Source: a bacterium (GTDB lineage Bacteria > Elusimicrobiota > Elusimicrobia > UBA1565 > UBA9628). From it: a stretch of DNA of 63,849 nucleotides. The notes beneath the pieces are model-generated. The model saw only the letters and a program-made list of their open reading frames with translations, was not told where the DNA came from and searched no databases. The stretch lies in the NCBI GenBank assembly GCA_021782205.1, contig JAJXVH010000011.1, positions 1 to 63,849 on the forward strand, read 5' to 3'. Shown here one piece after another: positions 1 through 63,849 of this stretch (within the stretch, counting starts at the first letter, position 1; each line of letters begins with the position of its first letter). Position numbers and translations under genes: made by a program.

Positions 1-1828
1 CGCCCGCGCCCACGGCCGCCGAGCCGGTGCCCTCGATGGCGCCGTCCCACCATTTCTTGTCCAGCACGCGCCCCGCGAAATCGCCCAAGCCCGTCACGCC
101 GTCGGCGATCCAGCCGATGAGCGTCTTCCAGCCGAAGTCCGCGTCGAACGCGCGCTCGAGCCGCGGCGAGGACGCGCGCCAGCGCCAGTCCCAACCCGCG
201 TCGATCATGGTCAGCGCGTAGGCCGCGCCCGCGCCGAGCGCGGCCATCGCCGTGCCGATCAGCAGGGCCCGCCATTCGAAGCCCGGAATCGCGGGCGAGC
301 CGGGAAGATTCATCGTGTCCGCGTAGCCGGCCACCCCGACGGGAAGATTGACCCAGCCCGAGGCCACCATGGTCTCGATGACCGGGCGCAGGAGGCCGGC
401 GAACGCGGAGCCGACCGCCAGCAGGGCGATCGGCGCGACGAAGCCGAAGCCGGCCTCGTGCGGGTGCGCCGCCAGCCCCTTCTGCTCGGGCCGCGAGCCG
501 TGGAAAGTCAGGAAGAGCATGCGAAAGATGTAGAACGCCGAGCCGATGGAGACCAGCAGGCCCGCCGCCGCGAACAAGCCGCCGCGCGACAGCGCCGCGT
601 CCATGATCGCGTCCTTGCTGAAGAAGCCGCCGAACGGGAACACGCCCGCCAGCGACAGCGACGCCAGCAGGAAGCACGCGTAGGTCCACGGCAAGGCCTT
701 GCGCCAGCCGCCCACCTCGTCGACGTTGGCCGTGGGCTGGTGGATGGCGTGACCGACGTTGCCGGCGCACAGGAAAAGCGCCGCCTTGAAGAAGCCGTGT
801 ACGATCAGGTGGAACACCGCCACGCCGACCTGCCCCAGGCCGAGGGCCAGCATCATCAGGCCCAGGTGGCTGACCGTCGAGTAGGCGAGGATGCGCTTGA
901 GGTCCTTGCGCGTGCCCGCGATCACGGCGGAGGCCAGCGCCGTGAACGCCCCGATGGCGGCGACCGCCGTGGGCAGGCCCGGCACGGCCGCGATCAGCGG
1001 CCAGGAGCGGATGAGCAGGAACACGCCGGCGGTGACCATGGTGGCCGCGTGCATCAGCGCGGAGGTGGGCGTGGGGCCTTCCATGGCGTCGGGCAGCCAG
1101 AAGTAGAGCGGGAACTGCGCGGACTTCGCGCACGCGGCCCAGATCAGCAGGCCGCCGATCAGCGGCAGGAAGTCCGGCATATGCCCGGCGGCCAAGGCCC
1201 GCGCGGTCACGAAGTAAATGAGGTGGAAGTGCGCGACTTTGTACGTATTGAGGATCAGCAGCAGCGCCAGCAGGAAGCCGAAGTCGCCCACGCGGTTGGT
1301 CAGGAACGCCTTCAGCGCCGCCTTGCGCGCGCTTTCCTTTTGATACCAGAAGCCGATGAGCAGATACGAGGCCACGCCCACCAACTCCCAGAACAGATAC
1401 ATCTGCACGTAGTTGTTGGCGGTCAGCAGGCCGATCATCGCCAAGAAGAAAAGATGGAAGACGAGGAAGAAGCGCGAGAAGCCGGGGTCGCCCTTCATGT
1501 AAGAAGCGGCGTAGACGTGGATCAAGGAGCCCACCAGCGCGACCATGGTCAGCACCGCCGTGCCCGGCCCGTCGATCCTCAAGCCGAAGTCGACGCCCCA
1601 GTCGCCGACCGCGGCCCAGCGATAAAAGTTCAAGTCGAAACTGCCGTCGGCGTAGACGCGCGCGGCCAACGCCACGCTCGCCACGGCCACGACCGCGCAG
1701 GACAACAGAATGGGAATATGCGTCCACTCCGGCTTGAGCGGGCGCAGGATGAAAAAGCCGAACAGGATCGCCGAGATCGGGGCCAGGAACAAAAGCCAGG
1801 CGACGATGGGCACCTGGGCGGGAGTCAT
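1..1828 (-). CDS. nuoL: NADH-quinone oxidoreductase subunit L, 3' end outside window
   Basis: This is the proton-pumping antiporter-like membrane subunit of respiratory complex I. About 609 codons are visible and the frame is open to the window edge, so the C-terminal end is missing. The translation is almost entirely hydrophobic helices with the NuoL/Mrp core, including LFWELVGVASYLLIGFWY, PTPTSALMHAATMVTAGVFL and a later HGFFKAALFLCAGNV stretch. The Glu of FWELVG and the Lys/His residues of the antiporter core are present. The ATG at 1826-1828 overlaps the nuoK stop by four bases (ATGA), so translation is probably coupled. The order nuoJ-nuoK-nuoL is the usual one and nuoM/nuoN would be expected beyond base 1. 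Confidence 0.95.
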   Translation of the reverse strand, partial: MTPAQVPIVAWLLFLAPISAILFGFFILRPLKPEWTHIPILLSCAVVAVASVALAARVYADGSFDLNFYRWAAVGDWGVDFGLRIDGPGTAVLTMVALVGSLIHVYAASYMKGDPGFSRFFLVFHLFFLAMIGLLTANNYVQMYLFWELVGVASYLLIGFWYQKESARKAALKAFLTNRVGDFGFLLALLLILNTYKVAHFHLIYFVTARALAAGHMPDFLPLIGGLLIWAACAKSAQFPLYFWLPDAMEGPTPTSALMHAATMVTAGVFLLIRSWPLIAAVPGLPTAVAAIGAFTALASAVIAGTRKDLKRILAYSTVSHLGLMMLALGLGQVGVAVFHLIVHGFFKAALFLCAGNVGHAIHQPTANVDEVGGWRKALPWTYACFLLASLSLAGVFPFGGFFSKDAIMDAALSRGGLFAAAGLLVSIGSAFYIFRMLFLTFHGSRPEQKGLAAHPHEAGFGFVAPIALLAVGSAFAGLLRPVIETMVASGWVNLPVGVAGYADTMNLPGSPAIPGFEWRALLIGTAMAALGAGAAYALTMIDAGWDWRWRASSPRLERAFDADFGWKTLIGWIADGVTGLGDFAGRVLDKKWWDGAIEGTGSAAVGAG

Positions 1829-2121
1829 CCGCGCAGCTCCGTCAGATCGCCCGCGTCAAGGCCCCGGCCCGAGCGCAGGACTTTCAAAATCAAGGATAGG
1901 CCCACGACCGCCTCCGCCGCGGCCACCGCCAAAACGACCGCGACCGCGGCCAGGGCCTCCGGGTCGGAGAAGCGGCAGGCGCCGTGCACGAGCGCCAGGT
2001 CGGCCGCGGCCACCATCAGCTCGACGCCCAACAGCATGGCCAGCATCTGCCGGCGCAGCACGACCGCCGCCAGACCCAGGGCGAACAGCGCTCCCGACGT
2101 CGCCCACACCGCCGCGTTCAT
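1825..2121 (-). CDS. nuoK: NADH-quinone oxidoreductase subunit K
   Basis: This small complex I membrane subunit of 98 residues has three transmembrane helices. The family's typical core is visible in RRQMLAMLLGVELMVAA, which carries the membrane Glu conserved in NuoK helix 2, and in a later AEAVVGLSLILKVLR helix with the second conserved Glu. The length matches the usual 100 residues. The ATG at 2119-2121 overlaps the nuoJ stop by four bases, and its own stop overlaps the nuoL start in the same way. The gene sits between nuoJ and nuoL as in most complex I operons. Confidence 0.94.
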   Translation of the reverse strand: MNAAVWATSGALFALGLAAVVLRRQMLAMLLGVELMVAAADLALVHGACRFSDPEALAAVAVVLAVAAAEAVVGLSLILKVLRSGRGLDAGDLTELRG

Positions 2122-2603
2122 GAAGGCTCCTTGTCCGGCAGGACGGCCAGCGCGGCCAGGAACATCAGCAACGTGACCGCTTCCGTGGCCAAAGAATAAG
2201 AGTGGAACAAGTCCGCGCCGAAGGCGGCCGTCAAGCCCGGCGCCGCGACCGTCGCCGCGTGAGGAGGCGCGCCCGCCAAGGTCAGCGCGAGTTCGGCCGA
2301 GACCGCCGCCACACCCAGCGCCGCCAAGCCGCGCGGCAGAGCGAAATCGGCGAAGCGCTCCGCCGCCGCCGCGCCGCCGGAAGCCATAATGGTGATCACG
2401 GTCAGAACCATGACCGCTCCGGCGTAGATCATGACCTGGAGCAGACCCAGCAAGGGAGCGCCGCGCAGCACGTAGATCAGCGCGGTCTGCAGAAGCACGA
2501 CGAGCAGGCATACCGCGCCGTTGTAGAGGGATCGGCTCCACAACATCGCCGCCGCGAAAACGACGGCGGCCGCGCCCGCGATCACGACGGCCCAAAGCGT
2601 CAT
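2118..2603 (-). CDS. nuoJ: NADH-quinone oxidoreductase subunit J
   Basis: This 161-residue complex I membrane subunit has five predicted helices. The conserved NuoJ segment is recognisable at GLLQVMIYAGAVMVLTVITI, with the Tyr-Ala-Gly-Ala-Val helix. The chain ends soon after a last helix, LLMFLAALAVL, so it is close to the usual length. It is the first gene of the nuoJKL run on this strand. A TAGAAT box lies nine bases upstream of the ATG, so this may be a promoter-proximal gene with an almost absent leader, separate from any other nuo genes elsewhere. Confidence 0.93.
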   Translation of the reverse strand: MTLWAVVIAGAAAVVFAAAMLWSRSLYNGAVCLLVVLLQTALIYVLRGAPLLGLLQVMIYAGAVMVLTVITIMASGGAAAAERFADFALPRGLAALGVAAVSAELALTLAGAPPHAATVAAPGLTAAFGADLFHSYSLATEAVTLLMFLAALAVLPDKEPS

Positions 2604-2612
2604 CAGGGACGC

Positions 2613-2618
2613 ATTCTA
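2613..2618 (-). promoter_or_regulatory. Putative -10 box of nuoJ
   Basis: TAGAAT on the minus strand, nine bases before the nuoJ ATG. It resembles the TANNNT boxes that precede many lead genes in this window. No clear -35 is seen. Confidence 0.45.
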
Positions 2619-2644
2619 CTGTTTTCGCGGCGCGGCGTCCAATC

Positions 2645-3439
2645 TCAGTAGGAAACGGTCAGTTCGCTACCGTCGGAGGAAACGCTCAAAACCGCCTGGT
2701 CACCGCCGTGCAGCCGAACCGCGCGCGGCGAGGATTCCAAGTCCGAAAGGACGAAGCGGTACGACTCGAATCCGTCGGACTGAGCGTCCGCGCCGTCGTA
2801 GATCAAGCACACGCCGATGCGGTCCGAGGCCCCCGCGGGACGCACGGAGACGTCGGGCAGGCGGGACAAGAAGAGTCGATACGGCCGGCCGGCGATGGAA
2901 ACAGCCGTTCCCGTCGCGTCCGTCTTGCGGAAGAGGTCGCCGATGCGGCTGCGCCACAGCGTCGCGCCCGAGTCCGCGTCCTTGATCTCGAAGAGGTTGT
3001 TGAGCCGCGCGCGAAAAATGCTGACATCGAGATCCAGTGAGTAGCGGTGGCCGCCGGCCGCCCAGGAGGCGGACATCCCGCGCTCGACTTTCACCATCAG
3101 AGGGGCGCGTCCGCACGGCGCGACGACGAGCCACGGGGAGCCGTCGACGTCCAACGTCCCGGAGATATACGTGCGGCCCGCGGCGTCGTCGAACCAATCC
3201 ACCTCGGTCCAATACCGATCAAGCAGACCCGCCAGGCTCACGCGCTGGTAGGCCGCGACGGGCGCCGCAATCGCCGCGGACGCCGGGGGCCGCGGCGGCG
3301 GCGGAACGGCGATGCCGCCGGGCGGAAGCGAGAAGCCGAATTCGCCCGCGGATGCCGCCAGCGCGTCGAGATCGATCGCGCCGGGCAGAGCGTGCACGGG
3401 AACTGCGAGCGCGATCGACAGCAGCAAGACCGGTTTCAT
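2645..3439 (-). CDS. Secreted protein of unknown function
   Basis: I do not recognise this 264-residue protein. It begins with a clear signal peptide (MKPVLLLSIALAVPVHALPG, cleavage probably after Ala16), followed by a Pro/Ala-rich linker near residues 45-65. The mature part is mixed alpha/beta, and segments such as YISGTLDVDGSPWLVVA and RPYRLFLSRLPD look like a beta-rich exported domain. An upstream in-frame ATG would give a longer protein with no signal peptide. I chose the ATG at 3439 because the signal peptide begins there and a TATGAT box lies exactly six bases upstream. Base composition is slightly less GC-rich than the neighbours. Confidence 0.75.
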   Translation of the reverse strand: MKPVLLLSIALAVPVHALPGAIDLDALAASAGEFGFSLPPGGIAVPPPPRPPASAAIAAPVAAYQRVSLAGLLDRYWTEVDWFDDAAGRTYISGTLDVDGSPWLVVAPCGRAPLMVKVERGMSASWAAGGHRYSLDLDVSIFRARLNNLFEIKDADSGATLWRSRIGDLFRKTDATGTAVSIAGRPYRLFLSRLPDVSVRPAGASDRIGVCLIYDGADAQSDGFESYRFVLSDLESSPRAVRLHGGDQAVLSVSSDGSELTVSY

Positions 3440-3445
3440 GCGCGT

Positions 3446-3451
3446 ATCATA
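3446..3451 (-). promoter_or_regulatory. Putative leaderless -10 box
   Basis: TATGAT on the minus strand with exactly six bases to the ATG at 3439. It is an instance of the recurrent TANNNT-N6-start pattern, and transcription would begin at or next to the start codon. Confidence 0.55.
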
Positions 3452-3519
3452 CTCAGCGGCTTGCGCCGCGGGAACGCGCGCCTGCGGCGGAAGGGTCCGG
3501 CAATAGACCCAGGCTCCGC

Positions 3520-4593
3520 CTAGGACTTCTGGTCCTCGGTTCGGATTTTCAAGTCGCGCCCCAGGTCGGCCGCCTCGCGCAGGACCGCGGGTTCCGAGAC
3601 CTTCAGTCCCCAGAGCACCAGCACGCTCAGCAAGGAGGGCACGACGTAGTAGCACAGCCGGAACAGCATCGCCGCGACCAGCGCGGCACCCGCGTCGATG
3701 CCGAAACCCGCCATCAACGCCGCGATGGAACCTTCCGCCGCGCCCAACCCTCCGGGCAGGACCGGGATCAAGGTCGCGGCCTGGCTGGTGGTGAACGCCG
3801 CGACCAGATAGCCCAGCGGCAGGTCGTTGCCGGTCGCGCGGAAGCACAGCCACAGCGCCGTCATCGCAAAGCCCCAGTCCAGGCACGTATAAAGGACGGT
3901 CGCGGTCAGGCGCCCGCGCCCGGAGCGGATGCGCGCCAAACCCTGGGTCAACTGCATCTCAAAGGCGGCGAAGTCCTCGGGCGGGATCTCGCGCTGGGAC
4001 AGGGAGAACGCGGCGCGGTTGGTCAGGCGGAATAGGCGGTGCGTCAGCCGGCCGCGCGCGGCGCGGTTGAAGAATGCCACCAAAATCAGCGCGGCCAGCG
4101 CCAGCAGGACGAGCAGGCCGAACGCGCTTTCCAGCACCGCCACGCGCGCGCCGCCGGCGCGCAGGAGCAAGGTCGCCAGGCCTTGCGCCAGGATCAGCGC
4201 CAGCACCGCGTAGAGGATCGCGGAGGTGACGGCCGACGCGGTGATGGTCGTGGCGATCGGCACGCGGCGCTTGTGCAGAAGGTGGGCCTTCAGCGCGAAG
4301 CCGGTGGCACCCCCGGCCGAAAGCACGTAGTTGGCGGTGGTGGAGACAAGCGCTATGCCCAGCACCACGGGCGCGCCCAGCGCATGGCCCAGCACCGCCA
4401 GCGTCTCCGACAGCGCCAGACCGACCATCGCGTGGCTGGCGCACGCGCACGCCAAAGCCGCGCCCACCCACAGCCAGGACACCGCCTCGCCCGCGCGGCG
4501 CACCTGCTCCAGCCGCGAGCCGACGGCCGCCGCCAGCAGGGCCAGCGCCGTCAGCGCCCCCAGCCCCCAGACCAACCCGCGCTTGGCGCTCAC
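3520..4593 (-). CDS. Lysylphosphatidylglycerol synthase-type (UPF0104) membrane protein
   Basis: A 357-residue polytopic membrane protein of the AglD/MprF N-terminal (UPF0104) flippase-like superfamily. Hallmarks are about eight hydrophobic helices, the segment ANYVLSAGGATGFALKAHLL and the C-terminal motif TLIPVLPGGLGAAEGSIAAL, which matches the family's P-x-x-P-G-G-x-G-x-x-E signature. There is no MprF catalytic domain, so lipid or polyprenol flipping or envelope modification is more likely than lysyl transfer; the substrate cannot be read from sequence. The start is a GTG at 4593: it has GGGGAG nine bases upstream and overlaps the stop of the preceding gene as GTGA. Confidence 0.82.
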   Translation of the reverse strand: MSAKRGLVWGLGALTALALLAAAVGSRLEQVRRAGEAVSWLWVGAALACACASHAMVGLALSETLAVLGHALGAPVVLGIALVSTTANYVLSAGGATGFALKAHLLHKRRVPIATTITASAVTSAILYAVLALILAQGLATLLLRAGGARVAVLESAFGLLVLLALAALILVAFFNRAARGRLTHRLFRLTNRAAFSLSQREIPPEDFAAFEMQLTQGLARIRSGRGRLTATVLYTCLDWGFAMTALWLCFRATGNDLPLGYLVAAFTTSQAATLIPVLPGGLGAAEGSIAALMAGFGIDAGAALVAAMLFRLCYYVVPSLLSVLVLWGLKVSEPAVLREAADLGRDLKIRTEDQKS

Positions 4594-5564
4594 GGCCAAA
4601 AGCTCCCCGCCGCGGCGCTGGACACGTTCGCGTTCCAGGCGGCCGAGGAGGCCGCGACCGCGAAGTGATAGGCCTGGCTCCTCTGCTCCGGCGTGGCGGT
4701 CCCCTGAGCCACCGCCAGGAGCGCCTGGCCCGAGGCCGGATCGAGGCCGCCCGCCATCAGGCGTCCGACCATGCCGGACGCCATGGGCAGCGCGCGTCGC
4801 GCCAGATACGCCGCGCCGATCGACGCGCCCAAAAGTCCGATCAACAGGACGGCCGAAAGCCCGGCGACGGCCCGGCCCATCCACTCGGGCGAGCGCGCGT
4901 CCGGCGAGGCCGCGCGTAGGTCGTCGGCCAACCGAGAGGTCGCCACCAGTCCGAACGGCGCCCAGACCATCGCGATCAGCCAGCCCACCAGCGGAATCTG
5001 GCTGGGCGCCCACGCCAGGATCAGCGCCGCCAGCAGGCGCAGCACCGCGTCGGCGGGACGCGCGGCCACGCGCGCCCAGGACAGGCCGAGCGCTTGGATT
5101 CCCGCGCCCTCGCCGGAAATCTCATAGTAAGGAGCGAAGAAGAGCAGGACCGTCAGCACCGCGCCGGGAAAGACGAAGAGAGCAAATCCGCCGCCCATGG
5201 CCAGGAAGGTCAAGGTGACCACCCAGCCGAACGCCGCGGTCTGGCCCCACGCCCGCGACAGGCTGTCGGCGGGCGGCTCGTCGTAGCGCACCACGCGCAG
5301 CGCCGCGGCCTGCCCCCACGAGGACGCCCACAGCGCGGCCGTCAAGGACGCCGCGGCGCCCAAGCCGACGACCGCCCACAACGGGCCGATGCGCAGCACC
5401 GCCAACATCAGCGCCGGGATCAGCGGAATCGCGACCGCGGCCAGCGTCGCCGCGCCGGCCACGCCCAGCACGGTCATCAGCCGACCCCACAGCCGGCGGT
5501 AGTCGCTCCAGCACGCGCGCAGCCAATCGGTGAACGGCGGCATTTTTTGAGGATAGCATTTCAT
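4590..5564 (-). CDS. Polytopic membrane protein, unknown function
   Basis: A 324-residue integral membrane protein with about six hydrophobic segments, two of them in the N-terminal third (RLMTVLGVAGAATLAAVAIP and the following helix) and the last near residue 240. The C-terminal 80 residues are soluble and Ala-rich. I cannot assign a family with certainty; the arrangement resembles uncharacterised DUF4013-like membrane proteins. Two in-frame ATGs (5564 and 5543) are possible. The first is preferred because GGAG lies nine bases before it. The gene is coupled by a GTGA overlap to the UPF0104 gene downstream and is divergent from hmgA. Confidence 0.7.
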   Translation of the reverse strand: MKCYPQKMPPFTDWLRACWSDYRRLWGRLMTVLGVAGAATLAAVAIPLIPALMLAVLRIGPLWAVVGLGAAASLTAALWASSWGQAAALRVVRYDEPPADSLSRAWGQTAAFGWVVTLTFLAMGGGFALFVFPGAVLTVLLFFAPYYEISGEGAGIQALGLSWARVAARPADAVLRLLAALILAWAPSQIPLVGWLIAMVWAPFGLVATSRLADDLRAASPDARSPEWMGRAVAGLSAVLLIGLLGASIGAAYLARRALPMASGMVGRLMAGGLDPASGQALLAVAQGTATPEQRSQAYHFAVAASSAAWNANVSSAAAGSFWP

Positions 5565-5600
5565 CGCGCGGCACTCCGCTGGCGGACGGTCTCGTTTTGC

Positions 5601-5606
5601 TAGTAT
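5601..5606 (+). promoter_or_regulatory. Putative leaderless -10 box of hmgA
   Basis: TGC-TAGTAT with exactly six bases to the hmgA ATG at 5613. An extended TGn precedes the box and no -35 hexamer is evident. Confidence 0.6.
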
Positions 5607-5612
5607 GGCACC

Positions 5613-6836
5613 ATGAGCGTGATTTTGACGCGCGGCCGCGTGCCGCGCACGCCGCACACGGAATTCTATTCGGAGCCCGAGGTGCTGGCGCTGGAGGAAA
5701 TCCACGGCGTCATGGGCTTTTCCGGCGACTGGTCGCGCAAATATCACTACCGCAAATATCCCACCCAGCTCATCCGGGAGCCGCACCGGCTGCCGCTCGA
5801 CCTGCGGCCCCAGCCGCTGCAGCCCTTGCCTCTTCAAGCCTGGCATCTGCGCACCGGACGCCTGAAGGCGCACGGCGACGTGCTCAGCGGACGCGTGCCG
5901 CTGGTCTACGGCGCGTCCACGTTCATCTTCGCGGCGCGCTTCGAGCGTTCCTGCCCGGCCGACCGCTTCGTGCGCAACGGCGACGGCCACGAGTTGTGGT
6001 TCGTGCAGGAGGGCCGCGGCCTGCTCGCGTCCGAATACGGCGTGCTGCCCTTCCGCCCGGGCCAATACGTCGTCGTGCCCAAGGGCACGACCTACCGCGT
6101 GGAGCTGGAAAGCGAGGAGTGCGCGCTGCTCATCGTCGAGTCGCGCTACCCGATCCACTTCGCCCCCCATTACCTCAATAAGTCCGGCCAGGCGACGTTG
6201 ATGGCGCCGCTGGTCGAAACCGAGATCGAGACGCCGGAGTTCCGCCCCGCCAGAGACGAGGAAGGCGAATTCCGCATCTGGACCAAGCACGGCGGAGGAT
6301 TTACCACCGAGATGTCCCTGGGCCACCACCCGTTCGACTTGATCGGCTGGGAGGGCGCGCTCTATCCGTTCACGTTCCATACCGACGATCAGCATCCGCT
6401 GGCGCGCCAGATCCACACCGCCCCGCCCACGCGCCAGACTTTCGAATCCGGGACCGCGCCGCACTCGGGCTTCGCGGTGTGCACGTTCAAGGGCCAGATC
6501 GAGGGCTGGCACCCGCGCGACGTGCCCGCGCCTTACGCGCACTTCAACGTCGACAGCGACGAGGTGATGTTCTTCTCCAACACCTCCTACGGCGCGCGCA
6601 AAGGCCTGGTGGAGCCGGGCTCTTTCACCTTCCATCCCGGCAGCCTGCCCCACTCGCCGCACGGCATGGCGGCCAAGCGCTCGTTCGCGGAACGCGGCAA
6701 GCTCTCGGACTATCTCGCCGTGATGCTGGACACGTTCTTCGAGCCGCTGTCGGTGGCGCGCCAGGCGCTGGGCATCGCCGACAAGGACTACCCGCTCAGC
6801 TGGAACCGCGACACGCAGGGGATTTCGGCGGCCTGA
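5613..6836 (+). CDS. hmgA: Homogentisate 1,2-dioxygenase
   Basis: Predicted to open the ring of homogentisate with O2 to give maleylacetoacetate, in tyrosine/phenylalanine breakdown. The 407-residue cupin-fold protein carries family features: the N-terminal FSGDWSRKYHYRKYPTQ, the central LWFVQEGRGLL beta-barrel, and a C-terminal metal region with AHFNVDSDEVMFF followed by FHPGSLPHSPHG. These would supply the His, Glu and His iron ligands. It is slightly shorter than the Pseudomonas and human enzymes (about 430-445) and resembles a short bacterial subfamily. The next gene starts inside its stop codon (TGATG), and an HPPD-like gene follows. No maleylacetoacetate isomerase or fumarylacetoacetase is in the window. 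Confidence 0.86.
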   Translation: MSVILTRGRVPRTPHTEFYSEPEVLALEEIHGVMGFSGDWSRKYHYRKYPTQLIREPHRLPLDLRPQPLQPLPLQAWHLRTGRLKAHGDVLSGRVPLVYGASTFIFAARFERSCPADRFVRNGDGHELWFVQEGRGLLASEYGVLPFRPGQYVVVPKGTTYRVELESEECALLIVESRYPIHFAPHYLNKSGQATLMAPLVETEIETPEFRPARDEEGEFRIWTKHGGGFTTEMSLGHHPFDLIGWEGALYPFTFHTDDQHPLARQIHTAPPTRQTFESGTAPHSGFAVCTFKGQIEGWHPRDVPAPYAHFNVDSDEVMFFSNTSYGARKGLVEPGSFTFHPGSLPHSPHGMAAKRSFAERGKLSDYLAVMLDTFFEPLSVARQALGIADKDYPLSWNRDTQGISAA

Positions 6837-7447
6837 TGGAGCTGGACCCTCAGGCGCTGGAGCTGCGCGCGCGCTACGCGCTGATGATCGGGACCATCCA
6901 GCCGCGCCCCATCGCCTGGGTCTCCACGATTTCTCCCGCGGGCGCGACCAACCTCGCGCCGTTCAGCTTCTTCACCGGCATCGGCGCCAACCCGATGACC
7001 CTGTGCTTCTCCTCCGCCAACGACCGCAACGGCAAAAAGAAGGACACCTTGCTCAACGTCGAGGCGACGCGGCAGTTCGTCGTCAACTTCGCGACCGAGG
7101 CGAACGCGGCGAAGATGAACCAGACCTCGGCGCCGTATCCGCACGGCGTCAGCGAGTTCGAGACATGCGGCCTGACCCCCCGGCCGTCGACGAAGGTCAA
7201 GCCCCCGCGCGTCGCCGAGAGCCCGGCGGCCTTCGAGTGCGAACTTCTGCAGATCGTCGCGCTGGGCGAAGGCCCGCTGGTGGGCAACCTGATCATCGGC
7301 CAGGTCGTCTACATCCATTACGACGATAAAATTTACAACGGCGGAAAGATCCGCCACCAGGACCTCCGGGCGATCGGCCGCATGGAGGGCGCTTGGTATT
7401 CGCGCACGCAGGACGCGTTCGAGCTTCCGCGGCCGGACGCCGCGTGA
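6836..7447 (+). CDS. Flavin reductase family protein (FMN-binding split barrel)
   Basis: A 203-residue protein of the DIM6/NTAB flavin-reductase-like family, which binds FMN and often supplies reduced flavin or acts as an FMN oxidoreductase. Recognisable are the N-terminal LMIGTIQPRPIAWVSTISPA, the flavin-binding NLAPFSFFTGIGANP segment, DTLLNVEATRQFVVNF and a C-terminal GxxVYIHYDD strand. The ATG overlaps the hmgA stop by one base (TGATG), so it is translationally coupled. Its place between hmgA and an HPPD-like gene suggests a role in aromatic catabolism, but neither neighbour needs reduced flavin, so the role is uncertain. Confidence 0.85.
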   Translation: MELDPQALELRARYALMIGTIQPRPIAWVSTISPAGATNLAPFSFFTGIGANPMTLCFSSANDRNGKKKDTLLNVEATRQFVVNFATEANAAKMNQTSAPYPHGVSEFETCGLTPRPSTKVKPPRVAESPAAFECELLQIVALGEGPLVGNLIIGQVVYIHYDDKIYNGGKIRHQDLRAIGRMEGAWYSRTQDAFELPRPDAA

Positions 7448-7469
7448 GCATCCGACGGGCGGAGGAAGC

Positions 7470-8285
7470 ATGAAAAAACAGCCTTTCCATAATTTCGTCG
7501 TCGACCACATGACCTTCCTCGTCGAGCCCGACCTCTACAAGACCACCTACGCGCTGTTCCGCGTGATCTTCGGCGTGGGCCGCGAGGACCTGATCTACGA
7601 GAAGCGCTCGAACTGGCCGGGCCAGAAGAAGCCCGCCTCGATGACCTTCGCCGCGCGCGTGGGCGTGGAGAAGGACGCGCGCGTGCCGGCGCAGGCCATC
7701 TTCGCCGTCGTCCAGCCCACCGAGCCCAAGACCCGCTCCTCCCACGTGCGCGCGATGCTCAAGAACCGCGGCGGCTCCTGCCACTGGCAGCACGTGGCCC
7801 TGCGCACGCCGGACCTGCTGGGCTTCCATAAATTCTGCGTGGAGCGCGGCGTGAACTTCATCACGCCCATCCTCAAGGACGCCGACGAGGACCTGATCCA
7901 GGTCTTTTCCGGCGAGTGGACCGTGCCCGGCGCCGCCAAGCCCAGCGCGACTTTTTTCGAATTCGTCCAGCGCGATCCCAGCGCCGAACTGCTCAAGCAG
8001 CTGGAGACCGCGTCCAACCGCCAGGCCTGGTTCCGGGACAAGACCTTCCTCGGCCTCTACGGCGAGAAGGAAAACGAGTATAAACGCGGCCGCGCCGTGC
8101 CCTTCATCGACGACGCTCTCGCTCGGCGCATCGCGTCGCGGCTGAAAGGCCGGGAGGTCTTCGAGATCGAGGACTCCCAACTGGAGCAGGTGGAAGCGGA
8201 CATGCTGGACTACGCCGCCGCGCGCGCGCGGACCGCGGGAAGGTCGGCGGCAACGTCCCGGTCGGCTCCGGTCAGCGCGCCTTAA
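7470..8285 (+). CDS. Half-size 4-hydroxyphenylpyruvate dioxygenase-like VOC enzyme
   Basis: This 271-residue protein matches the catalytic C-terminal half of 4-hydroxyphenylpyruvate dioxygenase and lacks the usual N-terminal vicinal-oxygen-chelate domain; full HPPD is about 350-400 residues. All three expected iron ligands can be placed: His13 in VVDHMTFLVE, His108 in CHWQHVALRT and Glu164 in TFFEFVQRD. Between them lies the family's Q/N-rich substrate region in altered form. The context after hmgA fits homogentisate formation from 4-hydroxyphenylpyruvate. A different 2-oxoacid substrate (hydroxymandelate-synthase-like chemistry) or a related aromatic is possible. SD GGAGGA precedes the ATG. 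The 3' end overlaps the convergent gene by 14 bp. Confidence 0.72.
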   Translation: MKKQPFHNFVVDHMTFLVEPDLYKTTYALFRVIFGVGREDLIYEKRSNWPGQKKPASMTFAARVGVEKDARVPAQAIFAVVQPTEPKTRSSHVRAMLKNRGGSCHWQHVALRTPDLLGFHKFCVERGVNFITPILKDADEDLIQVFSGEWTVPGAAKPSATFFEFVQRDPSAELLKQLETASNRQAWFRDKTFLGLYGEKENEYKRGRAVPFIDDALARRIASRLKGREVFEIEDSQLEQVEADMLDYAAARARTAGRSAATSRSAPVSAP

Positions 8286-9033
8286 GGCCGCGGACCGACC
8301 AGGACACGTCGGCCAAGCCGGCGTCGCGGTCGGCGAAAGACGCGCCGCGCAGCAGGCCCGCGTTGAAGGCCTTCGACGAGGGGCGCGGATCGAGCGCGGC
8401 CACGCGGATCTCGCCCTCATCGGGGAACTCTTCTTCGAATTCCACGCCCGCGCGCGTGAGTTCCTGCGCGTCGAGTCCGGCTCCGACGCGGGGACGACGG
8501 TCGACGACCGTCACCAGCACGGCCTTGGCCTCCTCGACGTAGCCCTCGACGAGACGCAGGCGCACCTCGAAGTGCTTGCGCTTCTTTTCCAGCGCGCGCG
8601 GAAAAATACTGAGGATCATACGGCTGTCGTCCTTGGTCCGGTGCAGACGAGCGGACGCGCGCGCGCGCGACGCGGTCCCGCGCCGCCGTCGGCCCGCGCC
8701 GCGGATGCGCAGAAGTACGGACGTCCGCGCCGCGGCGGGATCACCGGCCGCGCGCAGGGAAACCGGCGTCCAGCGCGCGGCGCTCTTGTGGATCACCGCG
8801 CGGATAGGCCGCGTGGGCCTCGGCAGACCCGCACCGGCGACATGCGCGCCGTGGCCGACGACCGTGTCCGTGGACGCGGGCGCGACGGCCGTGTCCGTGG
8901 ACGCGGCCGGAGCCGGGGCCGCGGCGGTCGCCGAGGAAGTCGCCGACGCTTCATCGCCCATGTACGGAGCGGGTGACTGCGCCCATGCCCCTCGAGACAG
9001 AAGGAGCGCCAGCGCGGCGGCTATTGCAGCCAT
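8272..9033 (-). CDS. Secreted Ala-rich protein of unknown function
   Basis: A 253-residue exported protein I do not recognise. A signal peptide (MAAIAAALALLLSRGAWAQS, cleavage probably after Ala18) is followed by a low-complexity Ala/Ser/Thr/Pro stretch to about residue 70. A basic, Arg-rich middle segment and a C-terminal domain with mixed strands (KKRKHFEVRLRLVEGYVEEA, then VLVTVVDRRPRVG) follow. It starts inside the last codons of valS (13-bp overlap), so it may be co-transcribed with that gene. The architecture, signal peptide plus low-complexity linker plus small domain, recurs in other proteins of this window. Confidence 0.65.
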   Translation of the reverse strand: MAAIAAALALLLSRGAWAQSPAPYMGDEASATSSATAAAPAPAASTDTAVAPASTDTVVGHGAHVAGAGLPRPTRPIRAVIHKSAARWTPVSLRAAGDPAAARTSVLLRIRGAGRRRRGTASRARASARLHRTKDDSRMILSIFPRALEKKRKHFEVRLRLVEGYVEEAKAVLVTVVDRRPRVGAGLDAQELTRAGVEFEEEFPDEGEIRVAALDPRPSSKAFNAGLLRGASFADRDAGLADVSWSVRGLKAR

Positions 9034-11642
9034 TGGAGAGTCCGCGCGATCTGCTCGCGGCGGGAAGTGACCGCGTCGAATTCAGCCTGGGCCTCGGCCA
9101 CCTTTTCGGGCGGCACGCTGGCGGCGGCGGCAAGATTCTTCAGCTTCGCCGCGCACTTCTGGATGTCGGTCTCCGCCTTCCCCAATTCCTTAGTGAGCCG
9201 TTCCCGTTCCTTGACGAGGTCGATCACGCCGGCCAGCGGTATATGGAGCGCAACCCCGTCGGCCACGGCGGTGGCGCTTTGCGGAGGACGCGCAGTGAAC
9301 GCCGACACGCCGCTGAGACCCGCCAGGGCGCAGACGTAAGCCCGGTGTTCGCCGATCAGCTTCGGCGCGAACGGCCCTTCGGCGACGGCCGCGATCTTCA
9401 GCGCCAGCGGCACGCCCAACTGCGCGCGCAGGGAGCGGATCGAAGTCACCGCGCTCATGACCAGGGCCATTTCTTTTTCGGCCGCTTCGTCCAACCAATC
9501 CGCGCCGATGCCATGATAGCCGCCGCTCAGCACGAACGCGGCGGACTCTCCCGCGTAGGGCTTGAGCGCCGCGTAGAGCTCCTCGGTGACGAACGGCATG
9601 ATCGGATGCAGGGCCTTCAGCGTGCCGACCAGCACCTGGACGAGGATGGTCCGCGCGGTTTCCTTGTCCTCGCCGTCGGCACCCAGCATGCGGGCCTTGG
9701 CCAACTCGATATACCACGCGCAGAACTCGTCCCACAGGAAGCCGTACAGCGCGTCGGCCGCGGCCGCCGGTTCGTAGGCGTCCAGATGCGTCCGAGCCTT
9801 CGCCAGCGCGCCTTGATAGCGCGACAGGATCCAACGGTCGGCCAGTTCCAGACGGCCGCGCGTGAGCGTCTCCAGGCGGTAGCCGCCCGACGGCGCGCTT
9901 TCGGGAAGGCTCATCGTCACGAAGCGCGTCGAGTTCCAGACCTTGTTGACGAAGTTGCGCGCGCCCACCACCGTCTGCTCGTCGAACGGGATGTCCTTGC
10001 CCGGATGCGCCTGCGCCAGCAGCGAAAAACGCAGCGCGTCCGTGCCGTATTTGTCCATCATCAGCAGGGGGTCGACCACGTTGCCCAGCGACTTGGACAT
10101 CTTCTTGCCGCTCTTGTCGCGCACGATGCCGTGGATCACCGCGTCCGAGAACGGGACCCGGCCTTCGAAGGCCAGCCCCATCATCTGCATGCGCGCGACC
10201 CACAGGAACAGGATTTCGTAGCCGGTGACGAGGGCCGACGTGGGGTAGTAGTAGGCGAGGTCGGCGGTCTTCTCCGGCCAGCCGAACACCGCCAGCGGCC
10301 ACAGCGCCGACGAAAACCACGTGTCGAGCACGTCCGGGTCCTGCGTCCAGCCCGCGCCCGGCGCCGCCTCGGCCACCACGGGCTTCTCGCCGTCTTTATA
10401 CCACACGGGGATGCGGTGCCCCCACCAGATCTGGCGCGACACGCACCAGTCCTTGATATTGACCAGCCAGTCGCGGTAAGGCTTGCCGCGCTCCTCGGGA
10501 TGAATCTTGAACCGGCCCGCGTCGAACGCCGCGAGCGCGGGCTTGGCCAGTTCGATCTGGTTGACGAACCACTGCAGGGAGAGCAGGGGCTCGATGACCG
10601 AGCCGCAGCGGTAGCAGATCTGCACCGCGCTCTTGTGGTCTTCCTTTTTGCGCAGGAAGCCCCGGGCATCAAGATCGGCGACGACCTGGTCCTTGGCCTT
10701 CTCGCGCGAGAGGCCGGCGTACGGGCCAGCCGCCTCGGTGAGCTTGCCGTCGGGACCGATGGCCTTGATCGCGGCCAGCCCGTGGCGCTGGCCGATCTCC
10801 CAGTCGTTCTGATCGTGCGCGGGCGTGACCTTGAGGCCGCCGGTGCCAAATTCAAACTCGACGTAGGAGTCCGCGATCACCGGAATCGCGCGGTCGATGA
10901 ATGGGATCAGCACTTTCTTGCCGACGAGATGCGCCCAGCGCGCGTCCTTCGGATTCACCGCGACGGCCGTGTCGCCGAACATCGTCTCCGGGCGCGTCGT
11001 CGCGACGACGATGCCCTCGCCGCCCGAGTCCAGGCGATAGTGGATGTGATAAAGCCCGCCCCTGCGCTCCTCGCGCTCCACTTCGATGTCGGACAGAGCG
11101 GTGCCGCAGCGCACGCACCAGTTGACCAGCCGCTCGCCGCGATAGATCAGCCCGCGATCCCACAACTGCTTGAACGCCGCGAAGACGGCCTTCGCGCGGA
11201 CCTCGTCCATCGTGAAGGCCTCGCGCGACCAGTCGAGAGAGCAGCCCAGGCGGTGGAGCTGGCCGAGGATCGTCTTCTTGCAGTCGCGCGTCCAGGCCTG
11301 CATGCGTTCAAGGAAGGCGTCGCGCCCCAGCGCGCGGCGGTCCGTGCCCTCGGCCTTGAGCTGCTTCTCCATCACGTTCTGCGTGGCGATGCCGCCGTGG
11401 TCGGTGCCCGGCACCCAGCAGGCCTCGTCGCCGCTCAAACGGCGGTGGCGGACGAACGCGTCCTGCAAGGCGTTGTTGAGCGCGTGGCCGATATGGAGCG
11501 CGCCCGTGACGTTGGGCGGCGGGATGACGACCGTGAACGCGCGGCGATCCGCGCGCGGCTGGGAGCGCGACAGCCCCGCGGCCTCCCAGGCCGCCAGCAG
11601 GCGCTCCTCCACGGGCTTCGGGTCGTAGGCCTTGTCGAGCAT
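9021..11642 (-). CDS. valS: Valine--tRNA ligase
   Basis: Charges tRNA-Val with valine in the cytoplasm. The 873-residue class I synthetase has the HIGH motif at residues 50-53 (VTGALHIGHAL), a CP1 editing domain, the KMSKS motif in GKKMSKSLGN near residue 515, an anticodon-binding helical domain and the C-terminal coiled-coil arm typical of ValS (VKERERLTKELGKAETDIQK). Length and domain order are normal. The ATG at 11642 was chosen because MLDKAYDPKPVEERL matches the family's N-terminus; an upstream in-frame start would only add Arg-rich sequence. The gene lies four bases downstream of the response-regulator gene. Confidence 0.98.
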   Translation of the reverse strand: MLDKAYDPKPVEERLLAAWEAAGLSRSQPRADRRAFTVVIPPPNVTGALHIGHALNNALQDAFVRHRRLSGDEACWVPGTDHGGIATQNVMEKQLKAEGTDRRALGRDAFLERMQAWTRDCKKTILGQLHRLGCSLDWSREAFTMDEVRAKAVFAAFKQLWDRGLIYRGERLVNWCVRCGTALSDIEVEREERRGGLYHIHYRLDSGGEGIVVATTRPETMFGDTAVAVNPKDARWAHLVGKKVLIPFIDRAIPVIADSYVEFEFGTGGLKVTPAHDQNDWEIGQRHGLAAIKAIGPDGKLTEAAGPYAGLSREKAKDQVVADLDARGFLRKKEDHKSAVQICYRCGSVIEPLLSLQWFVNQIELAKPALAAFDAGRFKIHPEERGKPYRDWLVNIKDWCVSRQIWWGHRIPVWYKDGEKPVVAEAAPGAGWTQDPDVLDTWFSSALWPLAVFGWPEKTADLAYYYPTSALVTGYEILFLWVARMQMMGLAFEGRVPFSDAVIHGIVRDKSGKKMSKSLGNVVDPLLMMDKYGTDALRFSLLAQAHPGKDIPFDEQTVVGARNFVNKVWNSTRFVTMSLPESAPSGGYRLETLTRGRLELADRWILSRYQGALAKARTHLDAYEPAAAADALYGFLWDEFCAWYIELAKARMLGADGEDKETARTILVQVLVGTLKALHPIMPFVTEELYAALKPYAGESAAFVLSGGYHGIGADWLDEAAEKEMALVMSAVTSIRSLRAQLGVPLALKIAAVAEGPFAPKLIGEHRAYVCALAGLSGVSAFTARPPQSATAVADGVALHIPLAGVIDLVKERERLTKELGKAETDIQKCAAKLKNLAAAASVPPEKVAEAQAEFDAVTSRREQIARTLQWLQ

Positions 11643-11646
11643 CGCT

Positions 11647-12087
11647 CTACCTTTTCTTGCGCGGAGACTTGGCGGGTTTCTCGGTCTGCTGCGCGTCCGG
11701 CGCGAGCCGCAGCATCCCGCGCACCTTGGCGACGAACGCGTCGCCGCCGATCGGCTTGGCCACGTAGTCCGCCGCACCCGCGTCGAAACCCGTGACCACG
11801 TCGACGGCCTCGGTGGAGCCGGTCAGCAGCAGGATGCGGGCGTCTTTGACGCTCGCATCCGCCTTGACCGCGCGCGCGATCTCGCGGCCATCGATCCCAG
11901 GCATATACAGGTCGAGGACGATCAGGTCCGGCTTCTCGGCGCGGATCACGCCCAGCGCGCGCGCCGGGTCGGACACCGACGTGGCGCGAAAGCCCTCCTG
12001 GATCAGCAGGAGGCGCAGGGACTCGCAGACGATGGCCTCGTCGTCGACGATCACGACGCGCGGCTGTTCATGGGCGGCGCGGCTCAT
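11647..12087 (-). CDS. Single-domain response regulator
   Basis: A stand-alone receiver (CheY-like) protein of 146 residues. The acidic pocket is VDDE at residues 15-17, the phospho-acceptor is Asp59 in IVLDLYMPG, Thr90-region LLLTGS supplies the switch Thr/Ser, and Lys111 in YVAKPIG is the conserved lysine. After about residue 125 there is only a short basic tail (KPAKSPRKKR) and no output domain, so it probably signals through protein contact. The ATG overlaps the phoH stop by four bases, and valS follows. No histidine kinase is in the window. Confidence 0.92.
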   Translation of the reverse strand: MSRAAHEQPRVVIVDDEAIVCESLRLLLIQEGFRATSVSDPARALGVIRAEKPDLIVLDLYMPGIDGREIARAVKADASVKDARILLLTGSTEAVDVVTGFDAGAADYVAKPIGGDAFVAKVRGMLRLAPDAQQTEKPAKSPRKKR

Positions 12088-13388
12088 AGCAGGTCCGAGG
12101 CCAGCGCGGCCAGTTCCGAGCGCTCGCTCTTGGTGAAGGTCACGTGGCCGAACAGGTGCTGGCCCTTGAAGCGCTCGACCAGATTGGTCAGGCCGTTGGA
12201 CGCGGCGTCCAGGTAGTAGTTGTCGACCTGGTGCGGGTCGCCGGTCAGCACGATCTTCGCGCCTTGTCCCGCGCGCGAGATGATGGTCTTGATCTCGTGC
12301 GGCGTCAGGTTCTGCGCGTCGTCGATGACGATCAGCAGGCCCGGCAAGGTGCGGCCGCGCAGGAAAGTCACGGCCTCGATTTCCAGCACGCCTTCCTCGA
12401 TCAGCATCTGGATGTCCATGTCCGCCGTCTCGAGCGCGCCCTTGGGCTTTTCCAGCAGGTAGGACAGGTTGTCGTAGATGGCGCCCATCCAGTTGGTGAG
12501 CTTCTCCTCCTTCGTGCCGGGCAGGAAGCCGATGTCGTGGCCGACGGCGATGACCGGACGGCCGACGAGGATGCGGCGGTAGATCTTCTGCTCCAGCGTC
12601 TGCTGAAGCGCGCAGGCCAGCGCGATCATCGTCTTGCCCGAGCCGGCCAGACCCACCAAGGAGACGAGCTGCACGTCCTGGTTGAGCAGGAGCTCCAGCG
12701 CGAAGCGCTGCTCCGTGTTCAGCGGCTTGATGCCCCACGGCGCGGAGTCGGCCTTGGCCAGGGGCAGGAGCGCGCGGGCCTTGACGTCGTAGCGCGTCAG
12801 CGCGCTCTTGGAGCCGCCGTCCGAGGACTTCAGGATGACGAACTCGTTGGGCACCAGGTCCGGCGCGGGAGGGTCCAGGCGCTTGTCCTTGTAGAAGCGG
12901 TCGATGGCTTCGCCCGCGACCGCGATCTCGCGCCAGCCCTTGTAGAGCTCGTCGACGTCGACCTTCTCCTTCTCGTAGTCCTGCGTCTCCAGGCTCAGGG
13001 CCTCGGCCTTGATGCGCAGGTTGATGTCCTTGGAGATGAAGATCACGTTCTCGCCCTGCTTTTTGAGGTAAAGCGCGCAGCTCAGGATCTCGTTGTCCTT
13101 GCTCTGCGCCGAGAAGGCCTTGGGCAGGCCGTCGGAGACCATGATCTCGACCTTGAGCTTGCCGCCGTGCTCCAGCGCGACCCAGTTGGACAGCTTGCCG
13201 CCCTTGCGCAGGCCGTCGAGCTGGCGGGCGATCAGGCGCGCCGAGCGGCCGCGCTCGTCGTTGGCGCGCTTGAAGGTGTCCAGCTCCTCGATGACGGTCA
13301 GCGGAATGACCACGCGCGAGCCCTTGAACGCGAACATCGCGTACGGGTCATGAAGGATGACGTTCGTGTCCAGAACGAATGTTTTCAT
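12084..13388 (-). CDS. phoH: PIN domain plus PhoH-like ATPase (PhoH2-type)
   Basis: A 434-residue fusion of an N-terminal PIN ribonuclease domain (MKTFVLDTNVILHDP, with the acidic residues Asp7 and later Glu/Asp) and a C-terminal PhoH ATPase with Walker A GLAGSGKT near residue 250 and Walker B LLIVIDDAQNLT. PhoH2-type proteins couple RNA unwinding to sequence-specific cleavage; that function is inferred from the family. It lies between hemW and a response-regulator gene with ATGA overlaps on both sides, so the three genes read as one transcript. Confidence 0.93.
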   Translation of the reverse strand: MKTFVLDTNVILHDPYAMFAFKGSRVVIPLTVIEELDTFKRANDERGRSARLIARQLDGLRKGGKLSNWVALEHGGKLKVEIMVSDGLPKAFSAQSKDNEILSCALYLKKQGENVIFISKDINLRIKAEALSLETQDYEKEKVDVDELYKGWREIAVAGEAIDRFYKDKRLDPPAPDLVPNEFVILKSSDGGSKSALTRYDVKARALLPLAKADSAPWGIKPLNTEQRFALELLLNQDVQLVSLVGLAGSGKTMIALACALQQTLEQKIYRRILVGRPVIAVGHDIGFLPGTKEEKLTNWMGAIYDNLSYLLEKPKGALETADMDIQMLIEEGVLEIEAVTFLRGRTLPGLLIVIDDAQNLTPHEIKTIISRAGQGAKIVLTGDPHQVDNYYLDAASNGLTNLVERFKGQHLFGHVTFTKSERSELAALASDLL

Positions 13389-14494
13389 GCTCTCGCCTCC
13401 TGAGGTTGGAACGGCGGCACGAACTCCTTGAAAACGTCGTTGGCCGTGAACACGCCTTCGGGCGTCAGGCGCCAGCGCGGTCCGTCCTCGCGCGTCAGAC
13501 CCCGCGCCTTGAGCACGGCCCAGGGACCTTCAAACGCGCGGCGCAGGCCGTCGCTCGGAACGAAGCCTTCGATGAGGCGCAGACCCAGGAACGCCTCCTC
13601 GCCCAATTCCTCCAGGCCCGCCGGGACCTCGGACTCCGCCGTGGCGCGGCGGCCGGCTTCGATCGCGGCCAGGTACGGCGCCAGCTTCTCGTCGTTGGAG
13701 GAGCGCACGCCGCCCAGGAACGACGCCGCCGACGCGCCGAGCCCCAGGTAGTCGCCGCGGCGCCAGTAATTGACGTTGTGCCGCGAGCGGTGCCCGGGCC
13801 GCGCCCAATTGGAAATCTCGTAGTGCTCCAGCCCGGCGCGCGCAAGCTGCGCGATCGCCAGCTCATACATCTCCCGGCCCAGGTCCTCGTCGGTCTCGAC
13901 GCCGCGCTTGGAAAACAACGTGCGGTCCTCGACCTGCAGGCCGTACAGCGAGACGTGCTCCGGCGACAGCGCCAGCACGAAGTCCAGAGTCGCGCGCAGG
14001 CTGTCGAGGCTCTGCCCCGGCAGGCCGTACATGAGGTCCACGGAGATCGCCGGCAGGCCCGCCGCCCGCGCCAGACGAAACACGCGCGCGAAATCCGCCG
14101 CGCTGTGGCGGCGGCCCACGGACTTCAGCAGTTCGTCGTCGGCGGTCTGCAGGCCGATGGACAGGCGCGTGACGCCCGCGCGCGCCAGCACCTCCAGCTT
14201 TTCGGCGTCCAGGCTGTCCGGATTGCCCTCGAACGTGGACTCCGTGAGCCGCGCACCGGGATACGCGCGCCGCAGCCGCTCGAAAAGCTGCGCGCACTGC
14301 TCCGCGTCGAGTTCCGACGGGGTGCCGCCGCCCACGTAGAGCGTCTGCGGCAGACGCGGCGGCAGGAGGGCGGCCTCGGCCTCAAGAGCGGCCAGGTAGC
14401 GTTCGATCTGCTTCTTCTGCCCGGAGAAGGCCGCGAAGTCGCAATAGAAGCACTTCACCGCGCAGAAAGGGATATGGACGTAAAGGCCTGTCAC
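13385..14494 (-). CDS. hemW: Heme chaperone HemW (radical SAM)
   Basis: A radical SAM protein of 369 residues of the HemW/YggW family, which carries heme for delivery to membrane or other targets. The cluster motif CAVKCFYC (Cys11, Cys15, Cys18) is followed by CDFAAFSG and the SAM-binding YVGGGTPS, as in HemW. It differs from HemN, which has an extra N-terminal region and a further Cys. The C-terminal domain includes NVNYWRRGDYLGLGASAASF, typical of HemW. The start is a GTG at 14494. The stop overlaps phoH by ATGA. Confidence 0.92.
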   Translation of the reverse strand: MTGLYVHIPFCAVKCFYCDFAAFSGQKKQIERYLAALEAEAALLPPRLPQTLYVGGGTPSELDAEQCAQLFERLRRAYPGARLTESTFEGNPDSLDAEKLEVLARAGVTRLSIGLQTADDELLKSVGRRHSAADFARVFRLARAAGLPAISVDLMYGLPGQSLDSLRATLDFVLALSPEHVSLYGLQVEDRTLFSKRGVETDEDLGREMYELAIAQLARAGLEHYEISNWARPGHRSRHNVNYWRRGDYLGLGASAASFLGGVRSSNDEKLAPYLAAIEAGRRATAESEVPAGLEELGEEAFLGLRLIEGFVPSDGLRRAFEGPWAVLKARGLTREDGPRWRLTPEGVFTANDVFKEFVPPFQPQEARA

Positions 14495-14594
14495 CGCGCT
14501 GTGATTGTCCGATATTTCCGAGTCCCGCGCAAGGCGTGCGCGGGGCCTTCCTTGATTAGGACTTAAGGCCCCTGACGCGCGCGCGCCGGGAGCC

Positions 14595-14600
14595 TATCCT
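14595..14600 (+). promoter_or_regulatory. Putative leaderless -10 box
   Basis: TATCCT with exactly six bases to the ATG at 14607. It fits the recurrent TANNNT-N6-start pattern. Confidence 0.5.
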
Positions 14601-14606
14601 GACGTC

Positions 14607-15689
14607 ATGCTCAGGCTCTGGGCCGCGCTTCTGTTGTCCGTCGCTCCCGCGCGCGCCGTGGACGCCTTCATCGCGCCGTGCCGGCTGGATGTCCCCGCCG
14701 CGTCGGCCGCTCTCGTCGCTCCGGTCGCCGCGCCTGTCTCCGTCTCCGGTCTCGGCGCGTCCATCGCGGCGTCACCTTCTTCTTTGTCGGCCTTCGCCGC
14801 GGCTCCCGCCGCGGCGGCCGTCCCCCCCGCCATTGTCGCCGCCGCGCCCGCCCCGGCCTTCGCCCTTCCCGCTCTCGCCGCGCCGGCGGCGGAGCCGCCG
14901 CGAGACGCCGCCGCAGAACCGGCCGCGCCGCCCGCGGGACCAAGCCGGGTTCGCGCGCTTCTCTCGCGCCTGCGCGACCCGTTCGGGTCCAAGAACTCCT
15001 CCGCGCCGCCGCCCGTCGGCGAGCCGCAGCGCCTGGACCGCGAGTTCTCGAAAATCGACTTCTGGGCGCGCGTCGGGCCCGCCGCGCGCGCCGAGATCGA
15101 GGGTCTGCGCGCGCGCCGCATCCCCAAGACGGAGTTCAAGAATTACGTGCGCCGCCAAGCCGCGGAAGCTTTCGCGAGGATCAAGGCCGCGCGCGGGACG
15201 GAGAACATCGGCCTGCACTACAATCTGCACGGCGGCGCGCGCGAATCCTACGTGGGCGGCGGCATCCGCGCCTCGAAAGGCGACATCGCCCTGCGCTACA
15301 CCACCGGCGGCGACTGGAACGACAAGGTCTATTTCTTCCAGACCGGCGTCCACCACCCCTACGAGGCGCTCGACGCCAGCAACGGCGAGATCCTCTTCTG
15401 GCCCACGCGCATGGGCAGCGCGTTGAGCGTCTTCGCGCTGGACGCCCCGGAACTGCGGGCCGCGCGCGCCGACGGACGCATCACGGACGTCGGCTCGATC
15501 TCCATGAACTTCCACAAGGGCCTGCGCGGCGTGCCCTACTCCGCGTTCCTGGCGCCGCCGCTGACGGTGTTCGTCGGCACCGCCAAGAAGGTGGGACTGC
15601 GCCGTCTCAGCCGGGACGAGGAGACCCTCGCGACGATCCGCTATTTGGAAGCGGCGCTGACCGCCGGCGGCGGCTACGTGACGCGCTAG
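14607..15689 (+). CDS. Secreted Ala/Pro-rich protein with unassigned C-terminal domain
   Basis: A 360-residue exported protein. Residues 1-17 are a signal peptide ([17 protein letters not shown]). Residues 20-110 are an Ala/Pro/Ser-rich low-complexity region, and residues 140-350 form a globular domain I do not recognise. That domain contains RREFSKI-like charged helices, then a beta-rich part with [40 protein letters not shown] and [19 protein letters not shown]. Several conserved-looking His and aromatic residues suggest an enzyme or binding domain, but no catalytic motif can be named. It is divergent from hemW. Its stop shares a CTAG with the convergent slipin gene. Confidence 0.75.
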
Positions 15690-16429
15690 CTTTTCTTGTC
15701 CTTGTTCAGGAACATGGAGATCATGTCGATGGGCACGGGGAAGATCGTCGTGGAGTTCTTCTCCTCGGCGATGTCGGCCAAGGTTTGCAGGTAGCGCAGC
15801 TGGAGGGAGGCGGGGTTCTCGGACAGGATTTTCGCGGCCTCGCTGAGCTTGACCGAGGCCTGCAGCTCGCCCTCGGCGTGGATGACCTTCGCGCGGCGCT
15901 CGCGCTCGGCCTCGGCCTGCTTGGCCATCGCGCGCGTCATCTCGGGCGGCAGGTCCACGTTCTTGACCTCGACGGCCTCGATCTTCACGCCCCACGGCTC
16001 GGTGTGATGGACGAGGATGTTCTGCAGCTCGACGTTGATCTTGTCGCGGTTGGTGAGCAGGTCCTCCATGTCGAGCTTGCCCAGCACGGAGCGCAGGGTC
16101 GTCTGCGCGAACTGGCTGGTGGCGAAGAAGAAGTTCTCCACGGCCAGCACGGATTTCTCCGGGTCGACGACGCGGAAGTAGACCACCGCGTTGACCTTGA
16201 TGGAGATGTTGTCCTTGGTGATCACATCCTGCGGCGGCACGTCGTGCGTGACGACGCGCAGGCTCACGCGCTGGGCGCTCATCAGCACCGGGATCACCAC
16301 CACGGGCCCGGGGCCCGCGACCTTCCACATCTTGCCGAGGAAGAACACCACCAAGCGGTCGTATTGAGCGACGATGCGCACGCAGGTCACGAGCACGGCG
16401 GCGAGGATTCCGATTATCATCAGGGGCAT
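15686..16429 (-). CDS. Slipin/stomatin-like SPFH-domain protein
   Basis: A 247-residue membrane-anchored SPFH protein. One N-terminal hairpin or transmembrane helix ([20 protein letters not shown]) is followed by the SPFH band, with [39 protein letters not shown] and [21 protein letters not shown] helical C-terminal part ([17 protein letters not shown]) would drive oligomerisation. Such proteins scaffold membrane microdomains and often work with an NfeD-like protease; no nfeD is adjacent here. It lies downstream of the convergent secreted protein and is not obviously in an operon. Confidence 0.92.
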
Positions 16430-16471
16430 GGGGCCATGCTGGCATATCCCCGCGCGCGGCGCAATGACCGC

Positions 16472-19018
16472 TCAGCGCGCCTCGGCGGCTCGCGCGCGGG
16501 CCTGGGCGTGCAGCACGGCGAAGCGGCGCGCGCAAAGGCCGCGCAGAAGCGGGTCGAGCGCGACCTCGCCCGCGTCGGCGCGCGCCAAAAATCCGCGCGC
16601 CACCGCGTCGGCTTCCGCTCCGCCTTGGCCGGAGAGGACGGCCGCCAGCCACGCGTCGGGAAAGAACACGTCGCCGGTGCGGCGCGCCTCGGGCAGAAGC
16701 TCCAGCTCCTCGGGCAGGAGCTCCAGCGCCGCGCGCTCGCGCAGGGGATGATTGAGCAGACGCAAGGCGTCGACGACCCAGGCCTGGCGGCGGCGGCCCG
16801 ACGGGGTGCGCAGGGTGTCCAGATACGCGCGTCGGCGCCCGGGGTCGTTGGACGCGGCGGCGCGCAGGTAGGCCAGGCGCGCGCGGCGGTCGGGGTTTTT
16901 CAAGCGCGCGGCCTCGGCGTCCAGCAGGGATTCTCCCGCCGCGCCGCGGCGCACGGCCAGCTCCAGCGCCAGGTCCAGGCCATCGTCCTCGTCGAGCGTT
17001 AGGCCGGGCACGGCCTCGTCGCCGCGCCAAATCCGCTCCAGGCGATCCGTCGCGGCCGGCGTGCGGGCCACGCGCGCCAACGTCGCGAGGTATTCCTTCC
17101 GGAGCGACGCCGCGGGCGCTTTTCGAAGTCCGCGGCTCAGGACCGCTTCCAGCGCGGGCGCGTCTTCTTCCGCGCGCGCCGGCGTCAGCCAGCGGTCCAT
17201 GATCTCCCGCGTCCACCGCAGAAGGCGCGCGGTCAACAGCTCCTCGCGCTCGGACGGCAGCGCGCGCTCGACCGCCTCCAGGAAAACCTGGGGCGAGAGC
17301 GAGCCGCCGCGCACCTCGTCCCACAGCGCCAGCCACGCCACGGCGCGCGCCGCGCTCTCGCGCACGCCGCTCAGGCCCTGCTTTAGAAAATACGCGCGCG
17401 TGGCCGGGTCGAGTTTGAAAATCGCCAGCCCCAGGCCGCGCCGGTCGGGCAGGATCCAGCGCGGCTTGAGCCCGACCGCGCCGGGCACGTCCACGCTCGC
17501 CGCGTCCAGCGCGACGGGAAACGAACGCGCGCCCCAGCGCGTGCCGATCATGACCTCGACGCGCTGCTCCCAGACCCGGCCGCGGCCGGCGGCGTCGGAT
17601 TGCATCAAACGCAGCCGCGTCAGGCGGCCGTCACGTCCGAACTCCGGCAAGACCACGACGCGCGGCAGGCCCTTCTCGTCGATCCAGACGCGCGCCCACT
17701 CGCGCAGGTCGCCGGGGTCGTGCGGCGCCAGCGCCGCGACCAGGTCGTCCCAGGTGGCGTTGCCGCCGCGGTGCGCGTTCAGGTAGTCGCGCAGACCCTC
17801 GCGCAGGCCCGCCTCGCCCAGACGCGCGGCGAGCTGGCGCATCACCGCCGGGGCCTTGTCGTAGATGATCGGCCCGTAGAGTGCGCCCGCCTGCGCGAGA
17901 TTGTCCAGCGGCTGGCGCACGGGCCGGGAGCCCGCGTCGGTGCGGTCGGCCTCGTGTGCGCTGGGCAGGTGCGCCAGCACGAAGCGCAGGTCGGCGTCGT
18001 CGCGCGGAAAATCTCCTCCGGCGATCCGGTCGGCGAAATAGTTGGCGTAGACTTCCTTGAGCCACACGTCGTTAAACCAGCGCATGGTGACCAGGTCGCC
18101 GAACCACAGGTGCGAGACCTCGTGGGAGATCAGCAAGGCGCGCTTGAGCCGGTCGCTTTGCGGCGCGTCCGGAGGCAGAAAGACGCGACGCGCGTTGAGG
18201 AAGATCGCCCCGGGGTGCTCCATGCCGCCGTATTGAAAATCCGGCACGGCGACGAAGTCCGTCTTCGGATAGGCCAGCGGGATGCCGGTGTAGTCCTCCA
18301 TCCAGCGCCGCGCGCGGTCGGCCAGCGCGAACGCGGCCGCAGCGCCCGCCGCGGCCCGCGCCGCGTCGGTCTCGCGGTGAAACAGGCGGTACCGACGGCC
18401 TTCCTTTTCATAGGACGCGACGCTCCAGCGCCCCGCCGCGAACGCGAACTGGTAGGTGGCCAGCGGCAGGGTCGTCGCGAAGCGGATTTCATAGGAGTCG
18501 CCGAGCGACCGGCGGGAGATCTCCGCGCCGTTGGAGACCGCCGCCCACGAGGACGGAACCACGAGCGTTAAGGAAAAGCGCGCCTTGAGGTCCGGCTGGT
18601 CGAAGCAGGCAAACAGCTCCCGCGCCCGCGCTGGCACCAGCAACGTGTAGAGGTAGTCGGGATGACGGTTCAGCGGGCCGTCGCCCGAGACGAAATGAAA
18701 GATCAGGGCGTTCTCGCCGACGCGCAGGGCGGAAGAAGACACGAGCACGTGCTCCTCGTCCACGCGAAACGACGGCGTGGAGCCCTCCGGCGGCAGAAAA
18801 TCCAAGGCGAGCCGGTCCGGCACGCGGCTGAGCATGAAGCGCACGGTCTCGCGTCCCGTCACCACGGCGGCCGTCGACGCGGGCAGCTCGAAGCGCAGTT
18901 CGTAGCGCACGTCGGACACGATCCGCGCGCGCTCCCGCGCCAGTGCCCGAGGCACGCCCGCGTCCGGCGCGGCGCCAGCGCAGGACGCCAGCAGGACTCC
19001 GATCACCGCGGCAAGCAC
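16472..19018 (-). CDS. M1-family zinc aminopeptidase, lipoprotein
   Basis: An 848-residue M1 metallopeptidase that would remove N-terminal residues from peptides, probably at the outer membrane or in the periplasm. The N-terminus is a lipoprotein signal with the lipobox LASC (Cys13). The zinc site HEVSH near residue 300 is followed, after exactly 18 residues, by Glu in WLKEVYANY (HExxHx18E). The exopeptidase motif reads GGMEHPG rather than the canonical GAMEN, so substrate-end recognition may differ. A helical C-terminal domain follows. The start is a GTG at 19018, five bases after a TAGAAT box, an arrangement that fits leaderless expression. Confidence 0.9.
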   Translation of the reverse strand: MLAAVIGVLLASCAGAAPDAGVPRALARERARIVSDVRYELRFELPASTAAVVTGRETVRFMLSRVPDRLALDFLPPEGSTPSFRVDEEHVLVSSSALRVGENALIFHFVSGDGPLNRHPDYLYTLLVPARARELFACFDQPDLKARFSLTLVVPSSWAAVSNGAEISRRSLGDSYEIRFATTLPLATYQFAFAAGRWSVASYEKEGRRYRLFHRETDAARAAAGAAAAFALADRARRWMEDYTGIPLAYPKTDFVAVPDFQYGGMEHPGAIFLNARRVFLPPDAPQSDRLKRALLISHEVSHLWFGDLVTMRWFNDVWLKEVYANYFADRIAGGDFPRDDADLRFVLAHLPSAHEADRTDAGSRPVRQPLDNLAQAGALYGPIIYDKAPAVMRQLAARLGEAGLREGLRDYLNAHRGGNATWDDLVAALAPHDPGDLREWARVWIDEKGLPRVVVLPEFGRDGRLTRLRLMQSDAAGRGRVWEQRVEVMIGTRWGARSFPVALDAASVDVPGAVGLKPRWILPDRRGLGLAIFKLDPATRAYFLKQGLSGVRESAARAVAWLALWDEVRGGSLSPQVFLEAVERALPSEREELLTARLLRWTREIMDRWLTPARAEEDAPALEAVLSRGLRKAPAASLRKEYLATLARVARTPAATDRLERIWRGDEAVPGLTLDEDDGLDLALELAVRRGAAGESLLDAEAARLKNPDRRARLAYLRAAASNDPGRRRAYLDTLRTPSGRRRQAWVVDALRLLNHPLRERAALELLPEELELLPEARRTGDVFFPDAWLAAVLSGQGGAEADAVARGFLARADAGEVALDPLLRGLCARRFAVLHAQARARAAEAR

Positions 19019-19023
19019 GCGCC

Positions 19024-19029
19024 ATTCTA
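19024..19029 (-). promoter_or_regulatory. Putative leaderless -10 box of M1 peptidase gene
   Basis: TAGAAT on the minus strand with five bases to the GTG start at 19018. Confidence 0.5.
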
Positions 19030-19088
19030 CTACAGAGCGGCATGAATCCTTGAGCGCTCTTCATGCATCTCAAGAAAGGCGAGCGGTC

Positions 19089-19916
19089 ATGAGAAGCCTC
19101 CTGCTGTCGGTTCTATTTTTCGCGGTCCACGCGCGGGCGTCCGAACCGGCGAGCACGGCGAGCGTCGATTTTCCGCCGACTTACGAACTGTTCCACCGAC
19201 TGCTCGCCGACCCACGGCAGGTGGAGACGTCGGCCAGCTACTACCGGCTCTTCGGCATGAACCTGGCCGACGTGGCCCTGAGCGATTCCTGGGGTCTGCG
19301 GCGCTGGAGCCTGGGCCGCGACGGCGACACGTTGGTCCAAGCGGACCTGGAAGGGATGGCCTACTCCGCCTTCCGTCTCTCCGGATCCGTCAACCAATTC
19401 GAAACCGTCGATTTCTTCGCCAACCTTCCCGTCGAGATAAGGCGCGGCCGCTGGTCGGCGCGCGCGACGCTGTATCATGAAAGCTCCCACCTCGGAGACG
19501 ACTACATCCGCAGCAGCGGCGGCACCGGTTCGCGCTACAGCCTGGAGGGCTTACGCGCCGCCACGTCCTATGACCTCACGCCCGGCGCGCGCGTCTACGG
19601 CGGAACGTCGTATCTTCTGCACCGCATTCCGACGATGGGGCGGTGGGGCGTGCAGTCGGGCTTCGAGCTGACCTCCACAAACCTGCACGCGGCCCCGCGG
19701 GACGTGAGGCTCTACCTCGCGCAGGACTTCCAATCGAAGGAAGCCCTCGGCTGGAACATCAACTCGAACACGGAAGCGGGCGTGCGCCTCAGCGACGTCG
19801 GCATGCGCCGCGCGGTGCGCGTGCATTTGGATCATTTCGAGGGACATTCGGAGTTCGGACAGTTCTACAGCCGGCGCATCAGCATGAACTCGCTGGCGAT
19901 CAGCTTCGACTACTGA
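19089..19916 (+). CDS. DUF1207 family exported protein
   Basis: A 275-residue exported protein with a signal peptide (MRSLLLSVLFFAVHARA) and a beta-rich mature region. The segment TYELFHRLLADPRQVETSAS matches the opening of DUF1207 proteins. Later segments read as outer-membrane-like beta strands with alternating residues (VRVHLDHFEGHSEFGQFY near the C-terminus) and the chain ends in an aromatic residue (FDY). The function of the family is unknown, and outer-membrane location is an inference. The ATG at 19089 is preferred to an in-frame start 39 bases upstream because the signal peptide begins there and AAAGG precedes it. Confidence 0.8.
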   Translation: MRSLLLSVLFFAVHARASEPASTASVDFPPTYELFHRLLADPRQVETSASYYRLFGMNLADVALSDSWGLRRWSLGRDGDTLVQADLEGMAYSAFRLSGSVNQFETVDFFANLPVEIRRGRWSARATLYHESSHLGDDYIRSSGGTGSRYSLEGLRAATSYDLTPGARVYGGTSYLLHRIPTMGRWGVQSGFELTSTNLHAAPRDVRLYLAQDFQSKEALGWNINSNTEAGVRLSDVGMRRAVRVHLDHFEGHSEFGQFYSRRISMNSLAISFDY

Positions 19917-19963
19917 CCCGCGGGGAACCGGCGGACCAGCGCGGACGGCCGACTCATCTTTGC

Positions 19964-19969
19964 TACGAT
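19964..19969 (+). promoter_or_regulatory. Putative leaderless -10 box of era
   Basis: TTGC-TACGAT, seven bases before the GTG at 19977. The upstream ATG at 19968 overlaps this box, which argues for the GTG as the true start of era. Confidence 0.5.
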
Positions 19970-19976
19970 GCTCTCC

Positions 19977-20870
19977 GTGGAAAACGCGCACAAGGCCGGC
20001 TTCGTCGCGCTCGCGGGCTTGCCCAACGCCGGCAAGTCCACCTTGCTCAACGCCCTGCTGAAGTTCAAGCTGTCCATCGTCAGCCCCAAGCCGCAGACCA
20101 CGCGGCACCGCATCCTGGGCATCATGGAGGGCGAAGGCTTCCAGGTCTGTTTTTTGGACACGCCGGGACTGTTGTCCGAGGCGAAGGACCCTTTGCAGAA
20201 GGCTCTGCGCGTGGAGGCCTCGCGCGCGCTGCGCGAGGACGCCGACTTGATCGTCTACTTGGTGGACGTCGCGGAAGCCGACCCCGCCAAGGCCGAGGCG
20301 CCGTCCCTGCGCGAAGGCACGCCGGTGATCCTGGTCCTCAACAAGTGCGACCGCCAGGTGCCCGAGACCAGGATCGCGGCCCTTGAGGCCGCCTATTCGG
20401 AGCGTCTCAAGCCCGCGAAGGTTTTCCGCCTCTCCGCGCTCAAAGGGCAGGGCGTCGAGGAGCTCAAGGCCGAGGTGCTGGCCCGCCTGCCCGAAAATCC
20501 CCCGTTCTACGAAAAGGGCCAACTCTCCGACCGCTGGGAGCGCTTCTTCGCCTCCGAGATCGTGCGCGAGCAGGTCTTCGATCTCTACTACGACGAGATC
20601 CCGCACGCGACGGCCGTCGTCGTGGAGACGTTCCGCGAGCAGCCCGGCAGGCCCGACCAGGTCTACGCCACGCTCTACGTCGAGCGCGACGGTCAGAAAG
20701 GCATCTTGATCGGCGCCGGAGGCAAGGACCTGCGGCGGCTGAACGAACGAGCCAAGGCCGCGCTCGAAAACTTCCTCGGCCGCGGGGTGGAGCTCGAGAT
20801 CTGGATCAAGGTGCGCAAGGACTGGCGCAAGGACCCACGCGCGCTCAAGGAATTCGGCTACCTGTCCTGA
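19977..20870 (+). CDS. era: GTPase Era
   Basis: Essential GTPase that binds the 3' end of 16S rRNA during small-subunit assembly. G motifs are visible: G1 GLPNAGKST, G2 region around KPQTTRH, G3 DTPG, G4 NKCD and G5 SAL. The C-terminal KH domain carries GQKGILIGAGGKDLRRL. Length is 297 residues, normal for Era. I place the start at GTG 19977 because the resulting N-terminus matches the family and a TACGAT box lies seven bases upstream. An ATG nine bases earlier would add three residues and overlap that box. Confidence 0.96.
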   Translation: MENAHKAGFVALAGLPNAGKSTLLNALLKFKLSIVSPKPQTTRHRILGIMEGEGFQVCFLDTPGLLSEAKDPLQKALRVEASRALREDADLIVYLVDVAEADPAKAEAPSLREGTPVILVLNKCDRQVPETRIAALEAAYSERLKPAKVFRLSALKGQGVEELKAEVLARLPENPPFYEKGQLSDRWERFFASEIVREQVFDLYYDEIPHATAVVVETFREQPGRPDQVYATLYVERDGQKGILIGAGGKDLRRLNERAKAALENFLGRGVELEIWIKVRKDWRKDPRALKEFGYLS

Positions 20871-20877
20871 GCCGGCC

Positions 20878-21756
20878 ATGAAGCTCTCGCGCGAGGACCG
20901 CTGGCTGACATGGTGGCTGGCCGCCTGCTTCGCGGTTTCCGCCGCCCTGATCGCCGCCAACGCGCTGGGCCCGCGCTACGTCGGCGTCAGCTACCTGCCG
21001 CGCCTGTTCTCGCCTCTGCCTTTCGCGGCGGCGATGGGCGCGTGGATCGGGCTGTCCGCGCGCGCCCATCGGCGCGAGGCGGAGCTGTGCGTCGACCTGT
21101 CCTTCTACGCGCTGGCGATGACCGCCATGTCGGCGCTGACCACCGGCGCGCAGTACACGCCCTTTGCGCCCATCGACGCGGCGCTGGCGCGCGGCGACGC
21201 CGCGCTGGGCTGGAACGGGCCCGCCGTCCTGCATTGGACCCTCGCGCATCCCGCCCTGCGCGCCGGGCTTGAGCGCTGCTACTTCTCCACGGACTTGCAG
21301 CTGGCGCTGGCCCCGCTGGCCGCCTCGCTGGCACCGGATCGGCGGCGCCGCCGCGTCCTGCTTCACGCCTTCATCTACTCCCTGCTGGCCGGCACGCTGT
21401 TCTACTACTTCTTTCCCAGCTCCGGCCCCGCCGGCGTCTACGGCGGCCCGGACTACGGCGCGCTGCAGTTCTGGACCGCGCGCAAGTTCGCGCTGGTGCA
21501 CGCGGGGCGTCCCGGCGCCTCGGTGGAGGGCGGTCTCATCGCGTTTCCGTCCTTCCACGTGGCTTGGTCCGTGCTGGTAGCCGACGCCGCGCGCGCCGAC
21601 CGGCGCGCTTTTTTCCCCGCCCTCGCGCTCAACGTCGCGGTGATCGCCTCGACGGTCCTGCTGGGCTGGCATTTTCTCGTCGACGTGCCCGCGGGACTGG
21701 CGCTGGCCGCCGCGGCGATCGCCGCCGGCGAATACGCTCATCGCCGCATGAATTGA
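20878..21756 (+). CDS. PAP2-superfamily membrane phosphatase/transferase
   Basis: A 292-residue protein with about six membrane helices and the C-terminal PAP2 phosphatase motifs AFPSFHVAWS (conserved His) and GWHFLVDVPAG (second His and Asp). The N-terminal helices and spacing resemble the inositol phosphotransferase/Aur1-like branch of PAP2 proteins, so it may act on a lipid phosphate or transfer a phospho-headgroup. Substrate cannot be told from sequence. It starts seven bases after era and is probably co-transcribed, and it converges on the AarF gene. Confidence 0.84.
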   Translation: MKLSREDRWLTWWLAACFAVSAALIAANALGPRYVGVSYLPRLFSPLPFAAAMGAWIGLSARAHRREAELCVDLSFYALAMTAMSALTTGAQYTPFAPIDAALARGDAALGWNGPAVLHWTLAHPALRAGLERCYFSTDLQLALAPLAASLAPDRRRRRVLLHAFIYSLLAGTLFYYFFPSSGPAGVYGGPDYGALQFWTARKFALVHAGRPGASVEGGLIAFPSFHVAWSVLVADAARADRRAFFPALALNVAVIASTVLLGWHFLVDVPAGLALAAAAIAAGEYAHRRMN

Positions 21757-21772
21757 CGGCCTCGCCGAGTTC

Positions 21773-23455
21773 TTACAGACGGCCGTGGCGGAGGATGGCA
21801 ATCAAGAGCCAGAATCCCATCACGGCCGCAAGAAGAAAGCCTCCGATGCCCGGCAGAGAGACGCCTCGCCAATACGGCGGTATGCCGGAGCGTACCACCA
21901 GGGCGGAGCCGATCACGAGCGAGCCCAGGAGAATGGCATACGCCAGACGATTGCTGATCTGATCGAGTTCCGACAACGCGGGCTCCAGGCCCTTGTGCTC
22001 GAATTCGATGAGCAGGCGCCCGCGCCGCGCCTGACGGATGAGCAGGCGCAATTCGGACGGGGCCGAGGTCAGCAGGTCGAGGGTCTCGCGCCCGACCGCG
22101 GCGAAGCGCTCCGCCATGCGGAGGGGCCCCAGGCGCTCCTCCTGCACGCGCCGAATAAAGGGAGCGGCGGCCGAGACGGCGTCGAAGCGCGGATCGAGGA
22201 GGCGCGTCAGGCTCTCCAGTTCGGTGAGCGCCTTGACCATCAAAAAAAGATCCGGCGGGACCAGCACGCGGTAGCGGGCCGTGGTCTGAAAGAACTGCTC
22301 AAGCATACGGCCGAGGCACCATTCGCCGAGCGGCCGGTAGGCGTACTGGTCCAGGAGTTCCGCCACGTCTTCCTCGAACGCGCGCGCATCCGGTTCCTCC
22401 TCGTGCTCGCAGAGAGCGAGAAGTGCTTTTCCAAGAAGAGCCTGATCCACCTGCGCGACGGCCAAGACGATGTCGGCCAGGCTCTCGCGCAGCGCGAGGT
22501 CCAGCCGCCCGATCATGCCGAAATCGAGATACGCGACAACGTGGTCGGCTTCGACCAGCAGGTTGCCGGGATGGGGGTCGGCATGAAAGAAGCCGTGCGT
22601 GAAGATCATGGCCAGATAATGGCTTGCGAGGCGCTCCGCGACGATGCGCGGATCCAGGCCCTCGCGCGCCATCCCCGCCAGGTCGTCGGCCTTGACCCCG
22701 TCGAGGCGCTCAAGGGTCAGCACGCGCGCTGAGCTCAGCGCGCGGTAAACCTTGGGGACGCGGACGGTGGGATTGTCGGCGAACTGCCGCGCGAAGCGCT
22801 CCGCGTGAGAGGCCTCGAGCGAGAAATCCATCTCATGGTCGAGGGAGCGCGCGATCTCCGCGACCACGCGCGTGGGCCGGCGCCAAGCCCACTCCGGGAA
22901 GTAGTGTTCGGCAAGGCCCGCGATGTGGGCCATGATCTCGAGGTCGGCGGAGACGACGGCGCGGATGCGCGGCCGCTCGACTTTGACGACAACTTCGCTG
23001 CCGTCGAGCAGGGCGGCCGAATGGATCTGGGCGATGGACGCGGCCGCCAGCGGGCGGACGTCGAACCTTTTGAACAGCGCCTCGACCGGCCGGCCCAGGT
23101 CCTCTTCGACGATGCGGCGAGCCTCCTCGGCTGGGAAGGCCGGCACGCGGTCCTGCAGCTTGGCCAGTTCGCGCAGGTACTCCGCGGAAAGGACATCCGC
23201 GCGCATGGAAAGATACTGCCCCGCCTTCACGAAGGTCGGTCCCAGGTCCTGTAGGGCCAGGCGCACGCGCTCCGGACGTTCGGCCGTGTCTACGGGCGGG
23301 TGCCGCAGCACGCCCTTCAATCCCGCCTCGATGTATACGTCGAGGCGCAGCATGTGCAACAAATCTCCAAAACCATGCTTGGCGAGGACGGCGACGACCT
23401 CGCGGTAGCGGTTCAAATGACGATAAGTCCGCCCCAGAGCCTGAAGCCCGCCCAT
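21773..23455 (-). CDS. ABC1/AarF/UbiB-type atypical kinase
   Basis: A 560-residue ADCK/UbiB-family protein, implicated in other bacteria in isoprenoid-quinone biosynthesis through an ATPase activity. Family motifs are present: a KxGQ-like FVKAGQYLSMR, an Ala-rich nucleotide loop AAASIAQIHSA, the lysine in VVVKVERP, HADPHPGNLL and the metal-binding DFG in YLDFGMIG. Two hydrophobic helices close the C-terminus (residues about 500-555), as in UbiB. It starts 13 bases after the hsp20 stop. A UbiB homologue about 26 kb from a UbiA/prenyl synthase cluster is worth noting but does not prove a link. Confidence 0.9.
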   Translation of the reverse strand: MGGLQALGRTYRHLNRYREVVAVLAKHGFGDLLHMLRLDVYIEAGLKGVLRHPPVDTAERPERVRLALQDLGPTFVKAGQYLSMRADVLSAEYLRELAKLQDRVPAFPAEEARRIVEEDLGRPVEALFKRFDVRPLAAASIAQIHSAALLDGSEVVVKVERPRIRAVVSADLEIMAHIAGLAEHYFPEWAWRRPTRVVAEIARSLDHEMDFSLEASHAERFARQFADNPTVRVPKVYRALSSARVLTLERLDGVKADDLAGMAREGLDPRIVAERLASHYLAMIFTHGFFHADPHPGNLLVEADHVVAYLDFGMIGRLDLALRESLADIVLAVAQVDQALLGKALLALCEHEEEPDARAFEEDVAELLDQYAYRPLGEWCLGRMLEQFFQTTARYRVLVPPDLFLMVKALTELESLTRLLDPRFDAVSAAAPFIRRVQEERLGPLRMAERFAAVGRETLDLLTSAPSELRLLIRQARRGRLLIEFEHKGLEPALSELDQISNRLAYAILLGSLVIGSALVVRSGIPPYWRGVSLPGIGGFLLAAVMGFWLLIAILRHGRL

Positions 23456-23468
23456 GCGCCCCCCGCGA

Positions 23469-23948
23469 CTATTCGATCTTCACGCTGCGGCCGGCCTGGA
23501 CCCGGACCCGGGCCAAGGTCACGCACAGGACTCCGTCGCGGTAGACGGCCTTGGCGGACTCAGGTTTCACCTCGGCGGGCAGGCGCACGCGGCGCAGAAA
23601 TGGGCCGCGAGGCATCTCGCGTCTGACGCCGTCGCGCGCCGCGTCCTCCTCCCGGCGTCCGCCGCTGATTGATACGGACTCCTCGGACACTTGAACACGG
23701 ATGTCGTCTTTGACGACGCCCGGTAACGCGAAACGCACCGTGATCTCACGGGCGTCTTCCTCCACGTCGGCCTCGGGAACCCACGCGGCCAACTGCGGCC
23801 GAGCGGCCCCGGCCAACCGCGAGAGCAGAAGGCGACGCGCCGGATACCATCCGTCGGCGACGACCTGCTCCACGCCTTCCACGAGGCCGTGTACGGGCTC
23901 CCAAGTGGAGCCGTCCTGCCCTTTCGGCGAGCGATTCTTCAGGCTCAT
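23469..23948 (-). CDS. Small heat-shock protein (Hsp20/alpha-crystallin)
   Basis: A 159-residue small heat-shock protein that would hold unfolding proteins. The alpha-crystallin domain spans about residues 58-150, with VRFALPGVVKDDIRVQVSEE, the beta-strand RREEDAARDGV loop and the closing AVYRDGVLCVTLARV. The N-terminal 55 residues are poorly conserved, as usual. The ATG at 23948 is preceded by a purine-rich GAGGGGGGG Shine-Dalgarno. No CIRCE element is seen upstream. It reads into the AarF gene 13 bases downstream. Confidence 0.9.
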   Translation of the reverse strand: MSLKNRSPKGQDGSTWEPVHGLVEGVEQVVADGWYPARRLLLSRLAGAARPQLAAWVPEADVEEDAREITVRFALPGVVKDDIRVQVSEESVSISGGRREEDAARDGVRREMPRGPFLRRVRLPAEVKPESAKAVYRDGVLCVTLARVRVQAGRSVKIE

Positions 23949-24130
23949 CGCAGTCCCCCCCTCGCGTCTCCGCCCGACTCCTTGGACGGCGCCTCGCACG
24001 GATGCCGCCGCCCGGCCCTGTTGGGAGACAGTGTCGCAACGAATTATCTCACCCTGGAGCCTGGCAACGGCGCCTGCCCTCGCCTCGAACATTTGAGTAT
24101 GCCTTGATCGCGCGCGGCGCGCGCAACGGC

Positions 24131-24136
24131 TAAACT
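24131..24136 (+). promoter_or_regulatory. Putative -10 box of the trehalose operon
   Basis: GGC-TAAACT, nearly identical to the box at 46291 (GGGC-TAAACT). A GTG lies seven bases downstream at 24144 but is out of frame with treS, so transcription probably begins there and leaves a leader of about 25 bases. Confidence 0.45.
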
Positions 24137-24168
24137 GCGTTAGGTGACGTCGCCGCCGAGGAGGGCTC

Positions 24169-25791
24169 CTGACCGAAGCCTGGTACAAGCACGCGGTTTT
24201 CTACGAGGTCCCGATCAAGGCGTTCTGCGACTCGAACGCCGACGGCATCGGCGACCTGCCCGGCCTGACCTCGAGGCTGGACTACCTCCGTCGTCTGGAG
24301 ATCGACTGCGTCTGGCTGCTGCCGATGTATCCGTCGCCGCTGCGCGACGACGGATACGACATCTCGGATTTCTACGCCATACACCCCGACTACGGCACGC
24401 TCGCGGACTTCGAAGCGTTCATCGCCGCCGCGCACGAACGAGGCATCCGCGTGATCGCCGACCTGGTGCTCAACCACACCTCCGACCAGCACCCGTGGTT
24501 CCAGTCCGCGCGCCGCCCGGGCAGCCCGAAGCGCGACTGGTACGTCTGGTCCGACGACGACGGGAAATACCGCCAGGCGCGCGTGATCTTCTCCGACGCG
24601 GAGCGCTCGAACTGGGCCTGGGACTCGGAGGCGAAGGCCTACTACTGGCACCGTTTCTATTCCCACCAGCCCGACCTAAACTACGAGAACCCGGAGGTGC
24701 GCGCGGAGATGCTGAAGGTCGCGCGCTTCTGGCTGGACAAGGGGCTTGACGGTTTCCGCCTGGACGCGGTGCCCTATCTCTGCGAACGCGAGGGCACGCG
24801 CTGCGAGAACCTGCCGGAGACGCACGCGTTCCTGAAAGAACTGCGCACCGAGATCGACCGGCACTACTCGGGCCGCGTCCTGCTGGCCGAAGCCAATCAA
24901 TTGCCGCATGACGCGCGCCAATACTTCGGCGACGGCGACGAGTGCCACATGGTCTTCCATTTTCCGCTGATGCCGCGCATATTTTTGGCCATACGCAAGG
25001 AGGACCGCGGGCCGATCGTGGATGTTCTGCGCGAGACGCCGGACATCCCCGACTCCTGCCAATGGGCGCTGTTCCTGCGCAACCACGACGAATTGACGCT
25101 CGAGATGGTCACCGACGAGGAACGCGACTACATGCTGCGCGAGTACGCCCGCTCGCCGCGCATGAAGCTCAACCTGGGCATCCGGCGCCGCCTGGCGCCG
25201 CTCATGGAATTCGGCCGGCGGCGTCTGGAGCTTCTCGCCTCTCTGATCCTGTCTTTGCCGGGCAGTCCCGTCCTCTACTACGGCGACGAGATCGCCATGG
25301 GCGACAACGTGGACCTGGGCGACCGCGACGGCGTGAGAACCCCCATGCAGTGGACCGGCGACCGCGCCGCTGGCTTCTCGCGCGCGGAGCCCTCCCGGCT
25401 TTATGCCCAGCCCATCACGGACCCGTCGTGCAGCTACCAGGCGGTCAACGTCGAGGCCCAGGAGCGCCAGCCGGGATCCATGCTTCAATGGATGAAGCGC
25501 ATGATCGACCTGCGCCGCCGGCACCCGACCTTCGGCTCCGGCTCCATGACCATCCTGGAGACGCCGAATCCGCGCGTACTCGCCTATCTGCGCGAGCGCG
25601 CCGGCGAAACGATCCTCGTGGTCAACAATCTTTCGCGCTTCGTCCAGCCCGCGGAGCTGGACCTGCCCGGCCTGCGCGGATGGACGCCGATCGAGATGCT
25701 GGGACATGCGCGCTTTCGCGCCGTGACCGAGGGACCCTACCCGCTGTCGCTGGCGCCGCACGGCTTCATGTGGTTCCGGATGGAGCGCTGA
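24169..25791 (+). CDS. treS: Trehalose synthase / GH13 family, apparent CTG start
   Basis: A glycoside hydrolase family 13 enzyme of the TreS type, interconverting maltose and trehalose. The N-terminus, TEAWYKHAVFYEVPIKAF, then WLLPMYPSPLRDDGYD, is typical of TreS. The catalytic set is a nucleophile Asp near 198 (GFRLDAVPYL), acid/base Glu near 241 (LLAEANQ) and the transition-state Asp near 306 (LRNHDE). Length is 540 residues, without a maltokinase fusion. The frame has no ATG, GTG or TTG before MYPSPLRD: upstream reads TGA, eight codons, then CTG at 24169 just after GAGGAGGG, so I take CTG as the start. otsA follows after one base. Confidence 0.88.
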   Translation: MTEAWYKHAVFYEVPIKAFCDSNADGIGDLPGLTSRLDYLRRLEIDCVWLLPMYPSPLRDDGYDISDFYAIHPDYGTLADFEAFIAAAHERGIRVIADLVLNHTSDQHPWFQSARRPGSPKRDWYVWSDDDGKYRQARVIFSDAERSNWAWDSEAKAYYWHRFYSHQPDLNYENPEVRAEMLKVARFWLDKGLDGFRLDAVPYLCEREGTRCENLPETHAFLKELRTEIDRHYSGRVLLAEANQLPHDARQYFGDGDECHMVFHFPLMPRIFLAIRKEDRGPIVDVLRETPDIPDSCQWALFLRNHDELTLEMVTDEERDYMLREYARSPRMKLNLGIRRRLAPLMEFGRRRLELLASLILSLPGSPVLYYGDEIAMGDNVDLGDRDGVRTPMQWTGDRAAGFSRAEPSRLYAQPITDPSCSYQAVNVEAQERQPGSMLQWMKRMIDLRRRHPTFGSGSMTILETPNPRVLAYLRERAGETILVVNNLSRFVQPAELDLPGLRGWTPIEMLGHARFRAVTEGPYPLSLAPHGFMWFRMER

Positions 25792-25792
25792 G

Positions 25793-27562
25793 ATGACGAA
25801 CCTGGAAACGGAGGCGCTGGCCGCCGGCGGCGCGCTGGCCGCGTTCTTGGCGGGCCGTCTGCTTTTAATCCGCCGCGTCCGTCGCGTGGAGGATTGGATG
25901 CGCCGCGCGCGGCGCGGCGAACCGCCGCCGGCCTCGGAACTGCCCGGCCGCGGCCTGCTGGCGCCGCTCGCCCACGAGGCCGCCAGACTGGTCCGCAGCC
26001 TGATCGACGCGCGCGCGGTCGCCGAGCAGGAAGCGCGCCTGCGCCAACTCGGCGACTCGCTGTGGACGCCGGAACGCCTGCGCGAGCACGTGAGGGCCAA
26101 GCTCTCCGGCCGCCCGCTGGTGGTCGTCGCCAACCGCGAGCCGTACCGCCACGTCCGCCGCGGCGGCCGCGTGGAGGTCGAGACTCCGGCCAGCGGCTTG
26201 GTCACGGGCCTGGAGCCGCTGCTGCGCGCCTGCGGCGGCACCTGGATCGCGCACGGCGACGGCGACGCCGACTTCGCGTCCGCCGACGCGTCCGGCCGCC
26301 TGCGCGTGCCGCCCGAGCAGCCTCAATATTCGCTGCGTCGAGTGCGTCTTCAAGAAGAGGACGCGCGCGGCTACTACGAGGGCTTCTCCAACGAGGGGCT
26401 CTGGCCGCTGTGTCACATCGCGCACACGCGGCCCGTGTTTCGCGCCGCCGACTGGGCCGCCTACCGCAAGGTCAACGAGACCTTCGCCGACGCGGTGCTC
26501 CACGAGATCGACGGCCAGGAGGAACCCTGCGTGCTGGTGCAGGATTATCACTTCACGCTTCTGCCGCGCCTGCTCAAGCGGCGGCGTCCCGACGCGCGCG
26601 TGGCGCTTTTCTGGCACATCCCCTGGCCCAATCCGGAGGCTTTCGGCATTTGTCCCTGGCAGAAGGAACTGCTCGACGGCCTGCTGGGGGCCGACGTGAT
26701 CGGCTTTCACACCCAGGATCACTGCAACAATTTTCTCGACACCGTCGACCGCTTCCTGGAATCGCGCGTCGACCGCGCGCGCTTCGCGGTCACCCGCGAC
26801 GGGAGCGCGACGGCGGTGCGTCCGTTTCCGATCAGCGTCGACTTCGCGGAGAGTCCGTCCGAGGATCCCGTCGCGCGCGCCGCCGCCGACCGGCGCAGCG
26901 TTCTCAAGGAGACCGGCGCCGAGGCCATCGTCGTGGGGGTGGACCGGCTCGACTACACGAAAGGCATCTTGGAGCGCTTCCGCGCCGTCGAGCGATTCTT
27001 CGAAAAAAATCCGGATTGGGCCGGCCGCCTGACCTTGGTGCAGATCGGCGCGCCCAGCCGCGGCGGGCTTCAAGATTACCGCGACTTCGCCGAGCGCGTG
27101 CGCGCCGAGGCCGCGCGCGTCAACGCGCGCTTCGGCGGCGGCGCGCCGCCGATCTCTTTGCGCACGCGTCATCACACCCACGAAGAAATCCGCCGCTACT
27201 ATCGGTCGGCCGACGCCTGCCTGGTGACCTCCCTGCACGACGGCATGAACCTGGTCGCCAAGGAGTTCGTCGCCTCCCGCGACGACGAGGACGGGGTGCT
27301 GATCCTCAGCCGCTTCGCCGGAGCCGCGCGCGAGTTGCGCGACGCCTTGATCGTCAACCCCTACGACGTCGACGAGGTGTCCTCCGCGATCGCCGCGACG
27401 ATCGGCATGGCGCCCAACGAGCGCGCCCTGCGCATGACGCGCCTGCGCCGCCAGGTGCGCGAGAACAACGTCTACCGCTGGGCGGCCGACCAGATCACGG
27501 AGCTGGCGGCCGTGCGTCTTCCCGCCCCCAGCGCGACGGCCCCGGGCGCGACGGCCTTATGA
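25793..27562 (+). CDS. otsA: Trehalose-6-phosphate synthase with N-terminal membrane segment
   Basis: A GT20 glycosyltransferase joining a nucleotide-glucose to glucose-6-phosphate. The catalytic part starts near residue 105 ([13 protein letters not shown]) and includes [42 protein letters not shown] and the C-terminal [15 protein letters not shown]. Total length is 589 against about 460-490 for typical OtsA. The extra N-terminal 100 residues contain a hydrophobic helix ([17 protein letters not shown]) followed by basic residues, so the enzyme may be membrane-anchored. The gene begins one base after the treS stop and overlaps otsB by ATGA. Confidence 0.94.
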
Positions 27563-28323
27563 CGCGCCGGCCGCCGGACGTCGGGTCTATTCTCGCCGCC
27601 GCCGCCGCCGCGCCCCGGCGCCTGCTCCTGCTCGACTTCGACGGCACGCTCGCGCCTCTGCGCCGCCGCCCGGAGCTCGCGCACCTCACCGCCTCCCAGC
27701 GCGCGCTTCTGTGCGCGCTCAATCAAGGCCGCGGGCGCGTCGCCGTGATCAGCGGACGCGCGCTCGAGGATCTGCGCGCCCGCGTGGGCGTGCGGGGGCT
27801 CGTCTACGTCGGCTCGTTCGGACTGCAGTCCCGCGGCCCGGCGTGGCGATGGACGCACCCGCGCGCGCACGCCACGCGCCCCGCCCTGCGCGCGTTCGCC
27901 GACCACCTCCGTGTTTTGTTTTTCGACGTGCCTGGTACTTTCATCGAATTCAAAGGAGTCGGCCTCTGCGTCCACCACCGCGGCGTCTGTCCGGAGTACC
28001 GCGCCCGCTTCGCGCGACGTCTGCGGCGCGCGCGCGCCGCCGCTCCGCCGGGCCTGCGCTGGCGGCGAGGCCCGGCTTCTTGGGAGATCGCAACGGACAT
28101 CGCCTGGGACAAGGGCCGGTCCGCGCTGGCGCTCTGGCGCCGCTTTGAGCGCCCGTTTCTCTTGGCGATCGGCGACGGCCATCCCGACGAGCCGATGCTG
28201 CGCGTCGCGCGCGCGCGCGGCGCGGCACTGCGCGTCGGCCGCCGGAAGTCGGACACGCGCGTGCGCCTGGAAAATCCGTCCGCGGTTTGGCGCTTCCTGC
28301 GCGCGCTTGCTCAGCGCGGGTGA
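27559..28323 (+). CDS. otsB: Trehalose-6-phosphate phosphatase
   Basis: A HAD-superfamily phosphatase of 254 residues that removes phosphate from trehalose-6-phosphate, completing the OtsAB route. Motif I is LLLLDFDGTLAPL (nucleophile Asp near residue 26), motif II is the AVISGRAL region, and the C-terminal acidic motif is IGDGHPDEPML. A lysine before it sits in IAWDKGRSAL. The ATG overlaps the otsA stop (ATGA). Together with treS the operon gives two routes to trehalose, the usual arrangement for stress protection. Confidence 0.93.
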   Translation: MTRRPPDVGSILAAAAAAPRRLLLLDFDGTLAPLRRRPELAHLTASQRALLCALNQGRGRVAVISGRALEDLRARVGVRGLVYVGSFGLQSRGPAWRWTHPRAHATRPALRAFADHLRVLFFDVPGTFIEFKGVGLCVHHRGVCPEYRARFARRLRRARAAAPPGLRWRRGPASWEIATDIAWDKGRSALALWRRFERPFLLAIGDGHPDEPMLRVARARGAALRVGRRKSDTRVRLENPSAVWRFLRALAQRG

Positions 28324-28340
28324 GACAATTGAAAAAGATC

Positions 28341-28368
28341 AGCCGCTCAAAGAGCAGAATGAGCGGCT
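28341..28368. terminator. Bidirectional intrinsic terminator
   Basis: Perfect 9-bp inverted repeat (AGCCGCTCA / TGAGCGGCT) with a 10-base loop, between the convergent ends of otsB and the TMTC-like gene and overlapping the latter's stop. On the minus strand it is followed by GATCTTTTT, a good U-tract. On the plus strand the T-run is poor. Confidence 0.8.
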
Positions 28369-29971
28369 ATGAGGGTTTGAACGCGGCCGCTTGCGGGGAA
28401 TTCGGCGCCAGCCGTTCCAGCTCGCCGCAATATTGGGTCGCTTGAGCTTTCTGGCGCAAAGCCGTGTAGGCACGGCAGAGGTTGAAGAGGACCACGATAT
28501 TCGTGGGCTCCTGCCTCAAAGCCTGTCGCGCATAAATCGCGGCCTTGGCTGGCTCGTGACGATTCATATAAAACGCCGAGAGGTTGACGGTGGACGCGAG
28601 ACTGACCGCCGAATTGGGGTGATTGATCAACGCCAGGCGGTATTGCCGTTCCTCTTCGGCGGGATCTCCGACGACGGCGGCATAACAGGCGTGCGCGAAG
28701 GCGTTGGTCGGCTCCTGCTTGACCGCATGAGCCCAGAGCCTCCGCTCGCTGCGCCAGTGGGGCACGTTGACGGCGGTCTCGATGGCCAGAACGGCGGTCC
28801 CGGCCCACAGGAGGGCCCGAGCCGAGGGGAAGCGCCGGTACGCCCAGACGGCCGCGAGGGCGGCTCCGATGACAGGCACATACAGGAATCGTTCCGAGAC
28901 GAACGCGCGAATGGGCACAAGCTGAAGAACAGGGAGCAAGCACGCCAGAAACCAGGCCAGACCCGTGAAAAGAAGCGGATTGCTTCCCCGCACTTCCCAC
29001 ACGAGGCTCAGATAGCCCAGCGCAACCCCATAAGCGCCGGTGATGAACCAGACGTTGAATTCGGGATAGTCATAGCTGGGTCGCAGAGACATGGGAAAAA
29101 TCGTCTTCCCCAAATAGGTCGAGAACGCCAAGACTCCCAGGCCGGAACTTTGCCACCAAGGCGGGACGGCCTCGCTGAACTGCGACCAGTGCCTCATGAT
29201 GAAGAAGCGCAAGCCCAGGTAGGCCGCGGTGAACAGGAATAGTCCTCCATAGAGGATCTTCCGTTGCGCGCCGCCGTCTGCATCGGTCTTGGGCCGCCAG
29301 CCTTGCGCGTCGACGAGGGCGACCAGCACGGGAAGGACGACGGCGGACTCTCGACAAAGCAGAGCGACCGCGTAGCAGAAGCCCCCCAGGATCCAGCGGC
29401 GTCGAGTCCTCCCTCCGGCCCCAGAGAAGCAATACAGAGCACCCAGCAGCCAAAAGGTGCTCAAAAGGTTCGTACGCTGCCCGATCCATCCCACCACCTC
29501 GACCTGGACCGGGTGAAGCAGGAACAGCGCGGTTGCCAGCAATGCTTCCGCCTCATTTTTCAACCAAAGTCTGAGCAAGCGCCACAGAAGATAGCCGTTG
29601 GCCAAATGCAAAAGGATATTTTCCAGATGATAAAACCCGGGGCGTAGCGCCCACATTTTAAAGTCGAAGGCAAAAGACAATGTGGTCAGCGGCCGATAGA
29701 CGTCGCCGGCGAAACCCGCCGCCGGATCCGCGAGGGTCGCGGGATCAAGGAAATACCGCAGGAGGTGAATGCCTCTGATGGCGGGATTGCGCGGAATCAT
29801 CCACCAGTCGTCGTAGACGAATCCCGCGGCGATCAGGGGCGAATAGACAAGCGCGGTCGCGAGCAACAACCAAAAGATCGGTTGTCGGAAGAGCTTCGCG
29901 ATCGCGGGCGGGGCGCTCATGGGCACGGCTCTGCCTACGCCCGCGGCGTCATCAACGATCGACAACGCCAT
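28367..29971 (-). CDS. TMTC-like polytopic membrane protein with C-terminal TPRs
   Basis: A 534-residue protein with about ten membrane helices in the first 400 residues and two to three tetratricopeptide-like repeats in the last 120 (EPTNAFAHACYAAVVGD, NHPNSAVSLASTVNL, EPTNIVVLFNLCRAY). This plan, with the early FVYDDWWMI acidic motif in the first loop, matches the GT-C-type membrane-plus-TPR (TMTC) glycosyltransferase family, where a lipid-linked sugar is the usual donor. Acceptor unknown. A second in-frame ATG at 29920 gives a more typical start. Codon use and GC content are clearly lower than in surrounding genes, which suggests acquisition or relaxed composition. Confidence 0.72.
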   Translation of the reverse strand: MALSIVDDAAGVGRAVPMSAPPAIAKLFRQPIFWLLLATALVYSPLIAAGFVYDDWWMIPRNPAIRGIHLLRYFLDPATLADPAAGFAGDVYRPLTTLSFAFDFKMWALRPGFYHLENILLHLANGYLLWRLLRLWLKNEAEALLATALFLLHPVQVEVVGWIGQRTNLLSTFWLLGALYCFSGAGGRTRRRWILGGFCYAVALLCRESAVVLPVLVALVDAQGWRPKTDADGGAQRKILYGGLFLFTAAYLGLRFFIMRHWSQFSEAVPPWWQSSGLGVLAFSTYLGKTIFPMSLRPSYDYPEFNVWFITGAYGVALGYLSLVWEVRGSNPLLFTGLAWFLACLLPVLQLVPIRAFVSERFLYVPVIGAALAAVWAYRRFPSARALLWAGTAVLAIETAVNVPHWRSERRLWAHAVKQEPTNAFAHACYAAVVGDPAEEERQYRLALINHPNSAVSLASTVNLSAFYMNRHEPAKAAIYARQALRQEPTNIVVLFNLCRAYTALRQKAQATQYCGELERLAPNSPQAAAFKPS

Positions 29972-30013
29972 CGCCGAGGCGTACGGGGCGGATGGGGGTG
30001 CCGGACGCGAGGC

Positions 30014-32101
<2,088 letters not shown>

Positions 32102-32110
32102 GGGTTCAAA

Positions 32111-32116
32111 ATTATA
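32111..32116 (-). promoter_or_regulatory. Putative -10 box of speA
   Basis: TATAAT on the minus strand, nine bases before the speA ATG. The AT-rich spacer between speA and the divergent hutD-like gene is the only place for both promoters. Confidence 0.5.
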
Positions 32117-32148
32117 TCATCGAATGGCCGCGCACGCGCGACGGCGAA

Positions 32149-32718
32149 ATGATGAAGATTCTCGACGCGAACGCGGCGCGCCGCGTCGCCTGGAAGAACA
32201 AACGCGGCTGGACGCTGGAGCTTGCGACCGACGCGGAGATTCCGGGCGGGGACTGGACCTGGCGCCTGTCTCTGGCCGACGTGCCGGAGCGCGCGCCCTT
32301 CTCGAAATTTCCCGGCGTCGACCGCCTCATCGCGTGCCTGGCCGGCCCCGGACTGGACTTGGAGCGCGCGGGCGCCGTCGCCCATGTCCCGCGCGCGGGC
32401 CCGGCGCTCGCCTTCGCCGGCGAGGAAAACGTCATCGGCTTGCCGCAGGGTCCCGGAGTGCGCGACGTCAATCTCATGCTGCGCCGCGACCGGCGGCGCG
32501 GACGCATGACGCTGGCGCGCCAGACGGCTCTGACTCTCGACGCGCCGCGGGTCGTCGTGCACGTACCGGACGGCTCGCCCGCTCTGCGCGCAATCTCCGC
32601 CGACGTCGTCTGCGATCTGCCGCCGGGCCGCACCCTGATCGCAAGCGGCCGCGTCGACATTTCCGCCGCGCCCGGCAGCGTGGCGATCGCCTGCGAGATT
32701 GAGCCACGGTCGACCTAA
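32149..32718 (+). CDS. HutD/Ves family cupin protein
   Basis: A 189-residue cupin-like protein of the HutD/Ves family, often linked to histidine utilisation control or of unknown role. The conserved region WTWRLSLADVPERAPFSKFP, followed by GVDRLI and a later DVNLMLRRD, matches the family strongly. No hut genes are nearby, so a role in histidine catabolism is not supported here. A longer TTG-initiated version (32095) exists. I prefer the ATG pair at 32149/32152 because MMKILDANAARR is closer to family N-termini. Confidence 0.82.
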   Translation: MMKILDANAARRVAWKNKRGWTLELATDAEIPGGDWTWRLSLADVPERAPFSKFPGVDRLIACLAGPGLDLERAGAVAHVPRAGPALAFAGEENVIGLPQGPGVRDVNLMLRRDRRRGRMTLARQTALTLDAPRVVVHVPDGSPALRAISADVVCDLPPGRTLIASGRVDISAAPGSVAIACEIEPRST

Positions 32719-32747
32719 GGAGTCGATCCGTTAGCGAGGTTCGACGG

Positions 32748-34262
32748 CTATTCGATCGCGTGCGGGCCGAAAATGCGCACGAAGCGGGCGCGCTCGGCGT
32801 CTATGCCGGGGCAGGCCCCTTCCCTTTCGTAAAGGATGAATGAGGCATTCGCCGCGCGTTGATGAAAGCAATCCGGGAGCAACCCTGACAGATTTTTCTG
32901 CGATCCCGCGAGGACCGCGTACCGTGCGATCCCTCGTGGTGATTGCGTGATCCCGCGAGGAAAGAAAGAAAAACGATAACCCGCCCGAGCCCAATCAACG
33001 GCGCTCATCAACGGAATCGCCGTGATCTCGTCCGGATTTATCAAGGCTTGCATCTCATGCAAGTCCGCTTCCTCGACGCGAAAGCCGGCCTCGAAGGCGG
33101 GTCCCGGGCCCACCCACGCCAGCGCCGCCAAAATCGGCACTTTCTCGGCGAAACAGTCGAAGCCAAGCAAGGCTGCCAGCGCCACGACGAGCACTGTTGA
33201 CAATCCGCGTCGCGAAACTCGGACGAATTGAAAAATCACCGCCGCCATCAAAAAGACCGATTGCGGGAGGTTGTGCCAGGAGAACGAACTGTAATCGTCC
33301 GTCAGTACGGATTCGGGCACGCGGAGAACGAACATCAACAGCAGAGCGGCCGCGTAGCGATCCAATTCCCCATCGATAATCCGCAGTGCGAGCAGGATGC
33401 CGCCCAGGATCAGAAACGGAAGCCAAAATTCCGAGCTCAACGTCGGGCTCAGCGGATGAGCCAGCCAGGAGCGTACCAGGTTGGCGTCTGTACGGTTGAA
33501 AGGCGTCCGCTGCGTCACAAGAAGAACGACATCAAACGCCGTCAAACTCAACGCAACGGCAAGCAGCGGCCGGACATGCCGAGATCGCGGCCGCAAAGAC
33601 AGAAGCCCCAGCATCGCGCACGCGGTCAGAGCGTATTCTTCCTTCACCGATACGAAGAGGACGACGGCGGCAAACAAGCCCCACGGCGGCCCCGAGGTCG
33701 CGCTCCGAGATTCCTCCCGCGCCAGAATCGCGATGAAGATGACGCCAAGAAAAGCCCCGGCCACGTCCGGATGAAAGCCGCAGTAAGGCTCCAGAAGTCC
33801 TTTCAACACGCTAAAGTTCACGAGGTAAAGAACGACGCCGACGAATGCCTTCCATTCCGCGGCCATCGTCCTGAGTTCACGATACAGGATTATTCCGCCG
33901 GCGGCGTAAGCCAGCGGCGCGGCAACCGCCAGGAAACAGACGAAATCCCCCCGCAGAATCAGCTTAAGCGGCAGGAGAAGAAGGAGAACGAGATAAGCGT
34001 GCTCTCCAAATTGATTGCCGTAGGTATATTCCAGACCGAAGTGGCCGCGCAGCGTCTCACGAAGGAGCTGATCGTACGTGAAAATGTCCGATGTATATTG
34101 CCACGTCAGCAAGCTCTTCAGCTTGACGACCGCGACCAGAACACCCAGGCCGACGCACAGAGCGGCGACGACCCCCATGAAGGGCGCGCCCTCCAAAAAA
34201 GCGTAAGTGTTCCACGACAATCTCGTCTTCGCGAAAAGCCTCATTCCTCCCGACTTTAACAA
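32748..34262 (-). CDS. DUF2079 family membrane protein
   Basis: A 504-residue polytopic protein with about ten helices. The N-terminal region contains SDIFTYDQLLRETLRGHFGL and GNQFGEHAYLVLLLLLPL, the characteristic acidic and His-containing loop of DUF2079 (a GT-C-like family). The C-terminal 90 residues are a soluble domain. The family function is unknown, with glycosyl transfer to lipids or proteins suspected. Alternative ATG at 34244 (MRLFAKTRL). As with the TMTC-like gene at 28367-29971, the composition is distinctly AT-richer than in neighbouring genes, so both may have a common foreign origin. Confidence 0.8.
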   Translation of the reverse strand: MLKSGGMRLFAKTRLSWNTYAFLEGAPFMGVVAALCVGLGVLVAVVKLKSLLTWQYTSDIFTYDQLLRETLRGHFGLEYTYGNQFGEHAYLVLLLLLPLKLILRGDFVCFLAVAAPLAYAAGGIILYRELRTMAAEWKAFVGVVLYLVNFSVLKGLLEPYCGFHPDVAGAFLGVIFIAILAREESRSATSGPPWGLFAAVVLFVSVKEEYALTACAMLGLLSLRPRSRHVRPLLAVALSLTAFDVVLLVTQRTPFNRTDANLVRSWLAHPLSPTLSSEFWLPFLILGGILLALRIIDGELDRYAAALLLMFVLRVPESVLTDDYSSFSWHNLPQSVFLMAAVIFQFVRVSRRGLSTVLVVALAALLGFDCFAEKVPILAALAWVGPGPAFEAGFRVEEADLHEMQALINPDEITAIPLMSAVDWARAGYRFSFFPRGITQSPRGIARYAVLAGSQKNLSGLLPDCFHQRAANASFILYEREGACPGIDAERARFVRIFGPHAIE

Positions 34263-34326
34263 ATGCCGCGGCGACCGTTCCGACTCAACGTCCCTCGAAT
34301 ATTTCGTATCATGACGTCAGTTCTTT

Positions 34327-35328
34327 ATGAAGGCCATCCTGTCCCGAGACGGGCGCGCCGCGCTGACCGAAGTCCCGATCCCCGAGATCGGCGACGGCGA
34401 AATTCTGCTGGCGCTTGAGGCCTGCGGGTTGTGCGGCACCGACGTGATGAAGCTCGACACGCGCGCCCCGGGCGCGGTGCTGGGGCACGAACTGGTGGGC
34501 CGCGTGGCGAAGGCCGGCGCGGGCGCGGGTTTTGCCGAGGGCGAACGCCTGGTCGTCAGCCACCACGTTCCCTGCCTGGACTGCCACTGGTGCCGCAAGG
34601 GCCAGGAGTCGATGTGCCGCCAGTTCAAGGCCACGAACATCGCGCCCGGAGGGTTCGCCGACTTCGTGCGCGTGCCCGCCCTCCACGTCCGGCACACGGC
34701 GTTTCGCGTGCCGGAGACGCTCGACGTCGTCGCCGCCTCGCAGACGGAGCCGCTGGCCTGCGTGCTGCGCAACGTCCAGCGCCTGAACGTCGCGGCCGGA
34801 GACGTGGTGGGCGTCGTGGGCCTGGGCGCGATCGGCCAGATGACCGGGCAGCTGCTGAAGCTCCGCGGGATCAAGGCGCTGGGCCTGGACCTGGACGCGG
34901 CGCGAAACCGGATGTTCGCGCGCTGGGGCGCGGCGTTTTCCGACCGCGAGGCGTTCGCCGCGGCCGGCAAGGCCGCGAGCGACGGCCGCGGCTTCGACGC
35001 GATCGTCTACTCCGCCGGCACCACCGCGCTCGTCGCCAAGTCCCTGTCCTGGCTGCGCGACGGCGGCAGCGTCAACGTGTTCGCGTCCTTCCATCCCGAC
35101 CCGGTCCTCCCGCTGGATTTGAACCAGGTCTACCACCGCGAACTGACCGTGGTCAGCTCCTACTCCCCCAGCCTGGCCGATCTCAAGGAAGCCTTTGACT
35201 TGATCGCGTCCGGAAAATTCAACCCGCTGGTCCTGGCCCCGGCGAAGTTCCCGCTTTCCGCGTTCGACGAGGCCGTGCGCGCCGTCAAGACGCGCCAGAC
35301 GCTGAAGGCCGTGCTGGTGCCCAGATGA
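34327..35328 (+). CDS. Zinc-dependent alcohol dehydrogenase (MDR)
   Basis: A 333-residue medium-chain dehydrogenase. The catalytic zinc ligands are in CGLCGTD and GHELVGRV, the structural zinc site is CLDCHWCRKGQESMC, and the Rossmann glycine motif is GVVGLGAIGQ. Such enzymes oxidise polyols or other secondary alcohols with NAD(P). The sequence resembles the sorbitol/threonine dehydrogenase branch but the substrate cannot be named. Its stop overlaps the start of a second MDR gene by ATGA, so the two are probably made together and may act in sequence or as a complex. Confidence 0.87.
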   Translation: MKAILSRDGRAALTEVPIPEIGDGEILLALEACGLCGTDVMKLDTRAPGAVLGHELVGRVAKAGAGAGFAEGERLVVSHHVPCLDCHWCRKGQESMCRQFKATNIAPGGFADFVRVPALHVRHTAFRVPETLDVVAASQTEPLACVLRNVQRLNVAAGDVVGVVGLGAIGQMTGQLLKLRGIKALGLDLDAARNRMFARWGAAFSDREAFAAAGKAASDGRGFDAIVYSAGTTALVAKSLSWLRDGGSVNVFASFHPDPVLPLDLNQVYHRELTVVSSYSPSLADLKEAFDLIASGKFNPLVLAPAKFPLSAFDEAVRAVKTRQTLKAVLVPR

Positions 35329-36359
35329 GCCGGACCATGCGCGCCGTCATCTTCCACGGCCCGCGCGACGTGCGCCTGGAAGAGCGCCCCGTGCCAGCAC
35401 CCGGTCCCGGAGAGGCGCTCGTCCAAGTCGGCGCGGCGCTCACCTGCGGCACGGACTTCAAGGCCTACCGCCGCGGCCACCGCGTCCTGCTGGGCGACTA
35501 CCCCTCGCCGTTCGGCCACGAACTGGCGGGCACGGTCGCCGCCGTCGGCCGGGGCGTGACGACGGTCAAGGAGGGCGACCGGGTGGTCGTCGCCAATTCC
35601 GCTCCTCTGGACGACTGCTACTGGTGCACGCACGGCCAGAACCAGCTCTGCCCCAAGCTCAAGCTCCACAACGGCGCCTACGCCGACTATGATTTGGTCC
35701 CCGCCCACATCGTCGCGCGCAATCTGCACGCGCTGCCCGGCGCCGTGCCCTTCGAGGTCGGCGCGCTGGCCGAGCCGTTCTCCACCACCATTCACGCCGC
35801 CGAGGTGCTGGACGTGCGCGAGGGCGACCGGGCGCTGGTGCTGGGCGCGGGGCCCATGTCGCACATGCTCGTCTTCGCGCTGAGCGCGCGGGGTGCCCGC
35901 GTCGCCGTGCTGGGCCGCTCCAAGGCGCATTTGGAAACCTCTCGCGCCGCCGGCGCCCAGGCCGTCTTCAGCGCCGAGGACGACGGCGTGGAGGAACGCG
36001 TGCGCGCCTGGGCCGACGGCCGCGGCCCCGACCACGTGTTCGAGGCCGTCGGCAAGCCCGAGACGCACCTGCTGGCCCTCGCGCTGGTCCGCGACGGCGG
36101 CAAGGTCTGCCTGTTCGGCGGCTGCGCGCCGGGCGCGTCCATCCCGCTGGACCTGCACCGCGTCCACTACAAGCAGCTCTCCCTTCACGGCGTCTTCCAC
36201 CACACGCCGCCGCATTTCGCGCAGGCCGTGCGCCTGCTGTGCGCGGGCCGGGTCAAGACCGAACTGCTGATCCAAGGCGAGATCAAGCTGGCCGACGTGC
36301 CGAAGTTCTTCGCCGACAACGCCGACAAATCCCTGCCCAAGTCCGTGGTGAGGCCGTGA
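35325..36359 (+). CDS. Zinc-dependent alcohol dehydrogenase (MDR), second paralogue
   Basis: A 344-residue medium-chain dehydrogenase related to the previous gene. It retains the catalytic TCGTDFKAY and FGHELAGTV region and the cofactor motif VLGAGPMSH. The structural zinc loop is altered: LDDCYWCTHGQNQLC has only three of the usual four Cys, because the first is replaced. It may therefore lack structural zinc. The GTGA overlap with ribD at its end couples it to the riboflavin genes, though there is no obvious biochemical link. Confidence 0.86.
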   Translation: MSRTMRAVIFHGPRDVRLEERPVPAPGPGEALVQVGAALTCGTDFKAYRRGHRVLLGDYPSPFGHELAGTVAAVGRGVTTVKEGDRVVVANSAPLDDCYWCTHGQNQLCPKLKLHNGAYADYDLVPAHIVARNLHALPGAVPFEVGALAEPFSTTIHAAEVLDVREGDRALVLGAGPMSHMLVFALSARGARVAVLGRSKAHLETSRAAGAQAVFSAEDDGVEERVRAWADGRGPDHVFEAVGKPETHLLALALVRDGGKVCLFGGCAPGASIPLDLHRVHYKQLSLHGVFHHTPPHFAQAVRLLCAGRVKTELLIQGEIKLADVPKFFADNADKSLPKSVVRP

Positions 36360-37348
36360 GCCGCGCCCAGGACCGCCGCCACGTGCTGCGCGCGCTGGCG
36401 CTGGCCGCGCGCGTCGCGCCGCGCGCGGTCGCCCCGAATCCGCGCGTGGGCTGCGTGCTGGTCAAAAACGGACGCGTGATCGCCGAGGGCGCGCACGCGC
36501 GCCACGGTGGGCCGCACGCCGAGGCCGCGGCGCTGAAACGGGCCGGCGCGGCCGCGCGCGGCGCGACCGCCTACGTCACGCTGGAGCCCTGCGCTTCGTT
36601 TCCCGGAAAGAAGACCCCGCCATGCTCCGCGGCGCTGGCCGCCGCGGGCGTGCGCCGCGTGGTGTTTCCCGCGCTCGACGCCAACCCCAAAGTCTCCGGC
36701 CGCGGCGCGGCCTTCCTGCGCCGCGCGGGCGTGAACGCGACGCGCGCGCCGGAGTTCGCCGCGCGGGCCGAGGCGCTCAACCGCGGCTACTTCTCCCGCC
36801 TGCGCCGCGGACGGCCGTGGGTCCTGCTCAAGACCGCGCTCTCGCTCGACGGCAAGGCCGCCGCCGCCTCCGGCCGCTCGCGCTGGGTCACGGGCGCCCC
36901 CGCACGCGCCGCGGTGCACCGCCTGCGCGCGGAGCTGGACGCGATCGCCGTGGGCACGGGCACGGTGCTCGCCGACGACCCCGCGCTGACCGCGCACGGC
37001 GCGGGCGTCAATCCCCTGCGCGTGGTGTTCGCCGGACGGCGCGCCCTGCCGCCGTCGGCGCGCGTCTTCGACGACGCGGCGCCCACGGTGGTCTACCGGA
37101 TCAAGAAGCCGGGGGACCTGCGCGGCGCGCTCAAGGACCTGGCCGCGCAGGGCGTGGGCACGCTCTTGCTCGAAGGCGGGCCGACCCTGCACGCGGCGTT
37201 CCTGCACGCGGGCCTGGTCGACGAGGCCTGCGTGTTCCTGTCGCCGAAGCTGCTGTCGGGCGCCGACGATCCCAACGCCGCGCCGCGGCTGAAGTCGCCG
37301 CGGCTGACGCGGGTCGGCGAGGATTGGCGCGTCGAAGGAGTGCTCTGA
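36356..37348 (+). CDS. ribD: Riboflavin biosynthesis deaminase/reductase RibD
   Basis: Bifunctional enzyme performing the second and third steps of riboflavin synthesis. The N-terminal deaminase has the zinc site HAE in [10 protein letters not shown] and [13 protein letters not shown]. The C-terminal reductase (residues about 150-330) has [12 protein letters not shown] and [14 protein letters not shown]. It is somewhat short at 330 residues. The GTG start at 36356 overlaps the upstream stop (GTGA) and is well supported because [19 protein letters not shown] aligns with RibD N-termini. ribE begins at its stop codon (TGATG). Confidence 0.95.
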
Positions 37349-37935
37349 TGTTCACCGGAATCATCGAGACGCTGGGGACGTGCGCGAAAAGAACCGAGAC
37401 GTCGCTCGTGATCGGCGCGAAGCTCCCCCGGCCGAAGCTGGGAGCGTCCATCGCGATCAACGGCTGCTGCCTGACCGTCGTGGAGACGAAAAACGGCAGG
37501 CACCGCTTCGACGTGGGCCCCGACACCTGGGCGCGCACGAATCTGGGCGCGCTCAAGAACGGCGACCCGGTCAACGTCGAAGCCTCGCTCAAGGTCGGCG
37601 CGGAAATCGGCGGTCATTTCGTGACCGGCCACGTGGACGCGACGGCGAAAATACTCGTTCTGGAACCGTGGGGCGAGGGCTTCTGGCGCCTGCGCGCGGA
37701 GCTGCCCAAGAACTTGCGCGGCTTGGTCGCGGTGAAAGGCTCCGTCGCGGTCGACGGCATCAGCCTCACCGTGACGGCCGCGGGCGCGGATTTCTTCGAG
37801 ATCATGCTGGTGCCGCACACTTTGCAGCGCACCACGCTGGGCCGGCGCAAAATCGGCGACCGCGTCAATTTGGAAGCCGACCCGCTGGCCCGCTACGCGA
37901 TGCGCGCCGTCGAGACGCTGAGGAGAAGCTCATGA
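37348..37935 (+). CDS. ribE: Riboflavin synthase, alpha subunit type
   Basis: Catalyses the final dismutation of two lumazines to riboflavin. The 195-residue protein is a tandem of two similar lumazine-binding barrels. Each has the family core: [10 protein letters not shown], then [14 protein letters not shown] in the first and GHVDATAKI plus [15 protein letters not shown] in the second. Length is normal. The ATG overlaps the ribD stop by one base and its own stop overlaps ribBA by ATGA, so the order ribD-ribE-ribBA-ribH is translationally coupled. Confidence 0.96.
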
Positions 37936-39176
37936 CGCCCGCCAAGGGATTCGACCGCGTCGAGGACGCGATCGCGGAAATCCGCAAAGGACGCATGGTC
38001 GTCGTCGTCGACGACCCCGACCGGGAGAACGAAGGCGACCTGATCGCCGCGGCGGAAAAATGCGGCGTGCGCGAGGTCAACTTCATGGCCGTGCACGGCC
38101 GCGGTCTGATCTGCGTGCCCCTGCCGGGCGCGCGCCTGGAGGCGCTGAAGCTGCACGCCATGGTCGACCCGTCCAACAACGTGCACGGCCCCGGCGCCGG
38201 CCGCGACACCGCGTTCACCGTCTCCGTCGACGCCAAGAAGGGCACCACCACCGGCATCTCCGCCAAGGACCGCGCCGCGACCATCGCCGCCCTTTTAGAC
38301 CCCCGCACCAAGCCGCAGGACCTGATGCGCCCCGGCCACATCTTCCCCCTGCGCGCCAAGGACGGCGGCGTGCTGGTCCGCGCCGGCCACACCGAGGCGG
38401 CCGTGGACCTGGCGCGCCTGGCGGGCCTCACGCCCGCCGGCGTCATCTGCGAGATCCTCAACCCCGACGGCACCATGTCGCGCACGCCGCACCTGATGCG
38501 CTTCGCCCGCAAGCACCGGCTCAAGATCATCACCATCGCCGACCTCATCGACTACCGCCGGCGCAAGGACCGCTTGGTCGAGCGCAAGGCGACCGCGCGG
38601 CTGCCCACGCGCTACGGCGAGTTCATGATCCGCGCCTACGAGGAGTCCATCACCGGCAAGGTCCACCTCGCCCTGGTCAAGGGCGACGTGTCCGGCGCCG
38701 AGGGCGCGCTCGTGCGCGTGCACTCCTCCTGCGTGACCGGCGACGCGCTGTTCAGCGAGAAATGCGACTGCGGGCTCCAACTGGACGCCGCGCTCCAGCA
38801 GATCGCGGCGGCGGGACGCGGCGTGCTGGTGTATCTGAATCAAGAGGGCCGCGGCATCGGCCTGATCAACAAGATCAAGGCCTACGCGCTTCAGGACAAG
38901 GGCCTGGACACCGTGGAGGCCAACTTGAAGCTCGGCCTCAAGCCCGACCTGCGCGAGTACGGCATCGGCGCGCAGATCCTCGCCGACCAGGGACTGACGT
39001 CCATCCGCCTGCTGACCAACAACCCGCGCAAGATCGTGGGCCTGGAAGGCTACGGACTGCGCGTGGTCGCGCGCGTGCCGCTGCAGGCGGCCGCGACCAA
39101 GCACAGCGCGCGCTATCTGAACACGAAGAAGGCCAAGCTCGGCCACATGCTGGCCGCCGTCGAGGAGGTTCGATGA
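37932..39176 (+). CDS. ribBA: Bifunctional 3,4-dihydroxy-2-butanone-4-phosphate synthase / GTP cyclohydrolase II
   Basis: Supplies both precursors of riboflavin, from ribulose-5-phosphate and from GTP. The N-terminal RibB half has [12 protein letters not shown] and [14 protein letters not shown]. The C-terminal RibA half has the zinc cluster [18 protein letters not shown], the GTP motif [16 protein letters not shown] and the [12 protein letters not shown] segment. Length of 414 residues is normal for a fused RibBA. It overlaps ribE (ATGA) and ribH (ATGA). Confidence 0.97.
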
Positions 39177-39610
39177 CCCGCATCGCCGTCGCCGTCTCGC
39201 GCTTCAACGAGGAGATCACCTCGCGCCTTTTGGCGAGTTGCCTCAAGACGCTCAAGGCCGAGGGCTGGACCGACGCGCGTCTCAAGGTGGTGCACGTGCC
39301 CGGAGGCTTCGAGCTGCCTTGGATCGCGGCGGAGCTGGCGCGCAGCGGCCGCTATCGAGCGGTGATCACTCTGGGCTGCGTGCTGAAGGGCCAGACGCCG
39401 CAGAACGACCACATCGCGCGCTCTTTGGTGCAGAGCCTGCACCGCGTCAGCCTGGAGACGCGCGTGCCGGTGATTTTGGGCGTGCTCACGCCCAACACCT
39501 GGGCGCAGGCCGTGGCGCGCACGAAAGGCGCGCTCGACCGCGGCAAGGAAGCGGCGCTGGCCGCGCTGGAGATGGTCGCCGTCCAGGAGGAACTGCGTGG
39601 GAAGGCGTAG
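39173..39610 (+). CDS. ribH: 6,7-Dimethyl-8-ribityllumazine synthase
   Basis: Condenses the two riboflavin precursors to lumazine and usually forms a 60-mer shell or a pentamer. The family features in its 145 residues are [45 protein letters not shown] (the catalytic His region) and a late [11 protein letters not shown], where the usual LT.ENxxQA reads LTPNTWAQA. Length is slightly short of the common 155. The stop is 14 bases inside the start of nusB, so nusB overlaps its 3' end. Confidence 0.94.
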
Positions 39611-40031
39611 GCTCGCGCGCGAGGTCGCGCTCCAGGCGCTCTACGTCGCCGACGTCTCGCGCACGCCGGCCGAGGAGGCGTTCGCGATCGTCGTGCGCCT
39701 GGACGACGGGGAACTGGACGCGGAGACGCGGGAGTTCGCGCGGGGCCTGGCGCTGGGCACGCTCGCGCGCGTGGAGGAGCTCGACGGCCTGATCGCCGCG
39801 CGCGCGCAGAACTGGGCGCTCAACCGCATGGCCGCGGTGGACCGCAACGTCATCCGCCTGGCCGCCTTCGAACTTCTCGCCCGCCCCGAGACCCCCATCG
39901 GCGTCATCATCGACGAGGCCGTCGAGATCGTGCGCAAATACTCCGCCGAGGAGGCCACGCGCTTCGTCAACGGCGTGCTCGACGGCCTGAAGGCGCTTCG
40001 CGCCGCGCCCTCCTCCGACGCAGGAGCCTGA
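39597..40031 (+). CDS. nusB: Transcription antitermination factor NusB
   Basis: An all-helical 144-residue RNA-binding factor that works with NusE (S10) in rRNA antitermination. Family segments are [44 protein letters not shown] and FVNGVLDGL. It starts with a GTG at 39597 inside the end of ribH, the common ribH-nusB neighbourhood. A Kef-type antiporter follows 13 bases later. Confidence 0.95.
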   Translation: MGRRRLAREVALQALYVADVSRTPAEEAFAIVVRLDDGELDAETREFARGLALGTLARVEELDGLIAARAQNWALNRMAAVDRNVIRLAAFELLARPETPIGVIIDEAVEIVRKYSAEEATRFVNGVLDGLKALRAAPSSDAGA

Positions 40032-40044
40032 GCCGAAGATCCCG

Positions 40045-41271
40045 ATGCCGCTGATGACCTCGCTGTTGTTCCTGCTGGTGACCGCGCGCGTGGCCGGCGA
40101 GATCGCCGAGCGCCTGCGCCAGCCCGCGATGATGGGAGAGATCGTGGCCGGCATTCTTCTGGGCCCCTCGCTGCTCGGCCTGGTGGGCTTGACGCCCGGC
40201 CTGAAGGGCATCGCCGATCTGGGGGTCTTCCTGCTCGTCCTCCTGGCCGGCCTGGAGATCGACTTCGACGAGCTGCGGCGCGCGTTTTCCGGACGCGGCG
40301 CGTGGGTGTCGGTCGTCAGCTTCGCCCTGCCGCTGGCGCTGGGCGCGGGCGTGGGCGCGGCGTTCGGCAAGGACGCGACGCGCTGCCTGTTCCTGGGGCT
40401 GTGCGTGGCGATCACCGCCCTGCCGGTCAGCGTGCGCATCCTGATGGACCTGGGACGCCTGGAGTCGCCGATCGGCCGCCGCATCATCTCGGCCGCCGTG
40501 GCCAACGACGTTTGCTCGCTTCTGGTGCTGGGCGTGGTGCTGAACGTCAAGGGCGGCGCTGCGGATTGGCCGGCGCTGTCCGGCGCGGTCGCCTGGTCGC
40601 TGGTGAAGGCCGCGGCGTTCCTGGCCGCCGTCGTCGCCGCCCACCGTCTGGTGCGCTACGGCACCGGCTTCGCGCCGGTGTCGCGCCGCCTTTTGGAAGG
40701 AATGCTGACCGCGCTGCGGGGGCGCGAGACCTTGTTCGCGTTCGCCATCCTGTTCGTCCTGATCTTCGCCAGTCTCTCGGAAAGCGTCGGCCTTCACGGG
40801 ATCATCGGCGCCTTCTTCGGCTCCGCTTTGCTGGGCCGCGAGTTTCTCGGCAAGGATCACTTCGAAGAGGTGCGCAAAACCGCCTCCGGCGTCACCATGG
40901 GCTTCCTGGCTCCGGTCTTCTTCGCGACCATCGGCCTGGACTTCGACGCCCACCAGTTGACGAACCCCGCGCTGCTGATCGCCATCCTGACCGTCGCGTT
41001 CGCGGGCAAGATCCTGGGCGGCTATTGGGGCGGACGCCTGGCCCGGCTGGAACCCGAGGAATGCTGGGCGCTGGGCTTCGGCCTGAACGGCCGCGGCATC
41101 ATGGAACTGGTGATCGCGGACATCGCCCTGTCCAACGGCCTCATCGGCCGCGAAATTTTCTCGATCCTGGTCCTGATGGGCGTGGCGACGACCCTGGTCA
41201 CGCCGACTCTCTTAAGCCGCTCCTTGGCGCGGCTCGACGCCGCGCAAGGACTCGCGCCCGCCGCGTTATGA
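40045..41271 (+). CDS. CPA2/Kef-type cation:proton antiporter membrane domain
   Basis: A 408-residue sodium- or potassium/proton antiporter with about twelve helices. Family signs are the N-terminal MMGEIVAGILLGPSLLGLVG, the loop GLEIDFDELR, the discontinuous-helix pair around SAAVANDVCSLLVL with an Asn-Asp motif, and a final GRGIMELVIADIAL. There is no RCK/TrkA-N regulatory domain, so it is not a glutathione-gated KefB/C. The start at 40045 follows nusB closely, and the stop overlaps ligA by ATGA. Confidence 0.9.
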   Translation: MPLMTSLLFLLVTARVAGEIAERLRQPAMMGEIVAGILLGPSLLGLVGLTPGLKGIADLGVFLLVLLAGLEIDFDELRRAFSGRGAWVSVVSFALPLALGAGVGAAFGKDATRCLFLGLCVAITALPVSVRILMDLGRLESPIGRRIISAAVANDVCSLLVLGVVLNVKGGAADWPALSGAVAWSLVKAAAFLAAVVAAHRLVRYGTGFAPVSRRLLEGMLTALRGRETLFAFAILFVLIFASLSESVGLHGIIGAFFGSALLGREFLGKDHFEEVRKTASGVTMGFLAPVFFATIGLDFDAHQLTNPALLIAILTVAFAGKILGGYWGGRLARLEPEECWALGFGLNGRGIMELVIADIALSNGLIGREIFSILVLMGVATTLVTPTLLSRSLARLDAAQGLAPAAL

Positions 41272-43274
41272 GTCCCTTCTCTTCCCGTAGAAGCGTCCGG
41301 ACGGATATACAAGAACTGCGCGACGCGATCCGCGCGCACGACCGGCGCTACTACCTGCTGGACGCGCCGACGGTCTCCGACACGGAGTACGACCGGCTCA
41401 TGGCGCGGCTCAAGGAGCTGGAGACGGCGCACCCGGAGCTGGACGCGCCGGACTCGCCGACCAAGCGCGTGGGCGGGGCGGTGGGCGCGGACTTCGCGCC
41501 GGTCCGGCACGCCGTCGCCATGCTGTCGCTCGACAACGCCTATGAAGAGGCGGACATCCGCGCCTGGGACGAGCGCGTGCGCAAGAATTTGCCCCCCGGC
41601 GACATCCCGTCCTATCTGGTGGAGCCGAAGATCGACGGCTTGTCCTGCGCCCTGACGTATGAAGACGGCGCGTTCACGCGCGCCGCCACGCGCGGCGACG
41701 GCGAGACCGGCGAGGACGTCACCGCCAACGCGCGCACTCTTCGCGCCATTCCGTTGTCCTTGCCCGCGGGCGCGCCCCGGCGCCTGGAATTGCGCGGCGA
41801 GGTGTACATGACCTTCGCCGACTTCACGCGGGTCAACGAGGACGAGGCGCGCGCCGGCCGCGAGCCCTTCGCCAACCCGCGCAACTGCGCGGCCGGCTCC
41901 CTACGCCAAAAGGATCCGCGCGTGACGGCGGCGCGCCGCCTAAGGTTCACCGCCCACTCCTACGGCGTCTGGAGCGGCACGGAACCGAAGTCCCACGCCG
42001 AATTCCTGGCCCGGTGCCGTGAACTGGGCATTCCCTCCAGCACCTATGAGCGCTGCGCGTCGATCGACCAAGTCGTCGCCTACTACGCGCGTTTTAGAGA
42101 AGAGCTGATGCCGAAGCTGGCGTATGCCGTCGACGGCCTCGTGGTCAAGGTCGACGATTTCGCCCAGCAGAAGCGCCTGGGCTTTACCGCGCGCTCCCCG
42201 CGTTGGGGCATGGCGTTCAAATACCCGGCCCAGCAGGCCACGTCGAAGGTGGTCGCCGTGGAGTTCTCCGTGGGCCGCACCGGGGCGATCACGCCGGTGG
42301 CGAAGGTGGAGCCCGTGTTCTGCGCGGGCGTCACCATCTCCTCGGTCACTTTGCATAATTTCGAGGAGATCGAGCGCCTGGGCCTGAAGGTCGGCGACCG
42401 CGTGCTCATCGAGCGCGCCGGCGAGGTGATCCCGAAGGTCGTCAAGGTCGTGGAGAAGGGCCGCAAGCGCGGCGCGATCGCACCGCCGGCGAAATGCCCG
42501 TCCTGCGGCGGCCCCGTCGCGCGCGAGGAGGGCCTGGTCGCCTGGCGCTGCGACAATCCCTCCTGCCCCGCCCAACTGCGGCGCACGCTGGAGCATTTCG
42601 CCTCGCGCCCGGCCATGGACATCGTCGGCCTGGGCGACGCGGCGGTGGACCAGCTGGTGACGCGCGGCTTGGTCAAGAGCGTGGCCGACGTCTACGACCT
42701 GAAAAAGGAGCATTTACTGGACCTGGAGCTGTTCGCCGACAAGAAGGCCGACAACCTGCTGGCTCAAATCGAGTCCAGCAAGGAACGTCCCCTGGACCGC
42801 GTGATCAACGCCTTGGGCATTCGCCACGTGGGAGAAAAGACCGCCGAGGTCCTGGCCGAACGGCTGGACATCGACGCCCTGCTCGGCGCGAGCGAAGCCG
42901 ACTTCCAGGCGATTCCCGACGTCGGCCCCGTCGTGGCCCAGTCCCTGCACGAATTCTTTTCATCCAAGCAAGGCGCCGGCCTGATCGCGCGCCTGCGCGC
43001 CGCCGGCGTGCGCATGCCCAAGCCCGAGCGCCAGGTCGCCGCCGGAGCGCCGTTCTCCGGGATGACCTTCGTCTTCACCGGCGAACTGACCGGGTTCACC
43101 CGCGAGGCGGCCGAGGAAAAGGTGAAGTCGCTGGGCGGCAAGGCCTCCGGCTCGGTGTCCGCGAAGACCACGTACCTGGTCGCGGGCGAGGCCGCCGGCT
43201 CCAAGCTCAAGAAGGCGCAGTCGCTCGGCGTCAAGATTCTGACCGAAACCCAGTTCCGGGAGCTCCTGCCGTGA
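41268..43274 (+). CDS. ligA: NAD-dependent DNA ligase LigA
   Basis: Seals nicks in DNA using NAD+. The 668-residue protein has the Ia domain (YYLLDAPTVSDTEYDRLM), the adenylation lysine Lys121 in VEPKIDGLSCAL, an OB fold, the four-Cys zinc finger CPSCGGPVAREEG...CDNPSCPAQL, helix-hairpin-helix repeats (DIVGLGDAAVDQL and others) and a C-terminal BRCT domain (GMTFVFTGELTGF). Length and order are canonical. The ATG at 41268 overlaps the antiporter stop, and the stop overlaps purH by GTGA. Confidence 0.97.
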   Translation: MSPFSSRRSVRTDIQELRDAIRAHDRRYYLLDAPTVSDTEYDRLMARLKELETAHPELDAPDSPTKRVGGAVGADFAPVRHAVAMLSLDNAYEEADIRAWDERVRKNLPPGDIPSYLVEPKIDGLSCALTYEDGAFTRAATRGDGETGEDVTANARTLRAIPLSLPAGAPRRLELRGEVYMTFADFTRVNEDEARAGREPFANPRNCAAGSLRQKDPRVTAARRLRFTAHSYGVWSGTEPKSHAEFLARCRELGIPSSTYERCASIDQVVAYYARFREELMPKLAYAVDGLVVKVDDFAQQKRLGFTARSPRWGMAFKYPAQQATSKVVAVEFSVGRTGAITPVAKVEPVFCAGVTISSVTLHNFEEIERLGLKVGDRVLIERAGEVIPKVVKVVEKGRKRGAIAPPAKCPSCGGPVAREEGLVAWRCDNPSCPAQLRRTLEHFASRPAMDIVGLGDAAVDQLVTRGLVKSVADVYDLKKEHLLDLELFADKKADNLLAQIESSKERPLDRVINALGIRHVGEKTAEVLAERLDIDALLGASEADFQAIPDVGPVVAQSLHEFFSSKQGAGLIARLRAAGVRMPKPERQVAAGAPFSGMTFVFTGELTGFTREAAEEKVKSLGGKASGSVSAKTTYLVAGEAAGSKLKKAQSLGVKILTETQFRELLP

Positions 43275-44794
43275 GCGCGCGCAAGGAGCGCGACCGCCCG
43301 CGCGTCGCCCTGCTGCACGTCGCCGACCGCACCGGCATCGTGGAGTTCGCGCACGCCCTGCTGGAGCTGGGCTTCGAGCTGATCGCCACGGGGCCGACGG
43401 CGACGGCTCTGCGCCAGGCCGGGGCCCCGCACCGGTCCCTGTCGGAGTTCACCGGCGAGCGCCTGCCGGCGGACGCGCTGGCCCTGCTGCACCCGAAGAT
43501 CGTGGGTGCCATCGCGGCCGAGAAGCCCGGCATCGACCTGGTGGCGGTGAATTTCTACCCGCTGGCCGAGGCGGCGGGCGACCCCGCCCTGAGCCAGGAC
43601 GAGGTGCTGTCCTACGTGGACCCCGCGGGGCCGGCGCTGCTGCGCGCGGCGGCGCGCAACTTCAAGAACGTGATCGCGCTGTGCGATCCCGACGATTACG
43701 CGCAGGCCGTCGAGACGCTCAAGGCCTACGACCGCATGCTGCCCGACCGGCGTCAGACGCTGGCGGCCAAGGCGTTCCACTGCGCCGCCTACTACGACTC
43801 CACGGTCGCGCAGTACCTCGGCGGCAAGTGGGAGCAGTTTCCCGACGAGGTGGTCGTCGCGCTCAAGAAAAGCGCCGACCTGCGCTACGGCGAGAACCCG
43901 CACCAGAGCGGCGCGTTCTACACGCTGGCCGGCGCGCGCCCGTGGGGCCTCAACGCGGCCCGCGTCGTGCAGGGCCGTCCGCTGGCCTACGGCCACTACC
44001 TCGACCTGGAAGCCGCCTGGGACCTGGCCTCCGGCTTCGCCGAGCCCGCGTGCGCGGTGGTCAAGCTGGGCGTGCCGGCCGGCTTCGCCTGCGGCCCGGA
44101 CCTGGCGCGCGCCGCGCGCCGCGCCTGCGCGGTGGATCCGCGCGGGACCTTGCACGCGACCGCCGCGGTCAACCGGGAAATCGACGAAGAAACCGCGCAG
44201 GTCCTGGCCGAGGAGCGCCTGGACTGCATCGCCGCCCCCGACTTCTCGGTCAAGGCGCGGCTGATCCTCAAAGCCAAGAAGGACGCACGCCTCATCGCCT
44301 TGCCCTCCGCGTTGGTGGCACCCAATGAATTGGACCTGCGCGCCGTGGCCGGCGGAATGCTGGTGCAGGAGCGCGACCAGCGCGCGTATGCCGGCGAGCT
44401 CAAGCGCGCGTCTAAGCGCGCTCCCAGCGAGCGCGAGTCCGCAGCACTCGACGTCGCCTGGCGCGTGGCCATGCGCGCGCGATCGCACGCCGCGGTGCTG
44501 GCCCGCGGCACGGCCGTGATCGGCATCGGCTCCGGCCAGACGTCCCGCCTGGACGCGGTGCGCCTGGCCGTGGTCAAAAGCCAGGAGCGCCATCCCATCC
44601 TCGCCGCCGGCGAGCCGCTGGTGCTGGCCAGCGACGGCGCGCTGACGGCCGAGCACGTGGACGCGGCCGCCGAGGGCGGCGTCGTCGCGATCATCCATCC
44701 CGGCGGCGCGGCCGAGGACGCGGAGGCCGCCCTGGCCGCCGACCGTCACGGCCTGGCCCTCGTGGCCACCGGTTTGCGCCACTTCCGGCTGTAA
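43271..44794 (+). CDS. Degenerate PurH-like protein (AICAR transformylase/IMP cyclohydrolase family)
   Basis: A 507-residue PurH homologue, but with altered catalytic sequence. Retained are VADRTGIVEFA, VNFYPLAEA, LRAAARN, LRYGENPHQ, GIGSGQTSRLDAV and GLRHFRL. The transformylase KHxxPxG motif is changed to VVKLGVPAG (Lys265-Leu266, where His is catalytic in characterised enzymes), LSYNN is LAYGH, the SAFGG loop is lost, and SDAFFPF reads SDGALTA. The cyclohydrolase loop usually ending KTLHPK reads ALLHPK. It may be inactive, regulatory or re-purposed, with a canonical purH elsewhere; a poorly conserved but functional enzyme is the alternative. The GTG start at 43271 overlaps ligA (GTGA). Confidence 0.8.
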   Translation: MSARKERDRPRVALLHVADRTGIVEFAHALLELGFELIATGPTATALRQAGAPHRSLSEFTGERLPADALALLHPKIVGAIAAEKPGIDLVAVNFYPLAEAAGDPALSQDEVLSYVDPAGPALLRAAARNFKNVIALCDPDDYAQAVETLKAYDRMLPDRRQTLAAKAFHCAAYYDSTVAQYLGGKWEQFPDEVVVALKKSADLRYGENPHQSGAFYTLAGARPWGLNAARVVQGRPLAYGHYLDLEAAWDLASGFAEPACAVVKLGVPAGFACGPDLARAARRACAVDPRGTLHATAAVNREIDEETAQVLAEERLDCIAAPDFSVKARLILKAKKDARLIALPSALVAPNELDLRAVAGGMLVQERDQRAYAGELKRASKRAPSERESAALDVAWRVAMRARSHAAVLARGTAVIGIGSGQTSRLDAVRLAVVKSQERHPILAAGEPLVLASDGALTAEHVDAAAEGGVVAIIHPGGAAEDAEAALAADRHGLALVATGLRHFRL

Positions 44795-44797
44795 CGA

Positions 44798-44821
44798 AGG
44801 TCCCGGTTCCGCCTGGGACCT
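44798..44821 (+). terminator. Hairpin after purH-like gene
   Basis: Perfect 7-bp inverted repeat AGGTCCC / GGGACCT with a 10-base loop, starting four bases after the stop at 44794. The following bases (CCGTCTTGT) give only a weak U-tract, so termination may be inefficient. Confidence 0.55.
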
Positions 44822-44875
44822 CCGTCTTGTCCCACCTGGACCTTTCGACCTGTCTGATTCCTGGGCCTCGACTGC

Positions 44876-44881
44876 TAGATT
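44876..44881 (+). promoter_or_regulatory. Putative leaderless -10 box
   Basis: TGC-TAGATT with exactly six bases to the ATG at 44888; an extended -10 (TGC) precedes it. Confidence 0.55.
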
Positions 44882-44887
44882 GAGGCG

Positions 44888-46270
44888 ATGAACAATGCGA
44901 TGCGCGCGGCGTGCCTGGTCTTCTGGGCGGCCGGCGCGGCCCTGGCGGCCGATTCGGAGGTCTCCACCGGGACGGTCCGGCAGACCCTCCCCGCTCTCGC
45001 GAATGCAGCCGCGCAAGACGCCGAATGGACGGATTCGCGCGGCCGCATGCAGAGCGTTCTTGCTTCCGCCGCTTCGGGATTCGATGGAGCCGCGCAAGCG
45101 TTGCCGGTCGTCGCGCTCGGCGCGGCGGTCCCGGCCGCGCCGGCGCCGAAAACGCTGCTCCCCGCGCGCGCGCCGCGCTACGATCACCGCGTGGCCGCCG
45201 CCCAGCGCGAGCTGGACGCGGCGCGCCGCGCCGAGGGACTGCCGGGAATTCGCGCCGACGGTTTCTTCGGCCCGGCCACGCGGCGCGCCGTGCTGGGCTT
45301 TCAGGCCATTCACGGCCTACCCGCGACCGGCGACATCGACGCCGCGACAAGCGCCGCCCTCCTTTCACTCGGCCATGGCCTGGAAAAGCCTTCCGTCGTC
45401 GCATCCGCCCGCCCACCCGCGGCGCGACCGCCGCCGGTGCCGGCCTCCGCGCGGCCGTCTCCCCCGCCCGCACCGACAACTCCGCCGCCCGCACCGACGC
45501 CGATTCTGCAAGCGTCGCGTCCGCCGCGCTACGACCCGCAGGTCGCGACGCTCCAATTGGAGCTGGACGCGGTGCGCCGCGCCGAAGGCCTGCCGGGCCT
45601 GCGCGCCGACGGCTTCTTCGGCCCGGGCACCGGACGCGCGGTGTACGGCTTTCAGAGAATTCACGGCCTGCCCGCCACGGGGATCGTCGACGCCGCCACG
45701 CAATCCGCGCTTCTGCGGCTCTATCAGCAAATCACCGGCCTGCCCGCCACGGGAGCGCCGGACCTGGCCACCGACCGCGCGCTGGCGGTGGAGCGCGGCC
45801 GGACCGCACCCGACTATCCCGGCCGCTACTTCAGCGGCCCGGACTCTGATTTTCAACCGGACCGGCGCGAAAGGACGATTCACGGCGTTCTGGCGACCGT
45901 CTACACGCCGTATCTGGACTTGAGCGCGGCCCAACTCCACCGCGAGGGCCCGCCGGTCGACCGCTTCACGCACGCGATCTGCACTTTGGAGCGCTTCCTG
46001 GCTGGCCGCTGCCCCTACGTGTCGGTGGCCATCGACCGCAGCCTGGACGTGCCCGACGGCACGCCGCTCTTGATCCCCGGCATCGACCGCATCGCGGGAC
46101 GGCGCGTGCTATTTCGCATCGTGGACACGGGTGCCGTGCGCCTGTTCCACGGCACCAGCCACATCGACGTGGCCACCGACAGCAACGAGTACGGCGGCCT
46201 GGGCTCCCGGATCACCGGCCGTGAGTTCACCTTGATTCTCCCCGAAGGCCTGCGCCCGCGGCGGCCTTGA
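44888..46270 (+). CDS. Secreted peptidoglycan-binding protein with C-terminal 3D domain
   Basis: A 460-residue exported protein. A signal peptide (cleavage near AALAA, residue about 22) is followed by two peptidoglycan-binding type 1 repeats at about residues 95-160 and 215-280. Each contains the near-identical cores RADGFFGPATRRAV or RADGFFGPGTGRAV and HGLPATG, separated by a Pro-rich linker. A third partial repeat (ITGLPATGAPDLATDRAL) follows. The last 120 residues end in a 3D/double-psi barrel-like domain with SVAIDRSLDVPDGTPLLIPG, FRIVDTG and HIDVATDSN, which carry the three Asp that define 3D domains. Such proteins remodel or bind murein. Near-identical repeats suggest recent duplication. 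Confidence 0.87.
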   Translation: MNNAMRAACLVFWAAGAALAADSEVSTGTVRQTLPALANAAAQDAEWTDSRGRMQSVLASAASGFDGAAQALPVVALGAAVPAAPAPKTLLPARAPRYDHRVAAAQRELDAARRAEGLPGIRADGFFGPATRRAVLGFQAIHGLPATGDIDAATSAALLSLGHGLEKPSVVASARPPAARPPPVPASARPSPPPAPTTPPPAPTPILQASRPPRYDPQVATLQLELDAVRRAEGLPGLRADGFFGPGTGRAVYGFQRIHGLPATGIVDAATQSALLRLYQQITGLPATGAPDLATDRALAVERGRTAPDYPGRYFSGPDSDFQPDRRERTIHGVLATVYTPYLDLSAAQLHREGPPVDRFTHAICTLERFLAGRCPYVSVAIDRSLDVPDGTPLLIPGIDRIAGRRVLFRIVDTGAVRLFHGTSHIDVATDSNEYGGLGSRITGREFTLILPEGLRPRRP

Positions 46271-46290
46271 CGCGCGGCGCGACGACGGGC

Positions 46291-46296
46291 TAAACT
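46291..46296 (+). promoter_or_regulatory. Putative leaderless -10 box
   Basis: GGGC-TAAACT with exactly six bases to the GTG at 46303. The 13 bases CGGGCTAAACTGC closely match the treS promoter region (position 24131). Confidence 0.55.
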
Positions 46297-46302
46297 GCGG
46301 CC

Positions 46303-46776
46303 GTGGCCATGCGCGAGCAGACGGCGGTACGCTTCAAGATCACCAGCACGACGCTCAGCGCCGTCGAGATCCAGACGCGCACCGGCCTGACTCCGGACGA
46401 GACCTGGAAAGTCGGCGACAAGCGCGGCCCGTTCGCGGTCGTGGAGAAGGTCCACGGCTTCGTGCTGGACTCCAAGGCGCTGTTCAACGCCACGCTCGAT
46501 GATCACGTGAAGGCCATGCTCAAGCGCGTGGCGCCCAGCGCGCAGAAGGTCGGCGCGATCGCGCCGCAGTGCGAGATCGAGTTCAGCTGCATCCTGCATC
46601 GCAAGAAATCCCCCCCGCTGCGCTTCCAGCGCGACGACCTGCGCTGGCTGGGAGTGATGGGCGCGCGGCTGGACGTGGACATCTTCCTGCTCGAGGAGCC
46701 GCCCGCGCCCCGCGGCGGCGGCTTCGGCGCCGGCGCGGCGGGCACGGCCACGGAAGCGCCGAAAACCGGCTCCTAG
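46303..46776 (+). CDS. DUF4279 domain protein
   Basis: A 157-residue soluble protein. The segment TGLTPDETWKVGDKRG followed by GFVLDSKALFNATLDDHVKAML matches DUF4279, a small domain seen in toxin-immunity and other contexts. No toxin gene is adjacent, so an immunity role is not supported. The C-terminal 20 residues are a Gly/Ala-rich tail. The GTG at 46303 is chosen because a TAAACT box lies six bases upstream; an ATG at 46309 is the alternative. The stop TAG lies in a CTAG shared with the convergent PPK2 gene. Confidence 0.7.
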   Translation: MAMREQTAVRFKITSTTLSAVEIQTRTGLTPDETWKVGDKRGPFAVVEKVHGFVLDSKALFNATLDDHVKAMLKRVAPSAQKVGAIAPQCEIEFSCILHRKKSPPLRFQRDDLRWLGVMGARLDVDIFLLEEPPAPRGGGFGAGAAGTATEAPKTGS

Positions 46777-48065
46777 TCCGGGATCTTCACGCCCCGGGTC
46801 TCGGGCGGCTCGGGATAGGTCAACCCCAGGCGGGACATGGCCTTGCGCAGGAGACGCGCCACGCGCGCGTCGCGCGTGGGCTTGTCGTCGGCGCCGACGA
46901 CGCGCCACGGCGCCCACGGCGTGCTGGTGCGGGCGATGACCTCCGCGTAGACGCGGTGGAACTCGTCCCAGTGCTTGCGCGTCTCCAGGTCCGCCAAGGA
47001 GAACTTCCAGCGCTTGGCCGGCGTGTCCAGGCGGTCCTGCAGTCGCGCCTTCTGGACGTCCTTGGATTCGTGCAGGAAAATCTTCACGATCAGCACGCCC
47101 TGCGCCGCCAGCTCGCGCTCGAACTCGTTGATCTTGCGGTAGCGCGCCTCGATCTCCGCCGCAGAAAATCCTCCGTAGACCTGAGGCACGACCAAGTCTT
47201 CGTAGTGGGAGCGGTTGAACACGCCGATGATGCCTTTTTGAGGAAGCTGCTTCTTGATGCGCTCTAAAAAGTCCTGCCGGGCTTCCTCGGTCGTCGGCTT
47301 TTTGAAGGACGCCACCTTCGTCCACGCCGGGTTCAGCCGCAGCGGACGCTTGACCACGCCGTCCTTGCCCGCCGCGTCCATGCCCTGAAGCACGATCAGC
47401 ACCGCGCGCTGCTTGGACGCCGCCAGCGCCTCCTGCAAAGCCATGACTTTGCGGCGCTCGTCCTTCATTTCGCGCCGCGCCTTCTTTTCGCCCGCCGTTC
47501 CTTCCACGGTGGAAATCGCGGAGAAGTCGATCGCCTCCCCGGGCGCGGCGGACGCGCCGTCAAAGCGCGCGTTCAGCGCCGCGGCCGCGGCCGACAGCGC
47601 GCGCCGCTGGGAGGCGGGCGCGGACTGGATCGCCCGGCCCAACGTCTCGATCGAGGAGGCCGCCGTCTCGGAATGCTTGCCGCCCGCGCCGCGCACCGCC
47701 GCGGCGAGCGCGGGCAAGGCCTGCGCGGGCTTGGCATCGGCCAGCGCGGACACCAACGCGGCGCGCGCGGCGGACGCCGCCGGCGTGGCGGCCGCGGCGG
47801 CGGGCGCGGCGGCCACCGTCGCGGCGAAGGCCGCCGAAGGTGCTGCGGCCCCTAGAGCCGCGGTCATCGACAACGCCTGCGCGTTCAACGCGGACACGAA
47901 CGCGCCGTGAGGCACGGCCGGCACCATCGGCGCGGTGATCGCCGCCGACGCCGCGGCCGAAGCGGCCGCGCCTTGCGCCGCCGCCCCCGCCACCATCTGC
48001 GCCGACACGGGCCCCGCGCTGAGCGTCGCCGCCGTCAGCGACAGGGCCAGCGCCAGGATCTTCAT
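46773..48065 (-). CDS. Polyphosphate kinase 2 (PPK2) with signal peptide and Ala-rich N-terminus
   Basis: A 430-residue protein whose residues 195-430 are a PPK2 polyphosphate:nucleotide phosphotransferase. Walker A is GMDAAGKDG (228-236), and IIGVFNRSHYEDLVVPQVYG contains the lid/Walker B residues. Typical PPK2 proteins are cytoplasmic and about 230-300 residues. Here a signal peptide (MKILALALSLTAATLSAG) and a 150-residue Ala-rich stretch precede the kinase. A TACCCT box sits exactly six bases before this ATG, so the signal peptide is probably really expressed. An upstream ORF start is possible but lacks such support. Export would place a polyP/nucleotide enzyme in the periplasm. Confidence 0.86.
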   Translation of the reverse strand: MKILALALSLTAATLSAGPVSAQMVAGAAAQGAAASAAASAAITAPMVPAVPHGAFVSALNAQALSMTAALGAAAPSAAFAATVAAAPAAAAATPAASAARAALVSALADAKPAQALPALAAAVRGAGGKHSETAASSIETLGRAIQSAPASQRRALSAAAAALNARFDGASAAPGEAIDFSAISTVEGTAGEKKARREMKDERRKVMALQEALAASKQRAVLIVLQGMDAAGKDGVVKRPLRLNPAWTKVASFKKPTTEEARQDFLERIKKQLPQKGIIGVFNRSHYEDLVVPQVYGGFSAAEIEARYRKINEFERELAAQGVLIVKIFLHESKDVQKARLQDRLDTPAKRWKFSLADLETRKHWDEFHRVYAEVIARTSTPWAPWRVVGADDKPTRDARVARLLRKAMSRLGLTYPEPPETRGVKIPD

Positions 48066-48071
48066 GCTTTG

Positions 48072-48077
48072 AGGGTA
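48072..48077 (-). promoter_or_regulatory. Putative leaderless -10 box of PPK2 gene
   Basis: TACCCT on the minus strand with exactly six bases to the ATG at 48065. It supports the start that includes the signal peptide. Confidence 0.45.
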
Positions 48078-48329
48078 TCGAAAGCGCGCCGCCGCCGCCT
48101 GGGTCCTCCGGGAAGCCGCGCTGCGAAAAAAGACCTGGCCCGCATGACCGGACCGGCACGGTTGCTCCCGAATGAGGCGATATTTGGCGCAAGGGCCGGA
48201 AAAATTCAAGATAAACTCCAGCGCGCAGAAAACAGGCCTTGACGCGGATCCTTAATGGGGGCTACCCTGCTCTACTGAGCGGCCGGCTTACGGAGGCAGG
48301 CTTTTTCTCTTACTTTGCCTTTGTAACCC

Positions 48330-48776
48330 GTGGCGGGGCAGGAGTTGAGGCGCGAGTCGTGCAGTCAAATAGAACAACCATGAATATAACGATGCTGGTC
48401 GCTTCGACCTGGACGCAGAAAAGCCAATCATATGGGAGGACGCGCACTTTTCGGAACTATCGGTGGGGCACGCGTCAGGGCAAGCACACGTGGTGGGGCA
48501 CGCATTGGAGAACGTTGCGGGGCACTGAGTTGTGTACGTCACTCCGGAACATGCGGTGGGTCACGGTCCGCGCCGCCAAATAGGACAGCTATGAATATCA
48601 GGATGTCGGTCGTTCCAGCCTGGACGCAGGCTAGCCAACAAAATGGGCGCTTTAGCTATGTTCGGAATAATTTGGACACGCGGCGGGGCGATCACCAGCG
48701 GAGCGCGTTTTCGGGCGATCGGTTGGTCACGCCCCGGGACATAGGGTGGGGCACGATCCGCGCAACCAAAATCTGA
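48330..48776. repeat. Diverged tandem repeats with GGTGGGGCAC cores
   Basis: Two diverged units of about 211 and 190 bp follow each other. Their starts share CAAATAGAACAACCATGAAT versus CAAATAGGACAGCTATGAAT (48366 and 48577), then GGTCG and CCTGGACGCAG. A boundary element near 48330, 48551 and 48744 has GGTGGG..CACG..CCGCG..CAAA. Inside are repeats of GGTGGGGCAC at 48462, 48492, 48745, with variants at 48516 (TGCGGGGCAC) and 48555 (GGTGGGTCAC). Two of these are preceded by a TTCGGAAC or CCGGAACATG motif. The copies are offset by 211, not a multiple of three, so a conserved reading frame is not maintained. Confidence 0.75.
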
Positions 48777-48854
48777 GACGTAGAAATCATTCGTGTCGAT
48801 CGCCAACGCCAGGCCGCAGGCCGGTTTGCCAAGGGTGCAGGACCGCAGAAACGA

Positions 48855-49838
48855 CTACTTCGTCGAGGACGACGACGACTCGTCAAGGCGCAGGTCCCAA
48901 CACTCGTTGGCGTGCTTGAGGAGGTCGGTTTGGGTCTGCGCGCGGCGCACGAAATCCTGGACTTCGGGCGACTTCCAGGCGGCCCCCACTTTCGGCCAGG
49001 CGGAGGCCAGGCTTTCCGTCTTCAGGTCGGCGACGGCGAAGGGCAGGGCGTTCAAGAGCTTGGCGCGGCCGTTGGGCACGACCAGCACCATGGACTGCGG
49101 GCTTTCGGCGCGGGTTTTCATCTCGTGCTGGATGCCCCAGGGGTAGACCGCCAGGCGCGGGCCTTTGAGCGCAGCGGCCGCGGCCTTCAGGCCCAGCACC
49201 GCCTCGGCCCAATCCTCGTCGGAGCACGCGAGCGCGTCCCAGGCGTGCGCCGCGCGGCCCAGGCGCATCATGGGGCCGGTGACGAAGGTGCGGATTTTGC
49301 GCTCGGTCGCCTGCTCGTAAACGGCGACGGCTTCCTGGACGTTGAACCGCGTCGGGATGAAGACCAGCTCGGGCTCCAGGCCGCGCTCCACCAGGCGGCT
49401 GATCGCGTCCCAGGCGGGCTTGTAGCCGGAGCCGGGCCTCAGTTTCTCGTGCGTGGCCGCGACGGCGCCGTCGATGCTGATCTGCACGCAGGCGATATTC
49501 ATCGCCCGGAGGCGGTCGCACGCCGCGTCGTCGAGATCGAGGCCGTTCGTCTCGATCTTGATTTCAACGCCGCCCCGCGTGAGCGTCTCGAATATTTCCC
49601 AGACCCAGGGAGAGCTCATCGGCTCGCCGCCGCCGAACGCCACGTACGCGATGCCGTTCTCGACGATTTGGCGGGTGAGCGACAGCGCCTGCGCGCGATC
49701 CATCTCGTCCTTCCAGACGAAATCCGCGCCGGACTCCTCGCAGCAGTGGAGGCAGCGGCCGGTGCAGTTGTTGGTCAACTGCCAGGCAAGAAAGAGGGGG
49801 GCGCCGTAGTCGCCCACGGACGCCCCCCTCCGGTGCAT
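48855..49838 (-). CDS. Radical SAM protein, cluster paralogue 1
   Basis: A 327-residue radical SAM enzyme. The 4Fe-4S motif is CTGRCLHC (Cys25, Cys29, Cys32), followed by the SAM-binding FGGGEPM and the strands KIETNG and VQISIDGA. The N-terminal GAPLFLAWQLTNN resembles the two other radical SAM proteins of the cluster. The C-terminal region has a SPASM-like strand (VLVVPNGRAKLLNALPF) but no Cys cluster: only one Cys, near the C-terminus. It probably modifies the small peptide encoded immediately upstream: its ATG at 49836-49838 overlaps that peptide's stop (TGATG). As the last gene of the run it may be the peptide-specific enzyme. Confidence 0.9.
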   Translation of the reverse strand: MHRRGASVGDYGAPLFLAWQLTNNCTGRCLHCCEESGADFVWKDEMDRAQALSLTRQIVENGIAYVAFGGGEPMSSPWVWEIFETLTRGGVEIKIETNGLDLDDAACDRLRAMNIACVQISIDGAVAATHEKLRPGSGYKPAWDAISRLVERGLEPELVFIPTRFNVQEAVAVYEQATERKIRTFVTGPMMRLGRAAHAWDALACSDEDWAEAVLGLKAAAAALKGPRLAVYPWGIQHEMKTRAESPQSMVLVVPNGRAKLLNALPFAVADLKTESLASAWPKVGAAWKSPEVQDFVRRAQTQTDLLKHANECWDLRLDESSSSSTK

Positions 49839-49957
49839 CACGTGAACCGGATGTAGGGCTGAGCCATCACGCGCTCGGAAACTTCCTCCAAGGAGGGCGT
49901 CTCCCAAGCGAGCTTCGGCTGAGCCTTCGCATCGGTCACGGTCTTCTGGTCGTTCAT
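49838..49957 (-). CDS. Putative ribosomal precursor peptide (39 residues)
   Basis: A 39-residue ORF inside the radical SAM cluster, with a strong Shine-Dalgarno and a start/stop overlap with the next radical SAM gene. It opens MNDQKTVTDAKAQPK, with a hydrophilic, Lys/Asp/Gln-rich leader-like part, and closes with WETPSLEEVSERVMAQPYI then RFT. It has one Trp (18), one Tyr (35), one Phe (38), one Met besides the start, no Cys and clustered Glu. This is the layout of a substrate for Glu/Tyr- or Trp-directed radical SAM chemistry, as in PqqA. The segment after the Pro20 region is a candidate core. No database match can be checked here. Confidence 0.72.
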   Translation of the reverse strand: MNDQKTVTDAKAQPKLAWETPSLEEVSERVMAQPYIRFT

Positions 49958-49962
49958 GACTG

Positions 49963-49969
49963 CTCCTTT
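49963..49969 (-). promoter_or_regulatory. Strong Shine-Dalgarno of the precursor peptide
   Basis: AAAGGAG on the minus strand, five bases before the ATG at 49957. It is the clearest ribosome binding site in the cluster and fits a peptide made in excess over its enzymes. Confidence 0.75.
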
Positions 49970-49977
49970 TTTGCCGG

Positions 49978-50928
49978 TCAGACCATGGCCGGCAAATCGT
50001 GCGAGATGGAGTCCAGAGGAACCCACGCATTGGCCTTCGCCGCGAACGCGGGGTCCGCGGAAAGGCGCTCGAGGGCGTTGCGCACGCGCGGATCGCTCCA
50101 CGCCTGGCGGTAGGCGTCCCACGCCTCGAGAAACGTATGACGGACGACGTCGGTGCAGGTGAACGGCAAGGCCGCGAAGACCTTCACGCGGCCGTCCGGC
50201 AAAATGAGCAGGGTGCCCGAAGGCTCGATCTTGCGGCCGAGAAGCTCTTCTTCCATGGAAAACGGAAGATAGCAAAGCTCGATGGGAGCGCGACACCCAT
50301 CCAGCATGGAACGAAACGACGCGTACTGCTCCGCGCTCGGCTCCAAGCGATCCCACAGCTTGGCGGCCGTTCCCAGGCGCATCAGCTTGCCGGTGTTGAA
50401 GCGGAACGCCCCCAACTCCGCCGCGAGCTTGATCACGGCCTCGGCCTCGTGGATGTTGAGGCGAGTGGGCGCGAACGTGATCTCGAGCGGCAGCCCCGCC
50501 GCGACGACGGCGCGGCAGGAGGCCAGGACCTTGGCCAAGTCCCCCCCGGGCCGCTGCCGGGCGAACGTTTCCGGCGTGGCGCCGTCCAGGGAAATCTGGA
50601 CCGAACGGACCTGCAGGCCCTGGAGCGCGCCCACGTCGAAGTTCATCCCGTTGGTCTCGATCTTGAGCAGGACGCCGCCGTCGGACAAGGTCCGGCACAC
50701 CTCGGCGAAGTGCGGGACCAGCGTCGGCTCGCCGCCCACGATCATCGCGTAGGGGACCCCGGCCGCGGCGATCTCCCGCGCCAGCTTCAACGCGCTTTCG
50801 CGCGACAATTCATGCGGCAGGGCCCGGCCCGGTGCTGAGTCCGTGCAGCAGTGCAGGCAGGCCAGGTTGCAGTCCCGGGTGAGCTGCCAGGTCACCATCG
50901 TCGGAGCGCCGAAGGAGTCGATGCGCAT
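49978..50928 (-). CDS. Radical SAM protein, cluster paralogue 2
   Basis: A 316-residue radical SAM enzyme. The motif CNLACLHC (Cys20, Cys24, Cys27) is followed by IVGGEPTL, LLKIETNG and VQISLDGA, and the C-terminal strand LLILPDGRVKVFAALPF with one following Cys (FTCTD). As in the other two paralogues, the Cys-rich SPASM cluster is reduced to a shell. The start at 50928 is one base after the UbiA stop. The peptide gene follows after 20 bases. The N-terminus MRIDSFGAPTMVTWQLTRD is shorter than in its relatives, with no extra domain. Substrate is inferred to be the adjacent peptide or its product. Confidence 0.88.
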   Translation of the reverse strand: MRIDSFGAPTMVTWQLTRDCNLACLHCCTDSAPGRALPHELSRESALKLAREIAAAGVPYAMIVGGEPTLVPHFAEVCRTLSDGGVLLKIETNGMNFDVGALQGLQVRSVQISLDGATPETFARQRPGGDLAKVLASCRAVVAAGLPLEITFAPTRLNIHEAEAVIKLAAELGAFRFNTGKLMRLGTAAKLWDRLEPSAEQYASFRSMLDGCRAPIELCYLPFSMEEELLGRKIEPSGTLLILPDGRVKVFAALPFTCTDVVRHTFLEAWDAYRQAWSDPRVRNALERLSADPAFAAKANAWVPLDSISHDLPAMV

Positions 50929-50929
50929 G

Positions 50930-51847
50930 TTATTTGCCGAACGCCACCGCCAACGCGAACACGGACGTCGCAAGCGCGTAGCACTGCACGATGCGCATGA
51001 CGGCCGGAACGAACAGCCGCGGCGTGTCCCAGGTGTCGCGGCCGGCCTTGAGGCTGGCATACCAAAGCGGGAGGCCGGCGGCCGCGGCCAGCACGGCGGC
51101 GCGCGGGAAGACGCCGGCGACGGCGCCGATCACCGCGACGCAAAGCCCGAGGGCCGAAAGGGCCAGATACAGATACCGACCGTTTTTGCGGCCCAGGCGC
51201 ACGACCAGATTCTTCTTGCCGACCAGCCGGTCCTGATGAAAATCCGGGATGTTGTTGACGACCGCCAGGGACATGATGAGCAGCCCCGGCACCAAAGAGG
51301 CCAGCAAGGCGCCCCAGGAAAAGCGATGCGTGTGAAGCTGGACGGCGCCCAAAGTCATCCAGGGTCCGTAGGACAGCCCGATGACGGTCTCTCCCAGGCC
51401 GCGGTAGACCCAGCGCACCGGCGGACCCACGTACCAGACGGCGGCGGCGCCGCCGAGCAACGTGTAGAGCACGATCGGCCAGCCGCCGCGCCAGGCCAGG
51501 AAGAAGCCGATGGCCGCCGCCAGAGCGAACGCGGCCACGCCCAAGGGGAACATCCACTCCGGGATGTATTCGTCGGCGTCCGGGTTGAACACGCGGTCGG
51601 TGCCCATCTTCGCGTCGAAATACTCGTTGAAGCTCTCCACGCCAACGACCGACAAGAATATCCCGAGCAGACCCAGCCAGAACACGCCCGGACGGAACGT
51701 CTTCTCCACGCCGTAGGCCCACGCCGCGCCCAGCAAGTAGGGCAGGAGCCCGGCATAGAGGAAAAACCGGTAGCGCACGACGGACGCGACCTTGAGGATG
51801 AGCCCCTGGCCGTCCGGCGCGTGCGGCGCGGTGAAGACGTCCGTCAT
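50930..51847 (-). CDS. UbiA-family prenyltransferase, MenA-like
   Basis: A 305-residue membrane enzyme with about nine helices. Both Asp-rich motifs are intact: NEYFDAKMGTD (residues 74-84) and NNIPDFHQDRLVGKKNL. The latter is close to the MenA signature NNxxDxxxDxxxGK. MenA attaches a polyprenyl chain to 1,4-dihydroxy-2-naphthoate, so the acceptor here may be a bicyclic or otherwise aromatic ring. It is surrounded by radical SAM genes and lies in an operon with a prenyl diphosphate synthase, which would supply its donor. The ATG overlaps the stop of the upstream radical SAM gene (ATGA). A menaquinone role cannot be excluded, but no other men/mqn gene is present. Confidence 0.9.
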   Translation of the reverse strand: MTDVFTAPHAPDGQGLILKVASVVRYRFFLYAGLLPYLLGAAWAYGVEKTFRPGVFWLGLLGIFLSVVGVESFNEYFDAKMGTDRVFNPDADEYIPEWMFPLGVAAFALAAAIGFFLAWRGGWPIVLYTLLGGAAAVWYVGPPVRWVYRGLGETVIGLSYGPWMTLGAVQLHTHRFSWGALLASLVPGLLIMSLAVVNNIPDFHQDRLVGKKNLVVRLGRKNGRYLYLALSALGLCVAVIGAVAGVFPRAAVLAAAAGLPLWYASLKAGRDTWDTPRLFVPAVMRIVQCYALATSVFALAVAFGK

Positions 51848-52824
51848 TTTCCGCCGACCTCCTCCCACTGATGCAGGCGGGAGACGATGTTGGGGTCCTC
51901 GGCCAGGCGCTCGATGAAAGTGGAGACGCGCGGGCTCTTCCACGCGGTCTGGAACTGCGCCCAGACCTGACCCAACGTGTCGGCGCGCAGGTCGCCGCAG
52001 GTGAAGGGCAACGCGTTGATCAGCTTGACCTTTCCGTTGGGCAGGATGATGAAGAGCGCGGCGGGATTTTCCAGGCGGTAGCGCAGTTCGTCCAACAATC
52101 CCATCTCGTGGAAGTAGACGCGCATGCGGCCCTCGTATTGCTTCGTCTTCTCCTTGAGCGTGGCGAAGAACTGCGGGTAATCGGCTTCGTCGGGGGCGGT
52201 AATGCCCCAGGTGCGCACCGCGTTGCCGGTGAACATCAGCTTGCCGGTGTAAAAGGAATAAGCGCCGATGTCGTGCGCCAGATCCACCGCCGCCCCGATC
52301 TCCTTGATGTTGAACTTGGCGGGCACGAAATTGATCTCGATGGGGACCTGCGCGTCGCGCAGGTTCTGGATGCCGCCCAGCGCCTCTTCAAAGCGCCCGT
52401 GCACGCGCATCTTGTTGAAGCTCGCCGGACTCGCGCCGTCCAGGGACACCTGGACCGCCTTCACGCCCAGGTCCTTGAAGCGCCGGCAGTTCTCCGGCGT
52501 CAGGTAGTGGCCGTTGGTCTCGATCTTGAGACCGACGCCGCCCTTCGTGATCCGCTCCACCATGCCGAAGAAATCCGGGCGCACCATCGGCTCGCCGCCG
52601 GAGAAGGACACGTATGGAACCTCCGCCTTGACCAGTTGGTCGATCACCGCGTAGGCCTGCTCGGTGGTCAGCTCGTCCTTGAAGGCCTTGCCCGGGCCGG
52701 ACTCCTCGATGCAGTGCAGGCAGGCGAGGTTGCACTCGTTGGTGATCTGCCAGGCGACGTAGAGCGGCGCGCCCAGGTCCGAGGTGGCGGTCTCTTCCGG
52801 CTGGGCGGCGGTTTCGGTGGTCAT
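51844..52824 (-). CDS. Radical SAM protein, cluster paralogue 3
   Basis: A 326-residue radical SAM enzyme with CNLACLHC (Cys31, Cys35, Cys38), FSGGEPM, LKIETNG and VQVSLDGA. The C-terminal strand FIILPNGKVKLINALPF is followed by a single Cys in FTCGDL. It has the longest N-terminal extension of the three (acidic, about 16 residues). It shares with paralogue 1 the stretch GAPLYVAWQITNE and the CIEESG or CCEESG continuation, so gene duplication within the cluster is likely. It lies directly after the PqqD-like gene, the usual position for the enzyme that uses PqqD as peptide chaperone. UbiA overlaps its end. Confidence 0.89.
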   Translation of the reverse strand: MTTETAAQPEETATSDLGAPLYVAWQITNECNLACLHCIEESGPGKAFKDELTTEQAYAVIDQLVKAEVPYVSFSGGEPMVRPDFFGMVERITKGGVGLKIETNGHYLTPENCRRFKDLGVKAVQVSLDGASPASFNKMRVHGRFEEALGGIQNLRDAQVPIEINFVPAKFNIKEIGAAVDLAHDIGAYSFYTGKLMFTGNAVRTWGITAPDEADYPQFFATLKEKTKQYEGRMRVYFHEMGLLDELRYRLENPAALFIILPNGKVKLINALPFTCGDLRADTLGQVWAQFQTAWKSPRVSTFIERLAEDPNIVSRLHQWEEVGGK

Positions 52825-52835
52825 GGGCGGCCTCG

Positions 52836-53276
52836 TTATTCGACGATCAGTCCTTTTTCCTTCAGCTGGGCCAGGAAGCCCGTCGCCTCGCCGGCCATCT
52901 TGCCGGAAGGGTCGTCGAACTTCGCCTTCAGCTTGTCGACCAACGTGGACGCGTCCGCGCCGGCCACGATCTCGCGGACCACGGCGGCGCCGGTGGGGCT
53001 GAGCGTGTAGACCTTCTCGGAACGCGTCTCGAAGAGCACCGCGCCGAATTTTTCCTCTCTAAACTTCACGAACGGGGCTAGTTTCATGATTCCCTCTTTA
53101 TGGGCGCAGAAGCAGGCCTCGGCGTCCCAGGTCTCCCTCTGCGCGATCTCCTGCATCTCGGCGCGGATCAGGCGGCGATTGGCGGCCTCGCCGGCGTCGG
53201 CCTTGCCGGCCTCCGCCTCGTCAAGCGTGTACGTTCCGCTCGACCACGCCTTCTTGATCAGCGCCGCGTATGACAT
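52836..53276 (-). CDS. PqqD-like peptide-binding protein with N-terminal extension
   Basis: PqqD proteins carry precursor peptides to radical SAM enzymes. Residues 64-146 are recognisably PqqD-like: MKLAPFVKFREEKFGAVLFE, VYTLSPTGAAVVREIVAG and a final FLAQLKEKGLIV. Residues 1-63 are an extra, mostly helical, charged region that contains two Cys (ACFCAHKEG). The frame is open through both parts, and Met64 (ATG at 53087) has GAGGG upstream, so a shorter PqqD-only product is possible. I list the longer form because its ATG is two bases after the prenyl synthase stop. The extension has no family I recognise. Confidence 0.82.
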   Translation of the reverse strand: MSYAALIKKAWSSGTYTLDEAEAGKADAGEAANRRLIRAEMQEIAQRETWDAEACFCAHKEGIMKLAPFVKFREEKFGAVLFETRSEKVYTLSPTGAAVVREIVAGADASTLVDKLKAKFDDPSGKMAGEATGFLAQLKEKGLIVE

Positions 53277-53278
53277 GG

Positions 53279-54235
53279 CTAGAATTCCCTCTTGGCCAGA
53301 AGCTCGATGAAGAACGCCAGCTCGGCCGCCTCGGCCTTGCACGGCAGCCGGCGCGCCATCGCGGCCATGGAGTCGACGAGCTCGCGGCCCTTGTCGCGCG
53401 CCTTCTGCACGAAGCCGCCGTCCTTGAGGAACTTCGAAATTTTCTCCGCGGCCTTCGGATCAGCGCCCGCCGAATTCCAGAGGGCCAGGAAGCTCTCCCG
53501 CGCCTTCGGGTCCTGCAGCGCGTAGAGGCACGGCAAGGTCAGGCGCCGGTTCTTGAGATCCTGGCCCTCGTCCTTGCCGGAGGCGCGCTCGGGCAAGGTG
53601 TAGTCGTGGATGTCGTCGACGATTTGAAGAAGGATGCCGGCCGCGCAGGCCAGCCGCGGCGGGTCGGCCTGCTCATGCGGGAACGGCGACAGCTCGGACA
53701 GCACCGCCCCGGCCCATTCGAACAGCGCGCCGGTCTTGCGCGAGCAGATGCCCATGTAGGCGTCGACCGAGAGGTCCACCGAGCCTTTGAGAAATTCCTC
53801 TTGAAGCTCGCCCACCGTCATTTCCCGCACCGCGGTGACCAAAAGCCGGGCCGCGCTGGGCGAAATGTCCACGGCCTCTTCTAGCCCCTGAGAGAACGCC
53901 AGGTCGCCCAGAAGAAGCGCCGTCGGGATGTTGAAGACCGCGTTCGGCGTGGGATAGCTGCGGCGCAGGGCGGCCTCGTCGACGCAGTCGTCGTGGAGCA
54001 GGCTCGCGTTGTGCACCAGCTCCAGAGCCCGCGAGGCGCCCTCCGCCTTGTCCTCCGGCGCGCCCAGCGCGCCGGCCAGCAGGAGGCAGAAGCGCGAGCG
54101 CAGCATCTTGCCCGGACGCGAGACGAAGGCCGCCAGCTCCGCGCCGACGCGCCCCTCGATGCGGCGCGCGCGGCTCTCCAGTCCCGCGCGGACCCGGGTC
54201 AGAGAATCCTCCACCTTCAGCAGGGAGATCGGCAT
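53279..54235 (-). CDS. Polyprenyl diphosphate synthase (IspA/IspB-type)
   Basis: A 318-residue trans-prenyl diphosphate synthase. The first Asp-rich motif is HDDCVDEA (Asp82, Asp83, Asp86) and the second is QIVDDIHDY (Asp207, Asp208, Asp211). The RPGKMLRSRFCLL segment binds isopentenyl diphosphate. The residue five before the first motif is Ala77, a small residue that normally allows chains longer than C15. Residues and length are otherwise normal, so the enzyme should be active. As first enzyme gene after the regulator it would supply the donor for the UbiA homologue. A general isoprenoid role is possible, but the location favours a dedicated one. Confidence 0.93.
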   Translation of the reverse strand: MPISLLKVEDSLTRVRAGLESRARRIEGRVGAELAAFVSRPGKMLRSRFCLLLAGALGAPEDKAEGASRALELVHNASLLHDDCVDEAALRRSYPTPNAVFNIPTALLLGDLAFSQGLEEAVDISPSAARLLVTAVREMTVGELQEEFLKGSVDLSVDAYMGICSRKTGALFEWAGAVLSELSPFPHEQADPPRLACAAGILLQIVDDIHDYTLPERASGKDEGQDLKNRRLTLPCLYALQDPKARESFLALWNSAGADPKAAEKISKFLKDGGFVQKARDKGRELVDSMAAMARRLPCKAEAAELAFFIELLAKREF

Positions 54236-54255
54236 GAGTTTCGATTATACCAAGT

Positions 54256-54771
54256 TCACGACATCGCCTTCAGGAGAGTCAAAACCCGCGGCATCACGGC
54301 GTTCTTCTCCTGCTGGGCCAGTTTTCCCAGCACGAAGTCCAACGTGCGCACCAACTCCAGAAGCTCCGCGGTCCGCTTTCGAAAGGCCTCGGATTCCTTG
54401 CCGTCCCCCGCCTCGCGCAGGCACTCCTCCAGAGCGCCGATCACCGGCTCGATCTCGCGCTTCTTGCGCTCGCGCGCGATGCGGCAGCACATGTTCCAAA
54501 CGTCCTTCTCGCTCTGGAAATACTCGCGCCGCTCGCTGCCCACCGACACGCGCCGCACCAGACCCCAGTCCGTCAAGGCGCGCAGGTTCATGCTCGCGTT
54601 GCCGCGGCTGATCGACAGCGCGGCCATGATCTCATCGACCGACAGGGCCGCGTCCGAAGCCATCAGCAGCGCGTGGACGCGCGCCATCGTCTTGTTGATG
54701 CCCCACTGGGACGCCATCTCCCCCCACGTGGAGACGAACCGCGTCCGAGCCTTCTTGAGCCCTTCGCTCAC
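54256..54771 (-). CDS. GbsR/MarR-family transcriptional regulator
   Basis: A 171-residue winged-helix regulator of the GbsR type. The N-terminal STWGEMASQWGINKTMARVH and the DNA-binding region VDEIMAALSISRGNASMNLR followed by ALTDWGLVRR are strongly characteristic. The C-terminal half is helical and would form the dimer. The start is a GTG at 54771 with no clear Shine-Dalgarno. It is the first gene of the prenyl/radical SAM operon, 20 bases before the prenyl synthase. A palindrome covers its promoter, so autoregulation and control of the whole operon are likely. Confidence 0.92.
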   Translation of the reverse strand: MSEGLKKARTRFVSTWGEMASQWGINKTMARVHALLMASDAALSVDEIMAALSISRGNASMNLRALTDWGLVRRVSVGSERREYFQSEKDVWNMCCRIARERKKREIEPVIGALEECLREAGDGKESEAFRKRTAELLELVRTLDFVLGKLAQQEKNAVMPRVLTLLKAMS

Positions 54772-54779
54772 CGTGTTCT

Positions 54780-54807
54780 CATACTTTCAATATATTCTGA
54801 AAGTATG
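54780..54807. promoter_or_regulatory. Palindromic operator upstream of the GbsR gene
   Basis: A perfect 10-bp inverted repeat, CATACTTTCA / TGAAAGTATG, separated by 8 bases (ATATATTC). It lies eight bases upstream of the regulator's GTG and overlaps the -10 box. A dimeric winged-helix protein bound here would block RNA polymerase or early elongation. Confidence 0.82.
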
Positions 54808-54834
54808 ATACAACGAGAACGGCTCTTTCGTCAA
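54805..54834 (-). promoter_or_regulatory. Promoter of the GbsR-led operon
   Basis: Minus-strand -35 TTGACG (54829-54834) and -10 TATCAT (54805-54810) with an 18-base spacer, a near-consensus sigma-70-type promoter. It is one of very few clear -35/-10 pairs in the window. The -10 overlaps the outer arm of the palindrome. Confidence 0.7.
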
Positions 54835-55208
54835 GACCCGGGAGGCGGCCCGAAGCGCTCGCGGTCCCCGCGGCGGCGCGACTCCCACTTCGCGCGCAAG
54901 GCGTCGAACTTCTCCTTCTGGTCGGGGCGCAGGAACGCTTCGATGCGTTCATGGTCGAGCTTCATCTGGGCCTCGAAATCCTCGCGGGCCTTGTCGTGAA
55001 TCGCGCGCAGGCGGACCGCCGCCCCGTCGATGACGGCCCGGACCTGGACCTGCTGGACGTCGTCGAGCTTCAGCTCCCGGGTCAGGCGCGCCGCGATCAC
55101 GGCGGGGCGCGGCGGCCGAGGTCGAAAGAAGCGTCCCAGCGCGCGCGCGCCGAGCGCGCCGGCCACGGCGCCCAGCAGGAACACGAACGCCAACGTTCCA
55201 CGCTTCAT
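54831..55208 (-). CDS. Spy/CpxP-like periplasmic protein
   Basis: A 125-residue protein with an N-terminal membrane anchor (LAFVFLLGAVAGALGARAL) and an all-helical charged domain. That domain contains LTRELKLDDVQQVQVRAVID and HERIEAFLRPDQKEKFDAL, the LTxxQ-like pattern of Spy/CpxP and heavy-metal-sensor proteins, which act as periplasmic chaperones or sensors. It overlaps the anti-sigma gene by ATGA, so sigma, anti-sigma and this gene form one envelope-stress operon. Its stop overlaps the -35 of the next operon. Confidence 0.75.
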   Translation of the reverse strand: MKRGTLAFVFLLGAVAGALGARALGRFFRPRPPRPAVIAARLTRELKLDDVQQVQVRAVIDGAAVRLRAIHDKAREDFEAQMKLDHERIEAFLRPDQKEKFDALRAKWESRRRGDRERFGPPPGS

Positions 55209-55657
55209 GGGAACTCCGCGTTCAGCGCGCCGGCCGCCGTCTCGTCGGCGGACTTCGCCGTCCAGGCGTCGGCCGTGCCGCCGCCCGCCGCGACCAACTG
55301 AGCCTCCGGCGCAAGCTCCGGCCGCGCGGCCGGCCGAACGGCCAGGAACAAGGCGGCCAACGCCAGCGCGAACGCCGCCGCTCCGCGCCGCGGGGTGGAC
55401 AGCAGGGCGGACAAAAACGCGGCCTCCGGCGACGCCTCCAGGCGCGAGCGCACGGCCCGCGCGAACGCGTCCGTCTCGCGCGCCGAGGGCGCGCGCGTCG
55501 TCCGGCGCGCGGCGGCGTCGATGACGCGGTAGCGCGCGCGCAGGGCACGGCAGTCCGCGCAGCCTTGCAGGTGCCCGTTCAAGTCCTCCGCGTCCGCGGC
55601 GGTCAGCCTTCCGTCCAGCGCGTCCGACAGCAGGTCGTTATATTTTTCGTGGCCCAT
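55205..55657 (-). CDS. Anti-sigma factor, zinc-finger (zf-HC2) type
   Basis: A 150-residue membrane-anchored anti-sigma factor. The N-terminal zinc finger NGHLQGCADCRAL (His-x3-Cys-x2-Cys) is preceded by an acidic helix that would bind the sigma factor. A transmembrane helix (AAAFALALAALFLAVRP) begins near residue 95, and the periplasmic tail is short and Ala-rich. It overlaps the ECF sigma gene by about 20 bases upstream and the Spy-like gene downstream. Signal-driven release of the sigma factor is inferred from the family. The overlap with sigma suggests tight stoichiometric coupling. Confidence 0.88.
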   Translation of the reverse strand: MGHEKYNDLLSDALDGRLTAADAEDLNGHLQGCADCRALRARYRVIDAAARRTTRAPSARETDAFARAVRSRLEASPEAAFLSALLSTPRRGAAAFALALAALFLAVRPAARPELAPEAQLVAAGGGTADAWTAKSADETAAGALNAEFP

Positions 55658-56255
55658 GGCTACCTTCGCCGGCGTCTGCGGCTTCGACGCCTCCCCCCCC
55701 CTGCAAGTGTCGCAGGCTTTCGACCAGGCTGCGCCGCGCCCGACGCAGGCGCGCCTTGACCGAATCCACGGTGCACTCCAGCGCCGCGGAAATTTCCTCG
55801 TAGTCCAGCCCCTGCGCGCGCAAAAGCAGCGCCGCCCCTTGGGACTGAGGCAGTCCGGCAATCAAGCGGTGCACCTCTTTGAGCTCGTCCGCCCGGTCCG
55901 TCGCGACGGCCGGCTCCGCGCCCAAACTCTCGCGCGGCTCCCCGGAGGCGTCCAGCACGGCGTCGAGAGGCACCGTGCGGCGCCGCGCGCCATGGCGCTT
56001 GAGATCCAGGCAGCGGTTCATCGCGATCCGGTACAGCCAGGTCGAAAAGCGCGCCTCCCCGTGAAAGCCGCCCAAGGACCGGTGCGCCTTCAGGAACACG
56101 TCCTGCGCGGCGTCGTCGGCGTCCGCGGAGTTCTCCAGCACCGAGAAGCACAGGCCCGCCACGCGCGCGTGATGGCGCCGCACCAGGACCCCGTAGGCGT
56201 CCAGGTCCCCGGCGCGGGCGAGCATCACCAGCTCCTCATCGGTCGGTTCGGCCAT
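55638..56255 (-). CDS. ECF RNA polymerase sigma factor (RpoE-like)
   Basis: A 205-residue ECF sigma factor. Region 2 is visible in LVMLARAGDLDAYGVLVRRH and ARFSTWLYRIAMNRCLDLKR. Region 4 is the C-terminal helix-turn-helix, ALLLRAQGLDYEEISAALEC then TVDSVKARLRRARR. The first 15 residues are short, as in RpoE relatives. It is the first gene of the sigma/anti-sigma/Spy-like set, which lies directly upstream of the GbsR operon on the same strand. The target promoter cannot be seen; the gene may autoregulate from the short interval before it, but no clear motif is found there. Confidence 0.94.
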   Translation of the reverse strand: MAEPTDEELVMLARAGDLDAYGVLVRRHHARVAGLCFSVLENSADADDAAQDVFLKAHRSLGGFHGEARFSTWLYRIAMNRCLDLKRHGARRRTVPLDAVLDASGEPRESLGAEPAVATDRADELKEVHRLIAGLPQSQGAALLLRAQGLDYEEISAALECTVDSVKARLRRARRSLVESLRHLQGGGGVEAADAGEGSHGPRKI

Positions 56256-56336
56256 AACGGCGGGCGGCTCTGTTTCGACGCGGTGTTCGGCGGAAGTGTC
56301 GCGCCGGAACGGGTCGCAGACGTGGTCAGCCGCGGC

Positions 56337-57539
56337 TCAGCCGATCAGCCCCAGCTCCCGCCCCACCTTGCCGAACTTCTCCAGCGCGAAATCCAGGTCC
56401 TTGGTCGTGTGGCCGGAGCTCACGATGGTGCGCAGGCGGTCGCGGCCGCGGGCGACGATGGGGAAGGTGATGGCGAGCGCGAAGACTCCCTCGTCGAAGA
56501 GACGCGCGGAGAACTCCTTGGCTTTCTTGGTATCGCCGACCATCACCGGCGTGATCGGAGTCTGCGAGGCGCCCGTGTCGAAGCCGAGTTTCTTGAGGCC
56601 CGCCTTGAAATGATGGGCGTTGTCCCAAAGCTTCTGGATGCGCTCGGGCTCGGCCAGCATCACGTCGACGGCGGCGGCACAGGTGGCCACGACGGAGGGC
56701 GGATGGGAACTGGAGAAGGTGAAGGGGCGCGCGACGCTGATCAGGTAGTCGATGAGGCGGCGTTCGCCGGCCACGTAGCCGCCGATGGAGCCGACGGCCT
56801 TCGACAGGGTGCCGATCTGGATCTGCACGCGGTCGGACAGGCCGAAGTGCGCGGGCGTGCCGCGGCCGTTGGGGCCCATCACGCCGGAGGCGTGCGCGTC
56901 GTCGACCATCACGAACGCGCCGTATTTCTCGGCCAGCGCCACGATCTCCGGCAGGGGCGCCACGTCGCCGTCCATGGAGAAGACGCCGTCGGTCACGATC
57001 ATCTTGCGCCGCGCCGCGCGCGCCTCGGGGCTTTGCAGGATGGCCTCGAGCGCCTTCATGTCCGCGTGCGGATAGATCTTGCGCGGAGACTTGGCCAAGC
57101 GCGCGCCGTCGATGATGGAGGCGTGGTTGAGCTCGTCGGAGATCAGGAGGTCCTTGTCGCTGGACATCAGGCTTTGACAGCAGGCCACGTTGACGGTAAA
57201 TCCCGACTGGAAGACCAGGCAGGCCTGGGTCCCCTTGAAGCGGGCCAATTTTTCCTCAAGCGCCAGATGGATGTCCTGCGTGCCGATGATGGGCCGCACC
57301 GCCGCGGTGCCCACGCCGTGGGAGTCGACGGCGGCCTTGGCCGCGGCCATCAGCTTGGGGTGCTCGGTCAGGTCCAGGTAATTGTTCGAGGTGAGGTTGA
57401 CCACCTTCTTGCCGTCGACCACCGACACCGGCGCCTGGCGGCCCGTCAGCACGCGCAGGCGCACCAAGCGATTTTCGTTCTTGAGCAGCGCGATTTCCTC
57501 GTCGAGGAAATCCATCACGGCGGAGGTGGAGGCGTTCAT
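56337..57539 (-). CDS. kbl: 2-amino-3-ketobutyrate CoA ligase (glycine C-acetyltransferase)
   Basis: A PLP enzyme of 400 residues that splits 2-amino-3-ketobutyrate, the product of threonine dehydrogenase, with CoA to glycine and acetyl-CoA. The PLP lysine is in QIGTLSKAVGSIGG, the aspartate in MVDDAHASGVMG, and the N-terminal SNNYLDLTEHPKL is the family pattern. tdh lies 1.6 kb away on the same strand, separated by a membrane-protein gene on the opposite strand. A perfect TATAAT lies exactly six bases before the ATG, so this looks like a leaderless transcript. Confidence 0.93.
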   Translation of the reverse strand: MNASTSAVMDFLDEEIALLKNENRLVRLRVLTGRQAPVSVVDGKKVVNLTSNNYLDLTEHPKLMAAAKAAVDSHGVGTAAVRPIIGTQDIHLALEEKLARFKGTQACLVFQSGFTVNVACCQSLMSSDKDLLISDELNHASIIDGARLAKSPRKIYPHADMKALEAILQSPEARAARRKMIVTDGVFSMDGDVAPLPEIVALAEKYGAFVMVDDAHASGVMGPNGRGTPAHFGLSDRVQIQIGTLSKAVGSIGGYVAGERRLIDYLISVARPFTFSSSHPPSVVATCAAAVDVMLAEPERIQKLWDNAHHFKAGLKKLGFDTGASQTPITPVMVGDTKKAKEFSARLFDEGVFALAITFPIVARGRDRLRTIVSSGHTTKDLDFALEKFGKVGRELGLIG

Positions 57540-57545
57540 AGGTCG

Positions 57546-57551
57546 ATTATA
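57546..57551 (-). promoter_or_regulatory. Leaderless promoter -10 of kbl
   Basis: GC-TATAAT on the minus strand with exactly six bases to the kbl ATG. The cleanest example of the recurrent motif, since the hexamer is perfect consensus. Confidence 0.65.
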
Positions 57552-57564
57552 GCGAACGATAGGC

Positions 57565-57570
57565 TAGAAT
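57565..57570 (+). promoter_or_regulatory. Putative -10 box of the GT-C-like gene
   Basis: GGC-TAGAAT with eight bases to the ATG at 57579. It lies back to back with the kbl box within a 39-bp divergent interval. Confidence 0.5.
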
Positions 57571-57578
57571 GGACGCCG

Positions 57579-59096
57579 ATGAAGCGCCTGGACGCCGCGA
57601 CGCTCGGCCTTCTGGCCCTGTGCGCCGCCGGACTGCTGAGCGGGCTGGGACGTCTGCCCGCGCTGACCAGCGACGAGGCCTGGGTGGGCCTCTACGCCGG
57701 CCGCCTGGCCGCGCGCGGGCTGTTCACCCCGCACGAGATGAACACCTACACCGGCCCGCTGTTCGGCCTGGCGATCGGCCGCGTGTTCGCCGCACTCGGC
57801 GCGAGCGTGCGTTCGCTGAGGCTGTTCGGCGCGGGCGCCAACGTGCTGGCCTTCGTTCTGCTCGCGGCCCACCTGCGCCGCCGCGCCGGCGCCGCCGCGG
57901 CCGCGTGGTGGGCGCTCAGCCTGGCCGCCAGCGTCTACCTTCTGCTCAAGTCCCGGCAGGCCTGGGAGTGCTACGCGCTCCAGCCGCTGCTGCTGGCGCT
58001 GACGTTCTGGGTGCTGGACGGTCCCGCGTCTTCACCGCGCGCGTTCGCGCTGGCCGCGCTGTGCGTGGTCGGCGCGTCGAACCACTTCATTTACCTGTCG
58101 ATCCCGCTCAGCCTGTGCGTCCTCTACGCGGTCCGCGCCCGGCGCGGCGAGCCCGGAGCCGCCGACTGGCTGCGCGCCGCCGCCTGCGCGCTGGGCGCGG
58201 GCGCGATCCTGTTTTTGGTCAAGCCGCGGCTGACCGACGCCGCTTGGAACGCCCAGCGTGTTTGGGCGGTGCCTTTATTTTTTGCCCTTCCTTTTTTTTC
58301 CGCCGCGGCGTACGCCGCCGGGACCTGGGAGCGGCCACTTCTGCGCCTTCTGCCGCCCCGCGCGGTCGCCCGCGTCGTCGCGCTCGGCCTTATCGCGTTC
58401 GCGGTCTGGCACGGCGTCCCGTTGTGGCAGGCGTTGTCCGGACCGACGGTTTGGAAGCGCACGTTTTCCTGGAACGCGCCGCTCATCCTTGACGTGCCGC
58501 TGTGGCTCTGGGGATCTTCGGTTCTCGCCGTCGCGGCCTGGCGCGCGGCCCGCGCCTGGCACGGCCGCGAGGAACTCACCGCGGCCGAAACCACGCTGGC
58601 GCTGTGGCCCGCGGCCTACGCCGCGATCTTCATTCTGTTTCGCAACACCTCGTCGTTTCGCTATTACTCGTTGATCCAATTCCTGACGCTCGCGTCCGCG
58701 GCCGCGGGCCTGGCGCGCCTGCCCCGGCCGGACCGGCGCGGGGCGGCGGCCCTGGGGGTCTGCGCGGCGATCGCCGCGCAGGCCGCATTCTGGCGCGAAC
58801 TGCGCGTCCCCGCCGACCGCCGGCCGCTGCGCTTCAAGATCGGCTGGCACGCGGAGAACTCCCTGGATTTCGCGCGCAAGGACGCCCTCTTCGCGGCCTT
58901 CGACGCCTCCGGCGCCTGCGCCATCGGCCGCCAGCAGGACAGTTTCGTGTCCATCCCGCTGGACTTCCACCACTTGATGAGCGATCCGCGCCCGTGCGAT
59001 CCGGCGCTCACCTTCACCGCCGTCCAATGCCCGGACTGCGCGCAGGCCCCCTTCTTCCGCTGGAGCGTCGGCCCGGCAGAGTCCGCCCCGAACTAG
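57579..59096 (+). CDS. GT-C-fold (GT39-like) membrane protein
   Basis: A 505-residue polytopic membrane protein with about ten helices. Its first periplasmic loop holds LTSDEAWVGLYAGRL, the Asp-Glu motif expected of GT-C glycosyltransferases such as GT39 mannosyltransferases. A C-terminal soluble segment of about 90 residues with a CPDC pair follows. Donor and acceptor are unknown; a polyprenyl-phosphate sugar would be the usual donor. The gene is inserted between kbl and tdh on the opposite strand with only a few bases on each side, so it is not part of the threonine pathway. Confidence 0.74.
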   Translation: MKRLDAATLGLLALCAAGLLSGLGRLPALTSDEAWVGLYAGRLAARGLFTPHEMNTYTGPLFGLAIGRVFAALGASVRSLRLFGAGANVLAFVLLAAHLRRRAGAAAAAWWALSLAASVYLLLKSRQAWECYALQPLLLALTFWVLDGPASSPRAFALAALCVVGASNHFIYLSIPLSLCVLYAVRARRGEPGAADWLRAAACALGAGAILFLVKPRLTDAAWNAQRVWAVPLFFALPFFSAAAYAAGTWERPLLRLLPPRAVARVVALGLIAFAVWHGVPLWQALSGPTVWKRTFSWNAPLILDVPLWLWGSSVLAVAAWRAARAWHGREELTAAETTLALWPAAYAAIFILFRNTSSFRYYSLIQFLTLASAAAGLARLPRPDRRGAAALGVCAAIAAQAAFWRELRVPADRRPLRFKIGWHAENSLDFARKDALFAAFDASGACAIGRQQDSFVSIPLDFHHLMSDPRPCDPALTFTAVQCPDCAQAPFFRWSVGPAESAPN

Positions 59097-59103
59097 CGCC
59101 GGT

Positions 59104-60126
59104 TCAAGGCACGAAGACGACCTTCCCGCAGCTCTTGTCGGGAGAGGTCATCGCGGCGAAGCCCGCGGCGTAGTCCTTGAGCGGGAAGGTATGCGTGACG
59201 ATGGGTCTCAAGTCGATTGCTCCGGAACGGAGCAATCGATCGGTCTTGTACCACGTCTCGAAGATCTCGCGGCCGACGATGCCGTGCACGCGCACGCCCT
59301 TGAAGATCAGGTCGTTGGCCCAGTCCAGCTCGATCTTCTTGGATGGGATGCCGAAGGCGGTGATGCGACCGCCGCTGCGCACGTTCTTGAAGGCCGCGGT
59401 GATGGCCGCCTGCGCTCCGGACATCTCGCAGACCACGTCGAAGCCGTCCTTGACCTTGCCGGCCTTGATCGGGTCCTCGTCCGGCGAGACCACGGTCGTG
59501 GCCCCCATGCGCAGCGCCAGCTCGGCGCGGTATTTGGAGCCCTCGACGGCGACGATGCGGTCCGCGCCGGAGGCCTTGGCCACCGCGATGCTGAACAGCC
59601 CCTGCGGGCCGCACCCGGACACCAGCACGGACTTGGCCGCCACCGGTTCGACCAAAACGGAGTAGACGGCGTTGCCGAACGGCTCGAACAGGGAGCCCAG
59701 GTCCTTCAACGAATCGTCGGAGTGCTTCCACGCGCAACGCGCGGGCACCACCGCGTAGTCGCCGAAGCCGCCGGGCCCGTCGATGCCGATGATCTTCATG
59801 TCCCGGCAGACGTGGCGCTGGCCGTTCTGGCACTGGTAGCACAGGCCGCAGAAGATGTGGCTCTCGACGGAGACGAAGTCGCCCTTTTTAAAGTCGCGTG
59901 CGGACGCGCCCACCTCGGCGACGGTCCCGCAGAACTCGTGGCCGAAGGTGCTGGGCGTCTTGAAGCGCTCCGGCGCCCAGGAGTTCCAGTTGTAGATGGG
60001 CAGGTCGGAGCCGCAGATCGAGGCGCGGTGCACCTGGATCAGGACCTCGTCGGGCTTGACGCGCAGATCCTCGGCCGACGCGTAATCGGCGCCGGGCGCG
60101 GCGGACTTCTTCAGGAGAGCTTTCAT
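59104..60126 (-). CDS. tdh: L-threonine 3-dehydrogenase
   Basis: An MDR-type enzyme of 340 residues oxidising threonine to 2-amino-3-ketobutyrate. The catalytic zinc region is ASICGSDLPIYNWNSWA plus FGHEFCGTV, the structural zinc site is FCGLCYQCQNGQRHVC, and the cofactor motif is VSGCGPQGLF. The C-terminal VGREIFETWYKTDRLL is diagnostic of Tdh. The ATG at 60126 overlaps the proline dehydrogenase stop (ATGA). kbl, about 1.6 kb downstream on the same strand, would complete conversion to glycine and acetyl-CoA. Confidence 0.95.
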   Translation of the reverse strand: MKALLKKSAAPGADYASAEDLRVKPDEVLIQVHRASICGSDLPIYNWNSWAPERFKTPSTFGHEFCGTVAEVGASARDFKKGDFVSVESHIFCGLCYQCQNGQRHVCRDMKIIGIDGPGGFGDYAVVPARCAWKHSDDSLKDLGSLFEPFGNAVYSVLVEPVAAKSVLVSGCGPQGLFSIAVAKASGADRIVAVEGSKYRAELALRMGATTVVSPDEDPIKAGKVKDGFDVVCEMSGAQAAITAAFKNVRSGGRITAFGIPSKKIELDWANDLIFKGVRVHGIVGREIFETWYKTDRLLRSGAIDLRPIVTHTFPLKDYAAGFAAMTSPDKSCGKVVFVP

Positions 60127-60965
60127 TCGAACATGTTCCTCGCCACGAACAGCAAATTCTCCTTGCGCTCGCGGATGCGCCGGTAGAAGTAGGGAAACCA
60201 ATGCGTGCCGTAAGGCACGTAGATGCGCACGGTGTGACCCTTGCGGGCCAACTCCCGCCAGCGCTTGGGGCGCAGGCCGTAGAGCATCTGGAGTTCGTAG
60301 TCGGACTTGACCAGGCCCGCGGCGTCGCAGGATTTCAGCGCGGCTTCGATGCGTGCGTCGTCGTGCGTGGCGAACGCGGGCAGAGGCGCGCCGGCCAAGA
60401 TGGCCGCGCACTTGTCGTAGTTCGCGTTGACGTCCTGCTTGGACGGGAAGGCGACGTCGGCGGGCTCTTTGTAGGCGCCCTTGCACAGGCGTATGCGGAC
60501 CTTGCGCGCGACGGCGTCGCGGCAATCGGCCTCCGTGCGGCGCAGGTAGGCCTGAAGCACGACGCCCATGTTGGGGTATCGGTCGTGCACGGCATAAAAC
60601 AGATCTAAAGTCTTTTGCGTCCACGCCGATCCTTCCATGTCGACACGCACGAAGTTCTTAAGCCGCGCCGCTTCCTCCACGATGCGGGTCAAGTTCTCGC
60701 GCGCCAGCGCCGGATCGATGGCCAGGCCGATCTGCGTCAGTTTCAGCGACACGTTGCAGTCGACGCCGGTGTCGGCGATGCGGCGCAGCATGGCCAGGTT
60801 CTCCTGCGCCGCGGCGAGCGCCTGCTCGCGCGTGAGGCTGTCCTCGCCCAGGTTGTCGAGCGTGGCCTTGAGTCCGTCGGCGTTCAGCGCGCGCACCGCA
60901 CCGATCGCGTCGTCGACGGCGTCCCCGGCCACGAAACGGCTTGCCAGAAATGTGAGGGCTCTCAT
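60123..60965 (-). CDS. Proline dehydrogenase (monofunctional)
   Basis: An FAD enzyme of 280 residues that oxidises proline to pyrroline-5-carboxylate and passes electrons to quinone. Family motifs are SLKLTQIGLAID, VRVDMEGSAWTQ, GVVLQAYLRRTEAD, RIRLCKGAYKEP and the C-terminal YVPYGTHWFPYFYRRIRERK. The size matches single-domain ProDH, so there is no P5C dehydrogenase fusion. The ATG at 60965 is seven bases after a TAGAAT box. tdh overlaps its stop. No P5C dehydrogenase gene is in the window. Confidence 0.94.
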   Translation of the reverse strand: MRALTFLASRFVAGDAVDDAIGAVRALNADGLKATLDNLGEDSLTREQALAAAQENLAMLRRIADTGVDCNVSLKLTQIGLAIDPALARENLTRIVEEAARLKNFVRVDMEGSAWTQKTLDLFYAVHDRYPNMGVVLQAYLRRTEADCRDAVARKVRIRLCKGAYKEPADVAFPSKQDVNANYDKCAAILAGAPLPAFATHDDARIEAALKSCDAAGLVKSDYELQMLYGLRPKRWRELARKGHTVRIYVPYGTHWFPYFYRRIRERKENLLFVARNMFE

Positions 60966-60972
60966 CGGCGCG

Positions 60973-60978
60973 ATTCTA
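60973..60978 (-). promoter_or_regulatory. Putative leaderless -10 box of the ProDH-tdh operon
   Basis: TGC-TAGAAT on the minus strand with seven bases to the ATG at 60965; TGC makes it an extended -10. Confidence 0.55.
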
Positions 60979-61018
60979 GCATTCCGCGCGTAAAAAAACG
61001 CGGAACCGCGGTCAACGC

Positions 61019-61366
61019 CTACGCCGCTTTCAGCGCGAACAGGGCCCAGCCGGCGAGAAACAGGAGCCCGCCCAGCGGCGTGATCATCCCGAAGCGGCGC
61101 TCGCCGGTCAGCGCCAGAAGATACAGGCTTCCGGAAAACAAAGTGATGCCGCCGGCAAAGCACCACCCGGCCTTGTCCGGACCCCGCATGGCGGCGAGCA
61201 GAAGCAGGGCAAGCGCGTGGTAGGCCTGGTAGCGCGCGCCGGTCTCGAAGACGGCCAGCATCTCCGGCGTCAGGCGCGCTTTCAGGCCGTGCGCGGCGAA
61301 CGCGCCCAACGCCACGTCGAGGAACATCAGGCCGCCGCCCAGCCGGGCCCAGAACGCCGGGCTCAC
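61019..61366 (-). CDS. DUF423 family membrane protein
   Basis: A 115-residue protein with about four helices of the DUF423 family, function unknown. The signature GAFAAHGLKARLTPEML, ETGARYQAYHALALLLLA and the C-terminal GMITPLGGLLFLAGWAL is clear. The start is a GTG at 61366 that overlaps the stop of the pseudouridine synthase (GTGA). Length is normal for the family. Confidence 0.9.
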   Translation of the reverse strand: MSPAFWARLGGGLMFLDVALGAFAAHGLKARLTPEMLAVFETGARYQAYHALALLLLAAMRGPDKAGWCFAGGITLFSGSLYLLALTGERRFGMITPLGGLLFLAGWALFALKAA

Positions 61367-62277
61367 AGGGACTTCCAGAAGGCGGAAAAATCCTTCGGCG
61401 GCTCGGCGATGAACTCGGCCGGACGTCCGGAGGCCGGATGCTCGAAGGCCAGCCGATAGGCGTGCAGCATCAGCCGCGGCGCCCGCGGCGCGCCGAGAGC
61501 GGGCTTGTCGAACTCCGGGTCGCCCATCACGGGATGGCCCACGTGGGCCAGGTGCGCGCGGATCTGGTGCGTGCGCCCGGTCAGAGGGTGGGCCTCCACC
61601 AAGGTCGCGGACTTCTTGCGCGCGACCGGCTTGAAGGCCGTCTCCGCGGCTTTGCCCAGCGCCGTCACCACGATCCGGCGCAGGCCGGGCGCGCGGCCGA
61701 CCGGCGCCTGCACGCGCGAGGCCCCGCTCATCGCGCCGCGCGCGATGGCGCGATAGGTCTTGTCCATGGCCCGGTCCTTGAAATCCGCGCACAGCGCCGC
61801 CCAGGTCTCCGGGTCCTTGGCCACGACCAGCACGCCGCTAGTGGGACGGTCCAAGCGGTGGACGATGCCGCAGCGCGGCGTGCGCGCCTTGAGTATCGCT
61901 GGACGATAGACCTGGAGAAGCGCCGCCAGATTGTCCTCACTCTCGGCGCGCGCCGCCTCCGGACGGGTCAGCCACGACGCGCCCAGCGGGTGCATCAGCA
62001 GGCCCGAGGGCTTGTCGAGCACGAGCAGGCGCTTGTCCTCGAACAGGACCCAGGACTCGAAATCGGACGCGGCGTCGGGCGCGCGCTCGGGAAGGTCCAC
62101 CGTCACGCGCTCGCCCTCGGCCACGCGCGCGTCGGGCGCGCGATTCTCTCCGTCGACCCGCACGGCGCCGGCCTGCACCAGGCCCTTCAGGAACCCCCGC
62201 GAGTAGCCCTCCAGTTCGGCGGCCAAAAAAGCGTCCAGGCGAGCGCCGCCGGTCTCGACGCGCAGTACGCGCCTCAC
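61363..62277 (-). CDS. RluD-type pseudouridine synthase
   Basis: A 304-residue RNA pseudouridine synthase of the RluA/RluD group. An N-terminal S4-like domain (GARLDAFLAAELEGYSRGFL) precedes the catalytic domain, whose aspartate is in IVHRLDRPTSGVLVV. HPLTGRTHQIRAHLAHVGHP is also present. Which rRNA or tRNA site it modifies is not certain; RluD (23S rRNA 1911/1915/1917) is the best guess. The GTG start at 62277 overlaps the Lgt stop, and the stop overlaps DUF423. Confidence 0.93.
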   Translation of the reverse strand: MRRVLRVETGGARLDAFLAAELEGYSRGFLKGLVQAGAVRVDGENRAPDARVAEGERVTVDLPERAPDAASDFESWVLFEDKRLLVLDKPSGLLMHPLGASWLTRPEAARAESEDNLAALLQVYRPAILKARTPRCGIVHRLDRPTSGVLVVAKDPETWAALCADFKDRAMDKTYRAIARGAMSGASRVQAPVGRAPGLRRIVVTALGKAAETAFKPVARKKSATLVEAHPLTGRTHQIRAHLAHVGHPVMGDPEFDKPALGAPRAPRLMLHAYRLAFEHPASGRPAEFIAEPPKDFSAFWKSL

Positions 62278-63008
62278 GCGGGCTTCCGGCGCAGCGTCAA
62301 TGCCGTCCCGGCCGCGACCAGCGCCACGAGCGCGACGGCCTGCGACGGCGAGAGGCCCAGCACGTTCGCGCCGCGGTCGTCGTCGCGCAGGATTTCGATT
62401 AAGAAGCGCGCGGTCGCGTACAGGACGACGTAGAGAAGGAACGCGGAGCCCGCGCGCCAGCGCCCGTCGCGCACGCGCGCAAGGCCCACGCGCGCGACCA
62501 CCCAGGCGATGCCGGTGTTGGCCAGCGCCTCGTAGATCTGCGTGGGGTGCCGGGACGGGTCGCCGGCCAGCGGAATGCCCCAGGGCAGATCGGTGTGGCG
62601 GCCGTAGCAACAGCCCGCGGCCAGACAGCCCAGGCGGCCGATCGCGTGGCCGATGGGCAGGGCGACGCCGAAGTAGTCCGAAAGCTTGGCGAAGTCGAAC
62701 TTGTGGCGGCGGGCGGCGATCCAGCCCGCCAGCGCCGCGCCCGCAAAGCCCCCGTAGAACACGAAGCCGTAGCGCACGTCGTGCCAGAGCACGGTGACGT
62801 CGCGCTCGACCAGCGCGTAGCCCAGCTTGCCGCCGATCAGCGCGCCGCCGAACAGCCAGTAGACCAGGTCCCAGAACGCGTCCTCGGACAGGCCCATCTC
62901 GCCCCGGCGCTTCTCCAGCCACCAGATGGCCGTGGCGTAGCCCGCGGCCACCAGCACGCCGTACGTCGACAGAGTAAACGAGCCGATTTTCAGCAGCGTG
63001 GGGAACAT
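62274..63008 (-). CDS. Prolipoprotein diacylglyceryl transferase-family protein (second copy)
   Basis: A 244-residue membrane protein of the Lgt family with about seven helices. It contains the conserved region HAIGRLGCLAAGCCYGRHTD and HPTQIYEALAN, so the conserved Arg-Gly and PTQ-Y elements are present. Lgt transfers diacylglycerol from phosphatidylglycerol to the lipobox Cys. It directly follows another Lgt-family gene with 19 bases of overlap and little more than motif-level similarity, so the two may differ in substrate. The ATG at 63008 is used because MFPTLLKIGSFTLSTYG is the expected N-terminus. Confidence 0.88.
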   Translation of the reverse strand: MFPTLLKIGSFTLSTYGVLVAAGYATAIWWLEKRRGEMGLSEDAFWDLVYWLFGGALIGGKLGYALVERDVTVLWHDVRYGFVFYGGFAGAALAGWIAARRHKFDFAKLSDYFGVALPIGHAIGRLGCLAAGCCYGRHTDLPWGIPLAGDPSRHPTQIYEALANTGIAWVVARVGLARVRDGRWRAGSAFLLYVVLYATARFLIEILRDDDRGANVLGLSPSQAVALVALVAAGTALTLRRKPA

Positions 63009-63769
63009 CGCGACCTCCAAGCCAGAACGGCGCCGCCCGCCGCGATCAGGCCCAGGCCCGTCGCCTGGCCGGCGGTAAGCCCGAAGCCGAAGGGCACCGT
63101 GTCGCCGCGGTAAAATTCCAGGAAAAAACGCTCCGCGCCGTAGGCCGCGAAGTAGGCGGCGATGACCAGGCCGGGCTTTTTGCCCTCGGTCTTGACGAGC
63201 AGGCGGTAGAGCGCCAGCGCGATCAGCGCGTTGCCGAACGCCTCGTAGAGTTGGGCCGGATGCAGGGGCACGCCCAGCCAGTCGGGCCGCACCTGTGAGC
63301 GCGGGTCGCGGAAGACCACCGCCCAGGGCACGTCGGTGGGGCGGCCGTGGCAGCAGCCGGCCAGGAAACAGCCGAAGCGCCCGAACACGTGCCAGAACGG
63401 CGCGACCACGGCGATGTGGTCGAACAGGCGCGCGGCGGGGATGCCTTTCCAGCGGCACAGCGCGTAGATGCACAACGGCACGCCGGCAAACGCCCCCAGC
63501 ACCGAAAACCCGTGCGAGCCGGAAAACGCGGAGCTCCAGAAATCCGCCGAGAACGGCCGCGTGTAGACGAAAAGGTAGAAAAGCCGGCCGCCCAAGAAGC
63601 CGCCCAGCAGGATCGCGTCGACCAGCAGCCAAAACTCGTCGTCGCCTTTGAGTCCCGCTCTGGCCGCACGCGTCTTCAGCCACCCCAAGGACAGCACCCC
63701 GCCCAGCACGATCATCGCCCCGTAGCCGTAGAGGTGGAACGGGCCGAGGGAGAACAGCAGGGGATGCAC
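62990..63769 (-). CDS. lgt: Prolipoprotein diacylglyceryl transferase
   Basis: A 259-residue Lgt-family membrane protein with about seven helices. Recognisable are the N-terminal SLGPFHLYGYGAMIVLGG, the central HVFGRFGCFLAGCCHGRPTD and LHPAQLYEAFGNAL, then a late FFLEFYRGD. Canonical Lgt has GRxGNFxNGE at this place, and both copies here have a Gly-Cys...Cys-Cys variant also known from many phyla. It overlaps the second Lgt-family gene. Which of the two is the main Lgt cannot be decided from sequence; this longer one keeps the HGR and FYRGD segments best. Confidence 0.88.
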   Translation of the reverse strand: MHPLLFSLGPFHLYGYGAMIVLGGVLSLGWLKTRAARAGLKGDDEFWLLVDAILLGGFLGGRLFYLFVYTRPFSADFWSSAFSGSHGFSVLGAFAGVPLCIYALCRWKGIPAARLFDHIAVVAPFWHVFGRFGCFLAGCCHGRPTDVPWAVVFRDPRSQVRPDWLGVPLHPAQLYEAFGNALIALALYRLLVKTEGKKPGLVIAAYFAAYGAERFFLEFYRGDTVPFGFGLTAGQATGLGLIAAGGAVLAWRSRCSPRC

Positions 63770-63772
63770 GGC

Positions 63773-63849
63773 TTACTCCGCCTGGCCGGGCGGCGGAAAG
63801 CGGTATTCGATCTCGCCTTTCTTGATATAGCCCAGGTCGCGGCGTGCGG
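63773..63849 (-). CDS. FtsB/DivIC-like septum formation initiator, 3' end only
   Basis: Only the last 25 codons are inside the window. They read RRDLGYIKKGEIEYRFPPP and end in QAE, which matches the C-terminus of FtsB/DivIC family cell-division proteins (ARRELGMVKxGE..YRF). The rest, including the membrane helix and coiled coil, lies beyond base 63849. It is four bases upstream of lgt on the same strand. Family assignment from such a short piece is tentative. Confidence 0.6.
   Translation of the reverse strand, partial: ARRDLGYIKKGEIEYRFPPPGQAE

Follow-up and report, generated by a model that had tools for sequence, protein, structure and literature searches.

The window analyzed here, a stretch of 63,849 bp from a member of the Elusimicrobiota, carries a group of eight genes on the minus strand, exactly where an earlier note on this DNA had placed an eight-gene operon. 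Along the strand, the group starts with a gene for a GbsR/MarR-like regulator (54256-54771; PF12802, 4.6e-7; NF047500, 1e-11, below cut-off), followed by genes for a long-chain polyprenyl diphosphate synthase, PPS (53279-54235; PF00348, 7e-42), a PqqD-type peptide chaperone (RRE; 52836-53276; PF05402, 1.3e-10, residues 79-144), the radical SAM enzyme rSAM1 (51844-52824; PF04055, 3.8e-25), a MenA-like UbiA prenyltransferase (50930-51847; PF01040, 1.6e-21), rSAM2 (49978-50928; PF04055, 3.7e-19), a precursor peptide of 39 amino acids (49838-49957; ORF with the ribosome-binding site GGAG), and rSAM3 (48855-49838; PF04055, 4.2e-20). rSAM2 and rSAM3 are the radical SAM enzymes of an extended form of the cassette. 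The intergenic gaps are 20, 2, 11, -4, 1, 20, and -1 bp, and the start codon of rSAM3 overlaps the stop codon of the peptide gene, in agreement with the tight gaps and start/stop overlaps described before. The gene for the GbsR/MarR-like regulator was detected in 9 of 40 loci and is accessory. The earlier note had also spoken of a complex I present here, which holds in part: a NuoJ gene lies within the window (2118-2603; PF00499), and NuoH genes are found elsewhere in this genome, on different contigs.

Proteins encoded by the cassette

The UbiA protein contains the motifs NEYFD...GTDR and IPDxxQDRLVGK and is MenA-like. Its best NCBIfam match is MenA, at scores under every MenA cut-off (TIGR00751, 60.2 vs. 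102.15 bits; NF004751, 101 vs. 264). E. coli MenA was its nearest functional reference in BLAST comparisons, which were accompanied by a tree, and its only sequence relative in the PDB was human UBIAD1 (E-value 1.5e-7), the human menaquinone-4 synthase. A second strong UbiA occurs in many genomes of the host's order; it was considered as a candidate quinone enzyme, and the inspected copies were mostly located beside cytochrome oxidase genes or were CtaB-like.

PqqD is conserved through the order. Its PF05402 domain scores over the cut-off, and the PQQ-specific model TIGR03859 reaches 19.4 bits, below its cut-off of 46. An N-terminal extension of about 65 amino acids is found in most Elusimicrobiota copies and is missing from short copies elsewhere. 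rSAM1, which is common to every form of the cassette, has a CxxxCxxC motif and a single invariant C-terminal cysteine, C276, in an alignment of 63 sequences; the alignment of rSAM3 revealed no invariant C-terminal cysteine. The set of cysteines expected for a SPASM-type auxiliary cluster was found in the C-terminal domain of neither rSAM1 nor rSAM3. An AlphaFold2 model of rSAM1 (pLDDT 92.9) had SkfB and PqqE as best fold matches in the PDB, and these two proteins were also its closest relatives by sequence. None of the three enzymes reached the cut-off of the PqqE equivalog TIGR02109 (381 bits; rSAM1 85.7, rSAM2 60.2, rSAM3 40.8). Among family models, MftC matched rSAM2 and rSAM3 best, again under cut-off; the equivalogs of MftC (TIGR03962, at best 130.8 vs. 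265 bits) and MftB (TIGR03967, 22.7 vs. 33 bits) were not reached.

The precursor peptide has the sequence MNDQKTVTDAKAQPKLAWETPSLEEVSERVMAQPYIRFT, with Trp18 and Tyr35 at the positions given previously and the leader motif W18-x-x-P21-x-x-E-E-V (also given as W-x-x-P-x-L-E-E-V). It is conserved in about 60 loci, which yielded 59 distinct precursors. The C-terminal sequence VMAQPYIRFT is present in 56 of them and thus near-invariant, Ile-Arg-Phe-Thr forms the C-terminus of all 59, and four residues before Tyr35 there is Met31 in 58 and Thr in one. The last 10 residues are encoded by 47 distinct DNA versions and have only three amino-acid versions; third codon positions vary in 10 of the 10 codons, first and second positions in two each. 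Wherever a locus extends far enough, the peptide gene lies between those of rSAM2 and rSAM3. Because of this recurrence and the codon-position pattern, the ORF is far beyond what chance would give. The core is under extreme purifying selection, which fits the precursor of a cofactor and not a toxin or a signal.

Conservation and spread of the cassette

Within the host's Elusimicrobiota order, the arrangement PPS-PqqD-rSAM1-UbiA-rSAM2-peptide-rSAM3 is kept in nearly every locus that is not cut by a contig end, and PPS adjoins PqqD in nearly all loci. The cassette reaches further than the earlier note thought: it is also present, without PPS and including rSAM2 and rSAM3, in Pseudomonadota, where carriers include Rhodovibrio sodomensis and Rhodopila globiformis, the latter a species with menaquinone and neither of the pathway markers treated below. 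A minimal cassette composed of peptide, PqqD, rSAM1 and UbiA was found in records labelled Lentisphaerota, Chloroflexota, Bacillota, Myxococcota and Planctomycetota, so that two architectures exist among carriers, with one or with three radical SAM enzymes. Peptide, PqqD, radical SAM and UbiA genes occur together as a unit across phyla, a co-occurrence that the earlier note had proposed to test, and the peptide ORF recurs in related clusters. Among 384 other sampled genomes of the class of Rhodopila globiformis, none contained the precursor peptide, and a plasmid search with the UbiA of this species as query gave no matches. The flanks of the cassette contain no conserved neighbours, and in particular no conserved dehydrogenase, receptor, transporter or immunity gene.

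This distribution bears on the suggestion that the operon makes a ComX-like prenylated signalling peptide, or else a RiPP bacteriocin. Such a product would account for a prenyl diphosphate synthase and a small peptide in one operon, but a core that is near-invariant across phyla is the opposite of what pheromones and toxins display, conserved genes for a receptor, a transporter or immunity are lacking, and PPS is missing from the cassettes outside Elusimicrobiota. We therefore regard both products as highly improbable, including the ComX-like peptide that the earlier note had offered as another reading.

Quinone pathways in carriers and their relatives

Two pathways to menaquinone are known. 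We searched for both by one marker family each, MqnA/MqnD for the futalosine pathway and MenD for the Men pathway, so that absence is judged by two marker families in mostly draft genomes. Nearly all carriers lack both: none of the 56 genomes of the order contained MqnA/MqnD or a MenD over cut-off, and among 27 carriers outside the order MqnA/MqnD was over cut-off in none and MenD in one (L138). Weak MenD matches, mostly at 50-90 bits with the cut-off at 244 bits, were taken to be other thiamine-diphosphate enzymes. Complex I was present in 47 of 47 order genomes tested, and a quinone is therefore expected. Seven family-mates of the host (G019, G020, G021, G022, G024, G030, G034) have complex I and lack the cassette, MqnA/MqnD and MenD, which implies a further route or scavenging in these genomes, or that the need for a quinone was misjudged. 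MenG/UbiE was over cut-off in none of 12 Elusimicrobiota carriers tested; a menaquinone made there would receive its methyl group from the peptide or from another enzyme, or the product would be unmethylated or different.

We found no regular menaquinone pathway in which this UbiA would take part; such a pathway would have argued against a peptide-based product. PPS and a MenA-like UbiA also belong to normal menaquinone synthesis and could form an ordinary operon beside an unrelated RiPP system; however, the genes of the two supposed systems alternate in one fixed sequence throughout the taxonomic order, and PqqD, rSAM1, UbiA and the peptide move as one unit across phyla. Together with the lack of MqnA/MqnD and MenD in the order, this conserved interleaving rules out the ordinary operon for this genome as far as these markers go, and we assign it virtually no probability. 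It is also quite unlikely in our view that the cassette makes a prenylated, membrane-anchored modified peptide or a redox cofactor for particular dehydrogenases, comparable to PQQ or mycofactocin with a lipid attached, and not a pool quinone. The PqqD and PqqE/SkfB-like parts resemble those of cofactor RiPPs, and the near-invariance of the whole C-terminus, not just of one residue, is in line with such a product, but the flanks contain no conserved partner dehydrogenase, and markers of the two known menaquinone routes are missing from almost all carriers.

For Rhodopila globiformis, menaquinone was modelled at the QA site in a 2.24 Å reaction-centre map (PMC9640540) and MK-9 has been reported (PMC12542754). 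Neither MqnA/MqnD nor MenD was found in its genome, and the cassette UbiA is its only MenA-type prenyltransferase; the other members of the UbiA family are heme o synthase, 4-hydroxybenzoate prenyltransferase, chlorophyll synthase and a phosphoribosyltransferase-like protein. Rhodovibrio salinarum contains Q-10 and MK-10, and five other genera of the family contain Q only (PMC11316597). Its congener Rhodovibrio sodomensis has the cassette, and in addition to the cassette UbiA a true MenA; no literature on the quinones of this species was found.

These data have to be weighed against the idea that the product is a new peptide-derived prenylated quinone other than menaquinone, serving as respiratory carrier in Elusimicrobiota and as extra carrier in Pseudomonadota, with the menaquinone of Rhodopila coming from elsewhere. 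The Elusimicrobiota carriers without MenG, the UbiA scores under every MenA cut-off, and the split into cassettes with one and with three radical SAM enzymes, possibly a sign of different products, are all in its favour. In Rhodopila globiformis both markers and any further MenA-type enzyme are missing, yet menaquinone was modelled in its reaction centre (PMC9640540), and we consider a non-menaquinone product somewhat doubtful.

With slightly better than even confidence, we propose instead that the genes form a self-contained RiPP-to-lipoquinone cassette. Menaquinone or a closely related naphthoquinone is its likeliest product, which would add a third route to the Men and futalosine pathways. 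We infer the following order of steps, with the peptide as source of the ring and with a release step. PqqD would bind the leader of the precursor and offer the near-invariant VMAQPYIRFT C-terminus to the radical SAM enzymes, rSAM1 alone in the minimal cassette and three enzymes here, which would convert the peptide into an aromatic head group, probably a naphthalenoid one. The MenA-like UbiA would add a polyprenyl chain, provided here by the operon's own PPS, to give a membrane electron carrier. The idea of a peptide-derived aromatic unit that becomes a prenylated membrane redox carrier had been put forward before; it is well supported by the conservation of the genes, by their joint occurrence in several phyla and by the missing markers of the two known pathways, and the product may be menaquinone and not a new carrier. 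Against the proposal stand the family-mates that have complex I but neither cassette nor marker, the Elusimicrobiota carriers without MenG, the true MenA of Rhodovibrio sodomensis and the MenD of carrier L138. More tentatively, menaquinone itself might be cut from the ribosomal peptide, with Phe38 or Tyr35 as source of the benzo ring and a neighbouring residue as source of the second ring and its 2-methyl group, one radical SAM enzyme being enough in the minimal cassette. Ile36 has a matching five-carbon, methyl-branched skeleton for the second ring; this atom mapping is speculation, and a methyl group derived from Ile36 would explain the Elusimicrobiota carriers without MenG.

If true, this would be a previously unknown menaquinone pathway that has spread horizontally, and the precursor of a lipid electron carrier would itself be encoded by a gene. 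RiPP products would gain a new class, that of a membrane lipid, and the radical SAM enzymes would perform new chemistry. VMAQPYIRFT would serve as a gene marker for finding the pathway, and as a cultured phototroph Rhodopila globiformis makes the proposal directly testable. No peptide-derived quinone or PqqD/UbiA system was found in the open-licence literature, although another paper or preprint may exist. According to a 2026 survey, four species contain MK with no MK pathway and many lineages have no known quinone pathway (PMC13386864); the survey also lists Gloeobacter violaceus and Anthocerotibacter as making MK or phylloquinone with no pathway. A peptide-based cassette over several phyla would fill part of this gap.

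Comparison with known systems

In the ComX/ComQ system the precursor is polymorphic, carries a prenylated Trp near the C-terminus and is accompanied by ComQ and ComP, whereas the core described here is near-invariant without Trp and its flanks lack conserved partners. Among SPASM-domain RiPP maturases, SkfB and PqqE are closest to the fold of rSAM1, which nevertheless has just one invariant C-terminal cysteine. UBIAD1, which is related to the cassette UbiA by sequence, attaches the prenyl chain to a menadiol ring that is already complete; it works without a peptide system, and the match has an E-value of only 1.5e-7. With the Men pathway the cassette shares a MenA-like prenyltransferase with a polyprenyl synthase and a likely naphthoquinone product, but there is no MenD, UbiA scores under all MenA cut-offs, and peptide, PqqD and radical SAM genes are present instead. 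The futalosine pathway (MqnA-D, MqnE, MqnP) likewise employs radical SAM enzymes and builds the naphthalene ring with them; in contrast, the carriers lack MqnA/MqnD, the radical SAM enzymes here resemble peptide maturases in type, and the prenyltransferase is not MqnP-like. The mycofactocin system (MftA/MftB/MftC) also combines a PqqD-like partner with a radical SAM maturase and cuts a redox cofactor from the C-terminus of a peptide, but that C-terminus is Val-Tyr and not IRFT, the MftB/MftC cut-offs are unreached here, and the prenylation enzymes belong to our cassette. PQQ formation (PqqA/PqqD/PqqE) resembles the proposed route in its small ribosomal precursor, its PqqD chaperone, a maturase of PqqE-like fold and the redox-active aromatic product that we expect. 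In contrast to PqqA, the precursor here has no Glu-x-x-x-Tyr pair, and the PqqE model stays far under cut-off; the cassette does without PqqB/PqqC and includes two further enzymes, a UbiA prenyltransferase and a polyprenyl synthase.

An operon of eight genes and its relatives

The earlier note had described an operon that joins a peptide and radical SAM enzymes to prenylation enzymes, and this was borne out. Eight minus-strand genes lie between 48855 and 54771, spaced by -4 to 20 bp, and encode a GbsR/MarR-like regulator, a long-chain polyprenyl diphosphate synthase (PPS), a PqqD-domain protein, a radical SAM enzyme (rSAM1), a UbiA prenyltransferase, a second radical SAM enzyme (rSAM2), a 39-residue peptide, and a third radical SAM enzyme (rSAM3). 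The same window contains tyrosine catabolism, with a homogentisate dioxygenase-like protein (HgmA_N, 5613-6836) followed by an ORF that by eye resembles 4-hydroxyphenylpyruvate dioxygenase (7470-8285). The host genome is an Elusimicrobiota metagenome-assembled genome (MAG) of 3.09 Mb in 177 contigs. Two of its other contigs, C114 (about 1.4-32 kb) and C140 (about 5-38 kb), carry dense radical SAM clusters of about ten or more genes each; these have no relation to the peptide/UbiA operon and are reminiscent of the radical SAM/nitrogenase-paralogue clusters that have been reported from groundwater Elusimicrobia.

Of 56 sampled genomes of the host's order, 44 have the PqqD protein, as does one more genome of the class; counting peptide matches as well, 46 genomes of the order carry the cassette. 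Among the 40 loci examined, the order PPS-PqqD-rSAM1-UbiA-rSAM2-peptide-rSAM3 is constant wherever the contig is long enough, with three exceptions. One locus (L048) has a 1.6 kb insertion and another (L069) only PPS and PqqD. In the third (L068, contig C1 of genome G049) the cassette forms two sub-clusters (476-1881 and 12266-16349), PPS and an extended PqqD lying about 10 kb from a block with a second PqqD, rSAM1, UbiA, rSAM2, peptide and rSAM3. Because both genes are separated from this second block, the arrangement suggests that the extended PqqD goes with PPS. GbsR was detected at just 9 of the 40 loci and is therefore an accessory gene. In L041 (G011) and L049 (G038), rSAM2 and rSAM3, or UbiA, seem to be split by frameshifts, due to sequencing error or decay.

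A scan with the UbiA alignment against 84,980 bacterial and archaeal species yielded 66 loci, and the proposed association of peptide, PqqD, radical SAM and UbiA genes recurs in Elusimicrobiota, Pseudomonadota and further phyla. Pseudomonadota matches included Rhodopila globiformis DSM 161, Rhodovibrio sodomensis DSM 9895, Acidiphilium, Acidocella, Azospirillaceae and Kiloniellales MAGs, and Beta- and Gammaproteobacteria; their form is PqqD-rSAM1-UbiA-rSAM2-peptide-rSAM3, without PPS. A minimal form, peptide-PqqD-rSAM1-UbiA, occurs in other Elusimicrobiota and in records labelled Lentisphaerota, Chloroflexota, Bacillota, Myxococcota ('Deltaproteobacteria') and Planctomycetota, some of these MAG labels being doubtful. 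A locus from another family of the class (L166, genome G078, 21-4154; PqqD-rSAM1-UbiA-rSAM-peptide-rSAM3, 36-47% identity) may be an intermediate linking the minimal form to the extended one with three radical SAM genes. The flanking genes compared across cassettes had none in common, and the cassette is therefore a self-contained unit. Its existence, conservation and spread are firmly established at the sequence level.

The precursor peptide

In every locus of the order long enough to show it, the peptide gene lies between rSAM2 and rSAM3. The leader is variable, yet W-x-x-P-x-[LMI]-E-[ED]-V is kept. The last ten residues are VMAQPYIRFT. Of 59 distinct precursors, taken from all phyla, 56 have exactly this end, and among the three that differ is a fragment cut off by a contig end. 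Within the last eight residues, AQP[Y/F]IRFT, the sole variation among the 59 is one Tyr-to-Phe exchange. The last ten codons exist in 47 distinct DNA versions that vary at 10 of 10 third positions, at two first positions and at two second positions. Because variation concentrates at third positions, these sequences provide strong evidence that the peptide is translated and under extreme purifying selection, as expected for the precursor of one fixed product.

Known quinone pathways in cassette carriers

An ordinary menaquinone pathway using this UbiA, which the earlier note had set against its own reading, was not seen: markers of both known pathways are absent from the order, with MqnA/MqnD (PF02621; futalosine pathway) in 0 of 56 genomes and MenD (Men pathway) above the cut-off in none. 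Strong MqnA/MqnD matches occur in 21 class-mates from other families, and none of 47 carriers combines them with the cassette (Fisher p 8e-6, not corrected for kinship). In 27 carriers from outside the order, MqnA/MqnD exceeded the cut-off in none and MenD in one. All 47 genomes of the order that were tested have complex I (NuoH); in the window, NuoJ (PF00499) lies close to the contig start (2118-2603). The stronger UbiA matches inspected in the order mostly adjoin cytochrome oxidase genes and resemble heme o synthase. The Lentisphaerota carrier yielded no UbiA-family protein other than that of the cassette.

Seven family-mates (G019, G020, G021, G022, G024, G030, G034) have complex I and lack the cassette, MqnA/MqnD and MenD, which is a problem for the quinone reading; several of them have a single UbiA-family match. 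MenG/UbiE was above the cut-off in none of 12 Elusimicrobiota carriers tested and in two class-mates with the futalosine pathway. The methyl group of menaquinone would then need another source, or be missing.

Cassette enzymes and the predicted product

For the cassette UbiA, MenA models score highest, with every cut-off missed. By BLAST, E. coli MenA is the nearest functional reference when compared with UbiA, MqnP and CtaB, and the sole PDB sequence relative is human UBIAD1, a menaquinone-4 synthase. In a tree whose reference branches are long, the cassette UbiA proteins cluster together, the minimal type apart from the extended type. The predicted structure of rSAM1, of high confidence (pLDDT 92.9), best matches the RiPP maturases SkfB and PqqE in the PDB, in agreement with profile searches; CxxxCxxC is retained and the SPASM-domain cysteines are lost except one.

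PqqD would present the peptide to rSAM1, and in the extended form also to rSAM2 and rSAM3; these enzymes would build an aromatic bicycle from part of AQPYIRFT, and UbiA would prenylate it. The polyprenyl chain would come from PPS in Elusimicrobiota, and Pseudomonadota could tap their ubiquinone supply. In Pseudomonadota the product would be a second quinone alongside ubiquinone. The cassette holds no protease, and release would therefore need a host enzyme. Such a prenylated, peptide-derived redox lipid is probably what the cassette makes; its likeliest identity, with about even chances, is menaquinone or a close naphthoquinone.

Two cultured carriers allow a comparison with reported quinones. 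In R. globiformis, the membranes hold menaquinone and rhodoquinone as well as ubiquinone, and a 2.24 A structure has a menaquinone modelled at its QA site (PMC9640540); MK-9 has also been cited (PMC12542754). In its genome neither MqnA/MqnD nor MenD was found. Its five UbiA-family proteins are a heme o synthase, a 4-hydroxybenzoate octaprenyltransferase, a (bacterio)chlorophyll synthase, a phosphoribosyltransferase-like protein and the cassette UbiA, the sole MenA-like member. The peptide was not found in 384 other sampled genomes of the class to which R. globiformis belongs and is therefore rare there. Some carriers have extra MenA-type prenyltransferases: one labelled Bacillota (L199), one labelled Myxococcota (L198), and R. 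sodomensis (L215 and L211), which besides the cassette UbiA has a separate true MenA outside any men cluster. Its congener Rhodovibrio salinarum contains Q-10 and MK-10, and five other genera of the family ubiquinone only (PMC11316597). Thus, both cultured, named alphaproteobacterial matches belong to genera for which menaquinone has been reported.
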